Origin: Natrinema saccharevitans
GTDB taxonomy: Archaea > Halobacteriota > Halobacteria > Halobacteriales > Natrialbaceae
Length of the DNA: 64,000 nt
Direction: 5' to 3'
NCBI RefSeq assembly: GCF_001953745.1
Contig: NZ_LWLN01000001.1
Span: 682,001-746,000 of the forward strand
In this document: in pieces, positions 1-64,000 of the stretch
Numbering within the stretch: the stretch's first letter is position 1
How the letters are laid out: every line of letters starts with the position of its first letter
Notes under the pieces: generated by a model
The model's input: the letters and a program-made list of their open reading frames with translations, nothing else
Databases searched by the model: none
What the model was told of the DNA's origin: nothing
Made by a program: the position numbers and the translations under genes

Positions 1-500
1 TCGGAGGTGGTGATCGAGTCGAAGTGTTCGCGGACGCCGAACCGCTCGAGCATCCGTTTCCCCTCGGCGTCGTCGACGTCGCTGACGACGCCGACGTGGA
101 GGTCCCGGTCGGCCAGCCGTTCGATCGCTTTGACGGCACCCGGAACCGGTTCGATCGACGCCTCGACGATCTCCTCGAACCGGGGCTCCCACTCCTCGCG
201 GGGGACGTCCTCGCCGACGATGGCCGCGACGGCGCGGTGATACCCCTCGCGCGCGGACCGGAACTCGGTGCCGTCGCGCTCGCGGAAGTAATCTCCTACC
301 GTCGTCCGCCAGGTCTCGACGGCCTCGTCGACGGTCGTCTCGAGGTCGTGGCGGTCACAGAGGCCCGCGACGAACTCGGCGTGGGCACTCTGTACCGACT
401 CGAGCCCGAGGATGACGCCGCCGATGTCCCAGAAGACGGCCTCCCACTCGCCCACACCGGGTTCCGCTGTGTCGCCGTCTCGGGTCGCGTCTTCGCTCAT
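1..500 (-). CDS. HAD-superfamily hydrolase (partial, runs off left edge)
   Basis: Translation from the ATG at 500 gives about 166 residues before the window ends. Near residue 25 it shows FWDIGGVILG, a HAD motif I with the nucleophilic Asp, and near residue 150 GVVSDVDD, which fits motif II. The cap region between is helical and acidic. The family hydrolyses phosphate esters or C-halogen bonds; the substrate cannot be told from this fragment. The start overlaps the stop of the upstream hydroxy-acid oxidase gene as ATGA, so the two are probably one operon and translationally coupled. The C-terminal part with motifs III and IV lies outside the window. Confidence 0.85.
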   Translation of the reverse strand, partial: MSEDATRDGDTAEPGVGEWEAVFWDIGGVILGLESVQSAHAEFVAGLCDRHDLETTVDEAVETWRTTVGDYFRERDGTEFRSAREGYHRAVAAIVGEDVPREEWEPRFEEIVEASIEPVPGAVKAIERLADRDLHVGVVSDVDDAEGKRMLERFGVREHFDSITTS

Positions 501-1699
501 CGCTCGGCCCTCCGAACCGTCCCGCGGTCGACCTCCGCGAGGCTCGCACACCCCGACAGTCCGACCGTGAGGTCCAGATCTGCCAGCAGATTCTCGAGGA
601 CGGCGCACACGCCGTCTTCGCCGCCGATACCGAGTCCGAGCGCGTAGGGTCGACCCAGCAGGACGGCGTCGGCCCCGAGCGCGATCGCGCGGACGACGTC
701 GCTCCCGCGCCGGATGCCGCTGTCGAAGAGGACGGGCACGTCCTCGTCGGACTCGGCCGCGTCTTCGACCGCATCGACTACGTCCGGCAGCGCGTCGAGC
801 GCCGGGATCGAACCGTCGACCTGTCGGCCGCCGTGGTTCGAGACCACCACCCCGTCGACGCCGCGCTCGATCGCCTCGCGGGCGTCGTCGGGGTGGAGTA
901 CGCCCTTGATGACGACGGGGAGATCGGTCCGTGCCTGCAGCCACTCGAGGTCGTCCCAGGTCAGCGTGGCGTCGCCGAAACACGACTGCCAGGACGCGAT
1001 CGCCGCCTCCTCGTCGTCTCGGGGGCCCGCCTCGAGCCGGTCGCGGAAGGCCGGGTCCTCGAAGTAGTTCGTCAGGCCCTCGCCCTCGAGGAAGGGGAGG
1101 TAGCCGAGTTCGACGTCGCGTTCGCGCCATCCCATCTTCGGCGTGTCGAGCGTGACGACGACGGCTTCGTAGCCCGCGTCTTCGGCGCGCTCGAGGAAGC
1201 TGGCCGCCACGGTTCGGTCGGAACTCCAGTAGAGCTGGAACCAGCCGGGACTCTCGCCGAGTTCGTCGCCGACGTCCTCGATGGAGTACGAGGAGACGGA
1301 GCTACAGATCATCGGCACGCCGAACGCGCTCGCCGCGCGGGCGACGGCCAGTTCGGCCTCGTCGTGGAGGATCGACTGGACGCCGATGGGCGCGAGCAGA
1401 ACTGGCGACGGGTACTCGTGACCGAAGAGGTCGACCGACAGATCGCGCTCGGAGATGTCCCGCATGATTCGGGGGACGATCTGCCACTCGTCGAAGGCGC
1501 GGTCGTTCGCCTCGACGGTCGATTCCGAGCCCGCGCCGCCTGCCACGTAGGCGAACGCCTCGTCGCTGAGTTCCTCGCGAGCGCGTTCCACGAGGTCCTC
1601 GTAGGAGACGGGGAACTCGGGCGGATCGTCCTCGAGCATACCGCTGAGATAGACCTCGGCCTGTCGATCCGGTCCGTAATCGGGAGAGTCTGATGACAT
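497..1699 (-). CDS. FMN-dependent alpha-hydroxy-acid oxidizing protein (lactate oxidase/dehydrogenase-like)
   Basis: A 400-residue TIM-barrel flavoenzyme of the lactate 2-monooxygenase/glycolate oxidase/L-lactate dehydrogenase family, which oxidises 2-hydroxy acids to 2-oxo acids with FMN. Recognisable parts are AFAYVAGGAGSE near the N-terminus, LAPIGVQ, WFQLYW and the active-site loop SNHGGRQVDG with catalytic His and substrate-binding Arg, followed by DSGIRRGSDVVRAIALGA, which binds FMN phosphate. I chose the ATG at 1699 because the protein then begins MSSDSPDYG and the extension up to 1762 looks non-coding. It overlaps the HAD hydrolase gene by 4 nt and is divergent from the SDR at 1868. 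Whether it is an oxidase, monooxygenase or dehydrogenase is not decidable here. Confidence 0.9.
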   Translation of the reverse strand: MSSDSPDYGPDRQAEVYLSGMLEDDPPEFPVSYEDLVERAREELSDEAFAYVAGGAGSESTVEANDRAFDEWQIVPRIMRDISERDLSVDLFGHEYPSPVLLAPIGVQSILHDEAELAVARAASAFGVPMICSSVSSYSIEDVGDELGESPGWFQLYWSSDRTVAASFLERAEDAGYEAVVVTLDTPKMGWRERDVELGYLPFLEGEGLTNYFEDPAFRDRLEAGPRDDEEAAIASWQSCFGDATLTWDDLEWLQARTDLPVVIKGVLHPDDAREAIERGVDGVVVSNHGGRQVDGSIPALDALPDVVDAVEDAAESDEDVPVLFDSGIRRGSDVVRAIALGADAVLLGRPYALGLGIGGEDGVCAVLENLLADLDLTVGLSGCASLAEVDRGTVRRAER

Positions 1700-1789
1700 G
1701 ACTGTGTTTCGGGACGACGGTCGCACTGCCGTCGCGCGGATATCTGTGGCAGTGATTCCCATTCACTTAACGGTGCGGGATCTACGGCC

Positions 1790-1799
1790 ATCTTTATTA
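1790..1799 (+). promoter_or_regulatory. TATA-like element in the divergent oxidase/SDR promoter region
   Basis: The A+T-rich stretch ctttattaac lies in the 168-nt space between the divergent oxidase (start 1699, minus) and SDR (start 1868, plus). As a plus-strand TATA box it would start transcription near 1822 and leave about 45 nt of leader before the GTG. Assignment is by eye only. Confidence 0.35.
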
Positions 1800-1867
1800 A
1801 CAGCTGCTCCGAACAGGAGTCTGCATCTAACAATGGTAACTAGCCTTCGAATCGCAGGTGACCACGT

Positions 1868-2644
1868 GTGAGTACCGGACAGTTCAGCGTCGACGGCGAA
1901 ACCGCCGTTATCACGGGCTCCTCGAGCGGGATCGGGAAGTCGATCGCGGAGCGGTTCGCCGCGGACGGCGTCGACGTGGTCGTCTGCTCGCGCGAACAGG
2001 CCAACGTCGATCCGGTCGCCGAGGGGATCAACGAGAGCGACAGTCCCGGTCGGGCGCTAGCTGTCGAGTGCGACGTAACCGATCGCGAGGCCGTCGAGGC
2101 GCTCGTCGAGGCCACCGTCGAGGAGTTCGGCGGACTCGACGTACTGGTCAACAACGCCGGGGCCTCGTTCATGGCCGACTTCGACGAGATCTCCCCGAAC
2201 GGCTGGGAGACGATCATGGACATCAACGTCAACGGCACCTACCACTGCACCCACGCCGCCGCGGAGCATCTCAAGGACGGCGGCGGCGCGGTGATCAACC
2301 TCGCCAGCGTCGCCGGCCAGCGGGGCTCGCCCCTGATGAGCCCCTACGGCGCGGCCAAGGCCGCGATCATCAACCTCACGACGACGCTGTCTTACGAGTG
2401 GGCCGACGACGACGTGCGGGTCAACTGTATCGCGCCCGGCTTCGTCGCCACGCCCGGCGTCGAGAGCCAGATGGGTGTCTCCGCGGACGACATCGATCGC
2501 ACGGACGTCGCCCGGCGGATCGGTACCGTCGAGGAGATCGCCGACCTCGCCCAGTTCCTCGCCAGTCCGGCCTCGTCGTACATCGTCGGCGAGACGATCA
2601 CGGCTCAGGGCGTCCCGCAGATCGAAGAAGACCACGACGTGTAG
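1868..2644 (+). CDS. SDR family oxidoreductase
   Basis: A 258-residue short-chain dehydrogenase/reductase, likely an NAD(P)-dependent alcohol/ketone oxidoreductase. It shows the glycine-rich cofactor motif TGSSSGIG (about residues 17-24), the NNAG motif, the catalytic Ser in NLASVAG and the YGAAK Tyr/Lys pair. The GTG at 1868 is taken as start because it gives the standard SDR N-terminus (a short strand before TGxxxGIG). The C-terminus VGETITAQGVPQ resembles the usual VxGxxxxVDGG segment but lacks the double Gly. It is divergent from the hydroxy-acid oxidase; the two could act on related hydroxy/oxo acids, which is inference only. Confidence 0.9.
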   Translation: MSTGQFSVDGETAVITGSSSGIGKSIAERFAADGVDVVVCSREQANVDPVAEGINESDSPGRALAVECDVTDREAVEALVEATVEEFGGLDVLVNNAGASFMADFDEISPNGWETIMDINVNGTYHCTHAAAEHLKDGGGAVINLASVAGQRGSPLMSPYGAAKAAIINLTTTLSYEWADDDVRVNCIAPGFVATPGVESQMGVSADDIDRTDVARRIGTVEEIADLAQFLASPASSYIVGETITAQGVPQIEEDHDV

Positions 2645-2800
2645 CCGGGGACACGCGCTCACGTCGGCTCCCGACGTTCGAGCGGTGACCGCTCCGCGGA
2701 CGACCGCCGGGTACGGCCCCCCCGTGGAGTGCGTAAACGGCCGTCCCCACGCCGCCGGTTCCCATACACCCAAAAGGGATGGTTTCGTCTGTGAACAACG

Positions 2801-3802
2801 ATGACAGACAGAGATGTCCACCTTCCGGTCGCCGCACAGCCGACGATCGACTCGATCGTCGACTACGCACGGACCGCCGAGGACGGCGGCTACGACTGCG
2901 CGTGGCTCCCCGAGACGTGGGGTCGGGACGGCGTGACCGTCCTCTCGGCGATGGCCGAGCGCACCGAGGAGATCGATATCGGCTCGAGCATTCTCAACAC
3001 CTACTCGCGGTCGCCGGCGCTGCTTGGCCAGACCGCAGCGACGCTGCAGGAACTCTCCGAGGGCCGGTTCCGTCTCGGGCTCGGTCCGAGCGGCCCCGTC
3101 GTGATCGAGAACTGGCACGGCGTCGAGTTCGGCAACCCGCTCAAGCGCACCCGCGAGACGGTCGAGATCGTCCGCGAGGTCCTCTCCGGCGAGACAGTCG
3201 ACTACGACGGCGACGACTTCGAACTCTCGGGGTTCCGACTGCGCTGTGACCCGCCGGAAACGAAACCACCGATCGAGGTCACGGGGATGGGGCCGAAGGC
3301 CGTCGAACTCGCGGGCCGGTTCGCCGACGGCTGGCACGGCATCATGCTCACCCCCGACGGAATGGACGAGCGCATCGCGGACATCGAACGCGGTGCCGAC
3401 CTCGGCGACCGCGACCCGTCGGACGTGCAGGTCACCGCCGGCGTCACCGTCTGCGCACTCGATGATCCCGACGAGGCCCGCGCGCTCGCCCGCCAGCACG
3501 TCGGCTTCTACGTCGGCGGCATGGGCACCTTCTACCGCGACGCCCTCGAGCGACAGGGCTACGACGAGGCGACCGAGATCTACGACGCCTGGCAGGACGG
3601 CGACCGCGAACACGCCCTCGAACTGGTCGACGAGAACATCCTCGACGACCTCTGTGCGGCCGGCAGTCCCGAGACCGCCCGCGAGCAACTCGAGCGCTAC
3701 GAGGCCGTCGACGGCCTCGACGCCATCGCCGTCAGCTTCCCGCGCGGGGCCGACGAGGACCAGGTCCGCGAGACGATGAAGGCGGTCGCGCCCGAGAACT
3801 GA
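2801..3802 (+). CDS. LLM-class flavin-dependent / F420-dependent oxidoreductase
   Basis: A 333-residue (beta/alpha)8 protein of the bacterial luciferase-like family. The N-terminus MTDRDVHLPVAAQPTIDSIV, the segment DCAWLPETWGRDGVTVLSAM, LGLGPSGP and IGSSILNTYSRSPALLGQTA match luciferase-like enzymes of the F420-dependent type; from memory it fits a haloarchaeal F420 group (NP1902A-like). Such enzymes transfer hydride between F420 or FMN and small carbonyl or alkene substrates; the substrate is unknown. An A-rich stretch (caaaaggg, about 2771-2778) about 26 nt before the ATG could serve as a weak promoter element. It follows the SDR by 156 nt and is probably transcribed separately. Confidence 0.85.
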   Translation: MTDRDVHLPVAAQPTIDSIVDYARTAEDGGYDCAWLPETWGRDGVTVLSAMAERTEEIDIGSSILNTYSRSPALLGQTAATLQELSEGRFRLGLGPSGPVVIENWHGVEFGNPLKRTRETVEIVREVLSGETVDYDGDDFELSGFRLRCDPPETKPPIEVTGMGPKAVELAGRFADGWHGIMLTPDGMDERIADIERGADLGDRDPSDVQVTAGVTVCALDDPDEARALARQHVGFYVGGMGTFYRDALERQGYDEATEIYDAWQDGDREHALELVDENILDDLCAAGSPETAREQLERYEAVDGLDAIAVSFPRGADEDQVRETMKAVAPEN

Positions 3803-3933
3803 CATCGGCTGGAGCGGCCCGGTTTCGTTCCGTTTCACCGGTATCGCGAGTCCAGTAGGGCCGCTGTTTCGGACACGACCTCGAGAAGCGACGCCTTCGA
3901 CAGCTACAAACCCGAATCGTCCCAGATCGTAGT

Positions 3934-4929
3934 ATGCCCGGCAAGGTGAGTCCGGACGACTTGCTCGCGCACGTCTTCGAGCGGACTGGAACGGCCGACG
4001 AGACGGTGATTCAGGGGCCCGCGGACGGCGAGGACGCCGCCGCGATCGACTGGCCCGACGGCGAGGGGACGCTCGTGGTCAGCTCCGACCCGATCTCGCT
4101 GGCCGCCTCGGCGGTCGGCAGGCTCGCCGTCTCCGTCGCCTCGAACGACGTGGCCGTCTCCGGCGCGGACCCGCGCTGGCTGACCGCCGTCGTCTTGCTC
4201 CCGAGCGACGCCGACGGCTCCCTCCTCGAGGAAATCGCCGACGACCTCCACGCCGCCGCCGGCGAGATCGGCGCGTCGATCGTCGGCGGCCACTCGGAGT
4301 ACGTCGACCAGCTCGAGCGGCCGCTGCTCTCGCTGACGGCGATGGGGGCGACCGACCGGTACGTCCCGACCGGCGGGGCCGAGCCCGGCGACGCGGTGAT
4401 CCTGACCAAGGCGGCGGGCCTCGAGGGGGCGGCCGTCCTCGCGGCCGACTTCGGCGACGACCTCGGGATCGATCCCGAGACGCGCGAGCGCGCCGAGTCG
4501 TTTCTCGACGAGATCAGCGTCGCTCCCGAGGCTCGACTCGTCCGCGCTGACGCGACGGCGATGCACGACCCCACGGAGGGCGGGGTCGCGGCCGGCCTGC
4601 TCGAGGTGGCCCGCGCCTCCGGGGTCCGCCTCGAGGTCGACCGCGAGACCGTCCCGGTCCGCGGGACGACCGCGCAGCTGTGTGACGCCGCCGGGGTCGA
4701 TCCGCTGCGGATCTTCGGCTCCGGCGCGCTGATCGCGACCGTTCCCGGCGACGCCGTCGACGACCGTCTCGAGGCGCTTTCGGACGCGGGAATCGAGGCC
4801 GCGAAAATCGGGACGGCACGGGGCCTCGAGGGGGGCGAACCGGCACTCGTTCTCGACGGCGAGTCGATCGTCGAGCCGATCCAGGACGACCTCTACCCGC
4901 TCTGGGAGCGGGCCGACGCGGACGACTAG
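3934..4929 (+). CDS. AIR synthase-related protein (PurM/HypE superfamily)
   Basis: A 331-residue protein of the PurM/SelD/ThiL/HypE ATP-binding superfamily. It shows the N-terminal domain with DAAAIDWPDGEGTLVVSSDP and RLAVSVASNDVAVSGADPRW, then VGGHSEYV, and in the C-terminal domain MHDPTEGGVAAGLLEVARASG, which is very HypE-like, followed by DPLRIFGSGALIATV. HypE dehydrates a carbamoyl group for hydrogenase maturation, but no hydrogenase genes are nearby, so a different ATP-dependent role is likely. A TACAAAC-like box sits about 28 nt upstream of the ATG. Function should be left at family level. Confidence 0.85.
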   Translation: MPGKVSPDDLLAHVFERTGTADETVIQGPADGEDAAAIDWPDGEGTLVVSSDPISLAASAVGRLAVSVASNDVAVSGADPRWLTAVVLLPSDADGSLLEEIADDLHAAAGEIGASIVGGHSEYVDQLERPLLSLTAMGATDRYVPTGGAEPGDAVILTKAAGLEGAAVLAADFGDDLGIDPETRERAESFLDEISVAPEARLVRADATAMHDPTEGGVAAGLLEVARASGVRLEVDRETVPVRGTTAQLCDAAGVDPLRIFGSGALIATVPGDAVDDRLEALSDAGIEAAKIGTARGLEGGEPALVLDGESIVEPIQDDLYPLWERADADD

Positions 4930-5171
4930 CCCCCGTTCCCGCCGCGGGCCGACAGCGCGCCGAGCGTCGCCGGACCGAGGACGACCAGCGAAACGGCAAG
5001 GACCGACGCGGACGAAACGCCTCGAACATACCGCTCCTACGCTCGTACCGCCTGTAAATCCCCGTCGATCCCGGCATCAGAGACGTGTCCGCATTCGTGA
5101 CCGGCGTCGTATCGGCTGCCGTCTGATAGTCCGGGCCGTCCGCGCGGGCGCCAGCTCCGACCGGGATCGGC

Positions 5172-6029
5172 TCACGGCCGCGTCGACTCGAGCGGGCCGA
5201 CCTCGAGTCGCCCAACGGCGTCCGGGGCGAGGAAGATACCGGCGACGAGCACCGCGTAGAGGACGACCAGCAGCGGTTCGACCGTCGCGACGGCGGACGC
5301 GAGCCCGCGAACGAGGGCGACGAACCCGACGCCGACGACGAGGACGAGGGCCGCCTCGAGTCGGGAGCGCAGCGCCGGCAGGGCGGGAAGCCGCTGCGAG
5401 CCCAGCAGGCCGCCGATCGAGCCACCGAGGCCGAGCAGGGCGTCTTCTCGCCCGCCGGCGATGACGAACGCGGGCACCGAGAGGGCGAGCGCGATCGCGA
5501 ATCCGATCGTCGGATCGCCGCGCGTGACGCGATCCATGGCGACGACGAAGGCGATCCCGAGCGCCGCGCCGACGATCACGTCCCCGAGGTAGTGGACGCC
5601 GAGGACGACCCGCGAGAGCGAGACGAGGACGACGAGCGCGCCGGCGGCCGCCAGCGCCCGCGGCTCACCCGCCCGGTCGTACGCCGAGACGAGACCGCCG
5701 TAGACGACCGCCGCGGCGAAGGCGTGCCCGCTCGGGAAGCCGTAGCCCTCGCGTTCTGCCTCGAGCGGAACCAACATCGCGTCGGCCGGCGGTCTGGGGA
5801 GGGCAAACAGTGCCTTGAGCGAGAGCAACAGCGCCAGTCCGGCCACCGCGTAGCTGATCACGAGCGCGCTGCGGCGGCGGTCGACACACCAGAACAGCAC
5901 GGCGAGCAGCACCATCAGCGCGGTCGTCCCGCCGAGTTCCGTCACGAAGACGACCAGGTCAGCGTACTCGGCCGGGACGATGCCCCGAATCGCCTCGCTC
6001 TGGGCCTCGAGTCGCATCTCGGCTGGCAC
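5172..6029 (-). CDS. PAP2-family membrane phosphatase
   Basis: A 285-residue integral membrane protein with about seven hydrophobic helices and the complete phosphatidic-acid-phosphatase signature: K-x6-RP in KALFALPRP, PSGHAF, and SR-x5-H-x3-D in SRVVLGVHYLGD. The family removes phosphate from lipid phosphates such as phosphatidate or prenyl pyrophosphates at the membrane surface. The annotated start is the ATG at 6029; a second ATG four codons in (6017) is equally good. The 242 nt between this gene's end and the AIR-synthase gene show no convincing gene. A palindromic repeat element lies upstream, between this gene and the helicase gene. Confidence 0.88.
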   Translation of the reverse strand: MPAEMRLEAQSEAIRGIVPAEYADLVVFVTELGGTTALMVLLAVLFWCVDRRRSALVISYAVAGLALLLSLKALFALPRPPADAMLVPLEAEREGYGFPSGHAFAAAVVYGGLVSAYDRAGEPRALAAAGALVVLVSLSRVVLGVHYLGDVIVGAALGIAFVVAMDRVTRGDPTIGFAIALALSVPAFVIAGGREDALLGLGGSIGGLLGSQRLPALPALRSRLEAALVLVVGVGFVALVRGLASAVATVEPLLVVLYAVLVAGIFLAPDAVGRLEVGPLESTRP

Positions 6030-6136
6030 GTGACGCGTCGGCTACCTAAACGTTCGTTTCGACGGACACGGTTCGCGGGTCCCGACACAGCCGTCGGGTT
6101 CGGTTCGACGGCGCTCGCTTCTGGCCCGGCGGTCAA

Positions 6137-6221
6137 TATAGTAGCTCTTGAAACGATTTACACACCGATCACAACGCTGTCCTGCGATCGGGTGTGCATT
6201 GACTTTCAAGAGCTACTATAC
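6137..6221 (+). repeat. Palindromic repeat element, copy 1 (85 bp)
   Basis: The ends are a perfect 17-bp terminal inverted repeat, TATAGTAGCTCTTGAAA at 6137-6153 and its complement at 6205-6221. Inside, ACACCGATC and GATCGGGTGT pair as an imperfect second stem around a central loop with CTGTCCTGC. The element lies between the start of the PAP2 gene and the end of the helicase gene and carries no ORF. Two relatives occur at 13621 and 50411. Confidence 0.85.
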
Positions 6222-6234
6222 TGCTCTGTACTCG

Positions 6235-9024
6235 TCACCGCCGCGCCCACTCGAGCATCCGCTCGTAGACCGGATCGCTCGCGAGCGCCCGCGAGTCGCC
6301 GACCAGTACCAGCGCCCGCTTGGGCCGTGTCAGAGCGACGTTGATCCGCCGATAGTCCTCGAAGATCGGCCCCTCGAGCGAGCCGGTCGCGGTGAAGGAG
6401 ACGACGATGACCTCCTGACTCGAGCCCTGGAAGCGGTCGACGGTGTCGACGGTGACGTCGTCGGGAACGTGCATCGATATCTCCGAGACCTGCGCCCGGA
6501 AGGGGGCGATGACGCCGATCTCGGAGCGATCGATCCCGGCGGCCTCGTACGTTTCGATCAGGTCCGCGATCCGCGCGGCCTCCTCGCCGTCGGTGTACTG
6601 GCTCCGGTCGCCCTCGACGTCGACGAACGAGACGGGATCGCGGAGTTCGGATGGCAGGACGTCCCTGGAAACGCCCTCGAGGTCGTCCAGCGTTCGCCCG
6701 GCCACCTCGGGGGTCGCCGGCCGCAACCGGCCGTCGTAGAATTCGTTCGACGCGAAGGCCTGAATGCGCTGGTTCATCCGGTACTGGCGATCGAGCATGA
6801 CGCCGGCGTCGGGGTACCGTTCGACCAGCCGCTCGAACAGCGACTCGGTGAGGTCGTTCTCGGCCCGCACGACGGGCGGCAGCTGCTCGTGGTCGCCGAC
6901 CAGTACGAACCGCTCGGCGAGGTTGATCGCCGCGCAGGTGCCCGGCTCGGTCAACTGGGCGGCCTCGTCGACCAGCGCGGCGTCGAACGACTGCTCTTTC
7001 ATGATCCGCGAGCCGCAGGTCGCGGTCGTCGCCGCCACCACCTGTGCCTCCTCGAGTTCGGCGACCCGCTCGGCGGGCTCGCCCGCCCGCTCGAGCCGGT
7101 AGGGCTCCATCTCGTCGCTGACCCCGCTCTCCGACCCCACGCGGACGACGTCGACGGCTTCGCCGTCTCCACTCCGTTGCGTCTCCGACGCAACGCTGTC
7201 CTCGTCGATGACGTCCTCGAGTTGCTCGAGCAGGGCCTCCAGGGCGTTGTCGACGGCGCGGTTCGTAAAGGCCGAGAGCAGGACGCGCTCGCCGCGCTCG
7301 ACCATGGCGCGGATGGCCCGGGCGATGGTGTAGGTCTTTCCGGTGCCGGGCGGGCCGTGGATGAGCGCGCAGTCCTCCGCGCCGACGGCCTTTCGAACGG
7401 CCTCGTTCTGGCGCTCGTTGTTGTCGATGAAGGTCTCCTCGACCTCTTCGAACTCGGGCTCCGCCCGGCCGAACAGCACGTCCTTGCGCCGCTCGTCGCC
7501 CTTGAGAAGCGCGTCGTGCATCGCGACGAGCAGCCGATCGGTCGTCAGCTCGGAGGGGTAGACGTCGAGCCGGGTGACTTCGACCGGCTCGTCCGCCGTG
7601 ATCACGACCTCGTCGTCTAACCGCTCGATCCGCGCCAACTCCGAGTCGCCCCGGACCGGGTCGCCGTCGCTCGCCAGCACCAGATCGCCCTCGCGGAGCT
7701 TCGAGTTCGCGCCGCCGGTCCGCCGGGCCCGCAGTTCCCAGCGCCCGCCCTCGAGCGGCCGTTTTGCGACGAACTCGAGGTCGATCAGCGCGCGGTCGTC
7801 GGCGGCCCGTTCTTCGGCGGTCTGCTCCCAGAGCTTGGCGTACTCGCGGTGGACCTCCCGGCGCTCCTCCTCGATCGCCCGGTAGAACCGATCGAAGTAC
7901 TCGATCTCCGCGTCGGGCAGCGACTGGCCGATCTGGCCCGCCTTCGACTCCTGATCGAGCCGGCCGGAGACGACCATGCAGGTGTCCTGCTCGAAGCAGT
8001 ACTCGCATTTCGCGTCGGCCTCGTAGCCGGTCGGGATCTCGCCGGCCATCTCTTTGGCCGCGATCTCGTTGCGCAGGCGGACGACGTACTTCAGGAGTCC
8101 GTCGCCCATCGAGAACTCCTTGGCGGGGGTCAGGTCGCCGGTCTCCTCGTTGCGATCGAGCGCCGAGTTCTTCGTGTAGAGCAGGGTGCCGATGTCGACG
8201 TCGCCGCCGTGTTCCTCGAGCAAGAGCGCGTAACAGGCGGCCTGCACCTTGTCCTTGAACCGCGGTTCCTTCTTGAGGTTCTTGCCGGTCTTGAGTTCGA
8301 CCGGCGCGCCCCGGCGGACGGCGTCGGCCCGGCCCCGAATGCCGAAGGTCTCGCTGATCAAGAGCTGTTCGGAACGCCAACTGTCTTCCTCGGTCAGCCG
8401 GCCCTGCTCGAGCCAGCCCTCGATCGCCGTGGCGTTCTCCCGAATGTCTTCTTTGACGGCGTCGGGTGACTCCCCGAGCAGGCCGAGCTGGAGGCCCCGT
8501 TCCTCGATGCGGGCGTCGATCGACTCCGCTATGTCCCGGCCCCGCAACAGGTCGCCGAAGACCTCGTGGACGAGCGTCCCCTTCACCACGGGGTAGTTCA
8601 GCGGTACCCCCGAGAGTTTGTTCAGGTAGTAGAGTCGGGGACACTCCACCCAGTTGCGGATCGAGGTCACGCTGACGAGAAACGAGGGTTCGACGACGAC
8701 GTAGGAGTCGCCCGTCGTCGCGTACGTCGTCTCGCCCCGATACTCCTCTTCTTTCGCGTTCGTGACGACCAGTTCCATCCCCGGCTCGAGCAGTTCGGCC
8801 GATTCGGTCCACTTGTTCCAGAGGGTGACCGTCGTGGGGTCGGCGTCCGCGACGGCCGCCGCGCCGCCGTCGCTCATCGCCGCGGCGGCGTCCGCGGCGT
8901 CTTCGCCGTCGGTCGCGAGGCGGAGCGGCACCTCGGCGAGGTCGCTCTCGCCGTGGCTCGTCGACACCGTTCGCACGTCGACTTCGCCGGCGACGGTTCC
9001 GCGTACGTACACAGCTATCGTCAC
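6235..9024 (-). CDS. Fe-S PD-(D/E)XK nuclease fused to a Dna2-like superfamily 1 helicase
   Basis: A 929-residue nuclease-helicase. Residues about 60-115 look like an OB-type domain. The nuclease domain has RGRADAV (Asp 234) and ELKTGK (243-248), the PD-(D/E)XK core, with Cys 128 in ECPRLYYL and Cys 340, 343 and 349 in CEYCFEQDTC; this C...CxxCx5C arrangement is the Fe-S clamp of Cas4, AddB and Dna2. The helicase part shows Walker A GPPGTGKT (557-564), VDEAAQ (DExx box), QYRMNQ and the C-terminal RPKRAL motif of the Upf1/Dna2 group. A likely role is processing of DNA ends or flaps during replication or repair. An in-frame hairpin-rich insertion lies near 7153-7194. It is monocistronic by spacing. 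Confidence 0.88.
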   Translation of the reverse strand: MTIAVYVRGTVAGEVDVRTVSTSHGESDLAEVPLRLATDGEDAADAAAAMSDGGAAAVADADPTTVTLWNKWTESAELLEPGMELVVTNAKEEEYRGETTYATTGDSYVVVEPSFLVSVTSIRNWVECPRLYYLNKLSGVPLNYPVVKGTLVHEVFGDLLRGRDIAESIDARIEERGLQLGLLGESPDAVKEDIRENATAIEGWLEQGRLTEEDSWRSEQLLISETFGIRGRADAVRRGAPVELKTGKNLKKEPRFKDKVQAACYALLLEEHGGDVDIGTLLYTKNSALDRNEETGDLTPAKEFSMGDGLLKYVVRLRNEIAAKEMAGEIPTGYEADAKCEYCFEQDTCMVVSGRLDQESKAGQIGQSLPDAEIEYFDRFYRAIEEERREVHREYAKLWEQTAEERAADDRALIDLEFVAKRPLEGGRWELRARRTGGANSKLREGDLVLASDGDPVRGDSELARIERLDDEVVITADEPVEVTRLDVYPSELTTDRLLVAMHDALLKGDERRKDVLFGRAEPEFEEVEETFIDNNERQNEAVRKAVGAEDCALIHGPPGTGKTYTIARAIRAMVERGERVLLSAFTNRAVDNALEALLEQLEDVIDEDSVASETQRSGDGEAVDVVRVGSESGVSDEMEPYRLERAGEPAERVAELEEAQVVAATTATCGSRIMKEQSFDAALVDEAAQLTEPGTCAAINLAERFVLVGDHEQLPPVVRAENDLTESLFERLVERYPDAGVMLDRQYRMNQRIQAFASNEFYDGRLRPATPEVAGRTLDDLEGVSRDVLPSELRDPVSFVDVEGDRSQYTDGEEAARIADLIETYEAAGIDRSEIGVIAPFRAQVSEISMHVPDDVTVDTVDRFQGSSQEVIVVSFTATGSLEGPIFEDYRRINVALTRPKRALVLVGDSRALASDPVYERMLEWARR

Positions 9025-9197
9025 GAGCGAGCGATCAAAAACGCTATCGGTCCCGACGGCGACCGGCCCGTCCTTTGCTCGCTGGCGCGACGGTCACGAT
9101 AACATTCAGTTACCGTCATTCCCGGGATCCGTCTCCGGCCGGCTGCGAGTGGAACGGACGGGTCGTTTTTGGAATCGCGACCCGAACGACCGGTACT

Positions 9198-9770
9198 ATG
9201 GGTGACCCGAACGGCGACGATCGTCGGCGGGGCGACGGTCCCGGAACCGGCGACGAGCCGCCGACGGACGAGGGCCCGGTCAACCGACCGGAGTCGGCGT
9301 CGGCCGACGTCGGTTCCGGAACCGGGATCGGCGACGGGGAGCGCACCGGCGGACGCGACCCGCGGGACGAGTCGACGCAGGTCGCCAGCGAGGAACGACG
9401 GCGCAAGACGTCGGTCGTCAGTCTGCTGGTCGCCGTTCTCGGCGCGTGGGTCGCCCTCTCGGTGCTGGTCTTCCAGAGCGGGGGCGCCCCCGCGTCGAAC
9501 GACGTCCTCGTCGGGCTCGCGGTCGCGCTGGCCGCCGGCTACAACTACTATCGCGTGACGAACGACATCCCGCTCAGTCCCGCCATCGCCTCGCTGGTCG
9601 CCCTCCTCGGGATCTGGCTGATCGTCTCGGCCGCCCTGCTCGGGATGACCGGCGGGCTGTTCTGGAGCACGCTCGTGACCGGGCTCCTGATCGCCGGGCT
9701 CGCGGGGTACAACGCCTACGAGGCCCGCGAGGCGCGAACGGTCGCGACCGACTCCGGCACGGGGATCTAG
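9198..9770 (+). CDS. SPW-repeat membrane protein
   Basis: A 190-residue protein with a hydrophilic, Gly/Asp/Arg-rich N-terminal tail (about 75 residues) and four membrane helices arranged as two related pairs. Each pair starts with a motif of the SPW repeat type, LGAWVALSVLVF and LGIWLIVSAALLG, and ends with GYNYYR or GYNAYEAR. The molecular function of SPW proteins is unknown. I use the ATG at 9198 since the sequence further upstream in this frame looks non-coding. The stop overlaps that of the convergent small membrane protein gene. Confidence 0.75.
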   Translation: MGDPNGDDRRRGDGPGTGDEPPTDEGPVNRPESASADVGSGTGIGDGERTGGRDPRDESTQVASEERRRKTSVVSLLVAVLGAWVALSVLVFQSGGAPASNDVLVGLAVALAAGYNYYRVTNDIPLSPAIASLVALLGIWLIVSAALLGMTGGLFWSTLVTGLLIAGLAGYNAYEAREARTVATDSGTGI

Positions 9771-10006
9771 CGGCCGGCCTCGAGCCGGCGGAGCCGGTAC
9801 TCGGCGGCGTGATGCCCCATCGCGACGACCGAGAAGGCGACCATGACGACGGCGAAACCGATCGAGACGGCCGGCGAGACGCCGTTGACGTAACTGTTCC
9901 AGAGCTGGCCAAGCGCCAGCGCCAGCGGCGCGACCGTCAGCAGCGAACTCTTGGCGGGTGCGACGCGAAACAGCTCGACGAGCGGCGGTGAGCGACGAGT
10001 TGACAT
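9767..10006 (-). CDS. Small two-helix membrane protein, unknown function
   Basis: A 79-residue protein from the ATG at 10006. It has two hydrophobic segments (about residues 16-34 and 43-65) and a basic, Arg-rich C-terminal tail ending HHAAEYRLRRLEAGR. It converges on the SPW-repeat gene with stops overlapping by a few bases. I do not recognise a family. GC-rich third codon positions and clear membrane segments support it being real. Confidence 0.55.
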   Translation of the reverse strand: MSTRRSPPLVELFRVAPAKSSLLTVAPLALALGQLWNSYVNGVSPAVSIGFAVVMVAFSVVAMGHHAAEYRLRRLEAGR

Positions 10007-10154
10007 GGGGAAAGCGTCGGTTACTGTCCCTGTCGGCGGACCCGGTGTATTCCTTTCGGTTCCGGAACGGCCCGTTGCGGGGCGGAACAGTCCGTTCTCG
10101 GCGTCTTTCGGTGGAACCGACACGTTCTTTCTACCGGCGGCCCAACCGTCGCGT

Positions 10155-10706
10155 ATGCGGATACGCGAGTGGCAGGACGTACTCGAGGACGTCACGGAGC
10201 GCGACGTCGATCCGGAGGACTGGCGCGCGGTCGCCGGCGACCGCGCCGGCGGCGTCGGCGAAGACATGTACCTCGCGCATCCCCGGGCCGGCGTCTTCTT
10301 CCTGAAAACGTACGCCAAGAATCCCTTCGAGGTACGGGGCGTCGGCACCCGCGTCGCCCGGAATCTCGACGACGAGATCGGATCGTTCATGCCCGAGCGG
10401 GACACGGGCGGCCGCTTCGCGGTCCAGTCGCCCCCCGAGGACGAGGCGCAGGCCGAGACGGTCGGCAAGCGCCTCGAGACGGTGCTGGAAACCCACGCGG
10501 ACGCGCCGACCCGACCGCAGGACCTGTTCGACGACGTGATGGAGGCCCTCGAGAGCCCGGCCTTCGGCCCCATGGAGTACGACCAGTACGACCGGCCCGA
10601 CGAACTCGCCGACCTCGCCGACCGCTTCGAGGAGGCCGACGAACTGCTCGACGCCGAACTCGAGGACCTGATCGAGACCGACGAGGTCGATCGCGGCTTC
10701 ATGTAG
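10155..10706 (+). CDS. Conserved haloarchaeal-type acidic protein, unknown function
   Basis: A 183-residue soluble, very acidic protein beginning MRIREWQDVLEDVTERDVDPEDW and containing AGVFFLKTYAKNPFEVRGVGTRVARN, then a helical acidic C-terminal half. No catalytic motif is apparent. I chose the ATG at 10155 because it gives a sensible N-terminus; the in-frame extension to 9951 runs through sequence that looks non-coding. The gene is followed by a VapC-like gene on the opposite strand. It looks like one of the lineage-specific proteins of haloarchaea. Confidence 0.65.
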   Translation: MRIREWQDVLEDVTERDVDPEDWRAVAGDRAGGVGEDMYLAHPRAGVFFLKTYAKNPFEVRGVGTRVARNLDDEIGSFMPERDTGGRFAVQSPPEDEAQAETVGKRLETVLETHADAPTRPQDLFDDVMEALESPAFGPMEYDQYDRPDELADLADRFEEADELLDAELEDLIETDEVDRGFM

Positions 10707-10736
10707 CGGTCGGGACCGCGGTCGAGGCGTTCGCGT

Positions 10737-11141
10737 TCAGTACGGATCGTATTCCGCAACGGAGAGGACCGACTGCACCTCGTCGTCCCAGAAGTGTTTC
10801 TCGGCGGTCGCGAACGTCGCTCCGTGTTCGCGAGCGACCGCCGCGATGAGCGCGTCCGGGTGGTCCGCCGGGACGCCTCGATCCAGCAATTCGCGCTGCA
10901 ACGATGTGGCCTCGTCGGCCGTCCGTGCGGTCACGTCGAGTACGTCCATCGACGACGTGACGGCCCGTCGGATCGCGTCCGGGGTACCGTCGATGTAGCC
11001 GTGTACGGCACCCATGTACGCCTCGTAGAGGACTATCGACGGCACTCCCCACGCCTCCTGTTCGTACCGCTGCAGGAAGCGACGAGCGTCGTCGGTTCCG
11101 TCGAGATAATCGCTGAGGAGGTTGTTATCAAGTACGAGCAT
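10737..11141 (-). CDS. PIN-domain toxin-like protein (VapC family)
   Basis: A 134-residue PIN domain. The acidic residues expected for Mg-dependent RNase activity are visible: Asp5 in LVLDNNLLSDYL, Glu in VLYEAYMG, Asp in ADHPDALIAAVA and Asp in HFWDDE. VapC proteins are site-specific endoribonucleases held inactive by the cognate antitoxin. The start codon follows directly on the stop codon of the upstream 75-residue gene with no spacer, the usual layout of a toxin-antitoxin pair in which the antitoxin is translated first. Confidence 0.8.
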   Translation of the reverse strand: MLVLDNNLLSDYLDGTDDARRFLQRYEQEAWGVPSIVLYEAYMGAVHGYIDGTPDAIRRAVTSSMDVLDVTARTADEATSLQRELLDRGVPADHPDALIAAVAREHGATFATAEKHFWDDEVQSVLSVAEYDPY

Positions 11142-11369
11142 CTACTTTGATTCCTCGATTCGGTCCCTCGTTCCCGCCCGCAACTCTTCTCGCATCGTCT
11201 CCAGCCCCGCCCGCGTTTCCGTGTCCGTTTCCGAAAGGACGCCGAACCCGGCCCACTTGTCGCCTTCCGTGAGTCGTAGAATCACGTCCTCGTAGCTTTC
11301 GTCCTCACGCTTATGGAGATCCAGTCGGTCTTTCGCTTCGTCAGAAACGCGGATCGACGTGTCTCCCAT
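11142..11369 (-). CDS. VapB-like antitoxin
   Basis: A 75-residue protein from the ATG at 11369, beginning MGDTSIRVSDEAKDRLDLHK and continuing EDESYEDVILRL. This N-terminal pattern (short strand with SIRVSDE, then helices) is typical of haloarchaeal VapB-type antitoxins, which bind DNA and autoregulate; the charged C-terminal half would wrap the toxin. It abuts the PIN-domain gene. A similar 47-residue protein without a partner is encoded at 31796-31939. Confidence 0.75.
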   Translation of the reverse strand: MGDTSIRVSDEAKDRLDLHKREDESYEDVILRLTEGDKWAGFGVLSETDTETRAGLETMREELRAGTRDRIEESK

Positions 11370-11472
11370 GTATGGGAGTACGTATGCGTATGCAAAACGC
11401 TTTCCCTCGTTCGAGACCGCTCCCGCATCCGCGTCCGATGGCTCTTTGAAAACGGCCGTCGAGGATACAGCC

Positions 11473-11871
11473 ATGTCAGCGACCGCGAGCCCCGAGGCCG
11501 TCGTCCGCGACTACTACGACGCGCTCCGGAACGGCGACCCCCTCGAGCCGTACTTCCTCGCCGACGAGTCGACGGTGAAGTTCGGGATCAGCGAGGCGCT
11601 GTTCGGCGGCGAGGTTGTCCGTTCGGCCCTCGAGGAACAGACCGCAACGACCGCCGACTGGACGATCGAGAGCCGCCGCCTCGTCGTCGAGCGACGCGAG
11701 GCGGTCGCGACCTTCGCCGACGAGGCGACGATAGCCTGGACCGACACGAACAGCGGCGACCGACGCCGGTTCGACAGCCGCTGGAGCGGGACGCTGGTTC
11801 CGGCAGACGACTCGAGCGCGCCCGACTGGCAGTTCGCGCTCGTGCACGTCAGCGCCCCCCACGAGCTATGA
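11473..11871 (+). CDS. SnoaL/NTF2-like protein
   Basis: A 132-residue protein with the look of the nuclear transport factor 2/SnoaL fold: MSATASPEAVVRDYYDALRN is the typical first helix, followed by LEPYFLADESTVKFGIS and the strands WTIESRRLVVERREAVATFADEATIAW. The fold serves as a small-molecule binding or isomerase scaffold; no catalytic residues can be assigned. The stop overlaps the next start as ATGA, so the two are co-translated. Confidence 0.75.
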   Translation: MSATASPEAVVRDYYDALRNGDPLEPYFLADESTVKFGISEALFGGEVVRSALEEQTATTADWTIESRRLVVERREAVATFADEATIAWTDTNSGDRRRFDSRWSGTLVPADDSSAPDWQFALVHVSAPHEL

Positions 11872-12083
11872 GCGGGCGGGGTCGCGGGGCACCGCGCTCG
11901 AGCGACATCACGGGCGCGGCCACTCAGCTCAAGGCCGCCTTCGTGTTGCTGGTCGGCCTGTCTGGCGGGCTGGTCGCGTTTCAGGGCGAGGCGTCGCTGG
12001 TCGTGATCGGCGCGGCGATCCTCGGCGGCACCGTCGCCGGGAGCGCGTTGCTCTGGTACCTGATCTGGATCACGACCGACTGA
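11868..12083 (+). CDS. Small membrane protein, two helices
   Basis: A 71-residue protein with a short basic N-terminus and two hydrophobic helices, LKAAFVLLVGLSGGLVAF and LVVIGAAILGGTVAGSALLWYLIW. It starts inside the stop codon of the SnoaL-like gene (ATGA), which supports a functional link. No family recognised. Confidence 0.65.
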   Translation: MSGRGRGAPRSSDITGAATQLKAAFVLLVGLSGGLVAFQGEASLVVIGAAILGGTVAGSALLWYLIWITTD

Positions 12084-12129
12084 CCCGGTCCGGACGACCA
12101 CCACGCGAGGGAAAACGGACCGATCCGCG

Positions 12130-13113
12130 TCAGCGGTCGACGCGCCGGAGCCACGTCCCCGGCGCGTCGAGTTCGTCGTGGCTCGGCAGGTACTCCGGCC
12201 CCTCCCAGACGAGACTGGCCGTCTCGAGGTCCCGAACCGCGACGACGTGTTCGAAGAAGTCCTTGCCGCGTTCGTACTGGCGCTCTTTCAGCCCCAGCCC
12301 GAGCAGCCGTCGGAAGACCCGCTGGATCGGGCCCCGCCCCTGCCGGCGCTCGTCGAGTTTGCGTCGCAGGTCCTCGTACTCGTCGTCGAAGGCGTGGTCC
12401 ATCAGGAGTTCGGCGTACCCCTCGACGACGGTCATCGCGGCGTCTAGGTCGCGGAACGCCTCGCGGTCGAACGACCCCTCCGAGAGGGTCGCGATCCCGT
12501 CTTCCATCCGGGTCTCGAGGTGGTCGGAGAGCCACGGCGCGGCCCCGAACTCGGCGGCGTGGGTCACCTCGTGGAAGGCGATCCAGCGGCGAAACCGGTC
12601 GGCGTCGACGTCGAGCTGGTCGGCGGCGTTGAGGATGTTCGGCCGGACGAAATACAGCGCGTGGTCGTCGGCGGGGGCCTCCGCGAGCAACAGCGGATCG
12701 TACTGGCCGAGGACGTTCCGTCCGAGGAACGAGAGCATGACGGTCATCGTTCCGGTGTTGATCGTCCGCGCGATCCCGGGGAACGTACCGGTGTGGGTCT
12801 CGAGGGCGCCCATGACCCGTTCGAAGGTGGCGACGTTGGCGTCGATCCAGTGGTGACGGTTCTGGATCTCGATCGTCTCGGGCACGTCAAAGTCGGCGCC
12901 GGAGACGGAGCGGACGGCCGCTCTGGCGTCGCGCACGTCGCGGGCGTAGGCCTCGCGTTCGCCGGCCTCGAGGGCGAGCGAGCCGGGGTCGGTCGCGGCC
13001 TTGGCGGCCTCCGCGGCGGATCGCCAGTCGATCGCGTCGTCGCCGGACGCCCCGGCGACTGCCCGAGCGCTACGATAGAGATTCACAACTCCGAATAGGG
13101 GAAGGACCCGCAA
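12130..13113 (-). CDS. Zinc-dependent metalloprotease-like protein (DUF2342-type zincin)
   Basis: A 327-residue protein with an HEVTH zinc-binding motif in FHEVTHAAEF (about residue 180), preceded by DHALYFVRPNIL and followed by a downstream acidic region that could supply the third ligand. The overall pattern matches the actinobacterial/haloarchaeal zincin group once described as coenzyme F420 biosynthesis-associated. Peptidase activity has not been shown for most members. The ATG at 13113 is used; a GTG nine codons downstream is an alternative. It stands alone between a small membrane gene and another minus-strand gene. Confidence 0.8.
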   Translation of the reverse strand: MRVLPLFGVVNLYRSARAVAGASGDDAIDWRSAAEAAKAATDPGSLALEAGEREAYARDVRDARAAVRSVSGADFDVPETIEIQNRHHWIDANVATFERVMGALETHTGTFPGIARTINTGTMTVMLSFLGRNVLGQYDPLLLAEAPADDHALYFVRPNILNAADQLDVDADRFRRWIAFHEVTHAAEFGAAPWLSDHLETRMEDGIATLSEGSFDREAFRDLDAAMTVVEGYAELLMDHAFDDEYEDLRRKLDERRQGRGPIQRVFRRLLGLGLKERQYERGKDFFEHVVAVRDLETASLVWEGPEYLPSHDELDAPGTWLRRVDR

Positions 13114-13170
13114 AAGCGTTCGGCTCGAGTCGGCCGATTCGCCGGCGGATAACCCGCTGCTGGCCGCCGA

Positions 13171-13473
13171 TCAGTTGACGATGACGTCTGGTTCCTCCTC
13201 GGCCTCGAGGTCGTCCTCCCCGTCGTCGCCGCGGAACTTCTTGGCGGCCGCGGCGATGCCCACGAGGACGACCAGCGCGACCAGCGCACCGACGGCGCTT
13301 TTCCCCGTGCCGCCGGACTCCTCGTCGCTCTCGTCGGCGTCGGACTCGGTCTCGAGGTCGGCTTCGGACGCCGATTCCGTGGCACCGATCGGCAGCGCTT
13401 CGCCGATCGAGCCGAAGCCGATGCGGGGGTTGTCGATATGCAACTCTACGAGAGTGAACTTTTTATCTCCCAT
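13171..13473 (-). CDS. Single-pass membrane protein with acidic tails
   Basis: A 100-residue protein from the ATG at 13473. The N-terminus MGDKKFTLVELHIDNPRIGF is well formed, a low-complexity Asp/Glu/Ser stretch follows, then one membrane helix SAVGALVALVVLVGIAAAAK and an acidic C-terminus. The layout is common among small haloarchaeal membrane proteins of unknown function. The in-frame extension to 13632 is unlikely to be translated because it reads as non-coding. Confidence 0.7.
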   Translation of the reverse strand: MGDKKFTLVELHIDNPRIGFGSIGEALPIGATESASEADLETESDADESDEESGGTGKSAVGALVALVVLVGIAAAAKKFRGDDGEDDLEAEEEPDVIVN

Positions 13474-13620
13474 GGGCGAACGGTCCACGAGTACACACTT
13501 AGCCGTTTGGTTAGGTACGGGGTAGCAGCGGTGTACGGGCCGGCTATCGGCTCGAGCGCCGGCCGACCGCGTCGAATCGCCAGCCGTACCGAGAGCGGTC
13601 AGACCGCCGTCAGTAGCAGC

Positions 13621-13704
13621 TATAGTAGCCACTGAAAGTCATTGCACACCTGATCGTACGACAGCGCTGCGATCAGTGTGTGAATCATTTCAGCGGCTAC
13701 TATA
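13621..13704 (-). repeat. Palindromic repeat element, copy 2 (84 bp, inverted orientation)
   Basis: The ends TATAGTAGCCACTGAAA (13621-13637) and TTTCAGCGGCTACTATA (13688-13704) pair with one mismatch. Read on the minus strand it aligns along its whole length with the copies at 6137 and 50411. It lies in the intergenic space between the single-pass membrane protein gene and the LSm gene. Several substitutions relative to copy 1 fall in both arms and keep pairing. Confidence 0.85.
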
Positions 13705-13810
13705 CGAGGTTCCGAGACCGGGCGGGAAACGTCGTGTTGTTCGCCGCTGAACGGCCCCCGTCGGAGCCGGGACCGGTACGATTAAGTGTCCATCACCAGC
13801 CGTGTTGCGT

Positions 13811-14035
13811 ATGAGTGGACGACCGCTGGACGTCCTCGAGGCGTCGCTCGGCGAACGCGTTACGGTACGACTCAAGAGCGGCGACGAGTACGTCGGCGAC
13901 CTCGCCGGGTACGATCAGCACATGAACCTCGTCCTCGAGGACGTGACGATCCCCGTCGAGGGCGTCGATCAGGAGGCTCCGGCCGAAGACACAACCATTA
14001 TACGCGGCGACAACGTCGTCTCGATTACTCCATGA
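13811..14035 (+). CDS. LSm (Sm-like) RNA-binding protein
   Basis: A 74-residue archaeal LSm protein. The Sm1 motif is [29 protein letters not shown] and the Sm2 motif is [10 protein letters not shown]. LSm proteins form heptameric rings that bind U-rich RNA and act in RNA processing. The ATG at 13811 gives the expected [10 protein letters not shown] start. The stop overlaps the start of the L37e gene as ATGA, the LSm-L37e arrangement conserved in archaea. Confidence 0.93.
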
Positions 14036-14208
14036 CTGGTGCAGGAACCCCGAGCCAAGGAAAGAAGAACAAGACGACCCACACCAAGTGTCGTCGCTGC
14101 GGAGAGAAGTCCTACCACACCAAGAAGAAGGTCTGCTCGTCGTGTGGCTTCGGCGAGTCCGCGAAGCGCCGCGGCTACGAGTGGCAGTCGAAGTCCGGCG
14201 ACAACTGA
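14032..14208 (+). CDS. rpl37e: Ribosomal protein L37e (eL37)
   Basis: A 58-residue zinc-finger ribosomal protein of the large subunit. It shows the CxxC...CxxC zinc ribbon [21 protein letters not shown] and the basic tail [16 protein letters not shown], and has the normal length of archaeal L37e. It overlaps the LSm gene by 4 nt. Confidence 0.95.
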
Positions 14209-14328
14209 TCGATTTCTCTCCCTCTCCTTTCGTACTCCAGCTGCATAGCCGGCGGCTATAACATCGTAACGCGGGCATGCCAAGCCGCCGATGAACAACC
14301 CTTAGTTCGCCGCCCCGAAGGGTCGCGT

Positions 14329-15522
14329 ATGGAGACGACTGACGCCTTCGCGGGGCTCGAGTGCGCCGACTGCGGGGCCGCTATCGAGGCCACCGCCGAG
14401 GCCCACCGCTGTCTGGAGTGTGACGGCCCGCTCGACGCGAGCTACGACTACGACGCGATCGATCTCGATCGCGGGACGCTCGAGGGCCGGCCGGCCGACT
14501 CGCAGTGGCGCTACACCGAACTCTTGCCGTTCGCTCGCGAGACGGCTGTCACGACCCGGGAGGGCGCGACGCCGCTGGTCGACTGTCCCGACCTGGCAGA
14601 CGAACTCGGCGTCGGACGGGTCCTGATCAAGGACGAGGGCCGGAACCCGACGGGCTCGGTCCGCGACCGCGGCGCGTCGGTCGCGGTCACGGCCGCGACC
14701 CGAAGCGACGCCGCCGACGTCGCGCTCCCGTCGACGGGCAACGGCGGCCAGGCCGCGGCGGCCTACGCGGGCCGGGCCGGCCTCGAGTCCCACGCCTATC
14801 TCCCCTCGCGCTCGGGCTTTACGAACAAGGCGATGGTCAACGTCCACGGCGGCGACATGAACGTCGTCGGCGGCCGCTACGGCGACGCGGTTGGTGCGTA
14901 CGAGGAGGCGCTCGCCGAACACGACGACTGGTACTCGCTGCGGGCCTTCGAGACGCCGTATCGCCACGAGGGGATCAAGACGCTGTTCTACGAACTCGTC
15001 GAAGACCTCGAGTGGGACGTGCCGGACGCGATCTGTTACCCGACGGGAATCGGGACGGGGATCGTCGGCCTCGCCAAGGCCGCCCGCGAGTTCGAGGAAC
15101 TGGGACTGATCGACGAGACGCCGGCACTCTACGCCGCGCAGGCGTCGGGCTGTGCCCCGATCGCGGACGCCGTCGCCGACGGCCGCGACGACCACGCTCC
15201 CGTCGAACGGCCCGACACGATCTGTGGCGAACTCGAGATCCCCGATCCGCCGGCGGGATCGTGGGTCCTCGAGGCGCTGCGCGAGACCGACGGCGGCGCG
15301 GTCGCGACCGACGATCCCGACATCCTCGAGAGCGCCGTGCGAGTGGCCCAGACGACCGGACTCGAGCCGACCCCGAGCGCGGCGGCGGCCGCCAGCGGCG
15401 CGTGGGAACTCGCCGACCGCGGTGCGTTCGACGGCGACGAAACGGTCGTGATCGTCAACACCGGTGCGGGCAACAAGGAGGCCGACGTCTTGCGCAGCCA
15501 CCTGATGGGACAGGGAATTTAG
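14329..15522 (+). CDS. Threonine-synthase-like PLP-fold protein lacking the PLP lysine
   Basis: A 397-residue fold-type-II PLP-enzyme homologue with an N-terminal zinc ribbon (CADCG, then CLECDG about 20 residues on) as in archaeal threonine synthases, followed by LIKDEGRNPTGSVRDRG, STGNGGQAAAAYAGRAGL, a helical middle region and IVNTGAGNK at the C-terminus. In active threonine synthases the PLP-binding lysine lies in a GSFKDRG motif; here the codons read GSVRDRG, so the lysine is Arg. It is therefore either not a PLP enzyme or uses another residue, and it should not be called thrC without evidence. It is followed by a 134-nt gap and a small Cys-rich ORF. Confidence 0.8.
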   Translation: METTDAFAGLECADCGAAIEATAEAHRCLECDGPLDASYDYDAIDLDRGTLEGRPADSQWRYTELLPFARETAVTTREGATPLVDCPDLADELGVGRVLIKDEGRNPTGSVRDRGASVAVTAATRSDAADVALPSTGNGGQAAAAYAGRAGLESHAYLPSRSGFTNKAMVNVHGGDMNVVGGRYGDAVGAYEEALAEHDDWYSLRAFETPYRHEGIKTLFYELVEDLEWDVPDAICYPTGIGTGIVGLAKAAREFEELGLIDETPALYAAQASGCAPIADAVADGRDDHAPVERPDTICGELEIPDPPAGSWVLEALRETDGGAVATDDPDILESAVRVAQTTGLEPTPSAAAAASGAWELADRGAFDGDETVVIVNTGAGNKEADVLRSHLMGQGI

Positions 15523-15655
15523 ACACCACCCAGTACCGGGTAATACCGCTGAATGCACCCGCTGTAACCGCTATCGGGCGTCCAGTCGGAAACGGAGCCG
15601 AACGCTGTCACCGATAAGGTCTTGACTCCGAGACGAGTAGACGGACCGAGTTCAA

Positions 15656-15829
15656 ATGTGTGAACATTCACCAGAGTGTTCGAACGGGGTCACGTGCCAG
15701 CTCGTCCTCGAGAACGGCGAGACTGGCCTCGAGACTGCCGAATACTACTGTAAGGCACATCTGGTGCTACGGATCTGGGAGGTCGAGAACGACAGCTCGA
15801 TGCGGGCCGTCAGCGCCGAACAACTGTAG
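15656..15829 (+). CDS. Small Cys/His-containing protein (57 aa)
   Basis: A 57-residue ORF starting [15 protein letters not shown], with cysteines at 2, 8, 14 and 32 and His at 4 and 35, suggesting a small zinc-binding protein. Codon use is typical of the neighbours. After the TAG stop the same frame stays open to 16027 with coding-like composition, so the protein may once have been longer. No family recognised. Confidence 0.5.
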
Positions 15830-16059
15830 GACGGATCGCCCTCGCTCGACGTGTTTGCCGCCGTTCGAGACGCCATCGGCGCGCCGACGCCGGCCCGCCA
15901 GCGACCGGGCGGGGGAAGCGTCGCGCCCGAGGGCCACGGCGCGCTCGAGTCGGTCATGGCGCACTCGAGTCGCCCGGCCGCTGCCGGCGCTTACGACCCT
16001 TTCCCTCGGGACGGGGGCGTTCCGTAGCGTTTTTGCTGGTTGTCGGGAAACGACGCGGT

Positions 16060-16761
16060 ATGACTACCCCCTGGGACGACTGGAATCACGTTCTCAAACT
16101 CGATCCCGACAAGGAGTTACCCGAGGGTGTGACCTACGGTGACCTCTGTGCGACCGGAACGGACGCCATCGAGGTCGGCGGCACCATGGGTATCACCGAG
16201 GAGAACATGAGCGCCGTCATCGAGGCCTGTGCCGAACACGACGTCGCCCTCTATCAGGAGCCCTCCAACCCCGAAGTCGTCCTCGAGGACGACGCGCTGG
16301 ACGGCTATCTCATTCCGACCGTCTTCAACGCCGGCTCGCCGTTCTGGATCACCGAGGCCCACAAGGAGTGGGTCCGCCTCGAGGGCGATCTCGACTGGGA
16401 ACGGACGACGACGGAGGCCTACATCGTGCTGAACCCCGAGGCCGACGTCGCGGAACTGACCGAGGCCAACTGCGACCTCGGGGCCGACGACGTCGCCGCC
16501 TACGCGACCGTCGCGGAACACATGTTCGGCCAGGAGATCGTCTACGTCGAGTACTCGGGCACCCTCGGCGACGAGGGCGTCGTCCAGGCCGCCGGCGAGG
16601 CGACCGACCAGTCGACGCTGTTCTACGGGGGCGGCATCCACGACTACGACTCCGCGTACTCGATGGCCCAGTACGCCGACGTCGTCGTCGTCGGCGACCT
16701 CGCACACGAGGAGGGGATCGAGGCGGTCCGCGAGACCGTCGAGGCGGCCAACGACGCCTAA
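16060..16761 (+). CDS. Phosphoglycerol geranylgeranyltransferase (GGGP synthase)
   Basis: A 233-residue TIM-barrel prenyltransferase that makes the first ether bond of archaeal membrane lipids by joining geranylgeranyl diphosphate to sn-glycerol-1-phosphate. Seen are [12 protein letters not shown] (first strand), [12 protein letters not shown] (phosphate/diphosphate binding), YQEPSNP, YIPTVFN-like [24 protein letters not shown] and [13 protein letters not shown] with the phosphate-binding GGGI. The ATG at 16060 is chosen because the homologous region starts there. The enzyme is cytosolic or peripherally membrane-bound. Confidence 0.92.
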
Positions 16762-16835
16762 CGACGCGACCGGACCGGTTGGCGAACCCGACAGTGGCCT
16801 CAACTGTTTTGTCGCTTCGCGGTGGACGGCCCCGC

Positions 16836-17486
16836 ATGAGTCTCCACGTCGCCTTCGAGGCGTCGTCGCCGTCGCTGGTCCTCGCCCCGACCCTCGAGAC
16901 CCTCCCATCGCTCGAGGTCGACCTCGAGCGCCAGTACGCGCTCGATCCCGCGCGGCCGATCGCGTTCTGCGTGGTCCGCTGTCGGGATCGCGACCGACTC
17001 GAGCGGGCGCTGGCCGCCGACCCGACGGTCGCGCGGTTCGACAGGATCGCCGGCCTCGACGGCCACCACCGCTACCGACTGCAGCGGAGCGAGACGGACG
17101 TCGTCGGGGCGTACCGCCAGTGGGTTGCCGCCGGCGGCGAGTTGCTCGAGTGCCGGGGCGCGGACGGCCGCTGGGACGTCGAGATGCGGTTTCCCGACCG
17201 GGCGTCGTTCGGCCAGTACCACGATTTTCTCGTCGACGAAGGCGTCTCCGTGACCCTCCACCGACTCGCCGAGACCGACGCGCACTCGCGACGAGCCGGC
17301 GACCCCACGCTGACGGACCGCCAGCGGGAGGCCCTGTCACTGGCCCACGAACGCGGCTTCTTCGAGGTCCCCCGCGAGGCGGAACTGGCCGAGCTCGCCG
17401 CCCAACTCGAGATCTCGAACCAGGCGGTCAGCGAACGGCTGCGACGCGGGCAGGCGCGGCTGGTCGACGCGCACGTCGTCGACTGA
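16836..17486 (+). CDS. Bacterio-opsin-activator-type HTH regulator
   Basis: A 216-residue regulator with an N-terminal sensory/GAF-like half (MSLHVAFEASSPSLVLAPTL) and a C-terminal HTH_10 domain TLTDRQREALSLAHERGFFEVPRE followed by the recognition-helix region LEISNQAVSERLRRG. Proteins of this type are haloarchaeal transcription regulators. Target genes are unknown. It lies 74 nt after the GGGP synthase gene and converges with the sirtuin gene. Confidence 0.85.
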   Translation: MSLHVAFEASSPSLVLAPTLETLPSLEVDLERQYALDPARPIAFCVVRCRDRDRLERALAADPTVARFDRIAGLDGHHRYRLQRSETDVVGAYRQWVAAGGELLECRGADGRWDVEMRFPDRASFGQYHDFLVDEGVSVTLHRLAETDAHSRRAGDPTLTDRQREALSLAHERGFFEVPREAELAELAAQLEISNQAVSERLRRGQARLVDAHVVD

Positions 17487-17505
17487 CCGGGTCGCCGTCG
17501 GGAGA

Positions 17506-18315
17506 CTACTCGCGGACCAGATCACGCAGGCGGGGGAGCGCCTCGGTCACGTCCTCGCGGACGACCGCGGCGGCGACGTCGTCACACGGGGTCGACTCGA
17601 GGTTGACGATCCCCACCGTCGCGCCGGTCGAAGCGGCCAGCCGTGGCAGCGACGCGGCGGGTTCGACGACCAGCGAGGAGCCGATCGCGAGGAAGGCGTC
17701 GCTCGCGCGCGCGAGCGACCGCGCCCGCTGGAGGACCGCACCGGGCAACTGCTCGCCGAAGAGGACCACGTCGGGTTTGAACACGCCGCCGCAGTCGCAG
17801 GTCGGCGGCAGTTCGCCGCCGGCCGCCCGATCGAAGATCTGGTCGCCGTCCTTGCGTTTCCCGCAGTCCGTACAGCGGACCCGCTGGGAGTTGCCGTGTA
17901 ACTCGAGGACCGTCGGCTCGCCGGCGACCGGCGCGTCTGAATCGCCGTCCGTTCCGGCGTCGTCCCCCTCGCCGACCGCCGCCGCGGCGTCGCCGTGGAG
18001 CCCGTCCGTGTTCTGGGTCAGGACCGCCTCGAGGAGGCCGTCCCGTTCCATCGCGGCCAGCGCCTCGTGGGCCGCGTTCGGCTCGAAATCCCCGTCGAAC
18101 ATCGCCCGCTGGAGGTCGACTCGATCGGCCCAGAACCCCTCGGGATCGCGCTGGAATCGGCCGTACGCGAACTGCCCCTGGTCGAACCGTTCCCAGACGC
18201 CGTCGTCGCCCCGGAACGTCGGCACGCCAGACGGCGCGGAGATTCCCGCACCGGTGAAGGCGACGGCGGTGTCCGCGTTCCGAACGGCGGTCGCGAGTCG
18301 CTCGACGTTATCCAT
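17506..18315 (-). CDS. Sir2-family NAD-dependent protein deacylase
   Basis: A 269-residue sirtuin. Rossmann-type NAD site TGAGISAPSGVPTFRG (about residues 21-36), QNTDGLH, catalytic His in LELHGN, a four-Cys zinc site (CTDCGKR and CDCGG) and GSSLVVEPA. Sirtuins remove acyl groups from lysines at the cost of NAD+. An unusual Asp/Gly-rich insert of about 25 residues lies between NTDGLH and LELHGN; it probably forms a surface loop. The start ATG at 18315 is standard. The gene lies between two HTH_10 regulators but is not obviously co-transcribed with either. Confidence 0.92.
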   Translation of the reverse strand: MDNVERLATAVRNADTAVAFTGAGISAPSGVPTFRGDDGVWERFDQGQFAYGRFQRDPEGFWADRVDLQRAMFDGDFEPNAAHEALAAMERDGLLEAVLTQNTDGLHGDAAAAVGEGDDAGTDGDSDAPVAGEPTVLELHGNSQRVRCTDCGKRKDGDQIFDRAAGGELPPTCDCGGVFKPDVVLFGEQLPGAVLQRARSLARASDAFLAIGSSLVVEPAASLPRLAASTGATVGIVNLESTPCDDVAAAVVREDVTEALPRLRDLVRE

Positions 18316-18366
18316 ATCGAGAGAGCGACGGGCGATGGATAAAAGCGAGGCGGATCAGCCACTCGA

Positions 18367-19035
18367 CTATCGCACCGTCGACGTGTATCTGGCGGCCAGC
18401 GTCGCTTCGATCCGCTGGAGGTGTTCGCTGACGGTACCCGGCGCGAGATCGAGTTTCTCGGCCAGTTTCCGGTGGGTCGTCTCGCGTGGCACCTCGTAGT
18501 ACCCCTCGCTGACGGCGAGGTCGAATAGTTCCTGCTGGCGGGCGGTCAGCGTCGGCGCGGAGCTGCCACCGCTGGGATCGTACTCGCCCAGCCGCTGAAG
18601 GTCGACGTCGACCCCTTCGGGTAACGCCGCCGCAGCGCGCTGGAGCGCCCGGCTCGTCCCGAGCGCCGTCACCTCGAGTCCGCGAGCGGCGTCGGTGTCG
18701 ACGTATGTCATCGGCCAGTCGAGGACGATTTCGTGCTCGCGGAGGATCGACAGCAGGTCGTCGACTGGCTCGACGATTTGGCACTTCACGTAGGCGACGC
18801 CGCGGCCGTCCGCGCCGGCGACGTCGTACTCGAGTGCCTCCGGACTGTCGGCGAGCAACGCGCGGGCCCGGTCGAGGTCGCCACGGAGCGCGAGGAGTTC
18901 GACGTACCGCCGTTCGTGGATCGGATTCAGGTAGCGAACCGCCTCGATCGTGACCGCGTCGCTGCGGCTGAAGTGGTCGTCGATCGCGTTGAGCCGGCCG
19001 TCGGCCCACGTTAGCACCATCGTAGCGTATCTCAT
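18367..19035 (-). CDS. Bacterio-opsin-activator-type HTH regulator
   Basis: A 222-residue protein from the ATG at 19035. The first part (MRYATMVLTWADGRLNAIDDHF, then PIHERRYVELLALRGDLDRARALL) resembles the sensor half of haloarchaeal Bat-like regulators and the C-terminus TLTARQQELFDLAVSEGYYEVPRE with APGTVSEHLQRIEATL is an HTH_10 DNA-binding domain. It is divergent from the P450 gene at 19183, so it may control that gene; this is inference from position. The open frame continues far upstream, through and beyond the divergent P450 gene, but that is antisense to real genes. Confidence 0.82.
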   Translation of the reverse strand: MRYATMVLTWADGRLNAIDDHFSRSDAVTIEAVRYLNPIHERRYVELLALRGDLDRARALLADSPEALEYDVAGADGRGVAYVKCQIVEPVDDLLSILREHEIVLDWPMTYVDTDAARGLEVTALGTSRALQRAAAALPEGVDVDLQRLGEYDPSGGSSAPTLTARQQELFDLAVSEGYYEVPRETTHRKLAEKLDLAPGTVSEHLQRIEATLAARYTSTVR

Positions 19036-19182
19036 CGCCGACCACCGCCAGTGTCGTGGTTCAGCGCGTTCGAGATCGAAGAGGTGGACGAACGCATAGC
19101 GGTCCGTATCGGCCCTCAGTTTAAAAACACCTAGCATACTCGCCCATACGGAAAGGTGGCCGGAGATCCTCCTTCCAGACGA

Positions 19183-20529
19183 ATGCGCCACGACACATCT
19201 GCGACCGCTGACGGCTATCCGACGGGACCGGACGGACTTCCGCTGCTCGGCAATCAGGTCGCGTTCCTCCGCGATCCGTACGGCTTCATGACGCGAACCG
19301 CCCGAGAGTACGGCGATATCGCCTCTTGGAAGGATCCCGAGGGCCGGGTCTACCAGCTGAACCACCCCGACTACATCGAACACGTACTCGTCCAGAACAA
19401 CGAGAACTACGTCAAAGGCGAACGCTTCCAGGACGTCCTCGGGCCGCTGACCGGTAACGGCATCCTCAACAGCGAGGGCGCGGTCTGGCGGCGCAACCGC
19501 CACCTGATCCAGCCCGCGTTCCATCCTGACCGGATTCAGGAGTACGCGACGATGATGACCGAGTTCACCGGAGAGGCCCTCGAATCGTGGGACGACGGCC
19601 AGACGCGGCTCGTCCACGAGGACATGATGGAGGTGACGCTGAAGATCGTGTCCCGGGCGCTTTTCGGTGTCGACGTCGACGATCACGTCGACACCATCGG
19701 CTCGGCGCTCGAGCGGTTCATGAAAGCCTCCGAGAGCCTCTCGAACTACGTCCTGCCTCCGAAGGTTCCGACGCCGGCCAGACGGCAAATCCAGCGCGCT
19801 CGCGAAGACCTCGACGAAGTCGTCTACCGGCTGATCGAACAACGGCGGACCAACCCGACGGATCACGACGTCATCTCGAAACTGCTCGAGGCGACCGACG
19901 ACCGCGGTACCGGGATGTCGGACGAGCAGATCCGGGACGAGGTGGTCACGCTGTTGCTGGCCGGCCACGAGACGACGGCGCTGTCGCTGACGCTGACGAT
20001 GTATCTCCTCTCGCGGAATCCGCACGTCGAGCAACGGCTCGTCGCGGAACTCGAGGATGTCCTCGGCGACCGGACGCCGACGATGGACGATCTCTCGGAG
20101 CTTCCCTATACCGAACGCGTCGTCAAGGAGTCGATGCGACTCTATCCGCCCGTGCCGGGAATCGTCCGCGAACCGGTCAAACCGGACGTCATCGACGGCT
20201 ACGAGATCGAACCGGGATCGACCGTCCGGATGCACCAGTGGGTCGTCCACCGCGATCACCGGTGGTACGACGATCCGCTCGCGTTCCGGCCGGATCGCTG
20301 GACCGACGACCTCGAAAGCGAACTCCCGAAACTGGCGTACTTCCCGTTTGCGGCGGGTCCGCGTCGCTGTATCGGCGACCGCTTCGCGATGCTCGAGGCA
20401 CGGCTCATCCTCGCGATGGTCTACCGCGACTACCACCTCGAACTCGTCCCCGGGACGGACCTGGACCTGATGGCGACGGTGACCGCGCGGCCGAAACACG
20501 AGATTCCGATGACTGTCCACGAGCGGTGA
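19183..20529 (+). CDS. Cytochrome P450
   Basis: A 448-residue cytochrome P450. It shows LLAGHETTALSLT (I-helix oxygen-activation motif), ESMRLYPPVPG (ExxR of the K helix), FRPDRWTDD (PERF region) and the haem-ligand loop FPFAAGPRRCIGDRFAMLEA with the axial Cys. It inserts one oxygen atom into an organic substrate; nearby redox partners are not evident. Two possible starts exist, at 19156 and 19183; I prefer 19183 (MRHDTSATADG). It is divergent from an HTH_10 regulator. Confidence 0.93.
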   Translation: MRHDTSATADGYPTGPDGLPLLGNQVAFLRDPYGFMTRTAREYGDIASWKDPEGRVYQLNHPDYIEHVLVQNNENYVKGERFQDVLGPLTGNGILNSEGAVWRRNRHLIQPAFHPDRIQEYATMMTEFTGEALESWDDGQTRLVHEDMMEVTLKIVSRALFGVDVDDHVDTIGSALERFMKASESLSNYVLPPKVPTPARRQIQRAREDLDEVVYRLIEQRRTNPTDHDVISKLLEATDDRGTGMSDEQIRDEVVTLLLAGHETTALSLTLTMYLLSRNPHVEQRLVAELEDVLGDRTPTMDDLSELPYTERVVKESMRLYPPVPGIVREPVKPDVIDGYEIEPGSTVRMHQWVVHRDHRWYDDPLAFRPDRWTDDLESELPKLAYFPFAAGPRRCIGDRFAMLEARLILAMVYRDYHLELVPGTDLDLMATVTARPKHEIPMTVHER

Positions 20530-20619
20530 CGAGACCGGCATCGTTCGCGCACTCACGGACACCGGCTGCCGCGAGTCCGAACGGCTGGGCTTAAGTTGTA
20601 CCTGCGTGAATCGAGTGGT

Positions 20620-21924
20620 ATGCAGGACAGAACCTACACGGCCGACGCCGAGCCGGGCGACCACGTCACCGTCGCCGGCTGGGTCCACGAGATCCGCGAC
20701 CTCGGCGGGATCGCCTTCCTGATTCTCCGGGACACCACCGGAAAGATCCAGATCAAGTTCGAGAAAGACGAGATGGATGACGATCTCGTCGAGACGGGAC
20801 TCGACGTTTCCCGCGAGAGCGTCATCCAGGTCTCCGGCGACGTCGAGGAGGAGCCCCGCGCGCCGACCGGCGTCGAGGTCACACCCGAGTCGCTCGAGGT
20901 CGTCGCTCCCGCCGACCCCGAACTGCCGCTCGATCCGTCCGGGAAGGTCGACGCCGACCTCTCGACGCGACTGGACAACCGTACCCTCGACCTGCGCAAG
21001 GACGAGGTCCAGACGGTCTTCGAAATCCGTTCGGACGTGCTGCGTGCGGTCCGCGACCAGTTCCGCGACTACGACTGTACGGAGATCAACACGCCGAAGA
21101 TCGTCGCGACGGGGACCGAAGGCGGGACGGAACTGTTCCCGATCACCTACTTCGGAGAGGAGGCCTTCATGAACCAGTCGCCACAGCTGTTCAAGCAACT
21201 GGTCGCCGGCTCGAACGTCGAGCGGGTCTTCGAGATCGGCCCGATCTTCCGCGCGGAGGAACACAACACGCCGCGGCACTTGAACGAGGCCACCTCGATC
21301 GACTTCGAGGGCGCGTTCTGTGACCACACCGACGCCATGGACGTCGCCGAAGGCATCGTCAAAGCTGCCTACGAGTCCGTGCAGGAGAACTTCGGCGACC
21401 GACTCGAGGACCTCGACCTCGCCGCGGAGTTCGAAGTCCCCGAGGGTGACTTCCCGCGTATCAGCTACGAGGACGCCATCGAGCGCATCAACGCCACGGG
21501 CGAACTCGACGAACAGCTCGTCTGGGGCGACGACCTCTCGACGCCGGCCGAGGAAGCCCTCGGACAGGACGTCGGCGGCCACTACTTCATCACCGACTGG
21601 CCCAGCGAGATCAAGCCCTTCTACATCAAGGACCACGACGACGATCCGCAGCTCTCGACCGGCTTCGACCTGATGCACCCGCGGATGGAACTGGTCTCGG
21701 GCGGCCAGCGCGAACACCGCCACGAGAAGCTCATCGAGGGCTTCGAACAGCAGGGGCTCGACCCCGACCAGTTCGAGTACTACACCAAGATGTTCAAGTA
21801 CGGCATGCCGCCCCACGCCGGCTTCGGCCTCGGCGGCGAGCGCCTGCTCATGACCATCCTCGGACTGGACAACATCCGGGAAGCGGTTCTCTTCCCGCGA
21901 GATCGCCAGAGACTGAGTCCGTAG
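20620..21924 (+). CDS. aspS: Aspartate--tRNA ligase (archaeal type)
   Basis: A 434-residue class II synthetase. N-terminal OB-fold anticodon-binding domain ([26 protein letters not shown]), then the catalytic domain with motif 1 region [35 protein letters not shown], motif 2 [21 protein letters not shown] and motif 3 [20 protein letters not shown] ending [11 protein letters not shown]. It charges tRNA-Asp; whether it also charges tRNA-Asn cannot be read safely. The ATG at 20620 lies about 28 nt after a TTAAG box, fitting a near-leaderless transcript. Confidence 0.95.
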
Positions 21925-22056
21925 GACGACGTCTCTGGGAGCGCGTGGAAACCACGAGCGCGTAGCGCGAGTCGGTTTCCTCGAGATCGCCAGCGTCCGT
22001 CGCCGTAGGCGACAGACCTGAGCACCAGCAAGACTCCCGCGTTGCTCAAGTCTTGC
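21909..22056. repeat. Cluster of four hairpins downstream of aspS
   Basis: Four perfect inverted repeats follow one another: AGAGAC/GTCTCT (21909-21936, spanning the aspS stop), GGAAACC/GGTTTCC (21947-21980) enclosing GCGC-GTA-GCGC, GTCGCC-GTA-GGCGAC (21999-22013) and GCAAGACT/AGTCTTGC (22028-22056). No gene fits the 237 nt between aspS and the next gene. It may be a 3' UTR structure, a terminator region or a small RNA. Confidence 0.55.
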
Positions 22057-22161
22057 GTGATCGGCAACGTCTGACGCGCTTCGAGCGAGCGCGAACGGTC
22101 TCGAGTCCGCAGCCTCGAGCCAGTACTTCTCACGGCGGCCGACTCGTGAGCGTCAGCTTTC

Positions 22162-23010
22162 CTACTTGTCGCCGCTGCTGCCGTCGCAGGAGCCGCTGTT
22201 AATGGCAGCTGCCAGATCCGAACCGACGGCGTCGTCGCCGAGGTACGCCAGGTGACTGCCGACGCTGTCGGTCACGTCGACGTCGGCGTAGTTCGAAGCG
22301 GGGTCACAGCCCGCGCCCTCGGTACCCAAGGCGGTGTCGCCGAAGCCGCCGTAGGCCGACCCGACCGTCGAGTCGTTCTCGGAGTGATAGTTCCGGACCT
22401 CACAGGCGTTTCCGAGGCCCGGATTCCACGGATCGCCACAGATCTCGGAGCCGTCGGCGGCCGTTCCGAGACCGGCGACGGTCTCGATCTCGTACCCGCT
22501 GCCGAGTTTGGCCGCCGTCCAGTAGACGCAGCGACCGCCCAGCGAGTGACCGACGAGACGGACGTTCCCGCCGCCGGCGTCGGAGAAGTCCTCGACGAGG
22601 CCGGCGACGACTCCGCCGACGTCCTCGGTGTCGCCTTCGGCACCGAAGTAGTTGAGCGTGGTGGCTGGCCACTCGATCGCGACGGTCTCGTCGGGCGTAT
22701 AGCCGCCGGCAACGAGCGAGTCCCTGACGTCGGTGGCCTGACTCGAGACGGTGGTATCGCCGAACCAGCCGTGGATGAAGACCAGCAGTTCATCCGTGAC
22801 CGGCAGGTCGCCGTCGGCGCTCCAGCCGAACCAGCCGTCGTCGACCTCGATCGTGTCCGGGCCGAGGAACTGTGCGGACGCCGAGCCGGAGGCGGCGGCC
22901 AGTCCCGCACCGCCGATCAGCGTCGTGCCGGCGGCCTTGAGGAGCGTCCGTCGGTCGGTCGTCGCTTCAGTCGCGGTCCGGCCCCCGTCGAGGGTGTCAT
23001 TGTCCGTCAT
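22162..23010 (-). CDS. Tat-exported alpha/beta hydrolase (lipase/esterase-like)
   Basis: A 282-residue secreted protein. The N-terminus carries a twin-arginine signal (DRRTLLKAAGTTLIGGAG, then an Ala/Ser-rich cleavage region ending ASAQF). The mature part has FIHGWFGDT and the nucleophile elbow VRLVGHSLGGRCVYW (GxSxG), which marks a lipase-like alpha/beta hydrolase; a late His in DSVGSHLAYLG could be catalytic. Four to five Cys in the mature part may form disulfides. The start is placed at the ATG at 23010. The substrate is probably a lipid or ester outside the cell. Confidence 0.85.
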   Translation of the reverse strand: MTDNDTLDGGRTATEATTDRRTLLKAAGTTLIGGAGLAAASGSASAQFLGPDTIEVDDGWFGWSADGDLPVTDELLVFIHGWFGDTTVSSQATDVRDSLVAGGYTPDETVAIEWPATTLNYFGAEGDTEDVGGVVAGLVEDFSDAGGGNVRLVGHSLGGRCVYWTAAKLGSGYEIETVAGLGTAADGSEICGDPWNPGLGNACEVRNYHSENDSTVGSAYGGFGDTALGTEGAGCDPASNYADVDVTDSVGSHLAYLGDDAVGSDLAAAINSGSCDGSSGDK

Positions 23011-23252
23011 GACGTTTCGGTACTTCCACGAACCGATGATTGTAGATTGCTGCTCTATACAGAGCGTATTCAAGACCTAGCAGCCGTTTACCCATCGACG
23101 CGGACGGTCGAGATCGCGGTTCGCGTTCGGACGCCCGGGTCCGTCGGCACCACCCACGGTCGGCGATTTCGTTCGACGGGGAGCCGACGCAGAGGGCCCG
23201 TGCGGGCGCGAACCTGCAAGGTTATATCGTTCGGGCAGAAAGCGGGGGCGTA

Positions 23253-24080
23253 ATGCGCGAGGAGGCGACGGCGTTCGTTCCCGGCCACGTCACGGGCTTT
23301 TTCAGTACCCACCCGGACGACGACCCGACGAAGGCGGGCTCACGGGGCGCGGGACTGACGCTTACGGACGGTGTCGAGGTAACGGTCGAACGAGCGGCGG
23401 CGACGACGGTCTTCCTCGACGACGTCGAGATCGAGATCGAACCGGTCGAGACCGTCCTCGAGACGCTCGGCGTGACCGCTCGGATCGACGCGACCTCGGA
23501 GCTGCCGATCGGGTCCGGGTTCGGCGTCTCGGGGGCGATGGCGCTCGGAACGGCGCTGGCCGCGAACCGCGTGTTCGGCTGCAAGCTCTCGATGAACGAA
23601 CTCGTCACGATCGCTCACGGGGCCGAGGTACAGGCCGGGACGGGGCTGGGCGACGTCGTCGCACAGGCCCACGGCGGCGTCCCGATCCGCCTCGAGCCGG
23701 GGGGCCCGCAGGACAACAAACTCGATGCCATCCCCGCCCGGGCGCGCGTCGAGTACGTTACCTTCGGCGAACTGTCGACGGCCGACGTTCTCTCGGGCGA
23801 TACCGAGCAGTTGACCGCGGCTGGACAGGAGGCGCTCTCCCGCGTCGTCGAGGAGCCGACGCTGCTGTCTTTTATGTACGCCTCGCGGCTGTTCGCCCGC
23901 GACGCCGAGTTGCTGACCGATCGGGTCCGCGAGACGATCGCCGAGGTGTCGGACGCCGACGGGCAGGCCTCGATGGCGATGCTCGGCGAGACGGTCTTCG
24001 CGCTCGGGACCGGCCTCTCCGATGCCGGCTACGAACCGTCGGTCTGTGCGACCCACCCTGCCGGTGCGGTTTTGAAGTGA
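23253..24080 (+). CDS. Pantoate kinase (archaeal CoA biosynthesis)
   Basis: A 275-residue GHMP-family kinase. N-terminus MREEATAFVPGHVTGFFSTH, glycine-rich ATP loop ELPIGSGFGVSGAMALGTAL (typical PxxxGxGxSxA pattern) and AEVQAGTGLGDVVAQAHGG fit archaeal pantoate kinase, which phosphorylates pantoate to 4-phosphopantoate. The partner enzyme, 4-phosphopantoate--beta-alanine ligase, is encoded at 27570, on the same strand, with one gene between. A TTATAT box (23222-23227) lies about 28 nt before the ATG, so the transcript is probably leaderless. Confidence 0.9.
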   Translation: MREEATAFVPGHVTGFFSTHPDDDPTKAGSRGAGLTLTDGVEVTVERAAATTVFLDDVEIEIEPVETVLETLGVTARIDATSELPIGSGFGVSGAMALGTALAANRVFGCKLSMNELVTIAHGAEVQAGTGLGDVVAQAHGGVPIRLEPGGPQDNKLDAIPARARVEYVTFGELSTADVLSGDTEQLTAAGQEALSRVVEEPTLLSFMYASRLFARDAELLTDRVRETIAEVSDADGQASMAMLGETVFALGTGLSDAGYEPSVCATHPAGAVLK

Positions 24081-24539
24081 GCCGGACGCTGGCACTGCGG
24101 CGGTCGGTCGCTGTTGCTCTCCGGTGAGTGTCGCGTCCGCAAGGGGAAAAGCGTCCACGCTCCGTCGACGGCGTCGGAGCCTTGTTACCGACCCTCCGTG
24201 CAGTTCGTCGTATTTAAGTGCAGGACACCTATGTCAACTAGTATATTTTTATGCCGAGAAATCGCAGGAAGGCGAAACGAATCCGTCTCGCTTTTGGAGA
24301 TTGACCGTCGATGGGGGAGCGTGACCGCCGGTCGTTCCATCGATGAACGTGGTATGTGCGGGTCTTAGAACCCGTCTCAGGCTATCTCCTACCGTTCCAT
24401 CGTCTCGAGAGTGAGCGGCCGACGCCGGCGATCGACCGGTCGATTTCGCTGAGAGCGTCGGTCACGGGAAATACCAAAAGCGAAAACATTGGCCAAAAAT
24501 TTATTATGGTACGTTCGAGTTATCGGGCCAAGTTTCGAA
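24081..24539. other. Intergenic region with no convincing gene
   Basis: These 459 nt are less GC-rich than the flanking genes. I see plus-strand TATA-like stretches at about 24210 (TATTTAAG) and 24500 (AAATTTATTA, about 37 nt before the ATG at 24540) and a short inverted repeat CGGGT/ACCCG near 24358-24374. Small ORFs of up to about 44 codons are present but have poor composition, so none is called. Confidence 0.4.
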
Positions 24540-27443
24540 ATGGCTTCACGCACTGACATTCACCAAAGCCTGTTTCAGTTGTACGAACACTACGTCGGTG
24601 AACCCGACTCGAGCAAGGACGTCTACGGCTACTGGCTGTTCATCGTCGGCTACGTCATCGGGGCCGCGGGCGTGGCGACGTTCGTCGTCGGGTACGCCGG
24701 CGAGGGGGAGCCGTACACGCTGATCAGGGCCTCCGGGATCACCGCCGCGACCGGGCTCGCGCTCTGTCTGTTCGGGATCGTACTGATGTTACCGGTACGA
24801 AAACGGGGGATTCAGGCGAGTTTCGTCGGTCTGCTCGTCTCGTTTGCCGGCGTCGGCTTCTTCGGCTGGGCGTATCCGAACAACTGGCGGGAACTCGGCG
24901 TCGACTACAGCGTCGAGGTGATTTCGGTCTACACCCTCGGGATCGGTATCATCGCGGGCGTGACGGCCCTCGTTCCCGTTCTGACCGGCCAGCGCGGTAT
25001 GTTCGTCGAGGAGGAGGGCCAGACCGAGGACCCGCCGATCCTCACCGGCGACGAGATGGAAAGCGCCCAGTTCGCCGCCTTCCGTGACGACAACGGCGAC
25101 TGGCAGTGGCACGTCCTCCACCTCGAGGCACTGGCCCGGAGTACGGAGAGCGCGGTGACGCGGCCGGAGGCCACGGAGGGCATCGAGCGCGTGAAGTCCC
25201 AGATCAGCTCCGCGGGGCTGATGGAGCTGACGACCTCCGCGTTCCGGCTCTACGAGGACCGCGACGGCACCTGGCAGTGGACGCTCGCGCGCGACGACGG
25301 CTCGATCGTCGGTGCCTGTGCCGGCGAGTTCGACGAGCGCGACGGGGCCGAGGAGTCGGTGAGCTTCCTCAAAGACGAGGGGCCGGACGCCGACGTGATC
25401 GAGATCGAGGGGGCCGCGTTCACCTACGAGCAGCGCCGCGACAAGTGGTACTGGCAACTGGTCGACGACGACCGCGTCCCGCTGGCCTCGAGCGAGACGG
25501 GCCACTCGACGCAGGAACGCGCCGAGGAGGCCGCCCGGACCTTCGCCGAGCGGTTCGACCGGGCGCGGGTCCTCGACGTCGAGCACGTCGGCGTCGAACT
25601 CCGCGAGCGGGCCGACGGCTGGAGCTGGCGGCTCGTCGACGCCGCCGACGACGTCCTCGCGACCAGTACCGACGCCTTCGATTCCCGGCGCGACGCCGAG
25701 GAGGCCGCCGAAGCGCTGTTGCCCGAACTCGAGTCGGCGTCGGTCACCGTGGCCGGCGAGCCGACCTACGAATGCTACGAATCCGGCCCAGAGTGGCGCT
25801 ACCGGCTCGTCGACGAGAACGAACACGTCGTCGCGCGCAGTCCCGAGGGGACCGACGACCGCCTCGCGGTCGATACGTGGACCGAACAATTCGGCGACAA
25901 CGCCGCCGACGCCGACGTCGTCGAGATCGACGACGCGGAGTACGAGGTCTTCCCGGCCGAGGACGTCGACGCCGGCAGCGCCGCCTCGACGCCCGACGAC
26001 GACCTCCCCGCGGCCATCGAAGAACCCGAGCCGGCGGCAGACGGCGGGACGGCCGTCGACGCTCCCGACGCCGAGGACCCGAGCCCGTGGCACTGGCGGC
26101 TCGTCACCGACGACCGCGACGTCGTCGCCGCGAGTACCGAACCCCATCCCGACGCCGAGTCGGCGACCGACGCCATCGAGCGGGTCCGCCAGCAGGCCAG
26201 CGAGGCGGAACTCATCGAGTTCGAGAACGCCGCCTTCCAGGTCTACGAGGCCGACTCCGGCGAGTGGCGCTGGCGGCTCATCGACGAGGACGGCAACGTC
26301 CTGGCCGACAGCGGCGAGGAACACACCTCCCGCGGCGAGGCCGCCGAGGCGATGATGACGCTGAAAGAGCAGGCACCCGACGCCGAACTGCTCGAGATCG
26401 AAACCGCCGCGTTCGAACTCTTCGTCAACGAGGCCGACGAGTGGGGCTGGCGGCTCATCGACGAGGCCGGCAAGCTCGTCGCCGAGGACCCCGCGACCCA
26501 CCCGACCCGCGGGGCCGCCCGCCAGGCGATGAACCGCCTGCTCGAGCATCTCGATTCGGACGTGCGGACGATGGACCGGGCGATCTTCCAGCCGTACGCG
26601 ACCGAGGACTGGCACTGGCGGTTCGTCCTGCCGTCGGGCGAGACCGTCGCCGCCGCCGGCGAGGCACACCCGACACGGGACGAACTGGTCGACAGCCTCG
26701 ACGACGTGCGCGAGGCCGCTGTGTCGGCGCGCCGGCACACGATCGGCGACGTCTCGGTCCAGCTCTATGGCACCGACGAGTGGTACTTCCGACTGCTCGA
26801 TCGCGACCGCGAGGAGATCGCCGACGCGACCGTCTCCTACGGCGACCGCGAGGCCGCGATGGACGGCGTCGAGGGCCTCAAGCGACACGCGGCCGACGCG
26901 CCGATCTTCGCGATCGAGGACGCGGCGATCCGTGTCGACGATGCGGACGGCTGGTCGTGGGATCTCGTCGACGCCGACCGGACCGTCATCGCCGAGGCGG
27001 TCGATTCCGAACCCGACAGGAACGCCCTGCTCGAGGCGATCGAGGAAGTCCGTCAGCTCGCGCCGATGGCCGGCCGGGTCGACTTCGACGTCGCCTCCTT
27101 CGAACTCGTCGCCGACGAGGACGACCGCTGGCGGTGGCGGCTCATCGACGAGGACGGCCGGACCGTCGCGACCGGCTCCGAGACCCACGAGACGGCCGCC
27201 GACGCCCGCGACGCCCTCGCGGACGTCCGCGGCCTGATCGAGTCCGCCAGCATCCTCGAGATCGACAGCGTCTCGTTCGAACTCCACACCGCGGAGGACG
27301 GCTGGGTCTGGCAGCTCATCGACGAGTACGGCGCGACGATGGCCGAGAGCACCCAGACCTACGAGAACCGCACCGAGGCCCGCGAGGCGATGAACGACGT
27401 GAAGGCACAGGCCCCCGACGGCTGGATCACCTTCACCGAGTGA
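24540..27443 (+). CDS. Large membrane protein with 13 tandem DUF1508/HVO_2922-like repeats
   Basis: A 967-residue protein. Residues about 30-155 contain four membrane helices (YWLFIVGYVIGAAGVATFVV, then three more). The rest is a chain of about 13 related units of roughly 58 residues, each with a pattern like FELxxxxDxWxWRLIDEDGxxVA followed by a helical stretch; clear cores include GTWQWTLARDDG, EWRWRLIDEDGN, RWRWRLIDEDGR and GWVWQLIDEYGA. Single copies of this unit occur as small YegP/DUF1508 proteins. One linker (about residues 480-515) is Ala/Asp/Pro-rich. The protein is acidic and ends LDHLF-free, without an anchor, so the repeats are probably cytoplasmic or external depending on topology. 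It lies between the two CoA genes; role unknown. Confidence 0.85.
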   Translation: MASRTDIHQSLFQLYEHYVGEPDSSKDVYGYWLFIVGYVIGAAGVATFVVGYAGEGEPYTLIRASGITAATGLALCLFGIVLMLPVRKRGIQASFVGLLVSFAGVGFFGWAYPNNWRELGVDYSVEVISVYTLGIGIIAGVTALVPVLTGQRGMFVEEEGQTEDPPILTGDEMESAQFAAFRDDNGDWQWHVLHLEALARSTESAVTRPEATEGIERVKSQISSAGLMELTTSAFRLYEDRDGTWQWTLARDDGSIVGACAGEFDERDGAEESVSFLKDEGPDADVIEIEGAAFTYEQRRDKWYWQLVDDDRVPLASSETGHSTQERAEEAARTFAERFDRARVLDVEHVGVELRERADGWSWRLVDAADDVLATSTDAFDSRRDAEEAAEALLPELESASVTVAGEPTYECYESGPEWRYRLVDENEHVVARSPEGTDDRLAVDTWTEQFGDNAADADVVEIDDAEYEVFPAEDVDAGSAASTPDDDLPAAIEEPEPAADGGTAVDAPDAEDPSPWHWRLVTDDRDVVAASTEPHPDAESATDAIERVRQQASEAELIEFENAAFQVYEADSGEWRWRLIDEDGNVLADSGEEHTSRGEAAEAMMTLKEQAPDAELLEIETAAFELFVNEADEWGWRLIDEAGKLVAEDPATHPTRGAARQAMNRLLEHLDSDVRTMDRAIFQPYATEDWHWRFVLPSGETVAAAGEAHPTRDELVDSLDDVREAAVSARRHTIGDVSVQLYGTDEWYFRLLDRDREEIADATVSYGDREAAMDGVEGLKRHAADAPIFAIEDAAIRVDDADGWSWDLVDADRTVIAEAVDSEPDRNALLEAIEEVRQLAPMAGRVDFDVASFELVADEDDRWRWRLIDEDGRTVATGSETHETAADARDALADVRGLIESASILEIDSVSFELHTAEDGWVWQLIDEYGATMAESTQTYENRTEAREAMNDVKAQAPDGWITFTE

Positions 27444-27569
27444 CCGCGCCCGCGGCTCGTCTCGACCCCTGACCGGTCCGTTTGCCCGCGAGGAACGCGG
27501 GTTCCCACTCTCGAGCCGACTCGGTGAGCGATCGGGCCGTTTTTTATCGATCGAACCCAGTGATCGATC

Positions 27570-28349
27570 GTGAGCGATTACGACAGCGTCTCCGCCGACG
27601 TCGAGGACGAGGAGGAGATCCCGGAGGACCACCCCAGATATCAGGATCTACTCACTCGCCACCGGATCGAGCGGGGCGTCGAAAAGGGGATCACCCACCT
27701 CCAGGGGATGCACGCGGAAGGGCGGGGCAGCGCCTTCGACTACCTGCTCGGCGAGGAGACGATTCCCAGCGCCGACGACGCCGAACGGGCGGCCGCGGCA
27801 CACCTCTTGCTCGCCGAGCGGCCCGTCCTCTCGATCAACGGTAACGTCGCGGCGCTGGTTCCCGGCGAGATGGCCGCCCTCGCCGACACCGTCGACGCGG
27901 ACCTCGAGGTCAACCTCTTCAACCGGACGCCCGAGCGAATCGAGGCCATCGCCGAGCACCTCCGCGAACACGGCGCGGACGACGTGAAAGGGCTCGAGGC
28001 CGACGCGCGGATCCCGAACCTCGATCACCAGCGGGCGAAGGTCGACGCCGACGGGATCTACGCGGCCGACGTCGTGCTGGTCCCCCTCGAGGACGGCGAC
28101 CGCGCCGAGGCCCTCGATGCGATGGACAAGACCGAGATCGTGATCGATCTCAACCCCCTCTCGCGGTCGCCGCAGGTCGCCGACGTCCCGATCGTCGACA
28201 ACATCATCCGGGCCGTGCCGAACATCACCGATCACGCGCGCGAACTGGCCGACGCCGACGAGGACGCCCTCCGGGCGATTATCGAGGGCTTCGACCGGGA
28301 GCGCGCGCTCGAGGCGGCGGAAGAGCGGATCCGATCGGGCGATCTCTGA
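27570..28349 (+). CDS. 4-phosphopantoate--beta-alanine ligase
   Basis: A 259-residue protein matching the archaeal phosphopantothenate synthetase that joins 4-phosphopantoate and beta-alanine using ATP. Typical segments are HPRYQDLLTRHRIERGVEKGI, LLAERPVLSINGNVAALVPGE, EVNLFNRTPERIEAIAEHLREHGA, EIVIDLNPLSRSPQ and DVPIVDNIIRAVPN. The GTG start (MSDYDSV) is supported by a TTTTTTAT box about 26 nt upstream, a leaderless arrangement. Together with the pantoate kinase at 23253 it forms the archaeal route to phosphopantothenate. Confidence 0.93.
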   Translation: MSDYDSVSADVEDEEEIPEDHPRYQDLLTRHRIERGVEKGITHLQGMHAEGRGSAFDYLLGEETIPSADDAERAAAAHLLLAERPVLSINGNVAALVPGEMAALADTVDADLEVNLFNRTPERIEAIAEHLREHGADDVKGLEADARIPNLDHQRAKVDADGIYAADVVLVPLEDGDRAEALDAMDKTEIVIDLNPLSRSPQVADVPIVDNIIRAVPNITDHARELADADEDALRAIIEGFDRERALEAAEERIRSGDL

Positions 28350-28465
28350 TCGCACACCGCTGACTCGGTGGCTCGGCCGGAACGTTCTCGAGCCGATTCC
28401 GGCCCCGTTTCGATCCGGATCCGCCGGTCGGGTCCGGCGCGACGACGCGAGCGCCTTTCAGGAGG

Positions 28466-28473
28466 TATAAATT
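28466..28473 (+). promoter_or_regulatory. TATA box of tyrS
   Basis: TATAAATT is centred 27 nt before the ATG at 28496, the spacing expected for a leaderless haloarchaeal transcript. The neighbouring GGAGG and CCTCC can pair around it, which may be fortuitous. Confidence 0.65.
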
Positions 28474-28495
28474 CCTCCTCCGGTTGCCACTACAC

Positions 28496-29491
28496 ATGGA
28501 CGCCTACGAGTTACTCACGCGAAACGCCGAGGAGGTCGTTACCGACGATGAGGTCCGCGACCTCGCGGAGGAGCCCGAGGGCAAGCGGGCCTACGTCGGC
28601 TACGAACCTTCCGGCGTCCTCCATCTGGGGCATCTCCTGACCGCGAACAAGCTCATCGACCTCCAGGAGGCCGGTCTAGAGGTCGTGATCCTGCTGGCGG
28701 ACGCCCACGCCTACCTCAACGAGAAGGGGTCGCTCGAGGAGATCCGGGCGACCGCCGAGCAGATGAAAGCCCAGTTCCTCGCGTACGGCCTCGACGAGGA
28801 CCGAACCGAGTTCGTCTACGGCTCGACGTTCCAGTTCGACGAGGAGTACACCCGCGATCTCCACACCCTCGAGCAGGCGACCACGATGAACCGCGCCCAG
28901 CGCGCGATGGCCGAGATTCAGGGCGACGAGACGGCCAAGGTGAGCCATCTGGTCTACCCGCTGATGCAGACGCTCGACATCGAGTACCTCGATCTGGACC
29001 TGGCCGTTGGCGGGCTCGACCAGCGGAAGGTCCACATGCTCGCCCGCGAGAAACTGCCGGAACTGGACTACGAGGTCCGACCGGCGATCCACACCCCCAT
29101 CCTCGCCGACCTCACGACCGGCGAGGGGAAGATGTCCTCGAGCGAGGGGATCACGATCTCGATGGAGGACTCGACCGACGACCTCGAGGAGAAGGTCAAC
29201 TCGGCGTACTGCCCGCCGACGCGCGACCCGGAGCCCGACGACGAGGGCAACGAGCGCGAGAACCCGGTCCTCGAACTCTTCGAGTACCACGTCTTCCCCC
29301 GCTTCGACGAGGTCGTGGTCGAACGCCCCGAGAAGTACGGCGGCGACCTGACCTACGAGGATTACGAGGGCCTCGCCGCGGACCTCGAGTCCGGCGAACT
29401 CCACCCCGCCGACGCGAAGGGGACGCTGGCGACCTACCTCGACGAACTGATCGCGCCCGGTCGCGAGAAGCTGCGCGAACTCCGGGACTGA
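28496..29491 (+). CDS. tyrS: Tyrosine--tRNA ligase (archaeal type)
   Basis: A 331-residue class I synthetase with archaeal TyrRS features: YVGYEPSGVLHLGHLLTANKL with the HIGH-like HLGH, DAHAYLNEKGS, YPLMQTLDIEYLDLDLAVGGLDQRK (tyrosine and tRNA recognition) and the KMSKS-like GKMSSSEG. The ATG at 28496 is preferred over the TTG at 28484 because a TATA box lies 27 nt upstream. It charges tRNA-Tyr. Confidence 0.95.
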   Translation: MDAYELLTRNAEEVVTDDEVRDLAEEPEGKRAYVGYEPSGVLHLGHLLTANKLIDLQEAGLEVVILLADAHAYLNEKGSLEEIRATAEQMKAQFLAYGLDEDRTEFVYGSTFQFDEEYTRDLHTLEQATTMNRAQRAMAEIQGDETAKVSHLVYPLMQTLDIEYLDLDLAVGGLDQRKVHMLAREKLPELDYEVRPAIHTPILADLTTGEGKMSSSEGITISMEDSTDDLEEKVNSAYCPPTRDPEPDDEGNERENPVLELFEYHVFPRFDEVVVERPEKYGGDLTYEDYEGLAADLESGELHPADAKGTLATYLDELIAPGREKLRELRD

Positions 29492-29671
29492 GACGGTCGG
29501 CCGTACCGGGTTCCCGACGCAGCCGCAGGACGGTGGTGGTCGCGCCGGAACCGACCGACAGCAGTCGGTATGGCGGGGTCATTTTCTCGTGTTTCGTCGC
29601 GGGCGCGTCGCCCGCGATCACGTTGCCGGCGATCCAGCCGATTGAAGTGGGCGCGGCCCCCTCTCGAGGGT

Positions 29672-30610
29672 ATGAACGACACGCGACGGGCGGTCCTCGA
29701 GGCGCTTTCCGACGGCCCGGTCTCGGGCCCGGACCTGGCCGACGGGCTGGACGTCTCGCGGGCGGCCGTCTGGAAGCACATCGAGGCGTTACGCGAGGCC
29801 GGCTTCGAGATCGAGAGCGGGGCAGACGGGTACGAACTCAGCGAGGTGACGGCGTACAACGGCCCCGCGGTCGAGTTCGGCCTCGAGGCCCCGTTTTCGG
29901 TCGAGTACCACGACTCAGTGGGGAGTACCAACGACCGGGCGCGCGAACTCGCGGGCGAAGGCGCGACCGACGAGGTCGTCCTCGCGGACGAACAGACCGG
30001 CGGCCGCGGCCGCCTCGAGCGCGAGTGGACGGCACCGCCGGGCGGCGTCTGGCTGAGCGTCGTCACCCGGCCCGATATCGCACCCGCGCAGGCCCCGCTG
30101 TACACGCTCGCGATCTCGGTCGCGACGGCGCGAGCGGCCCGCGAGGCGGGTGTCGATGCTCGAATCAAGTGGCCCAACGACGTGGTCGTCCCGGTCGGCG
30201 ACGACGGCGACTATCGAAAGCTTTCGGGGATTCTCACGGAGATGGAAGGCGAGACCGATCGCGTCGAGTGGGTCATCGTCGGGCCCGGCATCAATGCGAA
30301 CATCGACGCCGACACGCTGCCCGAGAGCGCGACCAGCATCCGCGAGGAGGCGGGTGACGTCGACCGCCGGCGGTTCGTCCAGCGCCTGCTCGAGTCCTTC
30401 GACGACCACCGCAACGACCTCGAGGGCGTCGTCCCCGCGTGGCGCGAGCTGGCGTTGACGCTCGGCCAGCGGGTACGGGTGGACCGCCCCGGTGGCGAGA
30501 TCGTCGGCGAGGCGGTCGACGTGACCGAATCGGGGGCGCTCGTGATCGAGACCGAGGACGGGCGGGAGACGGTGTCGGCGGGCGACTGCGAACACCTCCG
30601 ACCGGTATAG
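29672..30610 (+). CDS. birA: Bifunctional biotin--protein ligase with HTH domain
   Basis: A 312-residue BirA-type protein. Residues 1-65 form a winged HTH (LEALSDGPVSGPDLADGLDVSRAAVWKHIEALRE). The ligase domain follows with STNDRARELA, the biotin/ATP loop GGRGRLEREW, GVWLSVV, IKWPNDVVV and GINAN, and a small C-terminal SH3-like domain ends the protein. It makes biotinyl-AMP, transfers it to carboxylase lysines and may repress biotin genes. The BioY-EcfA-EcfT biotin importer is encoded about 8 kb away at 38251-40313 and would be a natural target. The start is the ATG at 29672. Confidence 0.92.
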   Translation: MNDTRRAVLEALSDGPVSGPDLADGLDVSRAAVWKHIEALREAGFEIESGADGYELSEVTAYNGPAVEFGLEAPFSVEYHDSVGSTNDRARELAGEGATDEVVLADEQTGGRGRLEREWTAPPGGVWLSVVTRPDIAPAQAPLYTLAISVATARAAREAGVDARIKWPNDVVVPVGDDGDYRKLSGILTEMEGETDRVEWVIVGPGINANIDADTLPESATSIREEAGDVDRRRFVQRLLESFDDHRNDLEGVVPAWRELALTLGQRVRVDRPGGEIVGEAVDVTESGALVIETEDGRETVSAGDCEHLRPV

Positions 30611-30667
30611 CGGTCTCGAGCGGCGGGAGGAAACGAGACGACTGCATCGACTTCGGGGTTCCGCACC

Positions 30668-31144
30668 TCACTTGGCGGCGAGTCGCGGCTCCTCGGGCCA
30701 GTCCTCGAGATCGTCAGGATCGACCCGTACCGTCAGGACCGGCACCGAGGCGCGCCTGACGACTCGTTCCGTGACGCTGCCGAGCAGCAGCCGGTCGATC
30801 CCGCCGCGGCCGTGTGTCCCCATCACGATCAGATCGCAGGCCTCGGGCCCGGCCTCGTCGATGATGACCTGACTCGGTGACCCCTCCCGAATCTCGGTCT
30901 CGACGGTGACGTCGTCCGGCGCGAGTTCCGCGACCCGGTCGACCGCCGCCCGCCCCTCGCCCCGAAGCGCGTCGCTGACGCCCTCGAGGGCGGTCTCCAT
31001 CGGCAGCCCGCCGTAGCCGGCCGCGTTCACGACGTAGAGCGCGCGGATCGTCGCGTTGTGTAGTTGCGCGAGGTCGAACGCGTACTCGAGGGCCCGTTCG
31101 ACCTCGCGGGAGCCGTCGGTCGGGACGAGGATGCAGTCGTACAT
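30668..31144 (-). CDS. Universal stress protein (UspA family)
   Basis: A 158-residue Usp domain: MYDCILVPTDGSREVERALEYAFDLA at the N-terminus and CDLIVMGTHGRGGIDRLLLGSVTERVVRRASVPVLTV with the ATP-binding G-x2-G-x9-G(S/T) motif at the C-terminus. The ATG at 31144 gives the canonical start; an ATG six codons upstream is possible. Such proteins bind ATP or adenylate and respond to stress. Confidence 0.92.
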   Translation of the reverse strand: MYDCILVPTDGSREVERALEYAFDLAQLHNATIRALYVVNAAGYGGLPMETALEGVSDALRGEGRAAVDRVAELAPDDVTVETEIREGSPSQVIIDEAGPEACDLIVMGTHGRGGIDRLLLGSVTERVVRRASVPVLTVRVDPDDLEDWPEEPRLAAK

Positions 31145-31298
31145 TGTGCTATGTGATGCCATACAACAGACCACTACATGAACGTTTTTCCGACAGGAAC
31201 GACCGTCGGTCAAGCTGACGGTTTCGCGACCGGCTCGCTACCGTTCGCGGGCGAGCAGGAGGGAAACGCTGATACAGCGGTCGCCCCAACCGAGGGGC

Positions 31299-31766
31299 AT
31301 GAGCGACAACCCGTGGACGGACCGGATCGTCGGCGAGCGGATGACCGTCGATCAGGAGTTCGCCGCGCGGATCGAGGAGTCCCGGTTCTCCAACCAGCAG
31401 TGGAGCCTGATCATGACCGCCACGGAGTTCGAGATCGAACACCCCGACGAGCCCGACCGGGCGCGGATCGTCGCCGACACGGACAAACTCGACGGCGTCA
31501 TCCCCGAACTCGAGAGCGTCCAGGCCGGCATGGGCGCGATGGCCGGCGGGCCGGGCGGGCCCGGCGGATCGGACTCGTCGGACGGCGGGATCGTCGACTC
31601 GATCATGGGCGCGCTCGGCGTGGGCGGGGACAGCGGCCCCTCGGAGGACGAGCAGCGGAAGGCGGCCGAACAGCTCACTCAGGAGTACGCGGAGAAACTC
31701 CAGTCACACCTCGAGTCGAAGGGCCGTTGGGAGTCGGTCCGGAAGAGCGTCGCCGACGGGAGCTGA
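31299..31766 (+). CDS. Haloarchaeal conserved protein (DUF5799-like)
   Basis: A 155-residue protein beginning MSDNPWTDRIVGERMTVDQEF, with RFSNQQWSLIMTATEFEIEHPD, a Gly/Pro/Ser-rich middle (about residues 78-110) and a helical charged C-terminus. From memory it matches the haloarchaeal DUF5799 family. Role unknown. Confidence 0.7.
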   Translation: MSDNPWTDRIVGERMTVDQEFAARIEESRFSNQQWSLIMTATEFEIEHPDEPDRARIVADTDKLDGVIPELESVQAGMGAMAGGPGGPGGSDSSDGGIVDSIMGALGVGGDSGPSEDEQRKAAEQLTQEYAEKLQSHLESKGRWESVRKSVADGS

Positions 31767-31795
31767 GCCGACGGCACCGACGCCGGTGTGGCCGC

Positions 31796-31939
31796 TCAGT
31801 CACCGGCGTGAAACATCGTGTACTCGCTGGTCTCGTAGATGTTGATCAGTTCGGTCACCAGCTCGTCGTAGGACTCGTCGTCGACCCGTAGCTCGTCCAG
31901 CCGTTCGATCGTCTCCGCTTCGAGTTCGACGGATGGCAT
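31796..31939 (-). CDS. Small VapB-like protein without a toxin partner
   Basis: A 47-residue protein, MPSVELEAETIERLDELR followed by VDDESYDELVTELINIYE. The pattern matches the VapB-like antitoxin at 11142, but no PIN-domain gene adjoins it. It is probably an orphan antitoxin-type regulator. Confidence 0.6.
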   Translation of the reverse strand: MPSVELEAETIERLDELRVDDESYDELVTELINIYETSEYTMFHAGD

Positions 31940-32063
31940 ACCCGATCGTTCACCGTCGATCGGCAAAAACGCCACGAGGGACCCGTTTCGCGGCGGACGA
32001 TCGGTGACTGGGCCGTCGATGCAAGCCACAGCACCTTTAGGTGCGGTTCCCGACCGTAGGAGT

Positions 32064-32354
32064 ATGACAGACGAAGTCGAGACGACGACCTTCTCGATCA
32101 GTTCCGAAGACGGCGCGACCGACGACGTGACGGTGCCGTCGGGACTCGTCGACCTCGTCGCCGAGGGCGACCAGACCGACGCCGAGACGATCGGTGACGT
32201 CATGCTCCTTTCCTTTGCCAGCCGCGCCCACCATATCGTCCACCACGGCGAGGACGCCGATCCGGAACTCGAGGCACAGGAGGAACGCGTGATGGACCTC
32301 TTCGAGGAGCGATTCGGCGTCACGTTCGGCGAAGCGACCGGCCACCAGCACTGA
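32064..32354 (+). CDS. Small acidic haloarchaeal protein, unknown function
   Basis: A 96-residue very acidic protein beginning MTDEVETTTFSISSEDGATDD and containing MLLSFASRAHHIVHHGED and FEERFGVTFGEATGHQH. Histidine clusters (HHIVHH and the HQH end) could bind metal, but this is speculation. The ATG at 32064 follows a short leader. No family is recognised with certainty. Confidence 0.6.
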   Translation: MTDEVETTTFSISSEDGATDDVTVPSGLVDLVAEGDQTDAETIGDVMLLSFASRAHHIVHHGEDADPELEAQEERVMDLFEERFGVTFGEATGHQH

Positions 32355-32753
32355 CGGCCGCGACGGTCGGTCCCGCGCCGGAGTTCTTCGCAGCCCGTTT
32401 TCGCCCGTCGCCCCCGCGAGCGGAGTCCCGTCTATAGCAAACGGTACCGGCCCCGTTGAACACCGTCGGAGTGGGGTTTAGCGGCCGTGTGAACGCTGTC
32501 GTACCACGAGTGTCGACTCGATTTGCGACGGTGGTGATCGCTCGGTACGGGTCAACCGGGAACGGAGGTCCGATCGCCCCTCGACTCCGGAAGTCGGAGG
32601 GCGAAGGCCGAAAGATCGAACCCCTCCCTCGCCGGGGGAATCGTGTAGACAAACGTCCGAAGCGAACACGGGACTACATAGTAGTTCACTCCGCCTTCAG
32701 AACCGGCAATCGGAGGCGAATTTGAAGGCACAATTCCGTGTCAGCTAGCCCGA
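32355..32753. other. Intergenic region with no convincing gene
   Basis: These 399 nt hold ORFs on both strands of up to about 110 codons, but all are basic or Arg/Pro-rich, unlike real genes here. A short palindrome CGACT-CCGGA-AGTCG is present near 32581. No clear TATA box precedes the next ATG at 32754. Confidence 0.4.
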
Positions 32754-33581
32754 ATGCGTTGTGAGACTGTCTGCGTGCTGTTGGAAGACGACTTTCTGCC
32801 TGCGTATCGAGCAACGGCGCTGCGGGAACTGGTCGATCGGACTGCCGTCGAAATCCCCCTCGTCGTCATTAACGACGAGTCCCGTCGCTTCCGGGATCGA
32901 TCGATACGGTATCTGCTCGGCCGGAGCCGAAACTGGGGAGCGTGGCTCCCAGTGTGGGCCGGTACGGAGCTCTCGAGGGCGATCCGTGGCCCGCCGTCCT
33001 ACGACGAACCCCGTCACTTCTCGACCGTCGATGCACTCGCAAACGCGGACGTGGTACGGTGTTCACCGGACCGGAAAAACGAAATCTGGCGATCGATCCC
33101 CGATCCGGTCGTCGACAGGATCGCGGACGAGACGGACGTCGTGGTTCGGTTCGGATTCGGACTCCTCACGGGCCGGATCCTCGACGCCCCAGACTGTGGA
33201 GTTCTCTCGTTTCACTTCGGCGACATCAGGAAGTACAGAGGACGAATCGGCCCGCTCTGGGAGTACATCGACGGCGAGGGGTCGGTCGGCGTGACCCTCC
33301 AGCAACTCACCGACCAAATCGACGGCGGCCGGATCGTCGCTATCGATCACGTTCCCGTTCGCAGTCACGACACGTACGGCGCGATCAAACGCCGACAACG
33401 TACCTCCATAATGAGCGAACTACTGATCGACGGACTGGCGAACCTGAATTCCCCCGAGTTCGAACCGACCGTTCCGGACTCCCTTGGAACGTACCGATCC
33501 GCGCCCAGCGTCCGCGAAACGCTCGCGTTCCTTCGAAAACACGGCACGAACGCGATTCGACGGGAACTCACCACGTTCTGA
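32754..33581 (+). CDS. Formyltransferase-fold protein (Met-tRNA/sugar formyltransferase-like)
   Basis: A 275-residue protein. Its centre, VLSFHFGDIRKYRGRIGPLW, then GVTLQQLTDQIDGGRIVAID, matches the catalytic core of formyltransferases that use 10-formyl-THF (N-x-H ... D). The His and Asp are present, but the catalytic Asn two residues before His is Ser. The N-terminal part has no clear Rossmann signature. Homologues modify nucleotide sugars, methionyl-tRNA or peptides; archaea do not formylate initiator tRNA, so a sugar or lipid substrate is more likely. It stands alone and its third-position GC is slightly lower than the neighbours. Confidence 0.65.
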   Translation: MRCETVCVLLEDDFLPAYRATALRELVDRTAVEIPLVVINDESRRFRDRSIRYLLGRSRNWGAWLPVWAGTELSRAIRGPPSYDEPRHFSTVDALANADVVRCSPDRKNEIWRSIPDPVVDRIADETDVVVRFGFGLLTGRILDAPDCGVLSFHFGDIRKYRGRIGPLWEYIDGEGSVGVTLQQLTDQIDGGRIVAIDHVPVRSHDTYGAIKRRQRTSIMSELLIDGLANLNSPEFEPTVPDSLGTYRSAPSVRETLAFLRKHGTNAIRRELTTF

Positions 33582-33676
33582 TCGCAGCACGGTGATCCAC
33601 TCGAGGCAGCGCCGGTACCCGCACTGTATGCAGCCCGCTCTCGCGACCATCGGTCGTCGTCGAGGGGCGTGGAGCG

Positions 33677-36600
33677 TTACTCGCCTCCCGTCGCCGTCGG
33701 CGCGTTCACTTCGATCACCATCGACGCTTCGTCGTCGCTGGTCGTGACCGTATGCGTCGACGCGCCATCGGGTAACGACGACGTGAACGGAATTTCGGCC
33801 GACTGGCCGCCCGCGAGCGTCACGGTCGACTCGGCGACCGGCTGCCCGTCGACGCTGTAGGTCACCGTGTCCGTCCCCTCGAGATCAGCCTGATTCTCGA
33901 CGGTCGCAGTCACCGTCACCTGCTGGCCGGCCTCGCCGCTCTCGGGCGCGGAGAGGTCGGTCACCGCGATCGTCGCCGGCTCACCGCTCTCCTCGACGGT
34001 TACGGTCGTCTCCGCGGTCTCGTCGTCGCTCGCCACCGCGAGCGTGTACTCGCCGGGCTCGAGTCCTTCGGTCACGGCGTCGAACGCGGCCGGCTGGCTC
34101 TCGCCGGCCTCGAGCGAGACCGATTCGGTGTCGACGACGGTCCCGTCGATCGCGAGCGTGATCTCCTGCGTGCCCGCCTCGCCGCCGACGTTCTCGATAT
34201 CGGCGTCGACTGCGATCGTCTGTCCTCGCTCGACCGGACTGGTGACCGACGCGATCGAGACGTCGAACGCGGCGGGCTCGGACGGCCGAACCTCGCCGGC
34301 GGGCGGCGTCGCGACCGTCACCGGCTCCTCGTAGCCGTGGTTCGCGAAGTCGGCCCGCCAGACGAGCCGTTCGTCGTCGCTCTCGGGGACCCACTCGACG
34401 GTGAACGCGTTCTCGCCGGGTTCGAACCCGCTCGGTGGCTCGTCGACGGTCGTCCCCTCGACGAATTCGCTGTTCGCGGCGACCGCCGCGTCGTTGGGGT
34501 TCTCGTAGCCGAACGTGACCTCGATCGCGTCGCCGTCACCGGTGGGCTCCGTCTCCTCGATCGACAGCGACGGGAGTTCGGGCCGTGCCTCGTCGTCGCA
34601 GGCCTCGAGGTCGGGGTTCGGGTGATCGATCGACGCGAACGGGACCGCCTCGGGCGAGCTAATCCCGGAGATGTAGGTCCCGAAGGTGCCGTAGTCGGGC
34701 ACCTCGACGGTCACCTCGTCGCCGTCGATCGTCACGTTCCGTTCGTCACCCACCTCGAAGACGATCGTCCCGTCGAAGGGTGCCTCGACGTCCTCGCCGA
34801 CGGTGACGTAGTCCTCGATGATGGTGTTGCCGAAGCCGCCGGTGTCGTAAAAGCCCGTACTCGCCGCGACGCTATCCCCCGCCTCGAGGTCGGCCTCGAC
34901 GACCGCCCGCGAACAGTTCGCGAACGCGACGTCGAAGTCCGGGACCGCTCCGTCGACGGTGTACTCGACCTCGGCCGTCTCGATCGGCGTGCCGTCGTCG
35001 GCCGCGACGACCGACGCCTCGAGCGTCGAATTCGCCGACAGCGGCGGCTCGAGGTCGATCTCCCGCGGGCCGATCGTCTCGTTGGCCGCGAAGCGCTCGG
35101 TCTCCGCGAGTCGAGTCCCGTTCTCGTCGGCGACTGTCAGCGCGTACTCGACCGAGGCGTTGGCCGAGGTGACCGTCAGCGTCTCACCGTCGCCGGTCTG
35201 GTCGGCCACCGAGAGGTTCGCCGTCGGCTCGCCGGGCTCGGGCTCGACGACCGCGTACTCGATCGTGTCGTTCGCCAGGATCGCGTCGCCCGCGGCCGCT
35301 CGAACGGAGACGTCGACGCTCGCGTCGTCCTCGAGGGGCGGCTCGAGGTCGATCGACGCCTCGGCGATCGTTTCGTTGCCCTCGAACCGGCCGCTGTCGA
35401 CCCGCTCCCCGTCGTATTCGGCCGTCACGACGTACGGCACCGTCGCGCTCGTCGCGTCGATCTCGAGGGTGTCTCCCTCGCCCTCCTGATCGTCGACCGA
35501 TAGCGTCGCCTCGGGACCGTCGGAGCCGTTCGCGACGGCGTACTCGATCGTGTCGTTCGCGAGCGTCGTGCCGTCCTCGCCGACGATCGACACCTCGACG
35601 CTCGCGTCGTCCTCGAGGGGCGGCTCCAACTCGAGCGCGTGGTTCGTTACATCCTCACCGGCCGCGAACGGCTCACTCTCGACGGTGTCGCCGTCGTACG
35701 ACGCGGTCAGGGTGTAGGGGACGGTCGCGTTGGCCCCGTCGACCGTCAGCGTCGTCCCGTTGCCCTCCTGATCGTCGACCGACAGCGTCGCCTCGGGCTC
35801 GGCGGGCTCGTCGACAACGGTCACGAACGCACCGTCGAGGACCGGCGCGCCGCCCGCGGTGACGTACGGCACGTCGTCCTCACCGTCGGACTCGACGTAG
35901 CCGAACGCCTCGTCGCCGTCGGTGTCGTGGTGGACGACCGCGACGAGCGGCCCGCTCTCGTTCAACGGCTCCTCGAGGTCGACGGTCACGTTCTCGTGAT
36001 CGCCGGACTCGAGGGAGCTCGAGACGCCGACGATCGCGTCGGGATCGGCGTCGACGGCGACACCCTCGTAGACGGCGACGAACCCGCCCTCCGAGAGCGA
36101 GACGTCGGCGACGGTGACCGCGTCCCCGTCGCTCTCCTGATCGGGGAAGTCGATCGATGCGGTCCCCTCGATCCGGTCGGCCGTCTCGATGCGCTGCTCG
36201 ACCTCGATCTCGACGTGCTGGCTGATCACCGCGATCTCGTCGGTCCCTTCGGCGACGGCGTAGGCGGTCGCGTCGGCCGCGCTCTCCTGCGTTATCGTCT
36301 GGAGCTGCGTGATACTGATCCGCTGGGACTGGACGGCTCGCGCCGTCTCGGTCACGGCACTGCCGGCTGCGATCTGGACCTGCGTGATCGACGCGTCCTG
36401 CGCCTGCACGAGCGCCCCGCTGGCCCCGCCGTACGCGAGCCGCTGGACCTGCGTCACGTCGACGAGTTGCGTCTGGGTCACCGCTCCCTGACCGGCACCG
36501 AACGCGGCCGCTTGGACCTGTTCGACCCTCACCGCCTGCCGCTGTACGGCCGCCGTGACCGCGCCCTCCGCGGCCCCGACAGCCGCGGCCTGAATCTGTG

Positions 36601-37837
36601 TGACCGACACCGACTGTCGCTGGACCAGGACCCCGCCGGCGCTGCCGTCGGCGGCCGCCTGGATCGCCTCGACGCTCGCGTCCTGACCTTGGGAGATCGC
36701 ACCCTTGGCCGCGCCGAAGGAGGCCTCCTGTACCTGCGTGATCGAGACTCGCTGGACCTGCTCGAGCCGGATCGTCTGGACCTGTTTCAGCGAGCCGCGG
36801 CTCGCGCCCCGGGCCGCGGCCTGCGTCCCCTCGACCGACACGCGCTGTTTCTGGACGAGCGCGCCCTTCGCCGCGCCCGCCGCGGCCTTCTGAATCTGCT
36901 TGATCGTCGCCCGCTGGCGCTGCTCGGCGTCGACTCGCTGGCGCTGCTCGAGGGCGGCGGTCGCGCTCCCCTCGAGCGCGCCGGCGGCAGCGCCGGCCGC
37001 CGCGTGCTGGACGTGATCGAGGGTCACCTGCTGGCGCTGCTCGACGCTGATCGACTGATACTGCGTCAGGGCACCGTAGGCGGCCCCCTGTGCTGCCTCC
37101 TGGATCTTCGGTACCGCGCCGACGTCTTTCGCGCCCGCCTCGCTGGCGGCCCCGGCCGCCGCGCCGCTGGTGGCCACCTGCAACTGCTCGACGCTGACAC
37201 GTTGTCGCTGGGCGACCGCGCCGTGTGCGGCCCCCCAACTCGCGCTCTGGAGTTGGGTCGCGTTGGCCGACTGCGACTGCGAGAGCGCTCCGCCGGTCGC
37301 GCCGCCGACGGCGTACTGCACCTGCGTGACGTTGACCGACTGTTGCTGTATCAACGTTCCGTGAACGGCCCCCGTTGTCGCCGCCTGTACCTGGTCAGCC
37401 TCGACGTTCTGGGACTGCAACACCGACCCCTGTGCGCCCTCGAGCGCCGCCGCCCGCTGTTCCTGGGTCACCTCGACTCCCTGGGACTGGACGAGCGCGA
37501 CTCCCTCGCTGACGCCCTCTTCGACGGCGTCCTCGCGCTCGCTCTGGGCCGCCTCCGCGGTCGTCCCGCCGACGTCCGCGTCGGTTCCCGTCTCGTCCGT
37601 CGCACCGGGCGGCGGCAGCCGTATCGGATCGAACCCGTCTCCGCTCGCCGCGTCGCCGTCGCTCTCGTTTTGAAACTGTGTCTGCGCTTCGGGACCGGGA
37701 GGCGATGCAGCGTCCGTCTCCGTTCCCGCGTCGTCCCCGGCGATTCCCTCGAGCCCCCCGAGCAGCGGCACGGCGACGACGCTGGCGACCATCGCGACGG
37801 CGATCACCGCGACCGCAGCGATCCGGCGACGGCTCAT
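33677..37837 (-). CDS. Secreted multidomain protein with a Gln-rich 23-residue repeat, DUF7282-like and CARDB domains
   Basis: A 1386-residue exported protein. Residues 1-30 are a Sec-type signal (MSRRRIAAVAVIAVAMVASV). Residues about 30-105 are acidic linker. Residues about 110-550 consist of about 16 units near 23 residues with a Gly/Ala half (GAAxGAL) and a Gln/Val half (QxQxVSVxQxQ); some units carry an extra eight residues. Next come a DUF7282-like domain (from TASIDFPDQESDGDAVTVAD), three related domains of about 85 residues (each starting ATLSVDDQEG or NLSVADQTG), a domain with two Cys, and two CARDB-like Ig domains at the C-terminus. No PGF-CTERM, LPXTG-like or membrane anchor is seen at the end. 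It is probably a cell-surface or extracellular matrix protein. The ATG at 37837 is chosen because it places the signal peptide at the start. Confidence 0.8.
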   Translation of the reverse strand: MSRRRIAAVAVIAVAMVASVVAVPLLGGLEGIAGDDAGTETDAASPPGPEAQTQFQNESDGDAASGDGFDPIRLPPPGATDETGTDADVGGTTAEAAQSEREDAVEEGVSEGVALVQSQGVEVTQEQRAAALEGAQGSVLQSQNVEADQVQAATTGAVHGTLIQQQSVNVTQVQYAVGGATGGALSQSQSANATQLQSASWGAAHGAVAQRQRVSVEQLQVATSGAAAGAASEAGAKDVGAVPKIQEAAQGAAYGALTQYQSISVEQRQQVTLDHVQHAAAGAAAGALEGSATAALEQRQRVDAEQRQRATIKQIQKAAAGAAKGALVQKQRVSVEGTQAAARGASRGSLKQVQTIRLEQVQRVSITQVQEASFGAAKGAISQGQDASVEAIQAAADGSAGGVLVQRQSVSVTQIQAAAVGAAEGAVTAAVQRQAVRVEQVQAAAFGAGQGAVTQTQLVDVTQVQRLAYGGASGALVQAQDASITQVQIAAGSAVTETARAVQSQRISITQLQTITQESAADATAYAVAEGTDEIAVISQHVEIEVEQRIETADRIEGTASIDFPDQESDGDAVTVADVSLSEGGFVAVYEGVAVDADPDAIVGVSSSLESGDHENVTVDLEEPLNESGPLVAVVHHDTDGDEAFGYVESDGEDDVPYVTAGGAPVLDGAFVTVVDEPAEPEATLSVDDQEGNGTTLTVDGANATVPYTLTASYDGDTVESEPFAAGEDVTNHALELEPPLEDDASVEVSIVGEDGTTLANDTIEYAVANGSDGPEATLSVDDQEGEGDTLEIDATSATVPYVVTAEYDGERVDSGRFEGNETIAEASIDLEPPLEDDASVDVSVRAAAGDAILANDTIEYAVVEPEPGEPTANLSVADQTGDGETLTVTSANASVEYALTVADENGTRLAETERFAANETIGPREIDLEPPLSANSTLEASVVAADDGTPIETAEVEYTVDGAVPDFDVAFANCSRAVVEADLEAGDSVAASTGFYDTGGFGNTIIEDYVTVGEDVEAPFDGTIVFEVGDERNVTIDGDEVTVEVPDYGTFGTYISGISSPEAVPFASIDHPNPDLEACDDEARPELPSLSIEETEPTGDGDAIEVTFGYENPNDAAVAANSEFVEGTTVDEPPSGFEPGENAFTVEWVPESDDERLVWRADFANHGYEEPVTVATPPAGEVRPSEPAAFDVSIASVTSPVERGQTIAVDADIENVGGEAGTQEITLAIDGTVVDTESVSLEAGESQPAAFDAVTEGLEPGEYTLAVASDDETAETTVTVEESGEPATIAVTDLSAPESGEAGQQVTVTATVENQADLEGTDTVTYSVDGQPVAESTVTLAGGQSAEIPFTSSLPDGASTHTVTTSDDEASMVIEVNAPTATGGE
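36250..37510 (-). repeat. Protein-level tandem repeat region within the secreted protein
   Basis: About 16 degenerate units encode a 23-residue motif whose two halves are GAAxGAL and QxQxVSVxQxQ. The DNA of the units is diverged, so this is an old protein repeat rather than a recent DNA duplication. Confidence 0.75.
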
Positions 37838-38250
37838 CGGCTGCCCCCACCGACCGCCGATTCCACGGTCGCCGCCGGCGCAGCCACCCCGACGACGCGT
37901 TCGATTGCCCACCACCCGTTACGGCCCCGCCCGGTGTTCGCAGTACGGACTCCCATCCCTCGCCACGGGACCGAATCGAGCCATAAGCCCGGCCGGTCGT
38001 TCCGGTTAGCGCGGCGAGACAATCAGATATTACCGCGCCCCGGTCCGCGAGAACCCGCTGCAACTGGCCGGCACCGCCGCTCTCGAGCGCCTCGAGCCGC
38101 GACCGGGACCGTCACGCGAACCGGAACGAAGCGCCCTGTTTCGGACGGATCGTCTCGGTATCGAGCCGCCGCTCGACCCGTTCTGTCATCCGATCGACCG
38201 GATGTTTCGGAAACCGAAGTATTGATCCGGGTTTACGAGAGAGCGGGGGT
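37838..38250. other. Intergenic region between divergent genes, no gene seen
   Basis: These 413 nt separate the secreted protein gene and bioY, which are divergently transcribed, so both promoters must lie here. I find no strong TATA box; GTATTGATC near 38219 is a weak candidate for bioY. No BirA-type operator palindrome could be recognised by eye. Confidence 0.35.
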
Positions 38251-38835
38251 ATGGCAACGGAACGGAATTCGGTCGAGTTAGTCGACGACGACGCCGTCCG
38301 CTCGTTCGCGCGGGCGGCCATCCTCGCGGCACTGATGGGGGCCGCGGCCGTGGTGGGATCGATCCCGATCCCGTTCTCGCCGATCCCGATATCGCTCGGG
38401 GTCCTCGTCGTCTACCTGATGGGGCTGTACCTCGGTCCGTACTGGGGAACGGTGTCGATCGGGCTCTATCTGACCGCCGGCGCGATCGGAATCCCGGTGT
38501 TCGCCAACGGAACGGCCGGCGTGGGCGTCTTGCTTGGTCAAACCGGCGGCTATCTCGTCGCCTACCCGCTCGCCGTACTACTGATCGGGGCCGTGGTTCA
38601 CGGCACCGACGGCCTCGCGGATCCCGCGGACGCCTCGGCGCCGGTCCTCGTCGCAGCGTTGCTCGCGGCGCTGATCGTCATCTACGGGCTCGGGACGGCG
38701 TGGTTCGCGTACGCCCTGGAACTCGGGGCGATCGAGGCGCTCCAGCTCGCCGTCGTCCCGTTCGTCCCGGGTGACCTGCTGAAGATCGTCGCCGCGATCG
38801 TGATCGTCAAGGCCGGCCACATCGATCCGACGTGA
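38251..38835 (+). CDS. bioY: Biotin transporter substrate-binding subunit BioY
   Basis: A 194-residue membrane protein of six helices, the S component of the biotin ECF transporter. The characteristic pieces are IPIPFSPIPISLGVLVVYLMGLYLGPYWG, a glycine-rich GAIGIPVFANGTAGVGVLLGQTGGYLVAYP and FVPGDLLKIVAAIVIVK. It binds biotin in the membrane and works with the ATPase and T component encoded next on the same strand (19 and then 49 nt gaps), so the three genes form an operon. Confidence 0.92.
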   Translation: MATERNSVELVDDDAVRSFARAAILAALMGAAAVVGSIPIPFSPIPISLGVLVVYLMGLYLGPYWGTVSIGLYLTAGAIGIPVFANGTAGVGVLLGQTGGYLVAYPLAVLLIGAVVHGTDGLADPADASAPVLVAALLAALIVIYGLGTAWFAYALELGAIEALQLAVVPFVPGDLLKIVAAIVIVKAGHIDPT

Positions 38836-38854
38836 TCGCTCGGGGCACGATCCA

Positions 38855-39559
38855 ATGATCGAGTTTCGGTCGGTTTCCTACGCGTTCGACGACGTTTCGG
38901 TCCTCGAGGACGTCTCGCTGACGATCGAGGACGGCGAGTTCTGCCTGCTGGCGGGAGCAAACGGCAGCGGGAAGACGACGCTGCTCAGACACTGCAACGG
39001 CCTTCTGACGCCCGACAGCGGAACGGTGCTGGTCGACGGCACGCCCGTTTCCGACGACCTGATCGCCGCCCGCTCGCGCGTCGGGATGGTCTTCCAGCAC
39101 CCGCGCGACCAGTTCGTCGCCGCGACCGTCGGCGCGGACGTCGCCTTCGGGCCCGAAAACCTCGGCCTCGAGCGGGCCGAGATCGACCGCCGCGTCGACG
39201 CCGCCCTCGAGGCGGTCAACATGGCCGGCCGGGAAGACGACCGGATCGAGGCCCTCTCGGGCGGCGAGCAGTCCCGCGTCGCCATCGCGGGCGCGCTCGC
39301 GATGGATCCGACCCACCTCGTCCTCGACGAACCCTTCACCGGCCTCGACGAGCCCGCGCGCCGCTCGGTCCTCGGGCGACTCGCGGCGCTGTCGGCCGAC
39401 GGCACCGGGGTCTTGCTCGCCACCCACGACCTGCGGGACGTGCTGGGACTGGCCGACCGGGCGATCGCAATGCGGGACGGGCGGGTGGCCGTCGACGGCT
39501 CGCCCGACGACGCGCTCGGAGACCTCGCGGGCCTCGAGGTCCGCGTTCCCGACCGGTGA
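38855..39559 (+). CDS. bioM: Biotin ECF transporter ATPase (BioM/EcfA type)
   Basis: A 234-residue ABC ATPase with Walker A GANGSGKTT, Q-loop VFQHPRDQF, signature LSGGEQSRVAIAGALA, Walker B HLVLDEPFTGLD and the H-loop ATHDL. ECF transporters normally have two ATPases or a homodimer; only one is encoded here. It energises BioY/EcfT. Confidence 0.92.
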   Translation: MIEFRSVSYAFDDVSVLEDVSLTIEDGEFCLLAGANGSGKTTLLRHCNGLLTPDSGTVLVDGTPVSDDLIAARSRVGMVFQHPRDQFVAATVGADVAFGPENLGLERAEIDRRVDAALEAVNMAGREDDRIEALSGGEQSRVAIAGALAMDPTHLVLDEPFTGLDEPARRSVLGRLAALSADGTGVLLATHDLRDVLGLADRAIAMRDGRVAVDGSPDDALGDLAGLEVRVPDR

Positions 39560-39608
39560 TCGCGATGACCGGACTGCTACTCCACTCGCGCGACTCCGGA
39601 GGCGACCG

Positions 39609-40313
39609 ATGCTGACCTACGACCCGGACGAGACGCTGGCCCACCGACTGGACCCCCGGAGCAAGCTGGCGGTCCAGCTCGGGTTCGCGGCGACCGCACT
39701 GGCCCATCCGACGCCTCGAGCGTTGCTGGCGCTGTCGGTGGTGACCGTCGTCGTCCTGGCGGCGGCGCGCGTCTCGATCCGTCGGACCGTCGCCGCCTAC
39801 CGGTACGCGCTCGTCGTCCTCGCGATCGCGCCGGTGCTGGCCGGCGTCACGATCGGCACCCCGTGGTTCGACCGCGCGGACGCCCTCACGTCGGGGCTGG
39901 CGAGTTATCGGGTCCTCCTCATCCTGCTGGTCAGCGCGGCGTACGTCCGGTCGACGCCGGTCCGGGACTCTCGGGCGGCGATCCAGCGGACGATCCCCGG
40001 CAAACCCGGCCAACTGCTCGGGATCGGGATCGCGCTCGTCTTCCGGTTCCTCCCCGTCCTGCAGGGCGATCTCCGGACGATTCGCGAGGCGATGGCCGCC
40101 CGGTTGGGGACCGAACGCGGCACGGTCGACCGGATCAGCACGGTTGGCATGCTCGGGCTCACGCGGGCGTTCGACCGGGCCGACCGTCTCTCGCTCGCGC
40201 TCCGCGCACGGTGTTTCGCGTGGAACCCCACGCTGCCGCCGCTTACGTTCTCCCGCCTCGATTACCCCGTCCTCGCCTTCGCCCTGTGTCTCGTGCTGTC
40301 CGCCTTCTACTGA
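39609..40313 (+). CDS. bioN: Biotin ECF transporter T component (BioN/EcfT type)
   Basis: A 234-residue membrane protein. N-terminus LTYDPDETLAHRLDPRSKLAVQLGF is the usual start of EcfT proteins, four to five membrane helices follow, and the coupling helices near the C-terminus carry an Ala-Arg-Gly-like motif (AMAARLGTERG and ALRARCFAWN). It couples ATPase and BioY. It is the last gene of the bioYMN cluster. Confidence 0.88.
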   Translation: MLTYDPDETLAHRLDPRSKLAVQLGFAATALAHPTPRALLALSVVTVVVLAAARVSIRRTVAAYRYALVVLAIAPVLAGVTIGTPWFDRADALTSGLASYRVLLILLVSAAYVRSTPVRDSRAAIQRTIPGKPGQLLGIGIALVFRFLPVLQGDLRTIREAMAARLGTERGTVDRISTVGMLGLTRAFDRADRLSLALRARCFAWNPTLPPLTFSRLDYPVLAFALCLVLSAFY

Positions 40314-40740
40314 TCCCCGCCGTTCGAACCCGGTCGAGACGCGCGATTTCCTCCCTCGAGCGGTCGAAGCACCGTCCTCGAGCCGTCCCCGGCGACGGGC
40401 TCGAGCCGTCTCGACCCCAGCACAGCCGATTTGGTATCGTCGTAATTCATTTATCAACCGGCAACGACCGGCCCGCGGTGGCGCCGCTCCGGCGGCCATC
40501 GGGTACCGGCTCCGTCAGCTAACCGGTCTGCTGAGCCGCTGTGCCCTCCGTGTCAGTCTGCACCGATCGGATCGTCGACTACGTCCACGGGAAAGAGCGC
40601 AAGGGGAACCTCGAGGTCCTTTCAGTTGCGGAGTTCGAGTCGCGACTGGTCGCCGGGGAATCGCCCGTCACATATCGATAGTCGGATCGTCGGTCAGCGG
40701 GTCGCTTCGCTCCTGACTTGCGTTGTTCGTCGCAGAAAGA
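40314..40740. other. Intergenic region with one doubtful small ORF
   Basis: The 427 nt between bioN and the tRNA region hold one ORF of 46 codons, GTG 40541 to TAG 40681, reading ...RKGNLEVLSVAEFESRL.... It has coding-like composition but no recognisable family and may be the remnant tail of a lost gene. Otherwise nothing is seen. Confidence 0.4.
40541..40681 (+). CDS. Small ORF, possible gene remnant
   Basis: A 46-codon frame from GTG 40541 (or GTG 40550) to the TAG at 40679. It reads like the C-terminal end of a soluble protein (GNLEVLSVAEFESRLVAGES). It lies beside a duplicated tRNA fragment, a typical place for remnants of integrated elements. Confidence 0.3.
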   Translation: MPSVSVCTDRIVDYVHGKERKGNLEVLSVAEFESRLVAGESPVTYR

Positions 40741-40761
40741 GCCGGTGGAGGGATTTGAACC
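40741..40761 (-). repeat. Duplicate of the tRNA-Thr 3' end (possible att site)
   Basis: These 21 bp are identical to 40842-40862, the 3' end of tRNA-Thr (T arm and acceptor strand). The copy lies 101 bp from the original. Just beyond, TTCAAATCCC (40788-40797) is the inverted counterpart of GGGATTTGAA and GCAGC-GAA-GCTGC forms a small hairpin between. Such duplicated tRNA tails are footprints of tRNA-targeted integration. Confidence 0.6.
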
Positions 40762-40840
40762 ACGGTCGCAGCGAAGCTGCTCCCTGATTCAAATCCCTTC
40801 AGAACGTACTCCCGGCTCACGGATTTGTTCGCCGGAAGAA

Positions 40841-40914
40841 AGCCGGTGGAGGGATTTGAACCCTCGACCTAATCCTTACGAAGGATTCGCTCTGCCAGTC
40901 TGAGCTACACCGGC
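40841..40914 (-). tRNA. tRNA-Thr (anticodon CGU)
   Basis: Read on the minus strand the 74-nt gene starts GCCGGTGTAGCTCAG and ends CACCGGCT. The acceptor stem GCCGGTG/CACCGGC pairs fully, the anticodon stem-loop AATCC-TTCGTAA-GGATT shows anticodon CGT (codon ACG), and the T arm contains GGTTCAAATCC. No intron; CCA is not encoded. The 3' end is duplicated 101 bp away. Confidence 0.95.
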
Positions 40915-41018
40915 GCGAACGCATTCATTGGTAGGACCGATACCGGCCATAAGGGTTGCGAATCGAGCCGGTCGTGGGAGGGAGTTACGCGCCCGAGCGG
41001 TCCCGACGAGTCGGCACG

Positions 41019-42056
41019 TCACCGCTCGAGGCGGACGTCCAGACAGACGTTCAGTTCGTGGGGGGCATACGAGCGGACGGTGTGGCGGGTCTCGACGGTG
41101 ACGTCGTACTCGGGTTCGGCGGCCGCGCGGATTGCCCGCTCACCGGGCCCGAACGGGTCGTCCTCGTGCTGGATGTCGTAGTAGTGGAGGGTGCAGTCGT
41201 CGCCGGCGACGATGACCGCCGACTCGAGGAACTCGTCGGCGCTGTGAGGGAGGTTCATCACGAGGCGGTCGGCCCAGTCCGCGTACTCCGTCGCGACCTC
41301 GCGGACGTCGTCGTTGATGGTGGTCACCCGGTCCGCGACGCCGTTCCGGCGGGCGTTCTCGCGGAGGTATTCGACGGCGTCGGGGTTGAGATCGACCCCG
41401 ACGCAGGTCGCGCCGCGTTTCGCGAACGGGATCACGAAGGGGCCGACGCCGGCGAACATGTCGAAGGCGCGCTCGCTTGCGGCTTGCGGGCCCTGCCCGC
41501 TCGCACGTTCCGAGGCCCGGTGCGCCTCGCTGACCTGCTCGGCCACGCGATGCCGTTCCGTCGCGAGCCGCGGCGAGAAGTAGACCTCGGCGAGGTCTAA
41601 CAGGAACTCACAGCCGTACTCGCGGTGGACGACCTCGGTGTTTTCGCCCGCGAGCAGCTCCCAGTCACGGACCCGCGTCTCGCCTTTGACTTTCGAGGCC
41701 TTGTTCAGCACCGTCTCGACGGGGAGGTCCGACTCGAGGATCGCGTCCGCGATCGCCCGCGCGTGCTCGGGGTCGTCCTCGTCGATGAGTGCGGCCTCTC
41801 CGAGACGTTCGTAGGTGGGGTCGAACTCGAGCAGGTCCGCGGGCGTCGTTTGCTGCTCGCGTTCGCTGACCGTCCGCGAGACGATCTCGCCGTCCGCGAG
41901 CAGGGCAGCGGCGGCGTCGGGGTCGGCGACGGGGATGTAGAGCCACCCGTCCTCGACGGCGATCTCGTAGTCGTCGTCGATCAGGTCCGCGTCGGCAAGC
42001 GCCGATCGCGTCGCTTCCCCCTCCTCGCGAGCGACGCGGACGCACGGAACTTCCAT
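41019..42056 (-). CDS. trm5: tRNA (guanine(37)-N1)-methyltransferase Trm5
   Basis: A 345-residue class I methyltransferase that forms m1G37 next to the anticodon and prevents frameshifting. Motifs: YGCEFLLDLAEVYFSPRLATERHRVA, SAM-binding FDMFAGVGPFVIPFAKRG, CVGVDLNPDAVEYLRENARRNG and the catalytic region RLVMNLPHSADEFLE. Between ERHRVAEQV and FDMFAG there is an insertion of about 18 residues (SEAHRASERASGQGPQAASE) encoded by hairpin-forming DNA. The ATG at 42056 gives MEVPCVRV. A TTTATAT element lies about 57 nt upstream. Confidence 0.92.
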   Translation of the reverse strand: MEVPCVRVAREEGEATRSALADADLIDDDYEIAVEDGWLYIPVADPDAAAALLADGEIVSRTVSEREQQTTPADLLEFDPTYERLGEAALIDEDDPEHARAIADAILESDLPVETVLNKASKVKGETRVRDWELLAGENTEVVHREYGCEFLLDLAEVYFSPRLATERHRVAEQVSEAHRASERASGQGPQAASERAFDMFAGVGPFVIPFAKRGATCVGVDLNPDAVEYLRENARRNGVADRVTTINDDVREVATEYADWADRLVMNLPHSADEFLESAVIVAGDDCTLHYYDIQHEDDPFGPGERAIRAAAEPEYDVTVETRHTVRSYAPHELNVCLDVRLER

Positions 42057-42267
42057 ATTCGCACTGGCCGGTGGGCCGCCGTAACGCTGACGTTTTGGCG
42101 GCTCGAGATCGATATAAATCAATAATCGCGATAGGAATTGAGAGGGAATTCTGTGAGTAGAGAGACCGGTATAGCAGTTACTCCGACACCGGTCGTGATG
42201 TCGCGGTCGTCCCATCGGTGACGACCGCACGGCTGCGAGCGGCGTCACGTCGTCCTGTCCGGCAGTA

Positions 42268-42705
42268 TCAGCGTTGCGAGGCGACCTCGTCGAACAATCT
42301 GCTGACCCGGTCGTCGATCTCGTCTCGGATCTGGTCGATCTCGGTCGCCGATTTCCCATCCGGATCGTCGAGGCCCCAGTCGCGGTTTTCACCCGCCCAT
42401 CCGGCCGGACACACGTCCTCGGCAGAACACCCCATCGTGACGACGTACTCGCTTTCTTGGATCTCCTCGAACGTAATCTCTCGAGGCGTCCGGTCCGAAA
42501 TATCGATTCCGACTGCGGACATCGCTCGAACGACCCCGTCGTGAACGTGGTCGGCGGGGTGGGTTCCGCCAGTCACGAGGTCGACATCGTCCGATAATCC
42601 CCGATCCGTGACCTCCCGCTGGGCGAACGCGTAGGCCATCTGTGACCGGCCGGCGTTCTGGACACAGACGAAGGCGATACGGATCGGTTCCGACGGATCG
42701 GTCAT
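42268..42705 (-). CDS. arsC: Arsenate reductase (low-molecular-weight phosphatase type)
   Basis: A 145-residue protein with the CX5R(S) loop CVQNAGRSQMA at residue 14 and further Cys in TMGCSAEDVCPAG, the pattern of the thioredoxin-coupled ArsC that cycles three cysteines. It reduces arsenate to arsenite for export by the ACR3 pump encoded two genes upstream. Its start overlaps the stop of the 76-residue ORF as ATGA. It is the last gene of an arsR-acr3-orf-arsC operon. Confidence 0.93.
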   Translation of the reverse strand: MTDPSEPIRIAFVCVQNAGRSQMAYAFAQREVTDRGLSDDVDLVTGGTHPADHVHDGVVRAMSAVGIDISDRTPREITFEEIQESEYVVTMGCSAEDVCPAGWAGENRDWGLDDPDGKSATEIDQIRDEIDDRVSRLFDEVASQR

Positions 42706-42932
42706 TCGTTCTCACCCGCACGCACTGTCGCGTGTTCTGTGATTTGCTCGTGGACACGTAGCGAGTCACCGACGTGGGTCGGGCCCGTCTCGTGGCCGCT
42801 GTTCGCGGACGAGCGGCCGTATCCGCTCGCGTCGAGTTGCGCTGCCCGTTCGAAGCTACGGGCCGTAGCGGCTGCGGCCGAGTGACTGCCGTCAGTCGGT
42901 GCCAGTCGTATACCGGCGGTCATGTCAGTCAT
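42702..42932 (-). CDS. Small ORF in the arsenic operon, unknown function
   Basis: A 76-residue protein, MTDMTAGIRLAPTDGSHSA..., with no Cys and no recognised domain. It overlaps acr3 by 8 nt and arsC by 4 nt, so it is certainly read through by the operon transcript and probably translated. An ATG at 42923 is an alternative start. Could be a lineage-specific accessory protein. Confidence 0.6.
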   Translation of the reverse strand: MTDMTAGIRLAPTDGSHSAAAATARSFERAAQLDASGYGRSSANSGHETGPTHVGDSLRVHEQITEHATVRAGENE

Positions 42933-44112
42933 CCTCCGTGACCGGGTCGGATCCGCTGCTACCGGAACTAGACGGTTTCGTACTCTCGAGCTGTCCCGTC
43001 GTGTGGCCGGCCCAGTCGAGTCGGCGCTGGAACCACAGTGCGACGTACACGAGCGAGAGCAGGACGGGCACCTCGATCAGCGGGCCGATGACCGTCGCGA
43101 AGGCGACGCCGGATCCGACGCCAAACACCGCCGTCGCGACGGCGATTGCGAGTTCGAAGTTGTTCGAGGCCGCAGTGAAGCCGATCGCGGTCGTCGTCGA
43201 GTAGTCGGCTCCGATTCCGTGGCCCATCCCGAAGCTGACGAAGAACATCACCACGAAGTAGATCGTCAGCGGGACGGCGAGCAGCAGGACGTCACTGGGC
43301 TGGCCGACGATGCGTTCGCCTTGCATCGCGAACATCACGACGACGGTGAAAAGCAGCGCGATCAACGTCAGCGGGTCGATCGTCGGCACGAACTCCTCCT
43401 CGTACCACTCGACACCTTTCGTATGCGTCCCGACGGCGCGCGAGACGATGCCCGCGGCGAAGGGGATCCCGAGGAAGATCGCGATCGCAGTGAAGACTTC
43501 CCACGGGCCGATGTTGAAGGAGTCGATACCCGCTGCGAGTTCCTCGAGTCCCAGCAGGTCGGGGACGAACAACGCGAAGAACCAGACGTAGACGCCGTAG
43601 GTGAAGATCTGGAAGACGCTGTTGAACGCGACCAGCCCCGCGGCGTACTCGCTGGAGCCGTCGGCGAGTTCGTTCCACACCAAGACCATCGCGATACAGC
43701 GGGCCATCCCGATGAACACCAGCCCGAGGAAGAACTCCGGTCGGGCAGGCAGCCCCGGCGTGATGCCGCTGAAGAAGACGATCGCCAGCGCGAACATCAC
43801 GGTCGGGCCGATCAGCCAGTTCTGGACGAGGCTCAGCCCGAGTACCGTCACGTTCTTGAAGACGGTCGGCAACTGGCCGTAGTTGACCTTCGCCAGCGGC
43901 GGATACATCATCAGGATGAGTCCGATCTCCACGAGGTGAAGGTCCTGAATGGGTTGGGTCACCGACGGGGCGACGTAGCCGAGGCCGACGCCGACGAACA
44001 TCGCGCCGAAGATCCAGACGGTCAGATACTTATCAAGGAAGTCCATCGACCGCGGATCCCCGCAGTCCGGACAGCCGCAGTCCGGGCCGTGTTCGTGTTC
44101 GACGTTACTCAT
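42925..44112 (-). CDS. arsB: ACR3-family arsenite efflux permease
   Basis: A 395-residue membrane protein of about ten helices. The family signatures are visible: MYPPLAKVNYGQLP, VQNWLIGPTVMFALA, FIGMARCIAMVLVWN with the conserved Cys that is needed for As(III) transport, AFNSVFQIFTYGVYVWFF, and AIGFTAASNNFELAIAVA. The N-terminus has a cytosolic His/Cys-rich extension (HEHGPDCGCPDCGDP) not typical of the pump. It extrudes arsenite using the proton gradient. The start overlaps arsR by 8 nt. Confidence 0.93.
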   Translation of the reverse strand: MSNVEHEHGPDCGCPDCGDPRSMDFLDKYLTVWIFGAMFVGVGLGYVAPSVTQPIQDLHLVEIGLILMMYPPLAKVNYGQLPTVFKNVTVLGLSLVQNWLIGPTVMFALAIVFFSGITPGLPARPEFFLGLVFIGMARCIAMVLVWNELADGSSEYAAGLVAFNSVFQIFTYGVYVWFFALFVPDLLGLEELAAGIDSFNIGPWEVFTAIAIFLGIPFAAGIVSRAVGTHTKGVEWYEEEFVPTIDPLTLIALLFTVVVMFAMQGERIVGQPSDVLLLAVPLTIYFVVMFFVSFGMGHGIGADYSTTTAIGFTAASNNFELAIAVATAVFGVGSGVAFATVIGPLIEVPVLLSLVYVALWFQRRLDWAGHTTGQLESTKPSSSGSSGSDPVTEDD

Positions 44113-44506
44113 CGATAGTCACGCTCCCTTCGAGGACGGTGACGAGTGCCACCGCGCGGTTGGTCGCCCGGTACTTCTTCCAGCGGCCATCCTTCCAACT
44201 CTCGACGAGGCCGGCGTCGACGAGCGCCGAGAGGGCGTGGCTGAGCCCGCTCTCGGTCACGTCGACGACGGCGTTCAGTTCGCAGACGCAGAGTTCTTCT
44301 TCGGCTGCGACGAGTACGCGTACGAGGGTATAGCGCGTCTCGTTGGCCAGCGCCGAAAGAACGTCGAGTTCCGCCTCCGCCTGTGCCGTCCCGAGTCCGG
44401 CCTCGAGCGTGCTGAGTTCGTCCAGTCGTCGCTCGACATCCTCGCTGCGACACTCTCCGAGTTCGTCGTCGAGATAGCGTTGGAGTCGGTTCGTCGCTTG
44501 TGCCAT
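44105..44506 (-). CDS. arsR: ArsR-family arsenic-responsive repressor
   Basis: A 133-residue winged HTH protein. The metal-binding motif ELCVCEL lies in the helix before the recognition helix (VTESGLSHALSALVDAGLVESWKDGRWKKY), the arrangement in which As(III)-binding cysteines release ArsR from DNA. The gene heads the arsR-acr3-orf-arsC operon. A candidate operator is immediately upstream. Confidence 0.92.
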   Translation of the reverse strand: MAQATNRLQRYLDDELGECRSEDVERRLDELSTLEAGLGTAQAEAELDVLSALANETRYTLVRVLVAAEEELCVCELNAVVDVTESGLSHALSALVDAGLVESWKDGRWKKYRATNRAVALVTVLEGSVTIDE

Positions 44507-44516
44507 CGAGAGATAC

Positions 44517-44532
44517 TTGATTAGATATTCAA
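44517..44532 (-). promoter_or_regulatory. Candidate ArsR operator
   Basis: TTGATTAGATATTCAA, an imperfect palindrome TTGA-n-TA-nn-TA-n-TCAA, begins 11 nt upstream of the arsR ATG. ArsR operators in general have TTGA...TCAA half-sites. Being so close to the start codon, a bound repressor would block transcription initiation or elongation of the operon. Confidence 0.5.
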
Positions 44533-44831
44533 TTAACTGTTTTGTTTGAGGATCAGCTAAGGGGGTGGATCCATACTCGAAGCGCGATTGGGTGCTGAAT
44601 GCGATCGCTATCGATTACATCTCGACGTTCGGCAAGGAAATTGCCGAGATAATAGTTGTCTATATTTTCAACTATATTCGTAGTGCGATCGCGGGAACGC
44701 CGATACTGTCTTGATCGGAGACCGCTCGTCGTCGATCAGTTCGCGGTCGTGTCGGCGGTTCGGCGATTCCCGAAGTCGGTCGGGCCGTCGCCGGAAACGG
44801 TTTGCCGCCGGGAGCCGAACCCGATCGTTGA
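44533..44831. other. Intergenic region between divergent arsR and Rieske genes
   Basis: About 300 nt, A+T-richer than the flanks, with no ORF of coding quality. It contains an inverted repeat ATAGTTG (44652-44658) and CAACTAT (44669-44675) around TCTATATTTT, which itself looks like a TATA box. This could be a promoter-operator for a plus-strand transcript reading towards the Rieske gene. Confidence 0.4.
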
Positions 44832-45251
44832 ATGCGCGGAACGCGACTCACGACCGTCGAAACGGTCCACGAGGACCGATCGTGGCTCTTTACGATTCGC
44901 GATCAGTACGGCGAACCCGACGAGGCGATTCTAGTCCCCTGTAGAGCGGGGGTCGAAGCGTGGATCAATCGCTGTACCCACGAGGCCCAGCGATTCGACA
45001 CGGGCCGGGGGGCAGCGATTCGGGACGGACAGATCATCTGCCCGAAACACGGATCGATGTTCGACAGCTGCTCGGGTTACTGCGACAACGGCGAGGCGGC
45101 CGATACGACGCTGCCGTCCGTCGGCGTGACCGTCGAAGACGGCGTCGTCTACCTGACCGACGACGATTTCACCTTCGCCCACGAAGGCGCGATCGACGAC
45201 GAAGACGACGAGGACGACGGTCCGTCGTCGACCTCACACATCGGGTTCTGA
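44832..45251 (+). CDS. Rieske [2Fe-2S] protein
   Basis: A 139-residue soluble Rieske ferredoxin-type domain. The cluster ligands are CTHE (about residue 48) and CPKHGSMF (about residue 70), the C-x-H ... C-x2-H pattern. A low-complexity acidic tail (DDEDDEDDG) follows. It probably passes electrons to an oxygenase or oxidoreductase encoded elsewhere. It precedes dphB by 72 nt. Confidence 0.9.
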   Translation: MRGTRLTTVETVHEDRSWLFTIRDQYGEPDEAILVPCRAGVEAWINRCTHEAQRFDTGRGAAIRDGQIICPKHGSMFDSCSGYCDNGEAADTTLPSVGVTVEDGVVYLTDDDFTFAHEGAIDDEDDEDDGPSSTSHIGF

Positions 45252-45323
45252 ACGGTTCGCGCCGTCCACGACCGGAACCGTCGTCTCGAAAACGTATTCC
45301 GCGAGCTACGACTACGGCCTCGT

Positions 45324-46112
45324 ATGCTCACGTTCATCGGCCTCGGACTCTACGACGAGCGGTCGATCACCGTCGAGGGCCGGGAGGCCCTCCGGGCGGC
45401 CGACCGCGCCTACGCCGAGTTCTACACCAGCGAACTGATCGGGACGACGATCGAGGACCTCGAGTCTCACCACGACACGGCGATCGAAGTCCGGGACCGC
45501 GCGGGCGTCGAACAGCATCCCGAAGACATGCTCGAGGCGGCGGAGACCGAGGACGTGGCCTTTCTCACCGCGGGCGACACGATGATCTCGACGACTCACG
45601 TCGACCTGCGCCTGCGGGCCCACGACCGCGGGATCGAGACGCGGGTGATCCACGGCGTCACGGCCCAGACGGCCACCAGCGCGCTGACCGGACTCCAGAA
45701 CTACCGGTTCGGGAAGGCGACGACGCTGCCCTTTCCCTACGCCCACGGCGCCGACGGCCTGCCCGCGAGCGTGACCGAGACGACCGATTCGAACCGGGCG
45801 GACGGGCTCCACACGATCGTCTACCTCGATATTAAGATCGGCCACGAGCGGACCGACGAGGACGAGTACATGACCGCCGACGTCGGGGCCGAGTTGCTCG
45901 CCGAGGAATACCCCGATCTCGTCGGCGTCGTCGTCGCCCGCGCGGGCAGCCCCGACCCGATCGTCGAGGCCGGCACCATGACCGAACTCGCCGACCGGGA
46001 GTTCGGCGCCCCGCTGCATCTGCTGGTCGTGCCCGGCGAGTGTCACCTCCTCGAGGCCGACGCGCTCGAGGAACTGGCCGGGGCCGATCGGGACGCCCTC
46101 GATATCGCCTGA
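45324..46112 (+). CDS. dphB: Diphthine synthase
   Basis: A 262-residue SAM-dependent methyltransferase of the tetrapyrrole-methylase fold. N-terminus MLTFIGLGLYDERSITVEGREAL, FLTAGDTMISTTHVDLRLRA (SAM loop), VTAQTATSALTGLQNYRFGK, TIVYLDIK and VGVVVARAGSPD are characteristic. It methylates the carboxypropyl-histidine of elongation factor 2 on the path to diphthamide. Confidence 0.94.
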   Translation: MLTFIGLGLYDERSITVEGREALRAADRAYAEFYTSELIGTTIEDLESHHDTAIEVRDRAGVEQHPEDMLEAAETEDVAFLTAGDTMISTTHVDLRLRAHDRGIETRVIHGVTAQTATSALTGLQNYRFGKATTLPFPYAHGADGLPASVTETTDSNRADGLHTIVYLDIKIGHERTDEDEYMTADVGAELLAEEYPDLVGVVVARAGSPDPIVEAGTMTELADREFGAPLHLLVVPGECHLLEADALEELAGADRDALDIA

Positions 46113-46278
46113 CCGAGGGCAACGACGGGCCGGCCCGATAGCCGTCCCCGACTGACCGTGTTTCGATCGAAAACGGACGCCGGGAGACGGACGGTCGGTA
46201 TCCTCGACCCGTCGGCGCTCGATGCTGAAGCGGCCCCGAAGTGGAACCCGGAGTCCTGAGCCCATACTGCCCGCGACC

Positions 46279-47364
46279 TCAGCCACCCAGCACCGACTCG
46301 AGCCGGTCGCGGAAGTCCCCCGGAACCTCGAGATGGGGCGCGTGGCCGGTGTTGCCGAAAACGACCTCCTCGAACTCGCCGCCGCGGTCGGCGTAGCGCT
46401 CGCAGACGGCGCGGGTCTGGTCGACCATCGGCTGGGGCGGGAAGACGTCCTCGCCGGGCCAGTCGGGGAGTTCGCCCATTCGGCCGAGCGTCCCCAGGTC
46501 GAACAGCGAGGCGTTCGAGACGATCTGATCCGAGTCACCGCGGATCCACAGCACGGGCGGCTTGGCGTCGGTGTCGATCTCGGTGACCCCCTCGAGGTCG
46601 CAGTATTTGGGCGAGATTGAGTTGTTCACCCCGGTTTCGCCGGGGGCGATGCCGGGCCAGTTGTCACTGGGGTTTGACGAGCCGGGGTAGTTCTCGTCTC
46701 CGGTCGCCGTGTCGAGCATCCCGGTCAGGTACGACTCCTCGCGCTCGGCGTCGAACTCGTGGGTCGGATCGACGTAGTAGGTCCGCAGGACCTTCCGCGG
46801 CGAGGTTCGGCCCTCGACGCCACGGTCACGGTCGGCAAGTCCCGCGACGAAGGCATCGTTGCCGATCCCGCCGCCGGAGCCGGCGTGGTCGTCGAAACAC
46901 GGCGTTCCCTCGAGGTCTTTCGTCCCGCCGAAGCCGTACGGCGACAGCGGGTTGACGAGGACGAGGGCCGCGACCGCCTCGGGGTGGTCGATCGCGTACC
47001 GCATCGCGACCCCGCCGCCGTTGGACCAGCCGACGAGGACGACCGGCTCCGCGCGATCGAGTTCGCCGAGCAGCGCGTGCAGATCCCGCTCGAAGTCGCC
47101 GAGCCCGTTCGTCGCGTCGACCGGTTTCGGCTCCGAGTCGCCGTACCCCCGGATGTCGGGTGCGATCGCCCGATGCCGACCGGGCAGGTCGGCCATCACG
47201 TCCTCGAAGAACCGCGAGGAGGAGACGTTTCCGTGGAGGAACACGACCGTCTCGCCCGCGTCCACAGTCCGGTCGGAATCCCCCGACTCGAGATAGTGGG
47301 TCCCCAATCGCCCCGTTTCGACGAACCGTGAGTCGACCCCGACGAGGGTGTCGTCTCGAGTCAT
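46279..47364 (-). CDS. Alpha/beta-fold hydrolase
   Basis: A 361-residue cytosolic hydrolase. Oxyanion loop VVFLHGNVSSSRFFEDVMADL, APDIRGYGDSEP, nucleophile elbow VVLVGWSNGGGVAMRYA (GxSxG), VLWIRGDSDQIV with the catalytic acid and GNTGHAPHLEVP with the catalytic His. The family covers esterases, epoxide hydrolases and haloperoxidases; the substrate is unknown. I choose the ATG at 47364 over the far-upstream one since upstream residues read as non-coding. Confidence 0.9.
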   Translation of the reverse strand: MTRDDTLVGVDSRFVETGRLGTHYLESGDSDRTVDAGETVVFLHGNVSSSRFFEDVMADLPGRHRAIAPDIRGYGDSEPKPVDATNGLGDFERDLHALLGELDRAEPVVLVGWSNGGGVAMRYAIDHPEAVAALVLVNPLSPYGFGGTKDLEGTPCFDDHAGSGGGIGNDAFVAGLADRDRGVEGRTSPRKVLRTYYVDPTHEFDAEREESYLTGMLDTATGDENYPGSSNPSDNWPGIAPGETGVNNSISPKYCDLEGVTEIDTDAKPPVLWIRGDSDQIVSNASLFDLGTLGRMGELPDWPGEDVFPPQPMVDQTRAVCERYADRGGEFEEVVFGNTGHAPHLEVPGDFRDRLESVLGG

Positions 47365-47481
47365 GGCCGCCGGTACCACGGCCCCCATGATAACTCTCGG
47401 GCCGGAACAGGGTTCCGACTCGCCGTCGGGGGCGGGCTCACACGGTTTACTGTCAGTCAGTCCCGGTGACAATAATCCGCA

Positions 47482-48296
47482 TCAATCGTCCGCCGTCACG
47501 CCGTCAGGAGACCGCCGGCCGGAGCGACGACGGAGCGTCCCGCCGATGAGGGCGGCGACCGCGGCACAGGCGGCGACGACGAACAGCACGGTCGGCGTCG
47601 ATCGCGTCAGGACGAACCCGGCCAGCGACGAGCCGACCGCGCCGACGCCGAAGATCGCCGTGTACGAGTAGCCGAAGGAGAGCCCCCGCGCGTCGGCCGG
47701 CGTGTACGCCGAGATCGCCTCCTGATTGATCGGGGCGATGATGAAGGTGAGAAAGCCGAGGGTACCCCCGACGGCCGCCGCGGCGAGGGCGGGCCCCAGC
47801 AGCAGGACGGCAACGGCCTGTCAGCCGACGAACGCGAGCGCCACCGCCGCGAGAGCAGGGCCCCGGTCGCGACGCCGACGTTGCCCACAGCGCCGTGGTA
47901 TGCGAACGCGGTCCCCTGGGCTTTCGTCCCGCGGCTGAGCAGCGCCAGTCCGGCCGGGTGATAGAGGCTCGCGGCGAGCCCTCACAACAGGAGCCCGGCG
48001 GTCAGCACGGCGATCGTCTGCGCGACGGCGACGACCGCGAACGCCGCACCCATGCCGAGCGAGCACGCCAGCACGAGCGCCTTGGAACTGACTCGGTCGG
48101 CGAGCAGGCCGCTCGGGAGTTCGCCGACCCCCACGAGGGCGTAGCTCGCGCCGACGGCGGCCCCCAGAAACGCCGGTGTCGTCGAGAAAGCCTCGAGCCA
48201 GATGGCGACGAAGATCGGAATCACCAGCTCGTAGGTGTGAAACGTAGCGTGGCCGAGCATGGCGAAGGCCGTCACGGCTCGATCGTTCCGAGCCAT
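47482..48296 (-). pseudogene. MFS transporter, disrupted by two in-frame TGAs and one frameshift
   Basis: From the ATG at 48296 the protein reads as a major-facilitator transporter (MARNDRAVTAFAMLGHATFH..., GELPSGLLADRVSSKALVLA). A TGA at 47984-47982 interrupts it, after which the same frame continues GLAASLYHPAGLALLSRGTK and VGVATGALL. At about 47862 the frame shifts (CTCTC dinucleotide run) and the protein resumes as AAVALAFVG, a second TGA (47823-47821), then QAVAVLLLGPALAAAAVGG... to the natural TGA at 47482. Both TGAs lie where a TGG codon would fit. Three lesions make this a decayed gene unless they are sequence errors. Confidence 0.8.
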
Positions 48297-48343
48297 GCGG
48301 TGTCGGGCGACCCCGCGCTACTAAAAACGGCGAGTGAGCCCCG

Positions 48344-49324
48344 TTACAGGCGGTCGATAATCGCCGCGGTCACGTCCTCGGTGGAGGCGTCACCGCCCAG
48401 ATCCGGCGTTCGCGGCCCGTCGGCCAGCGTGGCCTCGACGGCATCGTGGACGCGGTCGCTCGCCTCGTCGTAGCCCAGGTACTCGAGCAACATCGCCGCG
48501 GAAACGATCGTCGCGGCGGGGTTGGCGACGCCCTCGCCGGCGATGTCGGGCGCGGTGCCGTGGACGGGCTCGAAGAGGGCGCGGTCGGGGCCGATGTTGG
48601 CCGAGGGAAGCAGGCCCAGCCCGCCGACCAGTCCCGCGGCGAGGTCGGAGAGGACGTCGCCCGCGAGGTTCGGACAGACGACGACGTCGAACTGCTCGGG
48701 GTCGAGACAGACCCGCGTCGCGAAGGCGTCCATCAGCACCTGATCGGTCTCGACGCCGTGCTCGTCGGCGACGCCCTTGACCGTGTCGCGGAAGAGTCCG
48801 TCCGTCTCGCGCATGACGTTCGCCTTGTGGACGATCGAGAAGCCGTCGTGGTCGTCGCCGGCGACGTAGTCACAGGCGAACTCGGCGAGTCGCTCCGAGG
48901 CGGACTCCGTGACGACGCGGGTCAGCGTCGAGACGTCCTGGGTCAGTCGATCCTCGTGGCCCGCGTAGACGCCCTCGGTGTTCTCCCGGAGGAAAACGAG
49001 GTCGGTCTCGGGACGGACGGCGTCGACGCCGGGATAGGCCTTCGCCGGGCGGACGTTGACGAACGACTCGACCGCCTCCCGGAGCGGTAGGATGACGTCG
49101 GCGGCCGTGTTCCCGGCCGCGCCGAACAGCGTCGCGTCGGCCGACGCCGCCAGGTCGTAGGTCTCCTGGGGTAGCGCCTCGCCGGTTTCTTCCTTTACCG
49201 CGTCTCCGGCGTCCGCGTCGACGAACTCGAACTCGGGCTCGAGGGCTTCGAGTACCTCGACGGCGGCCGGCGTTACTTCCTGTCCGATTCCGTCGCCCGG
49301 GATGACGGCGATCTCGTGAGTCAT
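48344..49324 (-). CDS. leuB: 3-isopropylmalate dehydrogenase
   Basis: A 326-residue isocitrate/isopropylmalate dehydrogenase. [117 protein letters not shown] and [19 protein letters not shown] are diagnostic. Leucine synthesis is favoured over the TCA cycle enzyme by length and by the ilv/leu genes upstream. It belongs with leuC and leuD but is separated from leuD by about 3 kb of unrelated genes. An ATG two codons upstream (49330) is possible. Confidence 0.88.
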
Positions 49325-49416
49325 GCCCAATCATCGTCGCGGGGCCGAAAAGAGGGTATCGATACCGGTATCATGCCACTCGCGGCTCGAGCCGACTGTC
49401 CCGACTCACTCGCCAA

Positions 49417-50331
49417 TCAGGGGCTTCCGACGCCCGTCGAGAACCCCACCGCGTCGGCGATCGCGCGACGCTTGAGCAGGGCGAAGCCGACCGCCACCAG
49501 CCCGAAGCCGGCGACGGTCAGCGCGCCGATCTCCTCGCCCAGCAGGACGACGCTCGCGATCGTCGCGACGATCGGCACCAGATAGCCGATCAACGCCGCC
49601 TCGAACGCGCCGTATTCCGCGAGGACGCGAAAGTAGATCATGAAGGCGATCGCGGTCGCGAAGACGCCGAGATAGAGCAACGCACCGACCGAGACGGGGC
49701 CGACCACGTCGACGCTCGGCAACTCGCCGGCCGCGAGGCTGACCGCGTGCAAGACGAGCCCGCCGACGAGCATCGACCAGCCGACCAGCGGCAGTTGCTC
49801 GAGGGTCGGGCCGGCCCGCTGGATCAACACGCCGCCGAGCGCGACGCTGCAGACCTGCCCGACGATGAGCAACTGCGAGGCGGTGTCACCGGCCAGCAGG
49901 TTGGCCGGATCGGGCTGGATCACGAGGCCGACGCCCAGAAAGCCGATCGCCGCGCCGACGGCCCCGAGCGGCGAGAGCCGCTCGCCCAGCAGCGGGATCG
50001 CCCACAGCGCGGTGATGATCGGCACCAGTCCCTGCAAAATTGCGGCGACGCCGCTCGGAACCGTCTGCTGGCCCAGAAAGAGCAGGCCGTTGCCGGCGAT
50101 GAGGAAGACGCCGCCGCCCGCGACCGCGAGCAGGTCGTTCCGTGCGGTCGGTCGCCACTTCTCGACCCGGACGACGGCCGCGGTCAACAACAGGACCGCC
50201 GCGATGTCGTACCGGGCGGCCGCAAAGAGCAGCGGCGGGAGATACTCGAGGCCGACCGAGATCGCGGGGAACGAAAATCCCCACAGGACGGCGAGCAACA
50301 GGAAAAGTCCCCCGTCGCGGAAACGAGACAT
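49417..50331 (-). CDS. EamA/DMT-family transporter
   Basis: A 304-residue membrane protein with ten predicted helices in two EamA halves: GGLFLLLAVLWGFSFPAISVGL in the first, with FLGQQTVPSGVAAILQGLVPIITALWAIPLLGE, and LALGGVLIQRAGPTL... with AFEAALIGYLVPIVATIASVVLLGEEI in the second. It probably exports amino acids or other metabolites. The gene lies in the segment that separates leuD from leuB; an exporter of amino acids would suit the context but this is inference. Confidence 0.88.
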   Translation of the reverse strand: MSRFRDGGLFLLLAVLWGFSFPAISVGLEYLPPLLFAAARYDIAAVLLLTAAVVRVEKWRPTARNDLLAVAGGGVFLIAGNGLLFLGQQTVPSGVAAILQGLVPIITALWAIPLLGERLSPLGAVGAAIGFLGVGLVIQPDPANLLAGDTASQLLIVGQVCSVALGGVLIQRAGPTLEQLPLVGWSMLVGGLVLHAVSLAAGELPSVDVVGPVSVGALLYLGVFATAIAFMIYFRVLAEYGAFEAALIGYLVPIVATIASVVLLGEEIGALTVAGFGLVAVGFALLKRRAIADAVGFSTGVGSP

Positions 50332-50410
50332 ACCCGTAGTTGGGCGCTGCCTCCGAAGTATCCCGCGATTTCGAGCCAGCCCGCGGCCGACGCGAGGAAG
50401 GAGACGACCG

Positions 50411-50492
50411 ATAGTAGCTCTCGAAACGATTTACACATCGATCGTAGCGTTGTCCTGCGATCGGGTGTGCATTGACTTTCGAGAGCTACTAT
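50411..50492 (+). repeat. Palindromic repeat element, copy 3 (82 bp)
   Basis: The terminal inverted repeat ATAGTAGCTCTCGAAA (50411-50426) pairs perfectly with 50477-50492. It is nearly identical to copy 1 at 6137, same orientation, but TTGAAA/TTTCAA of copy 1 is TCGAAA/TTTCGA here, a paired change. It lies upstream of the EamA transporter gene. Confidence 0.85.
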
Positions 50493-50627
50493 AGCCGAAA
50501 CGTCGCGTCACGGACACGGACGCCGGTCGCTGTGCCCGACGAATCGCTCCGGACGGGCGTCAACACGCGGTGAAAACCCGACTCGAGGGAGACAGGTGAT
50601 CGTCGACCGATTCCGACTGACGACCCG

Positions 50628-50846
50628 TTACTGCGCCCCGTCGATCACCGTCACTTCGTCGGGATCGGGGCCGAGTACGACGCGGTAGTCGCCGTACGCG
50701 AAGCGAACGGCGACGTCCCCGTTCGACTCGAGTACCGCGGCCAGTGCCTCGGGGTCGACGGCCTCGTACAGCGGTGGCAAGGCCGATCGATCACAGCCCT
50801 CACGGGCCGCGATACGTGACAGTGCCGTGGCGAGTGTTGGGTGCAT
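50628..50846 (-). CDS. HalOD1 output-domain protein
   Basis: A 72-residue HalOD1-type protein: MHPTLATALSRIAAREGCDRSALPPLYEAVDPEALAAVLE followed by the strands AVRFAYGDYRVVLGPDPDEVTVI. These occur alone or as outputs of haloarchaeal signalling proteins. The gene overlaps the upstream small zinc-ribbon ORF by 47 nt. The ATG at 50846 fits the domain boundary. Confidence 0.8.
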   Translation of the reverse strand: MHPTLATALSRIAAREGCDRSALPPLYEAVDPEALAAVLESNGDVAVRFAYGDYRVVLGPDPDEVTVIDGAQ

Positions 50847-50979
50847 GGTGATAGTTGGTGAGTTCGAAGACCGTCGTCGCGAACGCCGTTCCACAGTCCG
50901 GACACGTCGCCGGATCGTCGGTCGTCGCGAGACGGACGTCGGTACCACAGTCGCAGTGGATGGTGATTCTCGAGACCAT
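50800..50979 (-). CDS. Small zinc-ribbon-like protein
   Basis: A 59-residue ORF, MVSRITIHCDCGTDVRL then CPDCGTAF; two CxC/CxxC knuckles suggest zinc binding. Its 3' end overlaps the HalOD1 start by 47 nt in another frame. A long overlap is unusual, so one of the two boundaries could be wrong, but both frames have coding character. Confidence 0.5.
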   Translation of the reverse strand: MVSRITIHCDCGTDVRLATTDDPATCPDCGTAFATTVFELTNYHHAPNTRHGTVTYRGP

Positions 50980-51525
50980 GTGTCGTTCGGTTGCAGGCCC
51001 CGACACAGCGAAACACAATCCAGCGAGCCCGCCGGTCACAGTTACGACTGGGCGGCGGGACGTCGGCACATCTTTATTTCGCCAACGTCAATGGTGGATT
51101 GCTCCCGCTACGCGGGGGCCTCAGTTGAGTCGGAGTGTGTAGTTGGTCCTGGACACTCCGACTCGGCGCACTTTCGTGCGCATCCGTGTGTTACGCAACC
51201 AACCATAAAGAACGTTAGGATGTTGACTGGTTGGGCCGGGGTTGTCGTCCGGACCGTGAGTTTCCGGAGCGGACCGCGCGTTGTGCCTGTGACGGTATCC
51301 GACCCCAAGGACTCGATACCCTTCTTTCTCGAATCAACTTAGGGACAAAAACGAAACGACGCTCGAGCGAAGCGGCCACCTCGAGAAATTTCGTCGATCT
51401 CCCCGAACCTGTTGGGAGTTACGCGTGGGTTTCGAAGCCGTTCGCCTCGAGTAATCTGTCTCTTTCTCGTGGAATCTACTCACGAATACATTAAATAAGA
51501 AAAATATTTATAGTACAAGTAAAAT
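50980..51525. other. Intergenic region holding the hairpin cluster
   Basis: Apart from the structured segment at 51066-51210, no gene is seen in these 546 nt. The composition falls from about 51340 onward (AAATTTCG, CATTAAATAAGAAAAATATTTATAG) towards the A+T-rich promoter of the lipoprotein gene at 51526; TATTTATAG at 51506-51514 is a likely but close TATA box. Confidence 0.45.
51066..51210. ncRNA. Candidate structured RNA: three adjacent hairpins flanked by TATA boxes
   Basis: Three hairpins are stacked in 81 nt: GCTCCCGC-TAC-GCGGGGGC (51101-51119), GAGTCGGAGTGT/ACACTCCGACTC with a 14-nt loop (51127-51164), and GCGCAC-TTTC-GTGCGC (51166-51181), which on the minus strand has a GAAA tetraloop. 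A minus-strand TATA (CTTTATGG, about 51202-51209) and a plus-strand TATA (CTTTATTT, about 51072-51079) each lie some 25 nt outside the outer hairpins, so either strand could be transcribed from the first hairpin. The minus strand is favoured by the tetraloop. No protein gene fits. Confidence 0.5.
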
Positions 51526-52038
51526 ATGTTCTCTAACCGGATGGATTTCAGCCGACGAAAACTCCTCGGAACAGTCGCTGTCGGACTTGTATCGAGTACT
51601 GCTGGTTGTACCTCGCGACTAATTCCCGAAGATGTTCACTTAGTTTACATATCCATAATAAATATGCATAATGAACGTGTAGATGTAACAGTAACGGTAC
51701 GTGCTGCCAAGTCAGAACCAGTGGCTGAAACGATAACGCTCGAGTCGACTCAACGCGGACAGGACATGGATGAGACACCGCTCCCACCGTATCAAGAGTA
51801 CGTCCCTGCTATTTGGGAGGAGAAAGCGGAGTATTTCGAAGTGACGGGAGAACTCAGTGGAGTAAACGAACAGTTCTCTACAGTTGGTGAGGCAACCGAA
51901 GAAAGCAATTATATCGGACTATACGGGCACGTCCATCCTAGTGGTGAGTCACTGATCTGGTCGGTTGAGCGGATCGATGCTAAAAACGTTCCAGAATATC
52001 GAGAGGAAGTTAGCCGTTTTACAAACAGTTCGCGGTAA
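51526..52038 (+). CDS. Tat-type lipoprotein, unknown function
   Basis: A 170-residue protein with the haloarchaeal Tat-lipobox pattern SRRKLLGTVAVGLVSSTAGC, so it is exported folded and lipid-anchored at Cys28. The mature part is a beta-rich domain (VYISIINMHNERVDVTVTV) with no known family. Codons such as ATA, TTA, AGA and AAT are frequent, unlike neighbouring genes, which points to recent acquisition or relaxed selection. An ATG at 51541 (MDFSRRK) is an alternative start. Confidence 0.75.
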   Translation: MFSNRMDFSRRKLLGTVAVGLVSSTAGCTSRLIPEDVHLVYISIINMHNERVDVTVTVRAAKSEPVAETITLESTQRGQDMDETPLPPYQEYVPAIWEEKAEYFEVTGELSGVNEQFSTVGEATEESNYIGLYGHVHPSGESLIWSVERIDAKNVPEYREEVSRFTNSSR

Positions 52039-52304
52039 CACCATACTATTTGAAGTTTCAGGCGTAGTTTCCGATAGGACTGTGCCGTCCATATTAGGAG
52101 TGTTCGCGGTACGGATGCAGGGAACTCACCGCGGAAATTCGCATATTTTCTCCGATAGCACTCTCGCAGGTAAGCTTTGATACAGCCACACGGACCCGGA
52201 TTACGGAACTCGAGCCACCCCGAAAAGAGACGATCCCAGTTCACTCGAGTCGGCTAGAGTGTGTCTCGATCGAAAATCGCACTCGATCGGGTCGAGGACT
52301 GAGA

Positions 52305-52940
52305 CTATTCGGCTTCCGGAATCGCCGCGTCGTCGACGTAGGGCAGTTCGCGAGCCGTCTCGCGGACCGCGCCGGCGTTTGACTTCATCAGCGCCGTCGT
52401 GTCCCAGACGCCCTCGACGAGGGCCTTGCGCTGGGCGTCGTCGACGGTGACGTCGATCGTCTCGTCGCCGTAGGTGACTTCCTCGGCCTCGATGTCGATT
52501 TCGATCTCGCCGTCGGGGTTCTCGTCAACCCAGTCCTGCAGGGCCTCGATCGTCTCGCTGTCGGCCGTGACGGTCGGGATCCCGAGCGCCAGACAGTTGC
52601 CGGCGAAGATCTCGGCGAAGCTCTCGCCGATGATCGCGTCGATGCCCCAGCGCATCAGCGCCTGCGGGGCGTGTTCGCGCGAGGAGCCACAGCCGAAGTT
52701 GCTGTTGACGACCATCACCGAGGAGTCCTGATAGCGGTCCTCGTTGAACGGGTGCTCTTTCTGGTTGTCGTCGTCGTCGAACCGCAGATCGAAGAACGCG
52801 AACTCGCCCAGCCCGTCGAAGGTGACGACCTTCATGAAGCGGGCGGGGATGATCTGGTCGGTGTCGATGTCGTTGCCTCGGATCGGGACGCCCGAGCCGG
52901 CGACGGAGTCGACCTCCGGAATCTCGATTTCGTCGCCCAT
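52305..52940 (-). CDS. leuD: 3-isopropylmalate dehydratase small subunit
   Basis: A 211-residue swivel-domain protein. GNDIDTDQIIPARFMK, VMVVNSNFGCGSSREHAPQALM and IIGESFAEIFAGNCLALGIPTV are diagnostic for LeuD. With LeuC it isomerises 2- to 3-isopropylmalate. The ATG shares its A with the TGA stop of leuC (TGATG), so translation is coupled. Confidence 0.95.
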   Translation of the reverse strand: MGDEIEIPEVDSVAGSGVPIRGNDIDTDQIIPARFMKVVTFDGLGEFAFFDLRFDDDDNQKEHPFNEDRYQDSSVMVVNSNFGCGSSREHAPQALMRWGIDAIIGESFAEIFAGNCLALGIPTVTADSETIEALQDWVDENPDGEIEIDIEAEEVTYGDETIDVTVDDAQRKALVEGVWDTTALMKSNAGAVRETARELPYVDDAAIPEAE

Positions 52941-54364
52941 CAGGCGGTCACCTCCGTTTCCGGCAGCTCTCGAACGTCGGTCACTTCGCCGGTGATCGCC
53001 GCCGTGGCGACCATCTGCGGGTTCATCAACACCGTGCGGCCGGCCTTCGAGCCCTGTCGGCCGACGAAGTTCCGATTCGAGGAGGAGGCACAGGCCTCGT
53101 CGCCCTCGAGCTGGTCCTCGTTCATGCCCAGACACATCGAACAGCCGGCGTTGCGCCACTCGAAGCCGGCCTCCTCGAAGGTGTCTTTGAGCCCTTCCTC
53201 CTCGGCGGCCTTCTGGACGCGCTGGCTGCCGGGGACGACCATCGCGCGGACGTCGTCGTCGACCTCCCGTCCCTCGACGATCCGGGCGGCGCGTCGCAAG
53301 TCGGGCAGGCGGGCGTTCGTACAGGAACCGAGGAAGGCCACGTCGATGTCGTAGCCCTCCATCGTCTCGCCGGGCTCGACGCGCATGTGTTCCTGTGCGC
53401 GTCGGGCGGTGTCCTGTTTCTCCGCGGGCAGCGACTCCGGCTCCGGGATCGGATCCGTGATGCCGATCCCCTGGCCGGGCGTGGTCCCCCAGGTGACGAC
53501 CGGCTCGAGTTCGTCGGCGTCGATGTGAACGACGTCGTCGTACTCGGCGTCCTCGTCGCTCCGGATCGACTCCCAGTAGGGTTTGAGTTCGTCGAACTTC
53601 TCCGGGTTCTCCCGGAAGTAGTCGGTCTCTTCCAGCCACTCGTAGGTGGTCTCGTCGGGGTTGACATAGCCCGCGCGAGCGCCGCCCTCGATGGACATGT
53701 TACAGATCGACATCCGGCCTTCCATCCCGAGGCTCTCGATGGCTTCGCCGGCGTACTCGTAGACGTAGCCGACGCCGCCCTCGGTGCCCAGCCGGCGGAT
53801 GATCTCGAGGATGACGTCCTTGGCCTCGACGCCGTCGCCGAGTTCGCCGTCGACCTGGATCTTGCGGACCTTCTGTTTCTCCATGGCGACGGTTCCCGTC
53901 GCGAGCACGTCGCGGATCTGGGAGGTCCCGATGCCGAAGGCGAGCGCGCCGAAGGCACCGTGGGTCGAGGTGTGGCTGTCGCCACAGACGATCGTCTTGC
54001 CGGGCTGGGTCAGTCCCTGCTCCGGTCCGATGACGTGGACGATCCCCTGATCGCCCGTCGTCGGGTCCGAGAAGTCGATGCCCGCCTCGCGGACGTTTTC
54101 CTCGAGTTCGGCCATCATCTCCTCGGCCGCGTCCTCCTCGTAGGGGCGGGACTGGTCGGCCGTCGGGACGATGTGATCGACCGTCGCGTGGGTCAGTTCG
54201 GGGTAGGCGACCTCGAGGTCCCGTTCGCGGAGCATGCCGAACGCTTGCGGGCTCGTGACCTCGTGGATGAGGTGGAGCCCGACGAACAGCTGATCCTGTC
54301 CGGTCGGCAGCGTGGTGACTTTGTGTCGGTCCCAGACCTTGTCGTACAGTGTGTCCTCGCTCAT
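52940..54364 (-). CDS. leuC: 3-isopropylmalate dehydratase large subunit
   Basis: A 474-residue aconitase-type [4Fe-4S] enzyme. [64 protein letters not shown] and the later [15 protein letters not shown] carry the Cys cluster ligands. It overlaps the 98-residue ORF upstream as ATGA and leuD as TGATG. Length is normal. Confidence 0.95.
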
Positions 54365-54657
54365 TCCTCTACTACCGTGTCGCTGTCGGAGCGTCGTCCG
54401 TGTTCGGTCCCGCGTTCGAAGACCCGGTTCGCATCGTCGGCCTCCTTCGGCGGCGTGTGGTCGACGTCGCGCATGGTCCCTTTCGTGTCGGCCCGTTCGT
54501 CGGTCTCGTCAGCGTCGTCGGGCTCGGTCGCATCGGGCGTGCCACCGTCCGCTGCGACGATCGGCCCGCGGCTGAACAGTCGACCGGCCGTCTCCCCGGT
54601 GTAGGGGTTGGTGTGGCTGATCTCGGCCATCGTATCCGTGTTGTCGTTTGCTGTCAT
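54361..54657 (-). CDS. Small acidic ORF inside the ilv-leu operon
   Basis: A 98-residue protein, [39 protein letters not shown] followed by a disordered acidic region. It starts 11 nt after ilvC and overlaps leuC by 4 nt. The motif NPYTGE...LFSRGP looks conserved-type rather than random. Function unknown; an ATG at 54630 is an alternative start. Confidence 0.65.
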
Positions 54658-54667
54658 GGGTTCGCTC

Positions 54668-55717
54668 TCAGTCGTCCGCCTGCACCTGGACGGACTCGTC
54701 TTCCGTTTCCTCCTCGTCGGCCCACGCGAACAGGTCGCGCAGGCGCTCGCCGACCTGTTCGATCTCGTGGTTCTTCTCGGCCTCCCGGAGCTGGTTGTAG
54801 CTCGGGCGACCGGCCTGGTTCTCGAGGATCCACTCGCGCGTGAACTCGCCGTCTTGGATCTCTTCGAGGGTCTCCTCCATGTTCTCGCGGACGGTCTCGT
54901 CGACGATGCGGTCGCCCCGGGAGAGACCGCCGTACTCGGCGGTATCTGAGACGGAATCCCACATCTCGGCGTGGCCGCCCTCGTACATCAGGTCGACGAT
55001 CAGCTTGAGTTCGTTGAGACACTCGAAGTAGGCGATCTCCGGCGAGTAGCCGGCGTCGACCAGCGTCTCGTAGCCGTGTTTGACCAGCGAGGTGACGCCG
55101 CCACAGAGGACGGCCTGCTCGCCGAAGAGGTCCGATTCGACCTCCTCCCGGAACGTCGTCTCGATGACGCCGGCGCGGGTACAGCCGATCCCCTTCGCGT
55201 ACGCGAGGGCGCGCTCCTGTGCGTCGCCGGTCGTGTCCTGATAGACCGCGAGCAGACCGGGGGTCCCCTCGTCGTTCTCGTAGTTGCGCCGGACGAGGTG
55301 GCCCGGGCTCTTGGGCGCGACCATCGTCACGTCGACGTCTTCCGGCGGCTCGATCTGGGCGTAGTGGATGTTCAGCCCGTGGGCGAACTGCAGCGTGTCG
55401 CCGGCCTCGAGGTTCGGCGCGATGGCGTTCTCGTAGACGTCCGCCTGGACGGTGTCGGGCACGAGGACGGAGACGTAGGAGGCCGCCGCGACCGCGTCGG
55501 CGGGGGTCTCGACCGTCAGCCCGTCCGCTTCGGCGGCCGACCGGGAGGACGAACTCTCGCGCAGGCCGACGATCACGTCGACCCCGCTGTCGTGGAGGTT
55601 CAGCGCGTGAGCGTGGCCCTGGCTCCCGTAGCCAAGCACGGCCACGGTCTCGTCGTCGAGCGTCGATACGTCTGCGTCGTCGTCGTAGTAGATGTCGGTG
55701 GTGAATTCGTCAGTCAT
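54668..55717 (-). CDS. ilvC: Ketol-acid reductoisomerase (NADP+)
   Basis: A 349-residue class I KARI. NAD(P) motif [67 protein letters not shown], and the C-terminal helical domain with [53 protein letters not shown] holding the Mg ligands. It converts acetolactate and acetohydroxybutyrate to dihydroxy acids. The start overlaps ilvN by 8 nt. Confidence 0.95.
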
Positions 55718-56369
55718 CGTCTGCTGTGTAGGGTTCGTCGTGGTTCGCCTCGTCGGCGGGCTGTGCCGTCGCGCCGGCCGTCCCCGTCGGGTCGGTTCCG
55801 CGGGCCAGCGCCGTCGTCCCGGTCCGAGAGATCTCCCGGATCCCGAACTGGCTGAAGGTCTCGACCGCGGCCTCGATCTTCTGGCGCGCGCCGGTGACCT
55901 CGACCGTCGCCGTCTCCGGACTCGAGTCGACGGTCTTGCCGCCGTACATCTCGGCGACGGCGGCGATCTGTGCGGGGTCGTCGGCGTCGACCTTGATCAG
56001 CGCGAGTTCCCGGCGCATGGCGTCGGGCTCGAGTTCGCGCACCGCGATGACCGGGACGAGCTTGCGCAGTTGCTTTTTGACCTGATCGATGCCCGGATCG
56101 GGCTCCTCGACGACGATCGTCATCCGAGCGCGGTCGTCGTCCTCGGTCGGCCCGACCGTCAGGCTCTCGATGTTGAACTGTCGGCGCGAGAACAGGCCCG
56201 AGACGTCCGAGAGGACGCCGGGCTCGTGTTCGACCAGCGCCGAGATGACGGTCCGGCGGGGGTCGTGGGTCGCTTCGACCTCGGGATCGATGCGGATGCC
56301 CTGCTTGTTGCGCCGTCCCGCGGGAGTCGGTCGCTCTTCCGGTGGTGGGCCCTCGAGTCCCTTCTTCAT
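55710..56369 (-). CDS. ilvN: Acetolactate synthase small (regulatory) subunit
   Basis: A 219-residue protein with an N-terminal basic extension and an ACT domain ([39 protein letters not shown]), then a C-terminal domain [28 protein letters not shown]. It probably mediates feedback inhibition of IlvB by valine. Start overlaps ilvB as ATGA. Slightly longer than bacterial IlvN because of the tails. Confidence 0.94.
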
Positions 56370-58183
56370 AGCTGGTCCTCCGTGAGTGCGAACTGGCCGT
56401 TGTCGCCGCCAGAGGGCACCATCGGGTAGACGTTTGCGTCGGGATCGATGTGGACGTCGATCACCGAGGGGCCGTCGTACGCGATGGCGTCCGCGACGGT
56501 GTCGGCGACGTCGTCGTAGTCGTCGATCCGGTACCCCTGCGCGCCGAAGGCCTCGGCGAGCTTGTCGAACTCGGGCATCCAGCCGTAGTCCGAGGCGGCG
56601 TGTCGGCCCTCGAAGAAGGCGTCCTGCCACTGTCGGACCATCCCGATGTACTCGTTGTTGAGGACGGCGACCGTGATATCGAGGTCCTCGCGGACCGCGA
56701 CCGACAGCCCCTGCATCGTCATCAGGAACGAGCCGTCGCCGTCGATACAGACGACGTCCTGGTCGTCGTCGGCCGCCAGTCGCGCGCCGATCGCCGACGG
56801 CAGGCCGTAGCCCATCGCGCCGAGCCCGTGACTCGAGACCCACGTGCGGGGCTCGGTGTAGGTCCAGTACTGGCAGGCCCACATCTGGTGCTGGCCGACG
56901 CCGGTCGTGACGATGGTGTCGTCGTCGGTGGCCTCGTCCAGGGCCTCGACGACGAACTCCGGCTGGACCGGCTTGTCCTTCGGCGCGTCGTAGGCCATCG
57001 AGTAGTCGGACTTCCACTGCTGGCACTGGGCGCGCCACTTCTTGGCTTCCGGCGAGTCGTCGACCGCCTCGGCTAACTGCTCGACGACGGTTTCGGCGTC
57101 GCCGACCAGCGGGTAGTCCGCGTAGATGTTCTTCGAGATTTCGGCGGGATCGATGTCGACGTGGATGACCTCCGCGTCGGGCGCGAAGGTCTCGATGCCG
57201 CCGGTCAGGCGGTCGTCGAACCGGGTGCCGATCCCGATCAGGGTGTCACAGTGGGTGATCGCCATGTTGGCGTAGCCGGTGCCGTGCATCCCCGCCATCT
57301 CGAGGGATAGCTCGTGATCCTCGGGGAAGGACCCGATGCCGGGCATCGTGGTGACGACCGGGATCTCGTGTTCGATCGCGAACTCGCGGCAGGCCTCGCT
57401 GGCCTCGCCCTTGATGACGCCCCCGCCAAGCAGCATGACGGGGCGGTCGGCGTTCTCGATCCGCTCGGCCGCGGCCGCGACGGTCTCCTCGTCGGCCCGC
57501 TCCTGGACCTCGTAGGTGTCGGGCACTGCCGGCGCGTCGGGCTCGCGGTCGGTCTCGCCGTTGGTGACGTCTTTCGGCAGGTCGACCAGGGTCGGCCCCG
57601 GTCGTCCCTCGCGGGCCAGCGCGAAGGCCTCGCTGACGTCGTTGCCGACGGTGTCGGAACTGCTCGCGAAGGTGTTGTCCTTCGTGATCGGCGTCGTGAC
57701 GCCGGTCGTGTCGGTCTCCTGAAAGGCGTCGTTGCCGACGAACTCCGTCGGGACCTGCCCGGTCAGCGCGAGCATCGGGTCCGAGTCCATGTCGGCGTCG
57801 GCGATGCCGGTCACGAGGTTGGTCGCGCCCGGTCCCGACGTGGCCAGACAGACCCCTGGCTCGCCCGAGACGATGCCGTAGGCGTCGGCAGCGTGGGCCG
57901 CGCCCTGCTCGTGGGCCATCATCACGTGATCGATGTCCGAATGGTACAGCGCGTCGTAGACGGGCATGATCGCCCCGCCCTGCACGCCGAAGGCGTACTC
58001 GACGCCCGCGTTCTCCAACGCGCGGACGACCGATTCGGCACCCGAGGTAACGGGCTCGGTCGTCGTCTCGGAGTCGCTCGTCGCGTCCTCCTCGACGGCC
58101 GCGTCGGGCGCGGCGCTGTCGGTGATCTGGTCGTCGTCCTGTTCCTCTTCCGCTGGCGAAATCTTTGCTGCGCGTTCGCTCAT
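56366..58183 (-). CDS. ilvB: Acetolactate synthase large (catalytic) subunit
   Basis: A 605-residue TPP-dependent enzyme. After an acidic N-terminal extension of about 45 residues it reads VVRALENAGVEYAFGVQGGAIMPVYDAL, MMAHEQGAAHAADAYG (activating Glu), GVCLATSGPGATNLVTGIADA, and the TPP/Mg motif DVVCIDGDGSFLMTMQGLSVAV followed by NNEYIGMVRQWQDAFF. It condenses pyruvate to acetolactate, or pyruvate and 2-oxobutyrate. A Shine-Dalgarno-like GGGAGG lies upstream of the ATG. A coupled 18-codon ORF and an upstream 28-codon ORF precede it. Confidence 0.95.
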   Translation of the reverse strand: MSERAAKISPAEEEQDDDQITDSAAPDAAVEEDATSDSETTTEPVTSGAESVVRALENAGVEYAFGVQGGAIMPVYDALYHSDIDHVMMAHEQGAAHAADAYGIVSGEPGVCLATSGPGATNLVTGIADADMDSDPMLALTGQVPTEFVGNDAFQETDTTGVTTPITKDNTFASSSDTVGNDVSEAFALAREGRPGPTLVDLPKDVTNGETDREPDAPAVPDTYEVQERADEETVAAAAERIENADRPVMLLGGGVIKGEASEACREFAIEHEIPVVTTMPGIGSFPEDHELSLEMAGMHGTGYANMAITHCDTLIGIGTRFDDRLTGGIETFAPDAEVIHVDIDPAEISKNIYADYPLVGDAETVVEQLAEAVDDSPEAKKWRAQCQQWKSDYSMAYDAPKDKPVQPEFVVEALDEATDDDTIVTTGVGQHQMWACQYWTYTEPRTWVSSHGLGAMGYGLPSAIGARLAADDDQDVVCIDGDGSFLMTMQGLSVAVREDLDITVAVLNNEYIGMVRQWQDAFFEGRHAASDYGWMPEFDKLAEAFGAQGYRIDDYDDVADTVADAIAYDGPSVIDVHIDPDANVYPMVPSGGDNGQFALTEDQL

Positions 58184-58236
58184 CGGTTGCCTCCCGCCGT
58201 TGGCCGGCGATCGGGTGGTGTACGGTAGTGTGTCAT
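58180..58236 (-). CDS. Mini-ORF coupled to ilvB (doubtful)
   Basis: An 18-codon frame from ATG 58236 whose TGA overlaps the ilvB ATG (ATGA). It could aid translational coupling of ilvB. The overlap may be chance because the open frame continues upstream. Confidence 0.25.
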   Translation of the reverse strand: MTHYRTPPDRRPTAGGNR

Positions 58237-58310
58237 CTGGGGGGTTGCTGATCGCTCGGAGAACGATGCGGCGAATTCGGGTCTGAAGCGACGAAGTACT
58301 ATATGAGGGG

Positions 58311-58397
58311 CTATGCTGCCCCTACAATACGAATCGAACCGAACGCGCTGCTGTCGACCGCGTTGGCGGACGTCGACAGGGAAGCGCCGACCGTCAT
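58311..58397 (-). CDS. Leaderless upstream ORF before ilvB, possible leader peptide
   Basis: A 28-codon ORF whose ATG lies about 30 nt after the TATA box at 58423-58430, so the transcript would start at or just before it. Its first 21 codons use the usual GC-ending codons; then codons 22, 24 and 25 are ATT, ATT and GTA (Ile, Ile, Val), rare forms here, followed by GGG GCA GCA and TAG. The stop lies inside a hairpin AGGGGC-AGCATA-GCCCCT. This layout resembles leader peptides that attenuate branched-chain amino acid operons. Confidence 0.4.
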   Translation of the reverse strand: MTVGASLSTSANAVDSSAFGSIRIVGAA

Positions 58398-58422
58398 TAC
58401 TGTCTACGTAGCTTTCTCGAGG

Positions 58423-58430
58423 GATATAAT
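58423..58430 (-). promoter_or_regulatory. TATA box upstream of the ilvB leader
   Basis: ATTATATC on the minus strand, about 30 nt before the ATG of the 28-codon ORF and about 240 nt before the ilvB start. It implies that the ilv-leu transcript begins near 58400 with a leader of over 200 nt before ilvB. Confidence 0.55.
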
Positions 58431-58509
58431 CCTTACGAGTGACCCGGGACCGATCGCTCGAACGCGATAGCCGGGGCTCGCGGACGGTGGCAAACGGGGA
58501 GGACATCCC

Positions 58510-59743
58510 TCAGATCCGCACCTCCTCCTCCTCGTTCCGGCGCTCGACGCCGGCCTCTTCGGCGAAGCGCTCCAAGTCGTCGACGGTGACCCGGCGCTTC
58601 TCGGCCCCGTAGTCCTTGACGCGGCGGGTGACCGCTTTGACCTGGTCGTCGGTGGGCTCGAAGCCGCGCTCGACGAGTCGCTCCCGGACCGAGTGAGTCC
58701 CGGTGTGTTTCCCCATGACCAGTCGACGCTCGGCCCCGACCATCTCGGGGGTCATGACGCCGGGCTCGAAGGTGTCGGAGTTCTCGATGACGCCGGCGGC
58801 GTGGATGCCGCTCTCGTGGGAGAAAGCGTTGGAGCCGACGACGGGCTTGTTACCCGGCGTGTCCATGCCGCTTTTCTCCTCGACGACGCTCGAGAGTTCG
58901 GTGATGCGCGTCGTATCGATCCCGGTATCGCACTGGTAGAGCGACTCGACGGCCATCACGTACTCCTCGTAGGCTGCGTTGCCGGCCCGCTCGCCGATCG
59001 AGTTGACCGAGACCTGGGCCTGTGCCGCGCCGGCTTCGATACCGGCCAGCGCGTTGGCGGTGGCCAGTCCGAAGTCGTCGTGGGTGTGAACGTCGACGCG
59101 CGCGTCGGTGTGGGCACAGACCTTCTCGATCATGGCCCGGAACCGGGTCGGCGTCGCGACCCCGCAGGTGTCGGGGATGTTGATCCAGTCGGTGCCCGCC
59201 TCCGTGACCGCTTCGATCACGTCGATCAGGTACTCCTCGTCGGTCCGGGTCGCATCCATCGGCGAGAACATGCAGGTCACGCCCGCCTCTTTGATGCGCT
59301 CGACCGACTCGACTGCGCGCTGTACGACTTCCTCCCGGGTGGCGTGCATCGAGTCCTCGATCTGGACGTCGCTGGTGGACACGAACGTATGCACCATCTC
59401 GACGCCGGAATCGAGGGCCGCTTCGATATCACCGTCGACGACGCGGGCTAAGCCACAGGTCGTCGAACTGGTTGCCGAAGCGATATCACGAACGGCTTCG
59501 AACTCCGCGTCGGAGTTGACCGGGAACCCGGCCTCGATGACGTGGGTTCCCATCTCGTCCAGGATGGACGCGATCTGCCGTTTGTCGTCGTAGGAAAACG
59601 ATGTGCCGGGCGACTGTTCGCCGTCCCGGAGGGTCGTATCGAAGACACGTGCTGACTCTATTTCGTCAGTGGAATCTAACGTGCCCTGGAAGAACTCGAC
59701 CCCCCTGACTGTTGTCAGAGGATGGGCTGTCTTGTGAAGACAT
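58510..59743 (-). CDS. leuA: 2-isopropylmalate synthase-like protein (frame interrupted near the 5' end)
   Basis: About 410 residues. The body matches the isopropylmalate/homocitrate synthase TIM barrel: VFDTTLRDGEQSPGTSFSYD, MGTHVIEAGFPVNSD, THDDFGLATANALAGIEAGA, VNSIGERAGNAAYEE and HESGIHAAGV. It lacks the long C-terminal regulatory domain of bacterial LeuA. The first in-frame ATG (59553) would delete the conserved first strand with the catalytic DTTLRDGEQ. No ATG, GTG or TTG exists upstream in frame, but an ATG at 59743, about 31 nt after a TATA box, leads MSSQDSPSSDNSQG and would join the body (VEFFQGTLD) if one G of the G6 tract at 59700-59705 were absent. Natural frameshift, phase variation or sequence error are all possible. 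Confidence 0.75.
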
Positions 59744-59770
59744 TGTATCTGAACCCGAGGTGCGACGAGG

Positions 59771-59779
59771 TATATAAAA
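59771..59779 (-). promoter_or_regulatory. TATA box of leuA
   Basis: TTTTATATA on the minus strand is centred about 32 nt before the ATG at 59743, which fits a leaderless or nearly leaderless transcript and supports that ATG as the leuA start. Confidence 0.65.
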
Positions 59780-60174
59780 CTACCGCTGCGAACGGAGTCG
59801 TCGGCGAACTAGACTCTCCCGATCGATCGTGAGAGTTCGGAAAATCGCATGACTGCGACGGCCTATTATTGACATTTATGACCTAGTACTGTATGGAGAA
59901 CTCGGCACGATCGGTGCGACCGAACCCCGATCGGCCCCGAAACGAGGGCGATCGAAGGCGGTTCGTCGCTTGCAAGCGCTGGCGCGCGCTTCGCAGTGAA
60001 CGTTCGGGCAGCCAGTGCCGCGTTCGTCACGGAACGATAGATGTGAAGCCATATTCGCCGTTGTAAGTGATCGATCGTTCAGTTCGATTCGGATCGTCGG
60101 CCGTCCCTCGAGGGCGGTCGCCGCGACGGGTAGACGTGCGTATTTTTATGTCGCCTCGTCGTAGGACCGACGGC
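59780..60174. other. Intergenic region between divergent leuA and ferritin-like genes
   Basis: About 400 nt. One small plus-strand ORF of 57 codons (59893-60066) reads Arg-rich and unlike a haloarchaeal protein, so it is not called. TATTTTTATG at 60141-60150, about 28 nt before the ATG at 60175, is a plausible TATA box for the next gene. Confidence 0.4.
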
Positions 60175-60630
60175 ATGACGACCGACGAGATCACCGACCT
60201 GCTGACCGGAGCGTACATCGACGAACTCGAGACGGTGATGAACTACCAGACCAACGCGATCGTCCTCGACGGCATCCACGCCGAGGAGGTCAAGACGAGC
60301 CTGGAAGAGGACATCCAAGAGGAACTCGACCACGCCCGGATGCTCGGCGAACGGCTGAAACAGCTCGACGAATCCCCGCCGGGCTCGGAGTCGTTCGAGG
60401 CCAACCAGCACGGCCTCCAGCCGCCCGAAGACACCACCGACGTCCAGTCGGTCATCGAGGGGGTCCTCGAGGCCGAGGAGGACGCCATCGAGACCTACCG
60501 GTCGCTGATCGAGGCCGCGACGGAGGCCAACGATCCGGTCACGGAGGACGTGGCGGTGACGATCCTCGCCGACGAGGAGGCCCACCGGACGGAATTCCGC
60601 GGGTTCCAGAAGGAGTTCCCGATGGACTAA
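60175..60630 (+). CDS. Ferritin-like/rubrerythrin-fold protein
   Basis: A 151-residue four-helix protein. Paired iron-ligand patterns are seen: DELETVMNYQTNAIVLDG, EEVKTSLEEDIQEELDHARMLGERL (ExxH in EELDHA), EGVLEAEEDAIETYRSLIE and ILADEEAHRTEFRGF (ExxH in EEAH). It probably binds a di-iron centre and acts in iron storage or oxidative stress defence. The ATG at 60175 follows a TATA box by 28 nt. Confidence 0.85.
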   Translation: MTTDEITDLLTGAYIDELETVMNYQTNAIVLDGIHAEEVKTSLEEDIQEELDHARMLGERLKQLDESPPGSESFEANQHGLQPPEDTTDVQSVIEGVLEAEEDAIETYRSLIEAATEANDPVTEDVAVTILADEEAHRTEFRGFQKEFPMD

Positions 60631-60684
60631 TCTGCCCGACTTGATAGCCACCGCGAACGGTTGAAGACCGCGAGCGAACGGGTG

Positions 60685-60839
60685 CGCGGCGCTACGCGCC
60701 GCGGGAAGGCGAACGGCTCTGCCGTGAGCCAGTGAGCGAGCGGGCCGAGGAACCCTCGAAGCCGCGCCGGAGGCGCGGCTAAGGGGGTGACGAAGGCTTT
60801 TGATCGACATTTCCCCGAGGGCGCGCCGGAGGCGCGCCC
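60685..60839. repeat. Three GC-rich hairpins between two small genes
   Basis: CGCGGCG-CTACG-CGCCGCG (60685-60703), GCCGCGCC-GGA-GGCGCGGC (60761-60779) and GGGCGCGCC-GGA-GGCGCGCCC (60819-60839) are perfect hairpins; the last two share a GGA loop. They fill most of the 265-nt gap after the ferritin-like gene. They may act as transcription boundary structures or belong to a family of dispersed hairpins (also within coding sequence at 7176 and 41486). Confidence 0.55.
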
Positions 60840-60895
60840 GCAGAGCAAACGGTCGATGGCGAACGTTTTTCTCGTCGCGCTGCCATCCACGGCGC

Positions 60896-61186
60896 ATGAG
60901 CGATTTCGACCTCGACCTCCGAACCGTCGAGGAACACATCGACGACGAACTCGAGATCGAGGGCAGCATCGTGCTGGGCGTCCTCGACGGGGATACCCCG
61001 GCCGAGGAGTGGCTCGAGACGATCTCCAAGGGGAACGTCCTCGTGTTGAACGTCGAGGGCGACGTCAACGAGCTGGCCGCGGGGTTCGCGCGCGACGTCA
61101 GGGAGGAGGGTGGCAACCTCGTTCACTTCCGGGGGTTCCTGCTGGTGACGCCGCCGGGCGTGGACGTGAGTACCGAACGGCTCTAA
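60896..61186 (+). CDS. Small haloarchaeal protein (DUF5779-like)
   Basis: A 96-residue protein, MSDFDLDLRTVEEHIDDELEIEGSIVLGVLDGDTPAEEWL followed by VLVLNVEGDVNELAAGFARDV and FRGFLLVTPPGVDV. The alternating strands and helices suggest a compact alpha/beta fold. From memory it matches DUF5779, a haloarchaeal family of unknown function. The ATG at 60896 is preferred over upstream in-frame codons. Confidence 0.7.
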   Translation: MSDFDLDLRTVEEHIDDELEIEGSIVLGVLDGDTPAEEWLETISKGNVLVLNVEGDVNELAAGFARDVREEGGNLVHFRGFLLVTPPGVDVSTERL

Positions 61187-61540
61187 CTGTTCTCGAGACG
61201 AGCGAATCGAACGCCGTCGTTTCGCGATCATGGCGACGCGGAGGGACCGTCCTCCGCGGTCGATTCGGTCGCAGCGAGAGCGTCGTCCGTGTTCCCCTCG
61301 CGTTGCTCTCCAGCGCGCGCCACTGCGCGGTGGGTACAGCTCGGTACGATCGGAACGCACACCGCGGGAACAGTAGTTGAGAGGGCGATTTCGTTCTCCA
61401 GAGTGGTTCGAAAAACTCGCATTCGGGAGAGCCCTCAAATCTCTCGATCGTGAGTACCGTTTCAGACCGCCGTATTACGCGGATTTAGCGATGTATAGTT
61501 GTGATACGCTTATATCTTCTCTCGCCCTAGATCGTGTGTA
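61187..61540. other. Intergenic region with SDR promoter
   Basis: No gene is seen in these 354 nt. TTATAT at 61510-61515 lies about 28 nt before the ATG at 61541 and is the likely TATA box of the SDR gene, giving a leaderless message. Confidence 0.5.
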
Positions 61541-62314
61541 ATGTCCACATTACTCACAGACGACGTGGCAGTTGTTACCGGTGGTGCCAGCGGCAACGGA
61601 CGCGCGATTGCCCGTCGGTTCGCTTCGGAAGGAGCCGACATCGTTATCGCGGATATTCAGGCGTCGCCTCGCGAGGGTGGAGAACCAACGCACGAACTGA
61701 TCGAGGCCGAAACGCAGTCGAAGGCGACGTTCGTCGAGTGTGACGTCACGAACGCCGACGATCTCGAAGCGGCGATCGAGGCTGCCGAGGAGTTCGGTGG
61801 TGTCACCGTGATGGTGAACAACGCGGGAATCTTCCACGGCGAGGACTTCCTCGAAGTCGACGAAGACGAGTTCGATCGGATGATGGACATCAACGTCAAA
61901 GGCGTCTATTTCGGCGCGCAAGCGGCGGCAAAGCGGATGATCGAAGCCGATGGCGGACGAATCATCAACCTCTCGTCGGTCGCCGGCCTCGAGGGCTCGG
62001 GCGAGTTCATCACGTACTGTGGGACGAAAGGCGCCGTGCGACTACTCACGTATGCGATGGCGGCAAGGCTGGGACCCGACGGCGTTCGAGTGAACGCTAT
62101 CCATCCGGGGCTGATCGAGACGACGATGACGACTGATGACTACCCGATTATGGGTACGGACGCCGAAGAAGACTTCTTGCAGGCGATCCCGTCGCGGCGG
62201 GCGGGCCAACCTGAAGACGTCGCGGATGCGGCGCTGTACCTCGCAAGTGATCTCTCGGACTACGTAAACGGTGAATCGCTCGTCGTCGACGGCGGGATGA
62301 CGAACACACAGTAG
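61541..62314 (+). CDS. SDR family oxidoreductase
   Basis: A 257-residue classical SDR. Cofactor motif TGGASGNGRAIA (residue 15), the acidic residue in VIADIQ that suggests NAD preference, CDVTN, NNAGIFHGE, catalytic Ser in NLSSVAGLEG, YCGTKGAVRLL (YxxxK) and a VVDGGMTNTQ end. Codon use includes more T- and A-ending codons than neighbours. The substrate is unknown. Transcription probably starts at or near the ATG. Confidence 0.92.
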   Translation: MSTLLTDDVAVVTGGASGNGRAIARRFASEGADIVIADIQASPREGGEPTHELIEAETQSKATFVECDVTNADDLEAAIEAAEEFGGVTVMVNNAGIFHGEDFLEVDEDEFDRMMDINVKGVYFGAQAAAKRMIEADGGRIINLSSVAGLEGSGEFITYCGTKGAVRLLTYAMAARLGPDGVRVNAIHPGLIETTMTTDDYPIMGTDAEEDFLQAIPSRRAGQPEDVADAALYLASDLSDYVNGESLVVDGGMTNTQ

Positions 62315-62537
62315 CTGCTAAACGACGGTCACAGAGGGGAGTGACCGTTGGATCATTTTCCGTGTTGTACTGGTCGCACTATCCCACTGGCAGTCACCGT
62401 TTACCACGGCCGCTACTTGCCGTCGATCGACAGATGTTGATCGGCCATCTCTGGTCGGAGTGCAGTGATCGATTCGCGCGTGTAGTGATCGAACTGTCCT
62501 CCCCATTTCGCATAGAATTTTGAATAAAGAAACCGCG

Positions 62538-63227
62538 TTACGCTCTACTGGTAAACGTCAGGACGTGCCCGTCCGGGTCCCGAATCACGACCTCGTCGTC
62601 GGCCTCGCGCTCGAGCGAGCCGATCCGATCCCGAACCGCGGCGAGCGCCGCGGCCGGATCGTCGGTCTCGAACCCGAGATCGACGTGGACGCCGCCGCGG
62701 GCGTCGGCGATGCCGAGGTGGGGTTCCCACAGTTCCAGCGCCATCGGACCCTGCAGGCGTACGCGCTTGCGGTCGTCGCCCTCGTCGACCGCGTCGAACC
62801 CCAGCACCTCGTAGAACGCCTGTGCGCGCTCGAGGTCGCGGACCTCGAGGACGACCTCGAAGATCCCGTCGATGCCCGGCCCGGCCACGTCCCGTTGTCC
62901 GAGTTCGACGCAGTTGCCGTCGGGGTCGTACAGGTACAGCGATCGAGCGGGACCGAACTGTGCTTCCTCGAGGTCGTGGTCGGCGCTCAGTCGAACCCAC
63001 CAGTCGTCGTACTCGGCGTCGGGGATCGAGAACGCGAAATGGGTGTGGAGCCCGCCCCGCGGGACGCCGTCGGGACGGCGGACGACGAGGTCGGTGTCGC
63101 CGGCCGCGAAGACGACCTCGCGGGGGCCGCGCTCGCGGACGGTCAGGTCCAGTTCGTCCTCGTAGAACGCCGCTGCCGGCTCGAGGTACTTGGCCTCGAG
63201 CGCCAGCCAGGCCAGCCCGGATACCAT
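62538..63227 (-). CDS. VOC-family (glyoxalase/extradiol dioxygenase-like) protein, two domains
   Basis: A 229-residue protein with two vicinal-oxygen-chelate halves. The first has AWLALEAKYLEPAAAFYEDELDLTV, HTHFAFSIPDAEYD and SLYLYDPDGNCVEL; the second has VVLEVRDLERAQAFYEVLGF, GGVHVDLGFETDD and EVVIRDPDGHVLTF. His and Glu ligands for one metal can be found (His in HTHF, Glu in CVEL). Could be a dioxygenase or glyoxalase; substrate unknown. The ATG at 63227 is used. Confidence 0.88.
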   Translation of the reverse strand: MVSGLAWLALEAKYLEPAAAFYEDELDLTVRERGPREVVFAAGDTDLVVRRPDGVPRGGLHTHFAFSIPDAEYDDWWVRLSADHDLEEAQFGPARSLYLYDPDGNCVELGQRDVAGPGIDGIFEVVLEVRDLERAQAFYEVLGFDAVDEGDDRKRVRLQGPMALELWEPHLGIADARGGVHVDLGFETDDPAAALAAVRDRIGSLEREADDEVVIRDPDGHVLTFTSRA

Positions 63228-63369
63228 AGCCGACCGTACGGGCGACGGGCGCATAGAAGCGTCGCCGCGCTCCAGCGACCGAACCGGCCGACCGTCGGCC
63301 GTCGACAACGACGACCGCGTGAAGCGGGGTTTACCTACGTTTATGCGTCGGTGGCTCATAACACACGAC

Positions 63370-64000
63370 ATGAGTTTTCGCGCCGACGAACGAGCGACGG
63401 ACTTCCGAGAGATCGACCGATTCGACGGCGGCGTCGGCTGGATCGCCCACCCCGACGAGCGGATGCAGCGGGCCAGCCACGCCCTCGAGATCGACGGCGA
63501 GGTCTGGGTGATCGACCCGGTCGACGCCGAGGGGCTCGACGACCTCCTGGCCGAGTTCGGCGACGTGGCCGGCGTCGTCGTCGGACTCGACCGGCACAAA
63601 CGCGACGCCGCCGCGGTCGCGAACCGCCACGATGTCCCTGTCTATCTCCCCGAGTGGTTCGAGGGCGTCACCGGCGACATCGACGCCGCGGTCGCCCGGT
63701 TCGACGACGAACTCTCCGACACCGGGCTCCGGGCGATCACCGTCGTCGACAACCGCTTCTGGCAGGAGGTGGCCCTCTACAATCCGACCGACGGCACGTT
63801 CGTGATCCCCGAATCGGTCGGGACCGTCGACTACTTCCTGGCCGGCGACGAGACGCTCGGCGTCCATCCGGCCTTGCGGCTGAAACCGCCCCGGTCGGCG
63901 CTGCGCGGCGTCGCTCCCGAACGCGTTCTCGTCGGCCACGGTGCCGGCGTGATGGAGAACGCGGCGGCCGTCCTCGAGGCCGCGCTCTCTCGGTCCCGAA
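63370..64000 (+). CDS. MBL-fold-like protein with degenerate metal site (partial, runs off right edge)
   Basis: About 210 codons from the ATG at 63370 (MSFRADERATDFREIDRFDGGVGWIAHPDERMQR). The layout, ASHALEIDGEVWVIDPVDAEG, AGVVVGLDRHKRDAAAVANRH and VLVGHGAGVMENAA, follows the metallo-beta-lactamase fold, but the usual HxHxDH is replaced by DRHKRDA, so it may not bind two metals. It is probably a conserved haloarchaeal protein. The stop lies beyond the window. Confidence 0.6.
   Translation, partial: MSFRADERATDFREIDRFDGGVGWIAHPDERMQRASHALEIDGEVWVIDPVDAEGLDDLLAEFGDVAGVVVGLDRHKRDAAAVANRHDVPVYLPEWFEGVTGDIDAAVARFDDELSDTGLRAITVVDNRFWQEVALYNPTDGTFVIPESVGTVDYFLAGDETLGVHPALRLKPPRSALRGVAPERVLVGHGAGVMENAAAVLEAALSRSR

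Follow-up and report, generated by a model that had tools for sequence, protein, structure and literature searches.

A conserved 23-residue repeat array in a probably exported haloarchaeal protein, with sequence statistics favouring a helical fold

The window analysed here, a 64,000-nucleotide stretch of Natrinema saccharevitans contig NZ_LWLN01000001.1 (positions 682,001 to 746,000), encodes a large, single-copy protein containing a real array of 23-residue repeats which, judged by sequence comparison, is an uncatalogued family in libraries of protein families and solved structures. The array is under purifying selection and probably represents a folded, helical surface structure rather than an amyloid-like fibre. 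We infer export, a solenoid shape and an adhesive or scaffolding role, and give about an even chance to the full reading, in which an exported surface protein carries an N-terminal head of 16 one-helix repeats, fixed in length, on a beta-sandwich stalk.

Gene and domain architecture

The start codon was placed at M27 of the listed open reading frame (Table 1), where orthologues keep a start context of methionine, basic residues and a hydrophobic stretch. In the window protein this stretch is strong and comes after SRRR, and from its signal-like N-terminus the protein is probably exported, as an earlier note on this DNA had proposed. Ig-like and DUF7282-like domains lying after the array, with no visible membrane anchor, had been described as well, which agrees with the PF23951 domain, the CARDB-type domains and the Ig-like repeats identified here, and with a hydropathy scan that detected no C-terminal membrane segment in the window protein. 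A literature search found no paper on DUF7282. The array is near-neutral, with acidic residues (D+E) at 7.7% vs 23–25% elsewhere in the protein.

Table 1. Features of the repeat-array gene, in window coordinates
Feature	Coordinates	Strand	Details
Whole gene	33677..37837	minus	~1386 aa from M27 of the listed GTG ORF 33677-37915
Signal-peptide-like N-terminal segment, basic and hydrophobic	37766..37837	minus	17-residue mean hydropathy 2.82
N-terminal linker, poorly conserved	37547..37735	minus	20% mean identity among orthologues
16-unit array, U1-U16	36299..37534	minus	Consensus AAAxGAAxGALxQxQxVSVTQIQ
Unit 1, the N-terminal cap, whose Gly half is charged and helix-like	37454..37534	minus	Helical in both AlphaFold2 models
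U7 and U8, one and two extra 8-residue QxVxVxQx modules	36890..37099	minus	Array unit delimitation
U10, one extra 8-residue module	36728..36820	minus	Array unit delimitation
U17, degenerate C-terminal unit or cap	36170..36298	minus	Unit delimitation and orthologue conservation
DUF7282 domain (PF23951)	35819..36160	minus	E=1.1e-33, 116.2 bits vs cut-off 27
Three Ig-like repeats (DQxGxGxTLTV..LEPPLExxAxxxVxVV)	34961..35794	minus	Sequence reading; no Pfam match
Conserved region with two Cys	34331..34960	minus	No Pfam match
CARDB-type domains (PF07705), two stretches	33731..34318	minus	E=1.1e-12

Organization of the repeat array

About 16 units, each pairing a Gly/Ala half with an alternating Gln/Val half, had been noted at 36250–37510, and delimitation of the array confirmed both the unit number and the two halves. 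Nine of the 16 units are exactly 23 residues long, and the others measure 25, 26, 26, 27, 31, 31 and 39. At a lag of 23, residue identity reaches 0.293, vs at most 0.192 among 500 shuffles for all lags between 2 and 39, and QxQx[AVIT]x[AVIT]xQxQ, searched as a 33-base pattern, has 14 matches in the whole genome, all 14 inside the array, and three when reversed. The consensus of 733 distinct units, chosen for carrying at least three of G5, G9, Q13 and Q15, comprises A2, G5, G9, [LVI]11, Q13, Q15, [VA]17, [STND]18, [VIA]19, Q21, [IVL]22 and Q23. Positions 12–23 of these units alternate in variability, so the alternation is real at the sequence level. Extra 8-residue QxQxVxVx modules give units of 31, 39, 47 and 55 residues, and U8 is a spacer whose length varies among orthologues, mostly by steps of 8.

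Recent tandem duplication or slippage was rejected as an origin of the array: canonical units have a mean nucleotide identity of 56% to one another and are not close DNA repeats, and orthologous units remain alike. Tandem Repeats Finder returned one two-copy piece only within the array. The repeat matched no family in Pfam, NCBIfam or PHROGs and no sequence in the PDB; its Pfam matches were at chance level (best E-value 0.038), with known repeat, LRR and solenoid families absent. No haloarchaeal paper pairing the term glutamine-rich with repeats was found in a literature search.

Distribution and conservation

The repeat is present in 80 of 292 sampled haloarchaeal genomes and in 29 of 29 genomes of the genus, being common within Natrialbaceae and patchy in other families. 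Unit number, unit identity and array length are constant across 26 Natrialbaceae orthologues. No other part of the protein is as well conserved among orthologues as the array, which contains unit-specific invariant residues and has a dN/dS of about 0.17–0.30 vs 0.31–0.53 for the remainder; the unit-by-unit conservation is ancient. Conserved gene neighbours are bioY, an ECF-type ATPase, a CbiQ-type protein, DUF5799 and a universal-stress-type gene. A viral or plasmid origin was rejected, with no confirmed match in viral contigs and two plasmid records, both haloarchaeal.

In distant members the array precedes TSP3 repeats, CAP, DUF7282, beta-helix or P/T-rich regions, and several of these proteins (L058, L059, L092, L094, L098, L104 and L105) have strongly hydrophobic C-termini. 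The Natrialbaceae orthologues have no clear C-terminal anchor, the C-termini of L040 and of the contig-truncated L051 being weakly hydrophobic. Because relatives place the array before stalk-like regions, several of them with C-terminal membrane segments, we interpret it as the probable outward-facing head of an adhesin or scaffold at the cell surface.

Evidence for a proposed helical array

Position 18 is a helix N-cap residue (S/T/N/D) in 81% of the 733 units, and the Gly/Ala half has its variable positions (1, 4, 8 and 12) on one helical face. Couplings at i+3/i+4 within this half persist in both unit copies when set against a composition-matched null, and adjacent units couple in an antiparallel helix–helix manner that is seen separately in near and far relatives. 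Shuffles reached the antiparallel value in 1/150, 0/150 and 3/150 cases in three non-redundant subsets, a signal of just a few null standard deviations from a mean-field DCA test that had an effective sample of about 200 and was devised after the first coupling list had been viewed; next-nearest units gave no antiparallel coupling in these subsets. The parallel statistic for adjacent helices was negative, and a parallel arrangement between units i and i+2, first suggested by coupling, was discarded as absent from the non-redundant sets. These sequence-derived statistics leave a helical Gly/Ala half with antiparallel packing of neighbouring helices supported but not proven.

On the helical reading, positions ~19/20 of each unit to position 12 of the next would form one short Ala/Gly helix, with the segment V-T-Q-I-Q-A-A-A-x-G-A-A-x-G-A-L begun by the N-cap at position 18, and the QxQxV stretch would link it to the following helix. 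Successive helices would pack antiparallel through their small A/G residues into a rigid, nearly uncharged rod, either alpha-solenoid-like or a layered helical array. Held on a stalk of beta-sandwich domains, this head would most likely serve in adhesion or scaffolding at the cell surface, binding neighbouring cells, matrix or the S-layer. The first of two AlphaFold2 models, which draws about one helix per unit, favours this reading, as do the constant length and low dN/dS of the array and its place in the distant members. Against it stand the low confidence and disagreement of the two models, the strand-like alternation of positions 12–23, the 8-residue extra modules, which suit a strand better than a helix, and the lack of a clear C-terminal anchor in the Natrialbaceae proteins.

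Alternative folds

A beta-solenoid or cross-beta (amyloid-like) surface fibre, in which the QxQxVxVxQxQ halves stack as in-register strands that form Gln ladders, the Gly/Ala halves make the turns and copies polymerise into matrix fibres, is in our view unlikely. In its favour are 12 residues in which conserved and variable positions strictly alternate, extra modules of exactly 8 residues that preserve this alternation, similar motifs lacking the Gly half in L100 and two small secreted-looking proteins, and the near-neutral composition of the array. The second of two AlphaFold2 models also draws four long strands, at very low confidence, and the biofilm matrix of Haloferax volcanii stains with Congo red and thioflavin T (PMC4180959); our literature search found no established gene for it. 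As judged from sequence, however, the Q/V alternation is by itself no proof of a strand, and in-register strand stacking by coevolution proved to be an artefact, random unit pairing giving the same value (0.76 vs 0.77). The N-cap and i+3/i+4 statistics, the antiparallel neighbours, the fixed unit number with its unit-specific conservation, the absence of any curlin match above the Pfam cut-off, and the ~870 residues of other sequence that follow the array further argue against this fibre, which is thus weakly supported. The earlier interpretation is therefore supported for a repeat array in a probably exported protein but not for the amyloid or fibre mechanism.

Slightly less probable still is an alpha/beta solenoid, a monomeric head or adhesin in which each unit contributes a helix (Gly/Ala half) and a strand (Q/V half), the units being arranged in parallel as in leucine-rich repeats and forming Gln ladders within one chain. 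It is consistent with one half being helix-like in its statistics and the other alternating as a strand would, and each AlphaFold2 model draws one half in the matching state. The two models (mean pLDDT 43 and 38) disagree with each other, the first having about one helix per unit over most of the array with a best block confidence of 76 at the N-terminus. Parallel adjacent helices would be expected from such a solenoid, whereas the coupling is antiparallel, and Pfam holds no LRR or solenoid match.

More doubtful again is a new repeat fold whose near-neutral Ala/Gly/Gln helices, or Gln-ladder strands, assemble laterally or end to end into fibres or matrix outside the cell; if a fibre or matrix reading were true, the protein would be a matrix component of the kind hinted at by the amyloid-dye staining of H. 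volcanii biofilms. A flexible or disordered Ala/Gln/Gly-rich spacer with no defined fold, suggested by low AlphaFold2 confidence and low-complexity composition, is very improbable given the conservation, invariant residues and constant length of the array.

Significance and comparison with known systems

This analysis defines an uncatalogued 23-residue repeat family within a class of surface proteins of mostly unknown functions, and provides a concrete candidate for tests of haloarchaeal adhesion and matrix. The genus has a genetically tractable member in N. gari J7-2, which is reported to have been edited by means of its native CRISPR-Cas machinery (PMC10433800). Because its charge is very low for exposure to high salt, the fold of the array would bear on the solubility or assembly of surface proteins in halophiles.

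The extracellular curli proteins CsgA and CsgB (PF07012) combine conserved Gln with alternating hydrophobic residues, and the array resembles them in these features, in repeat length and in its probable extracellular location. It differs in having a helix-like Gly/Ala half and in sitting fixed within a large multidomain protein. Membership of the curli/amyloid group was rejected on three grounds: the PF07012 model, the repeat motif and the genes nearby. The PF07012 curlin model exceeded its cut-off in none of 26 genomes and gave no match up to E 10 in the window genome, with matches in three of 14 control genomes, one of them above the cut-off. The minimal curli repeat is X6QXGX2NX10 (PMC3521004), and its QxGxxN core is missing from the array consensus, in which Q21 is followed by x-Q-A-A-A-x-G. 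No csg-like assembly or secretion partners were identified among the locus neighbours examined.

Alpha-solenoids of the TPR, HEAT and Sel1 type consist of short successive antiparallel helices, as coevolution suggests for the array, but they use a helix pair of 34–40 residues, whereas the array unit would be a single helix of 23 residues, and its sequence matches none of the repeat families in Pfam. Leucine-rich repeats have a unit length near that of the array and, on one rival reading, would share a strand and a helix per unit; the array, however, has no LRR match and carries conserved Gln/Ala/Gly in place of Leu/Asn. Haloarchaeal DUF7282 proteins share the PF23951 domain with the window protein and with several distant array proteins, but the 23-residue array lies apart from this domain and is described by no Pfam entry.

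Sequence and Conservation of the Repeat Array

Nine of the 16 repeat units (U1–U16) in the window array are exactly 23 residues long, and the rest measure 25, 26, 26, 27, 31, 31, and 39 residues. Based on 733 distinct units from relatives, the consensus reads A1 A2 A3 x4 G5 A6 A7 x8 G9 A10 L11 x12 Q13 x14 Q15 x16 V17 S/T/N/D18 V19 E/T20 Q21 I/V22 Q23. Residue identity at lag 23 exceeds that of all shuffles, and all 14 matches to the Q/V-half pattern in the 3.98-Mb genome lie inside the array. Unit count, consensus, lag-23 identity, and genome matches therefore bear out the earlier note's description of repeats pairing a Gly/Ala half with an alternating Gln/Val half. A young tandem repeat was rejected, with identity between canonical units averaging 46% in residues and 56% in bases; Tandem Repeats Finder detected just a single two-copy segment within the array.

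Table. Coordinates of the array gene, neighboring features, and selected relatives
Feature	Sequence	Coordinates	Strand	Description
Window protein ORF	Window	33677-37915	minus	~1386 residues; start most likely M27 (base 37837)
Array	Window	36299-37534	minus	16 repeat units
Antisense open frame	Window	35639-38281	plus	880 aa, antisense to the array and the region upstream of it; most likely arises from high-GC codon usage
Formyl-transferase-like gene	Window	32754-33581	plus	PF00551; convergent with array gene
DUF7139/DUF1508 protein	Window	24489-27443	plus	984 aa; N-terminal DUF7139 region, then many tandem DUF1508 (YegP-like) repeats
Array relative	L058, Halorarius halobius	4171-9600	plus	Array, TSP3 repeats, CAP domain, C-terminal hydrophobic segment
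Small paralogue	L100, another species of the genus	2098-3141	minus	SRR (Tat-like) start

Each of the genus's 29 genomes has an orthologue, and nearly all Natrialbaceae orthologues retain the gene neighborhood on both sides (bioY, ECF ATPase, and CbiQ-type genes on one flank; DUF7557, DUF5799, and universal-stress genes on the other). The earlier note had suggested looking for homologues with variable repeat number; the number is constant among 26 Natrialbaceae orthologues, in which U1–U7 span 180 residues with a single exception, U9–U16 always span 196–197 residues, and only the U8 spacer varies in length, mostly in steps of eight. Because most unit lengths across relatives fall in the series 23, 31, 39, 47, and 55 (plus 26), the eight-residue QxQxVxVx module is a genuine building block. 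No section of the protein is better conserved than the array (mean identity 0.73–0.74 versus 0.44–0.68 for the downstream domains), and its dN/dS is about half that of the remaining protein.

The array profile was positive in 80 of 292 haloarchaeal genomes (30 of 77 genera), and the 20 positive genomes of a phylum-wide sample all belong to the same order. One further family is rich in the array (25/28), and it is rare in two others (7/170 and 14/146). Plasmid matches are haloarchaeal only, and the viral contigs searched gave no confirmed match.

Similar motifs occur in small proteins of other species of the genus. The L100 paralogue has a few array-type units followed by a Lys-rich stretch; its tail carries three QSQSVxVxQxQ-type motifs lacking the Gly half. 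Proteins at loci L153 and L155, with Tat-like starts, carry Q/V motifs (QSQRIVVTQGQ, VTQRQEVHVEQSQ) and have no Gly/Ala half at all.

Predicted Fold of the Array

AlphaFold2 with 29 rows (the window and 28 loci) gave helices over most of the array (mean pLDDT 43), and a 48-row U1–U7 alignment with register-shifted rows gave four long strands (mean pLDDT 38); only the N-terminal cap is helical in both. Since these models left the fold undecided, unit statistics were used. At position 18, 81% of units carry S, T, N, or D, as expected of a helix N-cap. Placed on a helix, the four most variable Gly/Ala-half positions (1, 4, 8, and 12) fall inside an 80-degree sector, which is true of 1% of possible sets of four positions. 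In positions 12–23, conserved and variable sites alternate.

Mean-field couplings were derived from 710 adjacent unit pairs (effective number 199), leaving out unit-selection positions. Against independent columns of equal composition, the Gly/Ala half retained i+3/i+4 couplings in both unit copies (3-6, 3-7, 7-11, 6-10, 8-12). Adjacent units showed antiparallel couplings (a3-b8, a8-b3, a1-b10, a10-b3), with a statistic, picked after the first coupling list was seen and from small samples with phylogeny only partly removed, of 0.88 (null sd 0.15, units paired at random). This pattern was present in near and far relatives taken separately, was reached by 1, 0, and 3 of 150 shuffles in three non-redundant subsets, and was not seen between next-nearest units. 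Apparent signals for in-register strand stacking and for parallel packing between units i and i+2 did not hold up in controls and were set aside.

On balance, these statistics favor an alpha-solenoid-like head of fixed length, in which each unit would contribute about one short Ala/Gly helix, packed up and down against its neighbors and joined to them by QxQxV segments. A beta-solenoid or cross-beta fiber and an alpha/beta solenoid are possible alternatives, mainly because of the conserved/variable alternation and the eight-residue modules. The amyloid-like stacked-strand fiber proposed in the earlier note is disfavored by the balance toward helices, the failed in-register signal, and the constant repeat number. 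Constancy of repeat number and unit identity suggests a defined structure and not a polymerizing low-complexity segment.

Domain Architecture and Putative Role

The window protein begins with a strongly hydrophobic N-terminus and a linker of low conservation; the array comes next, followed by DUF7282, three Ig-like repeats, a region with two Cys, and CARDB domains, consistent with the earlier claim of Ig-like and DUF7282 domains without a visible anchor. It has no C-terminal hydrophobic segment, and the same holds for the Natrialbaceae orthologues, except that L040 and the contig-truncated L051 have weakly hydrophobic C-termini. With 7.7% acidic and 6.7% basic residues, the array is close to neutral; the remaining protein is 23–25% acidic. 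Distant members also place the array near the N-terminus, but what follows differs among them (TSP3 repeats, a CAP domain, DUF7282, a beta-helix, or T/P-rich or acidic stalks), and relatives L058, L059, L092, L094, L098, L104, and L105 end in a strongly hydrophobic segment. The simplest reading is a head–stalk–anchor layout with a predicted surface location.

The protein's putative role, on the cell surface or within the matrix, is most likely that of an adhesin or scaffold. Haloferax volcanii biofilms are reported to have an amyloid-dye-positive matrix, with HVO_1403 suggested as no more than a candidate gene (PMC4180959); no result here links the window protein to that staining. Comparison of the array with Pfam, NCBIfam, and PHROGs models and with PDB sequences gave no match; the repeat family is undescribed in these libraries, and a repeat-headed multidomain surface protein is a well-known kind of object.
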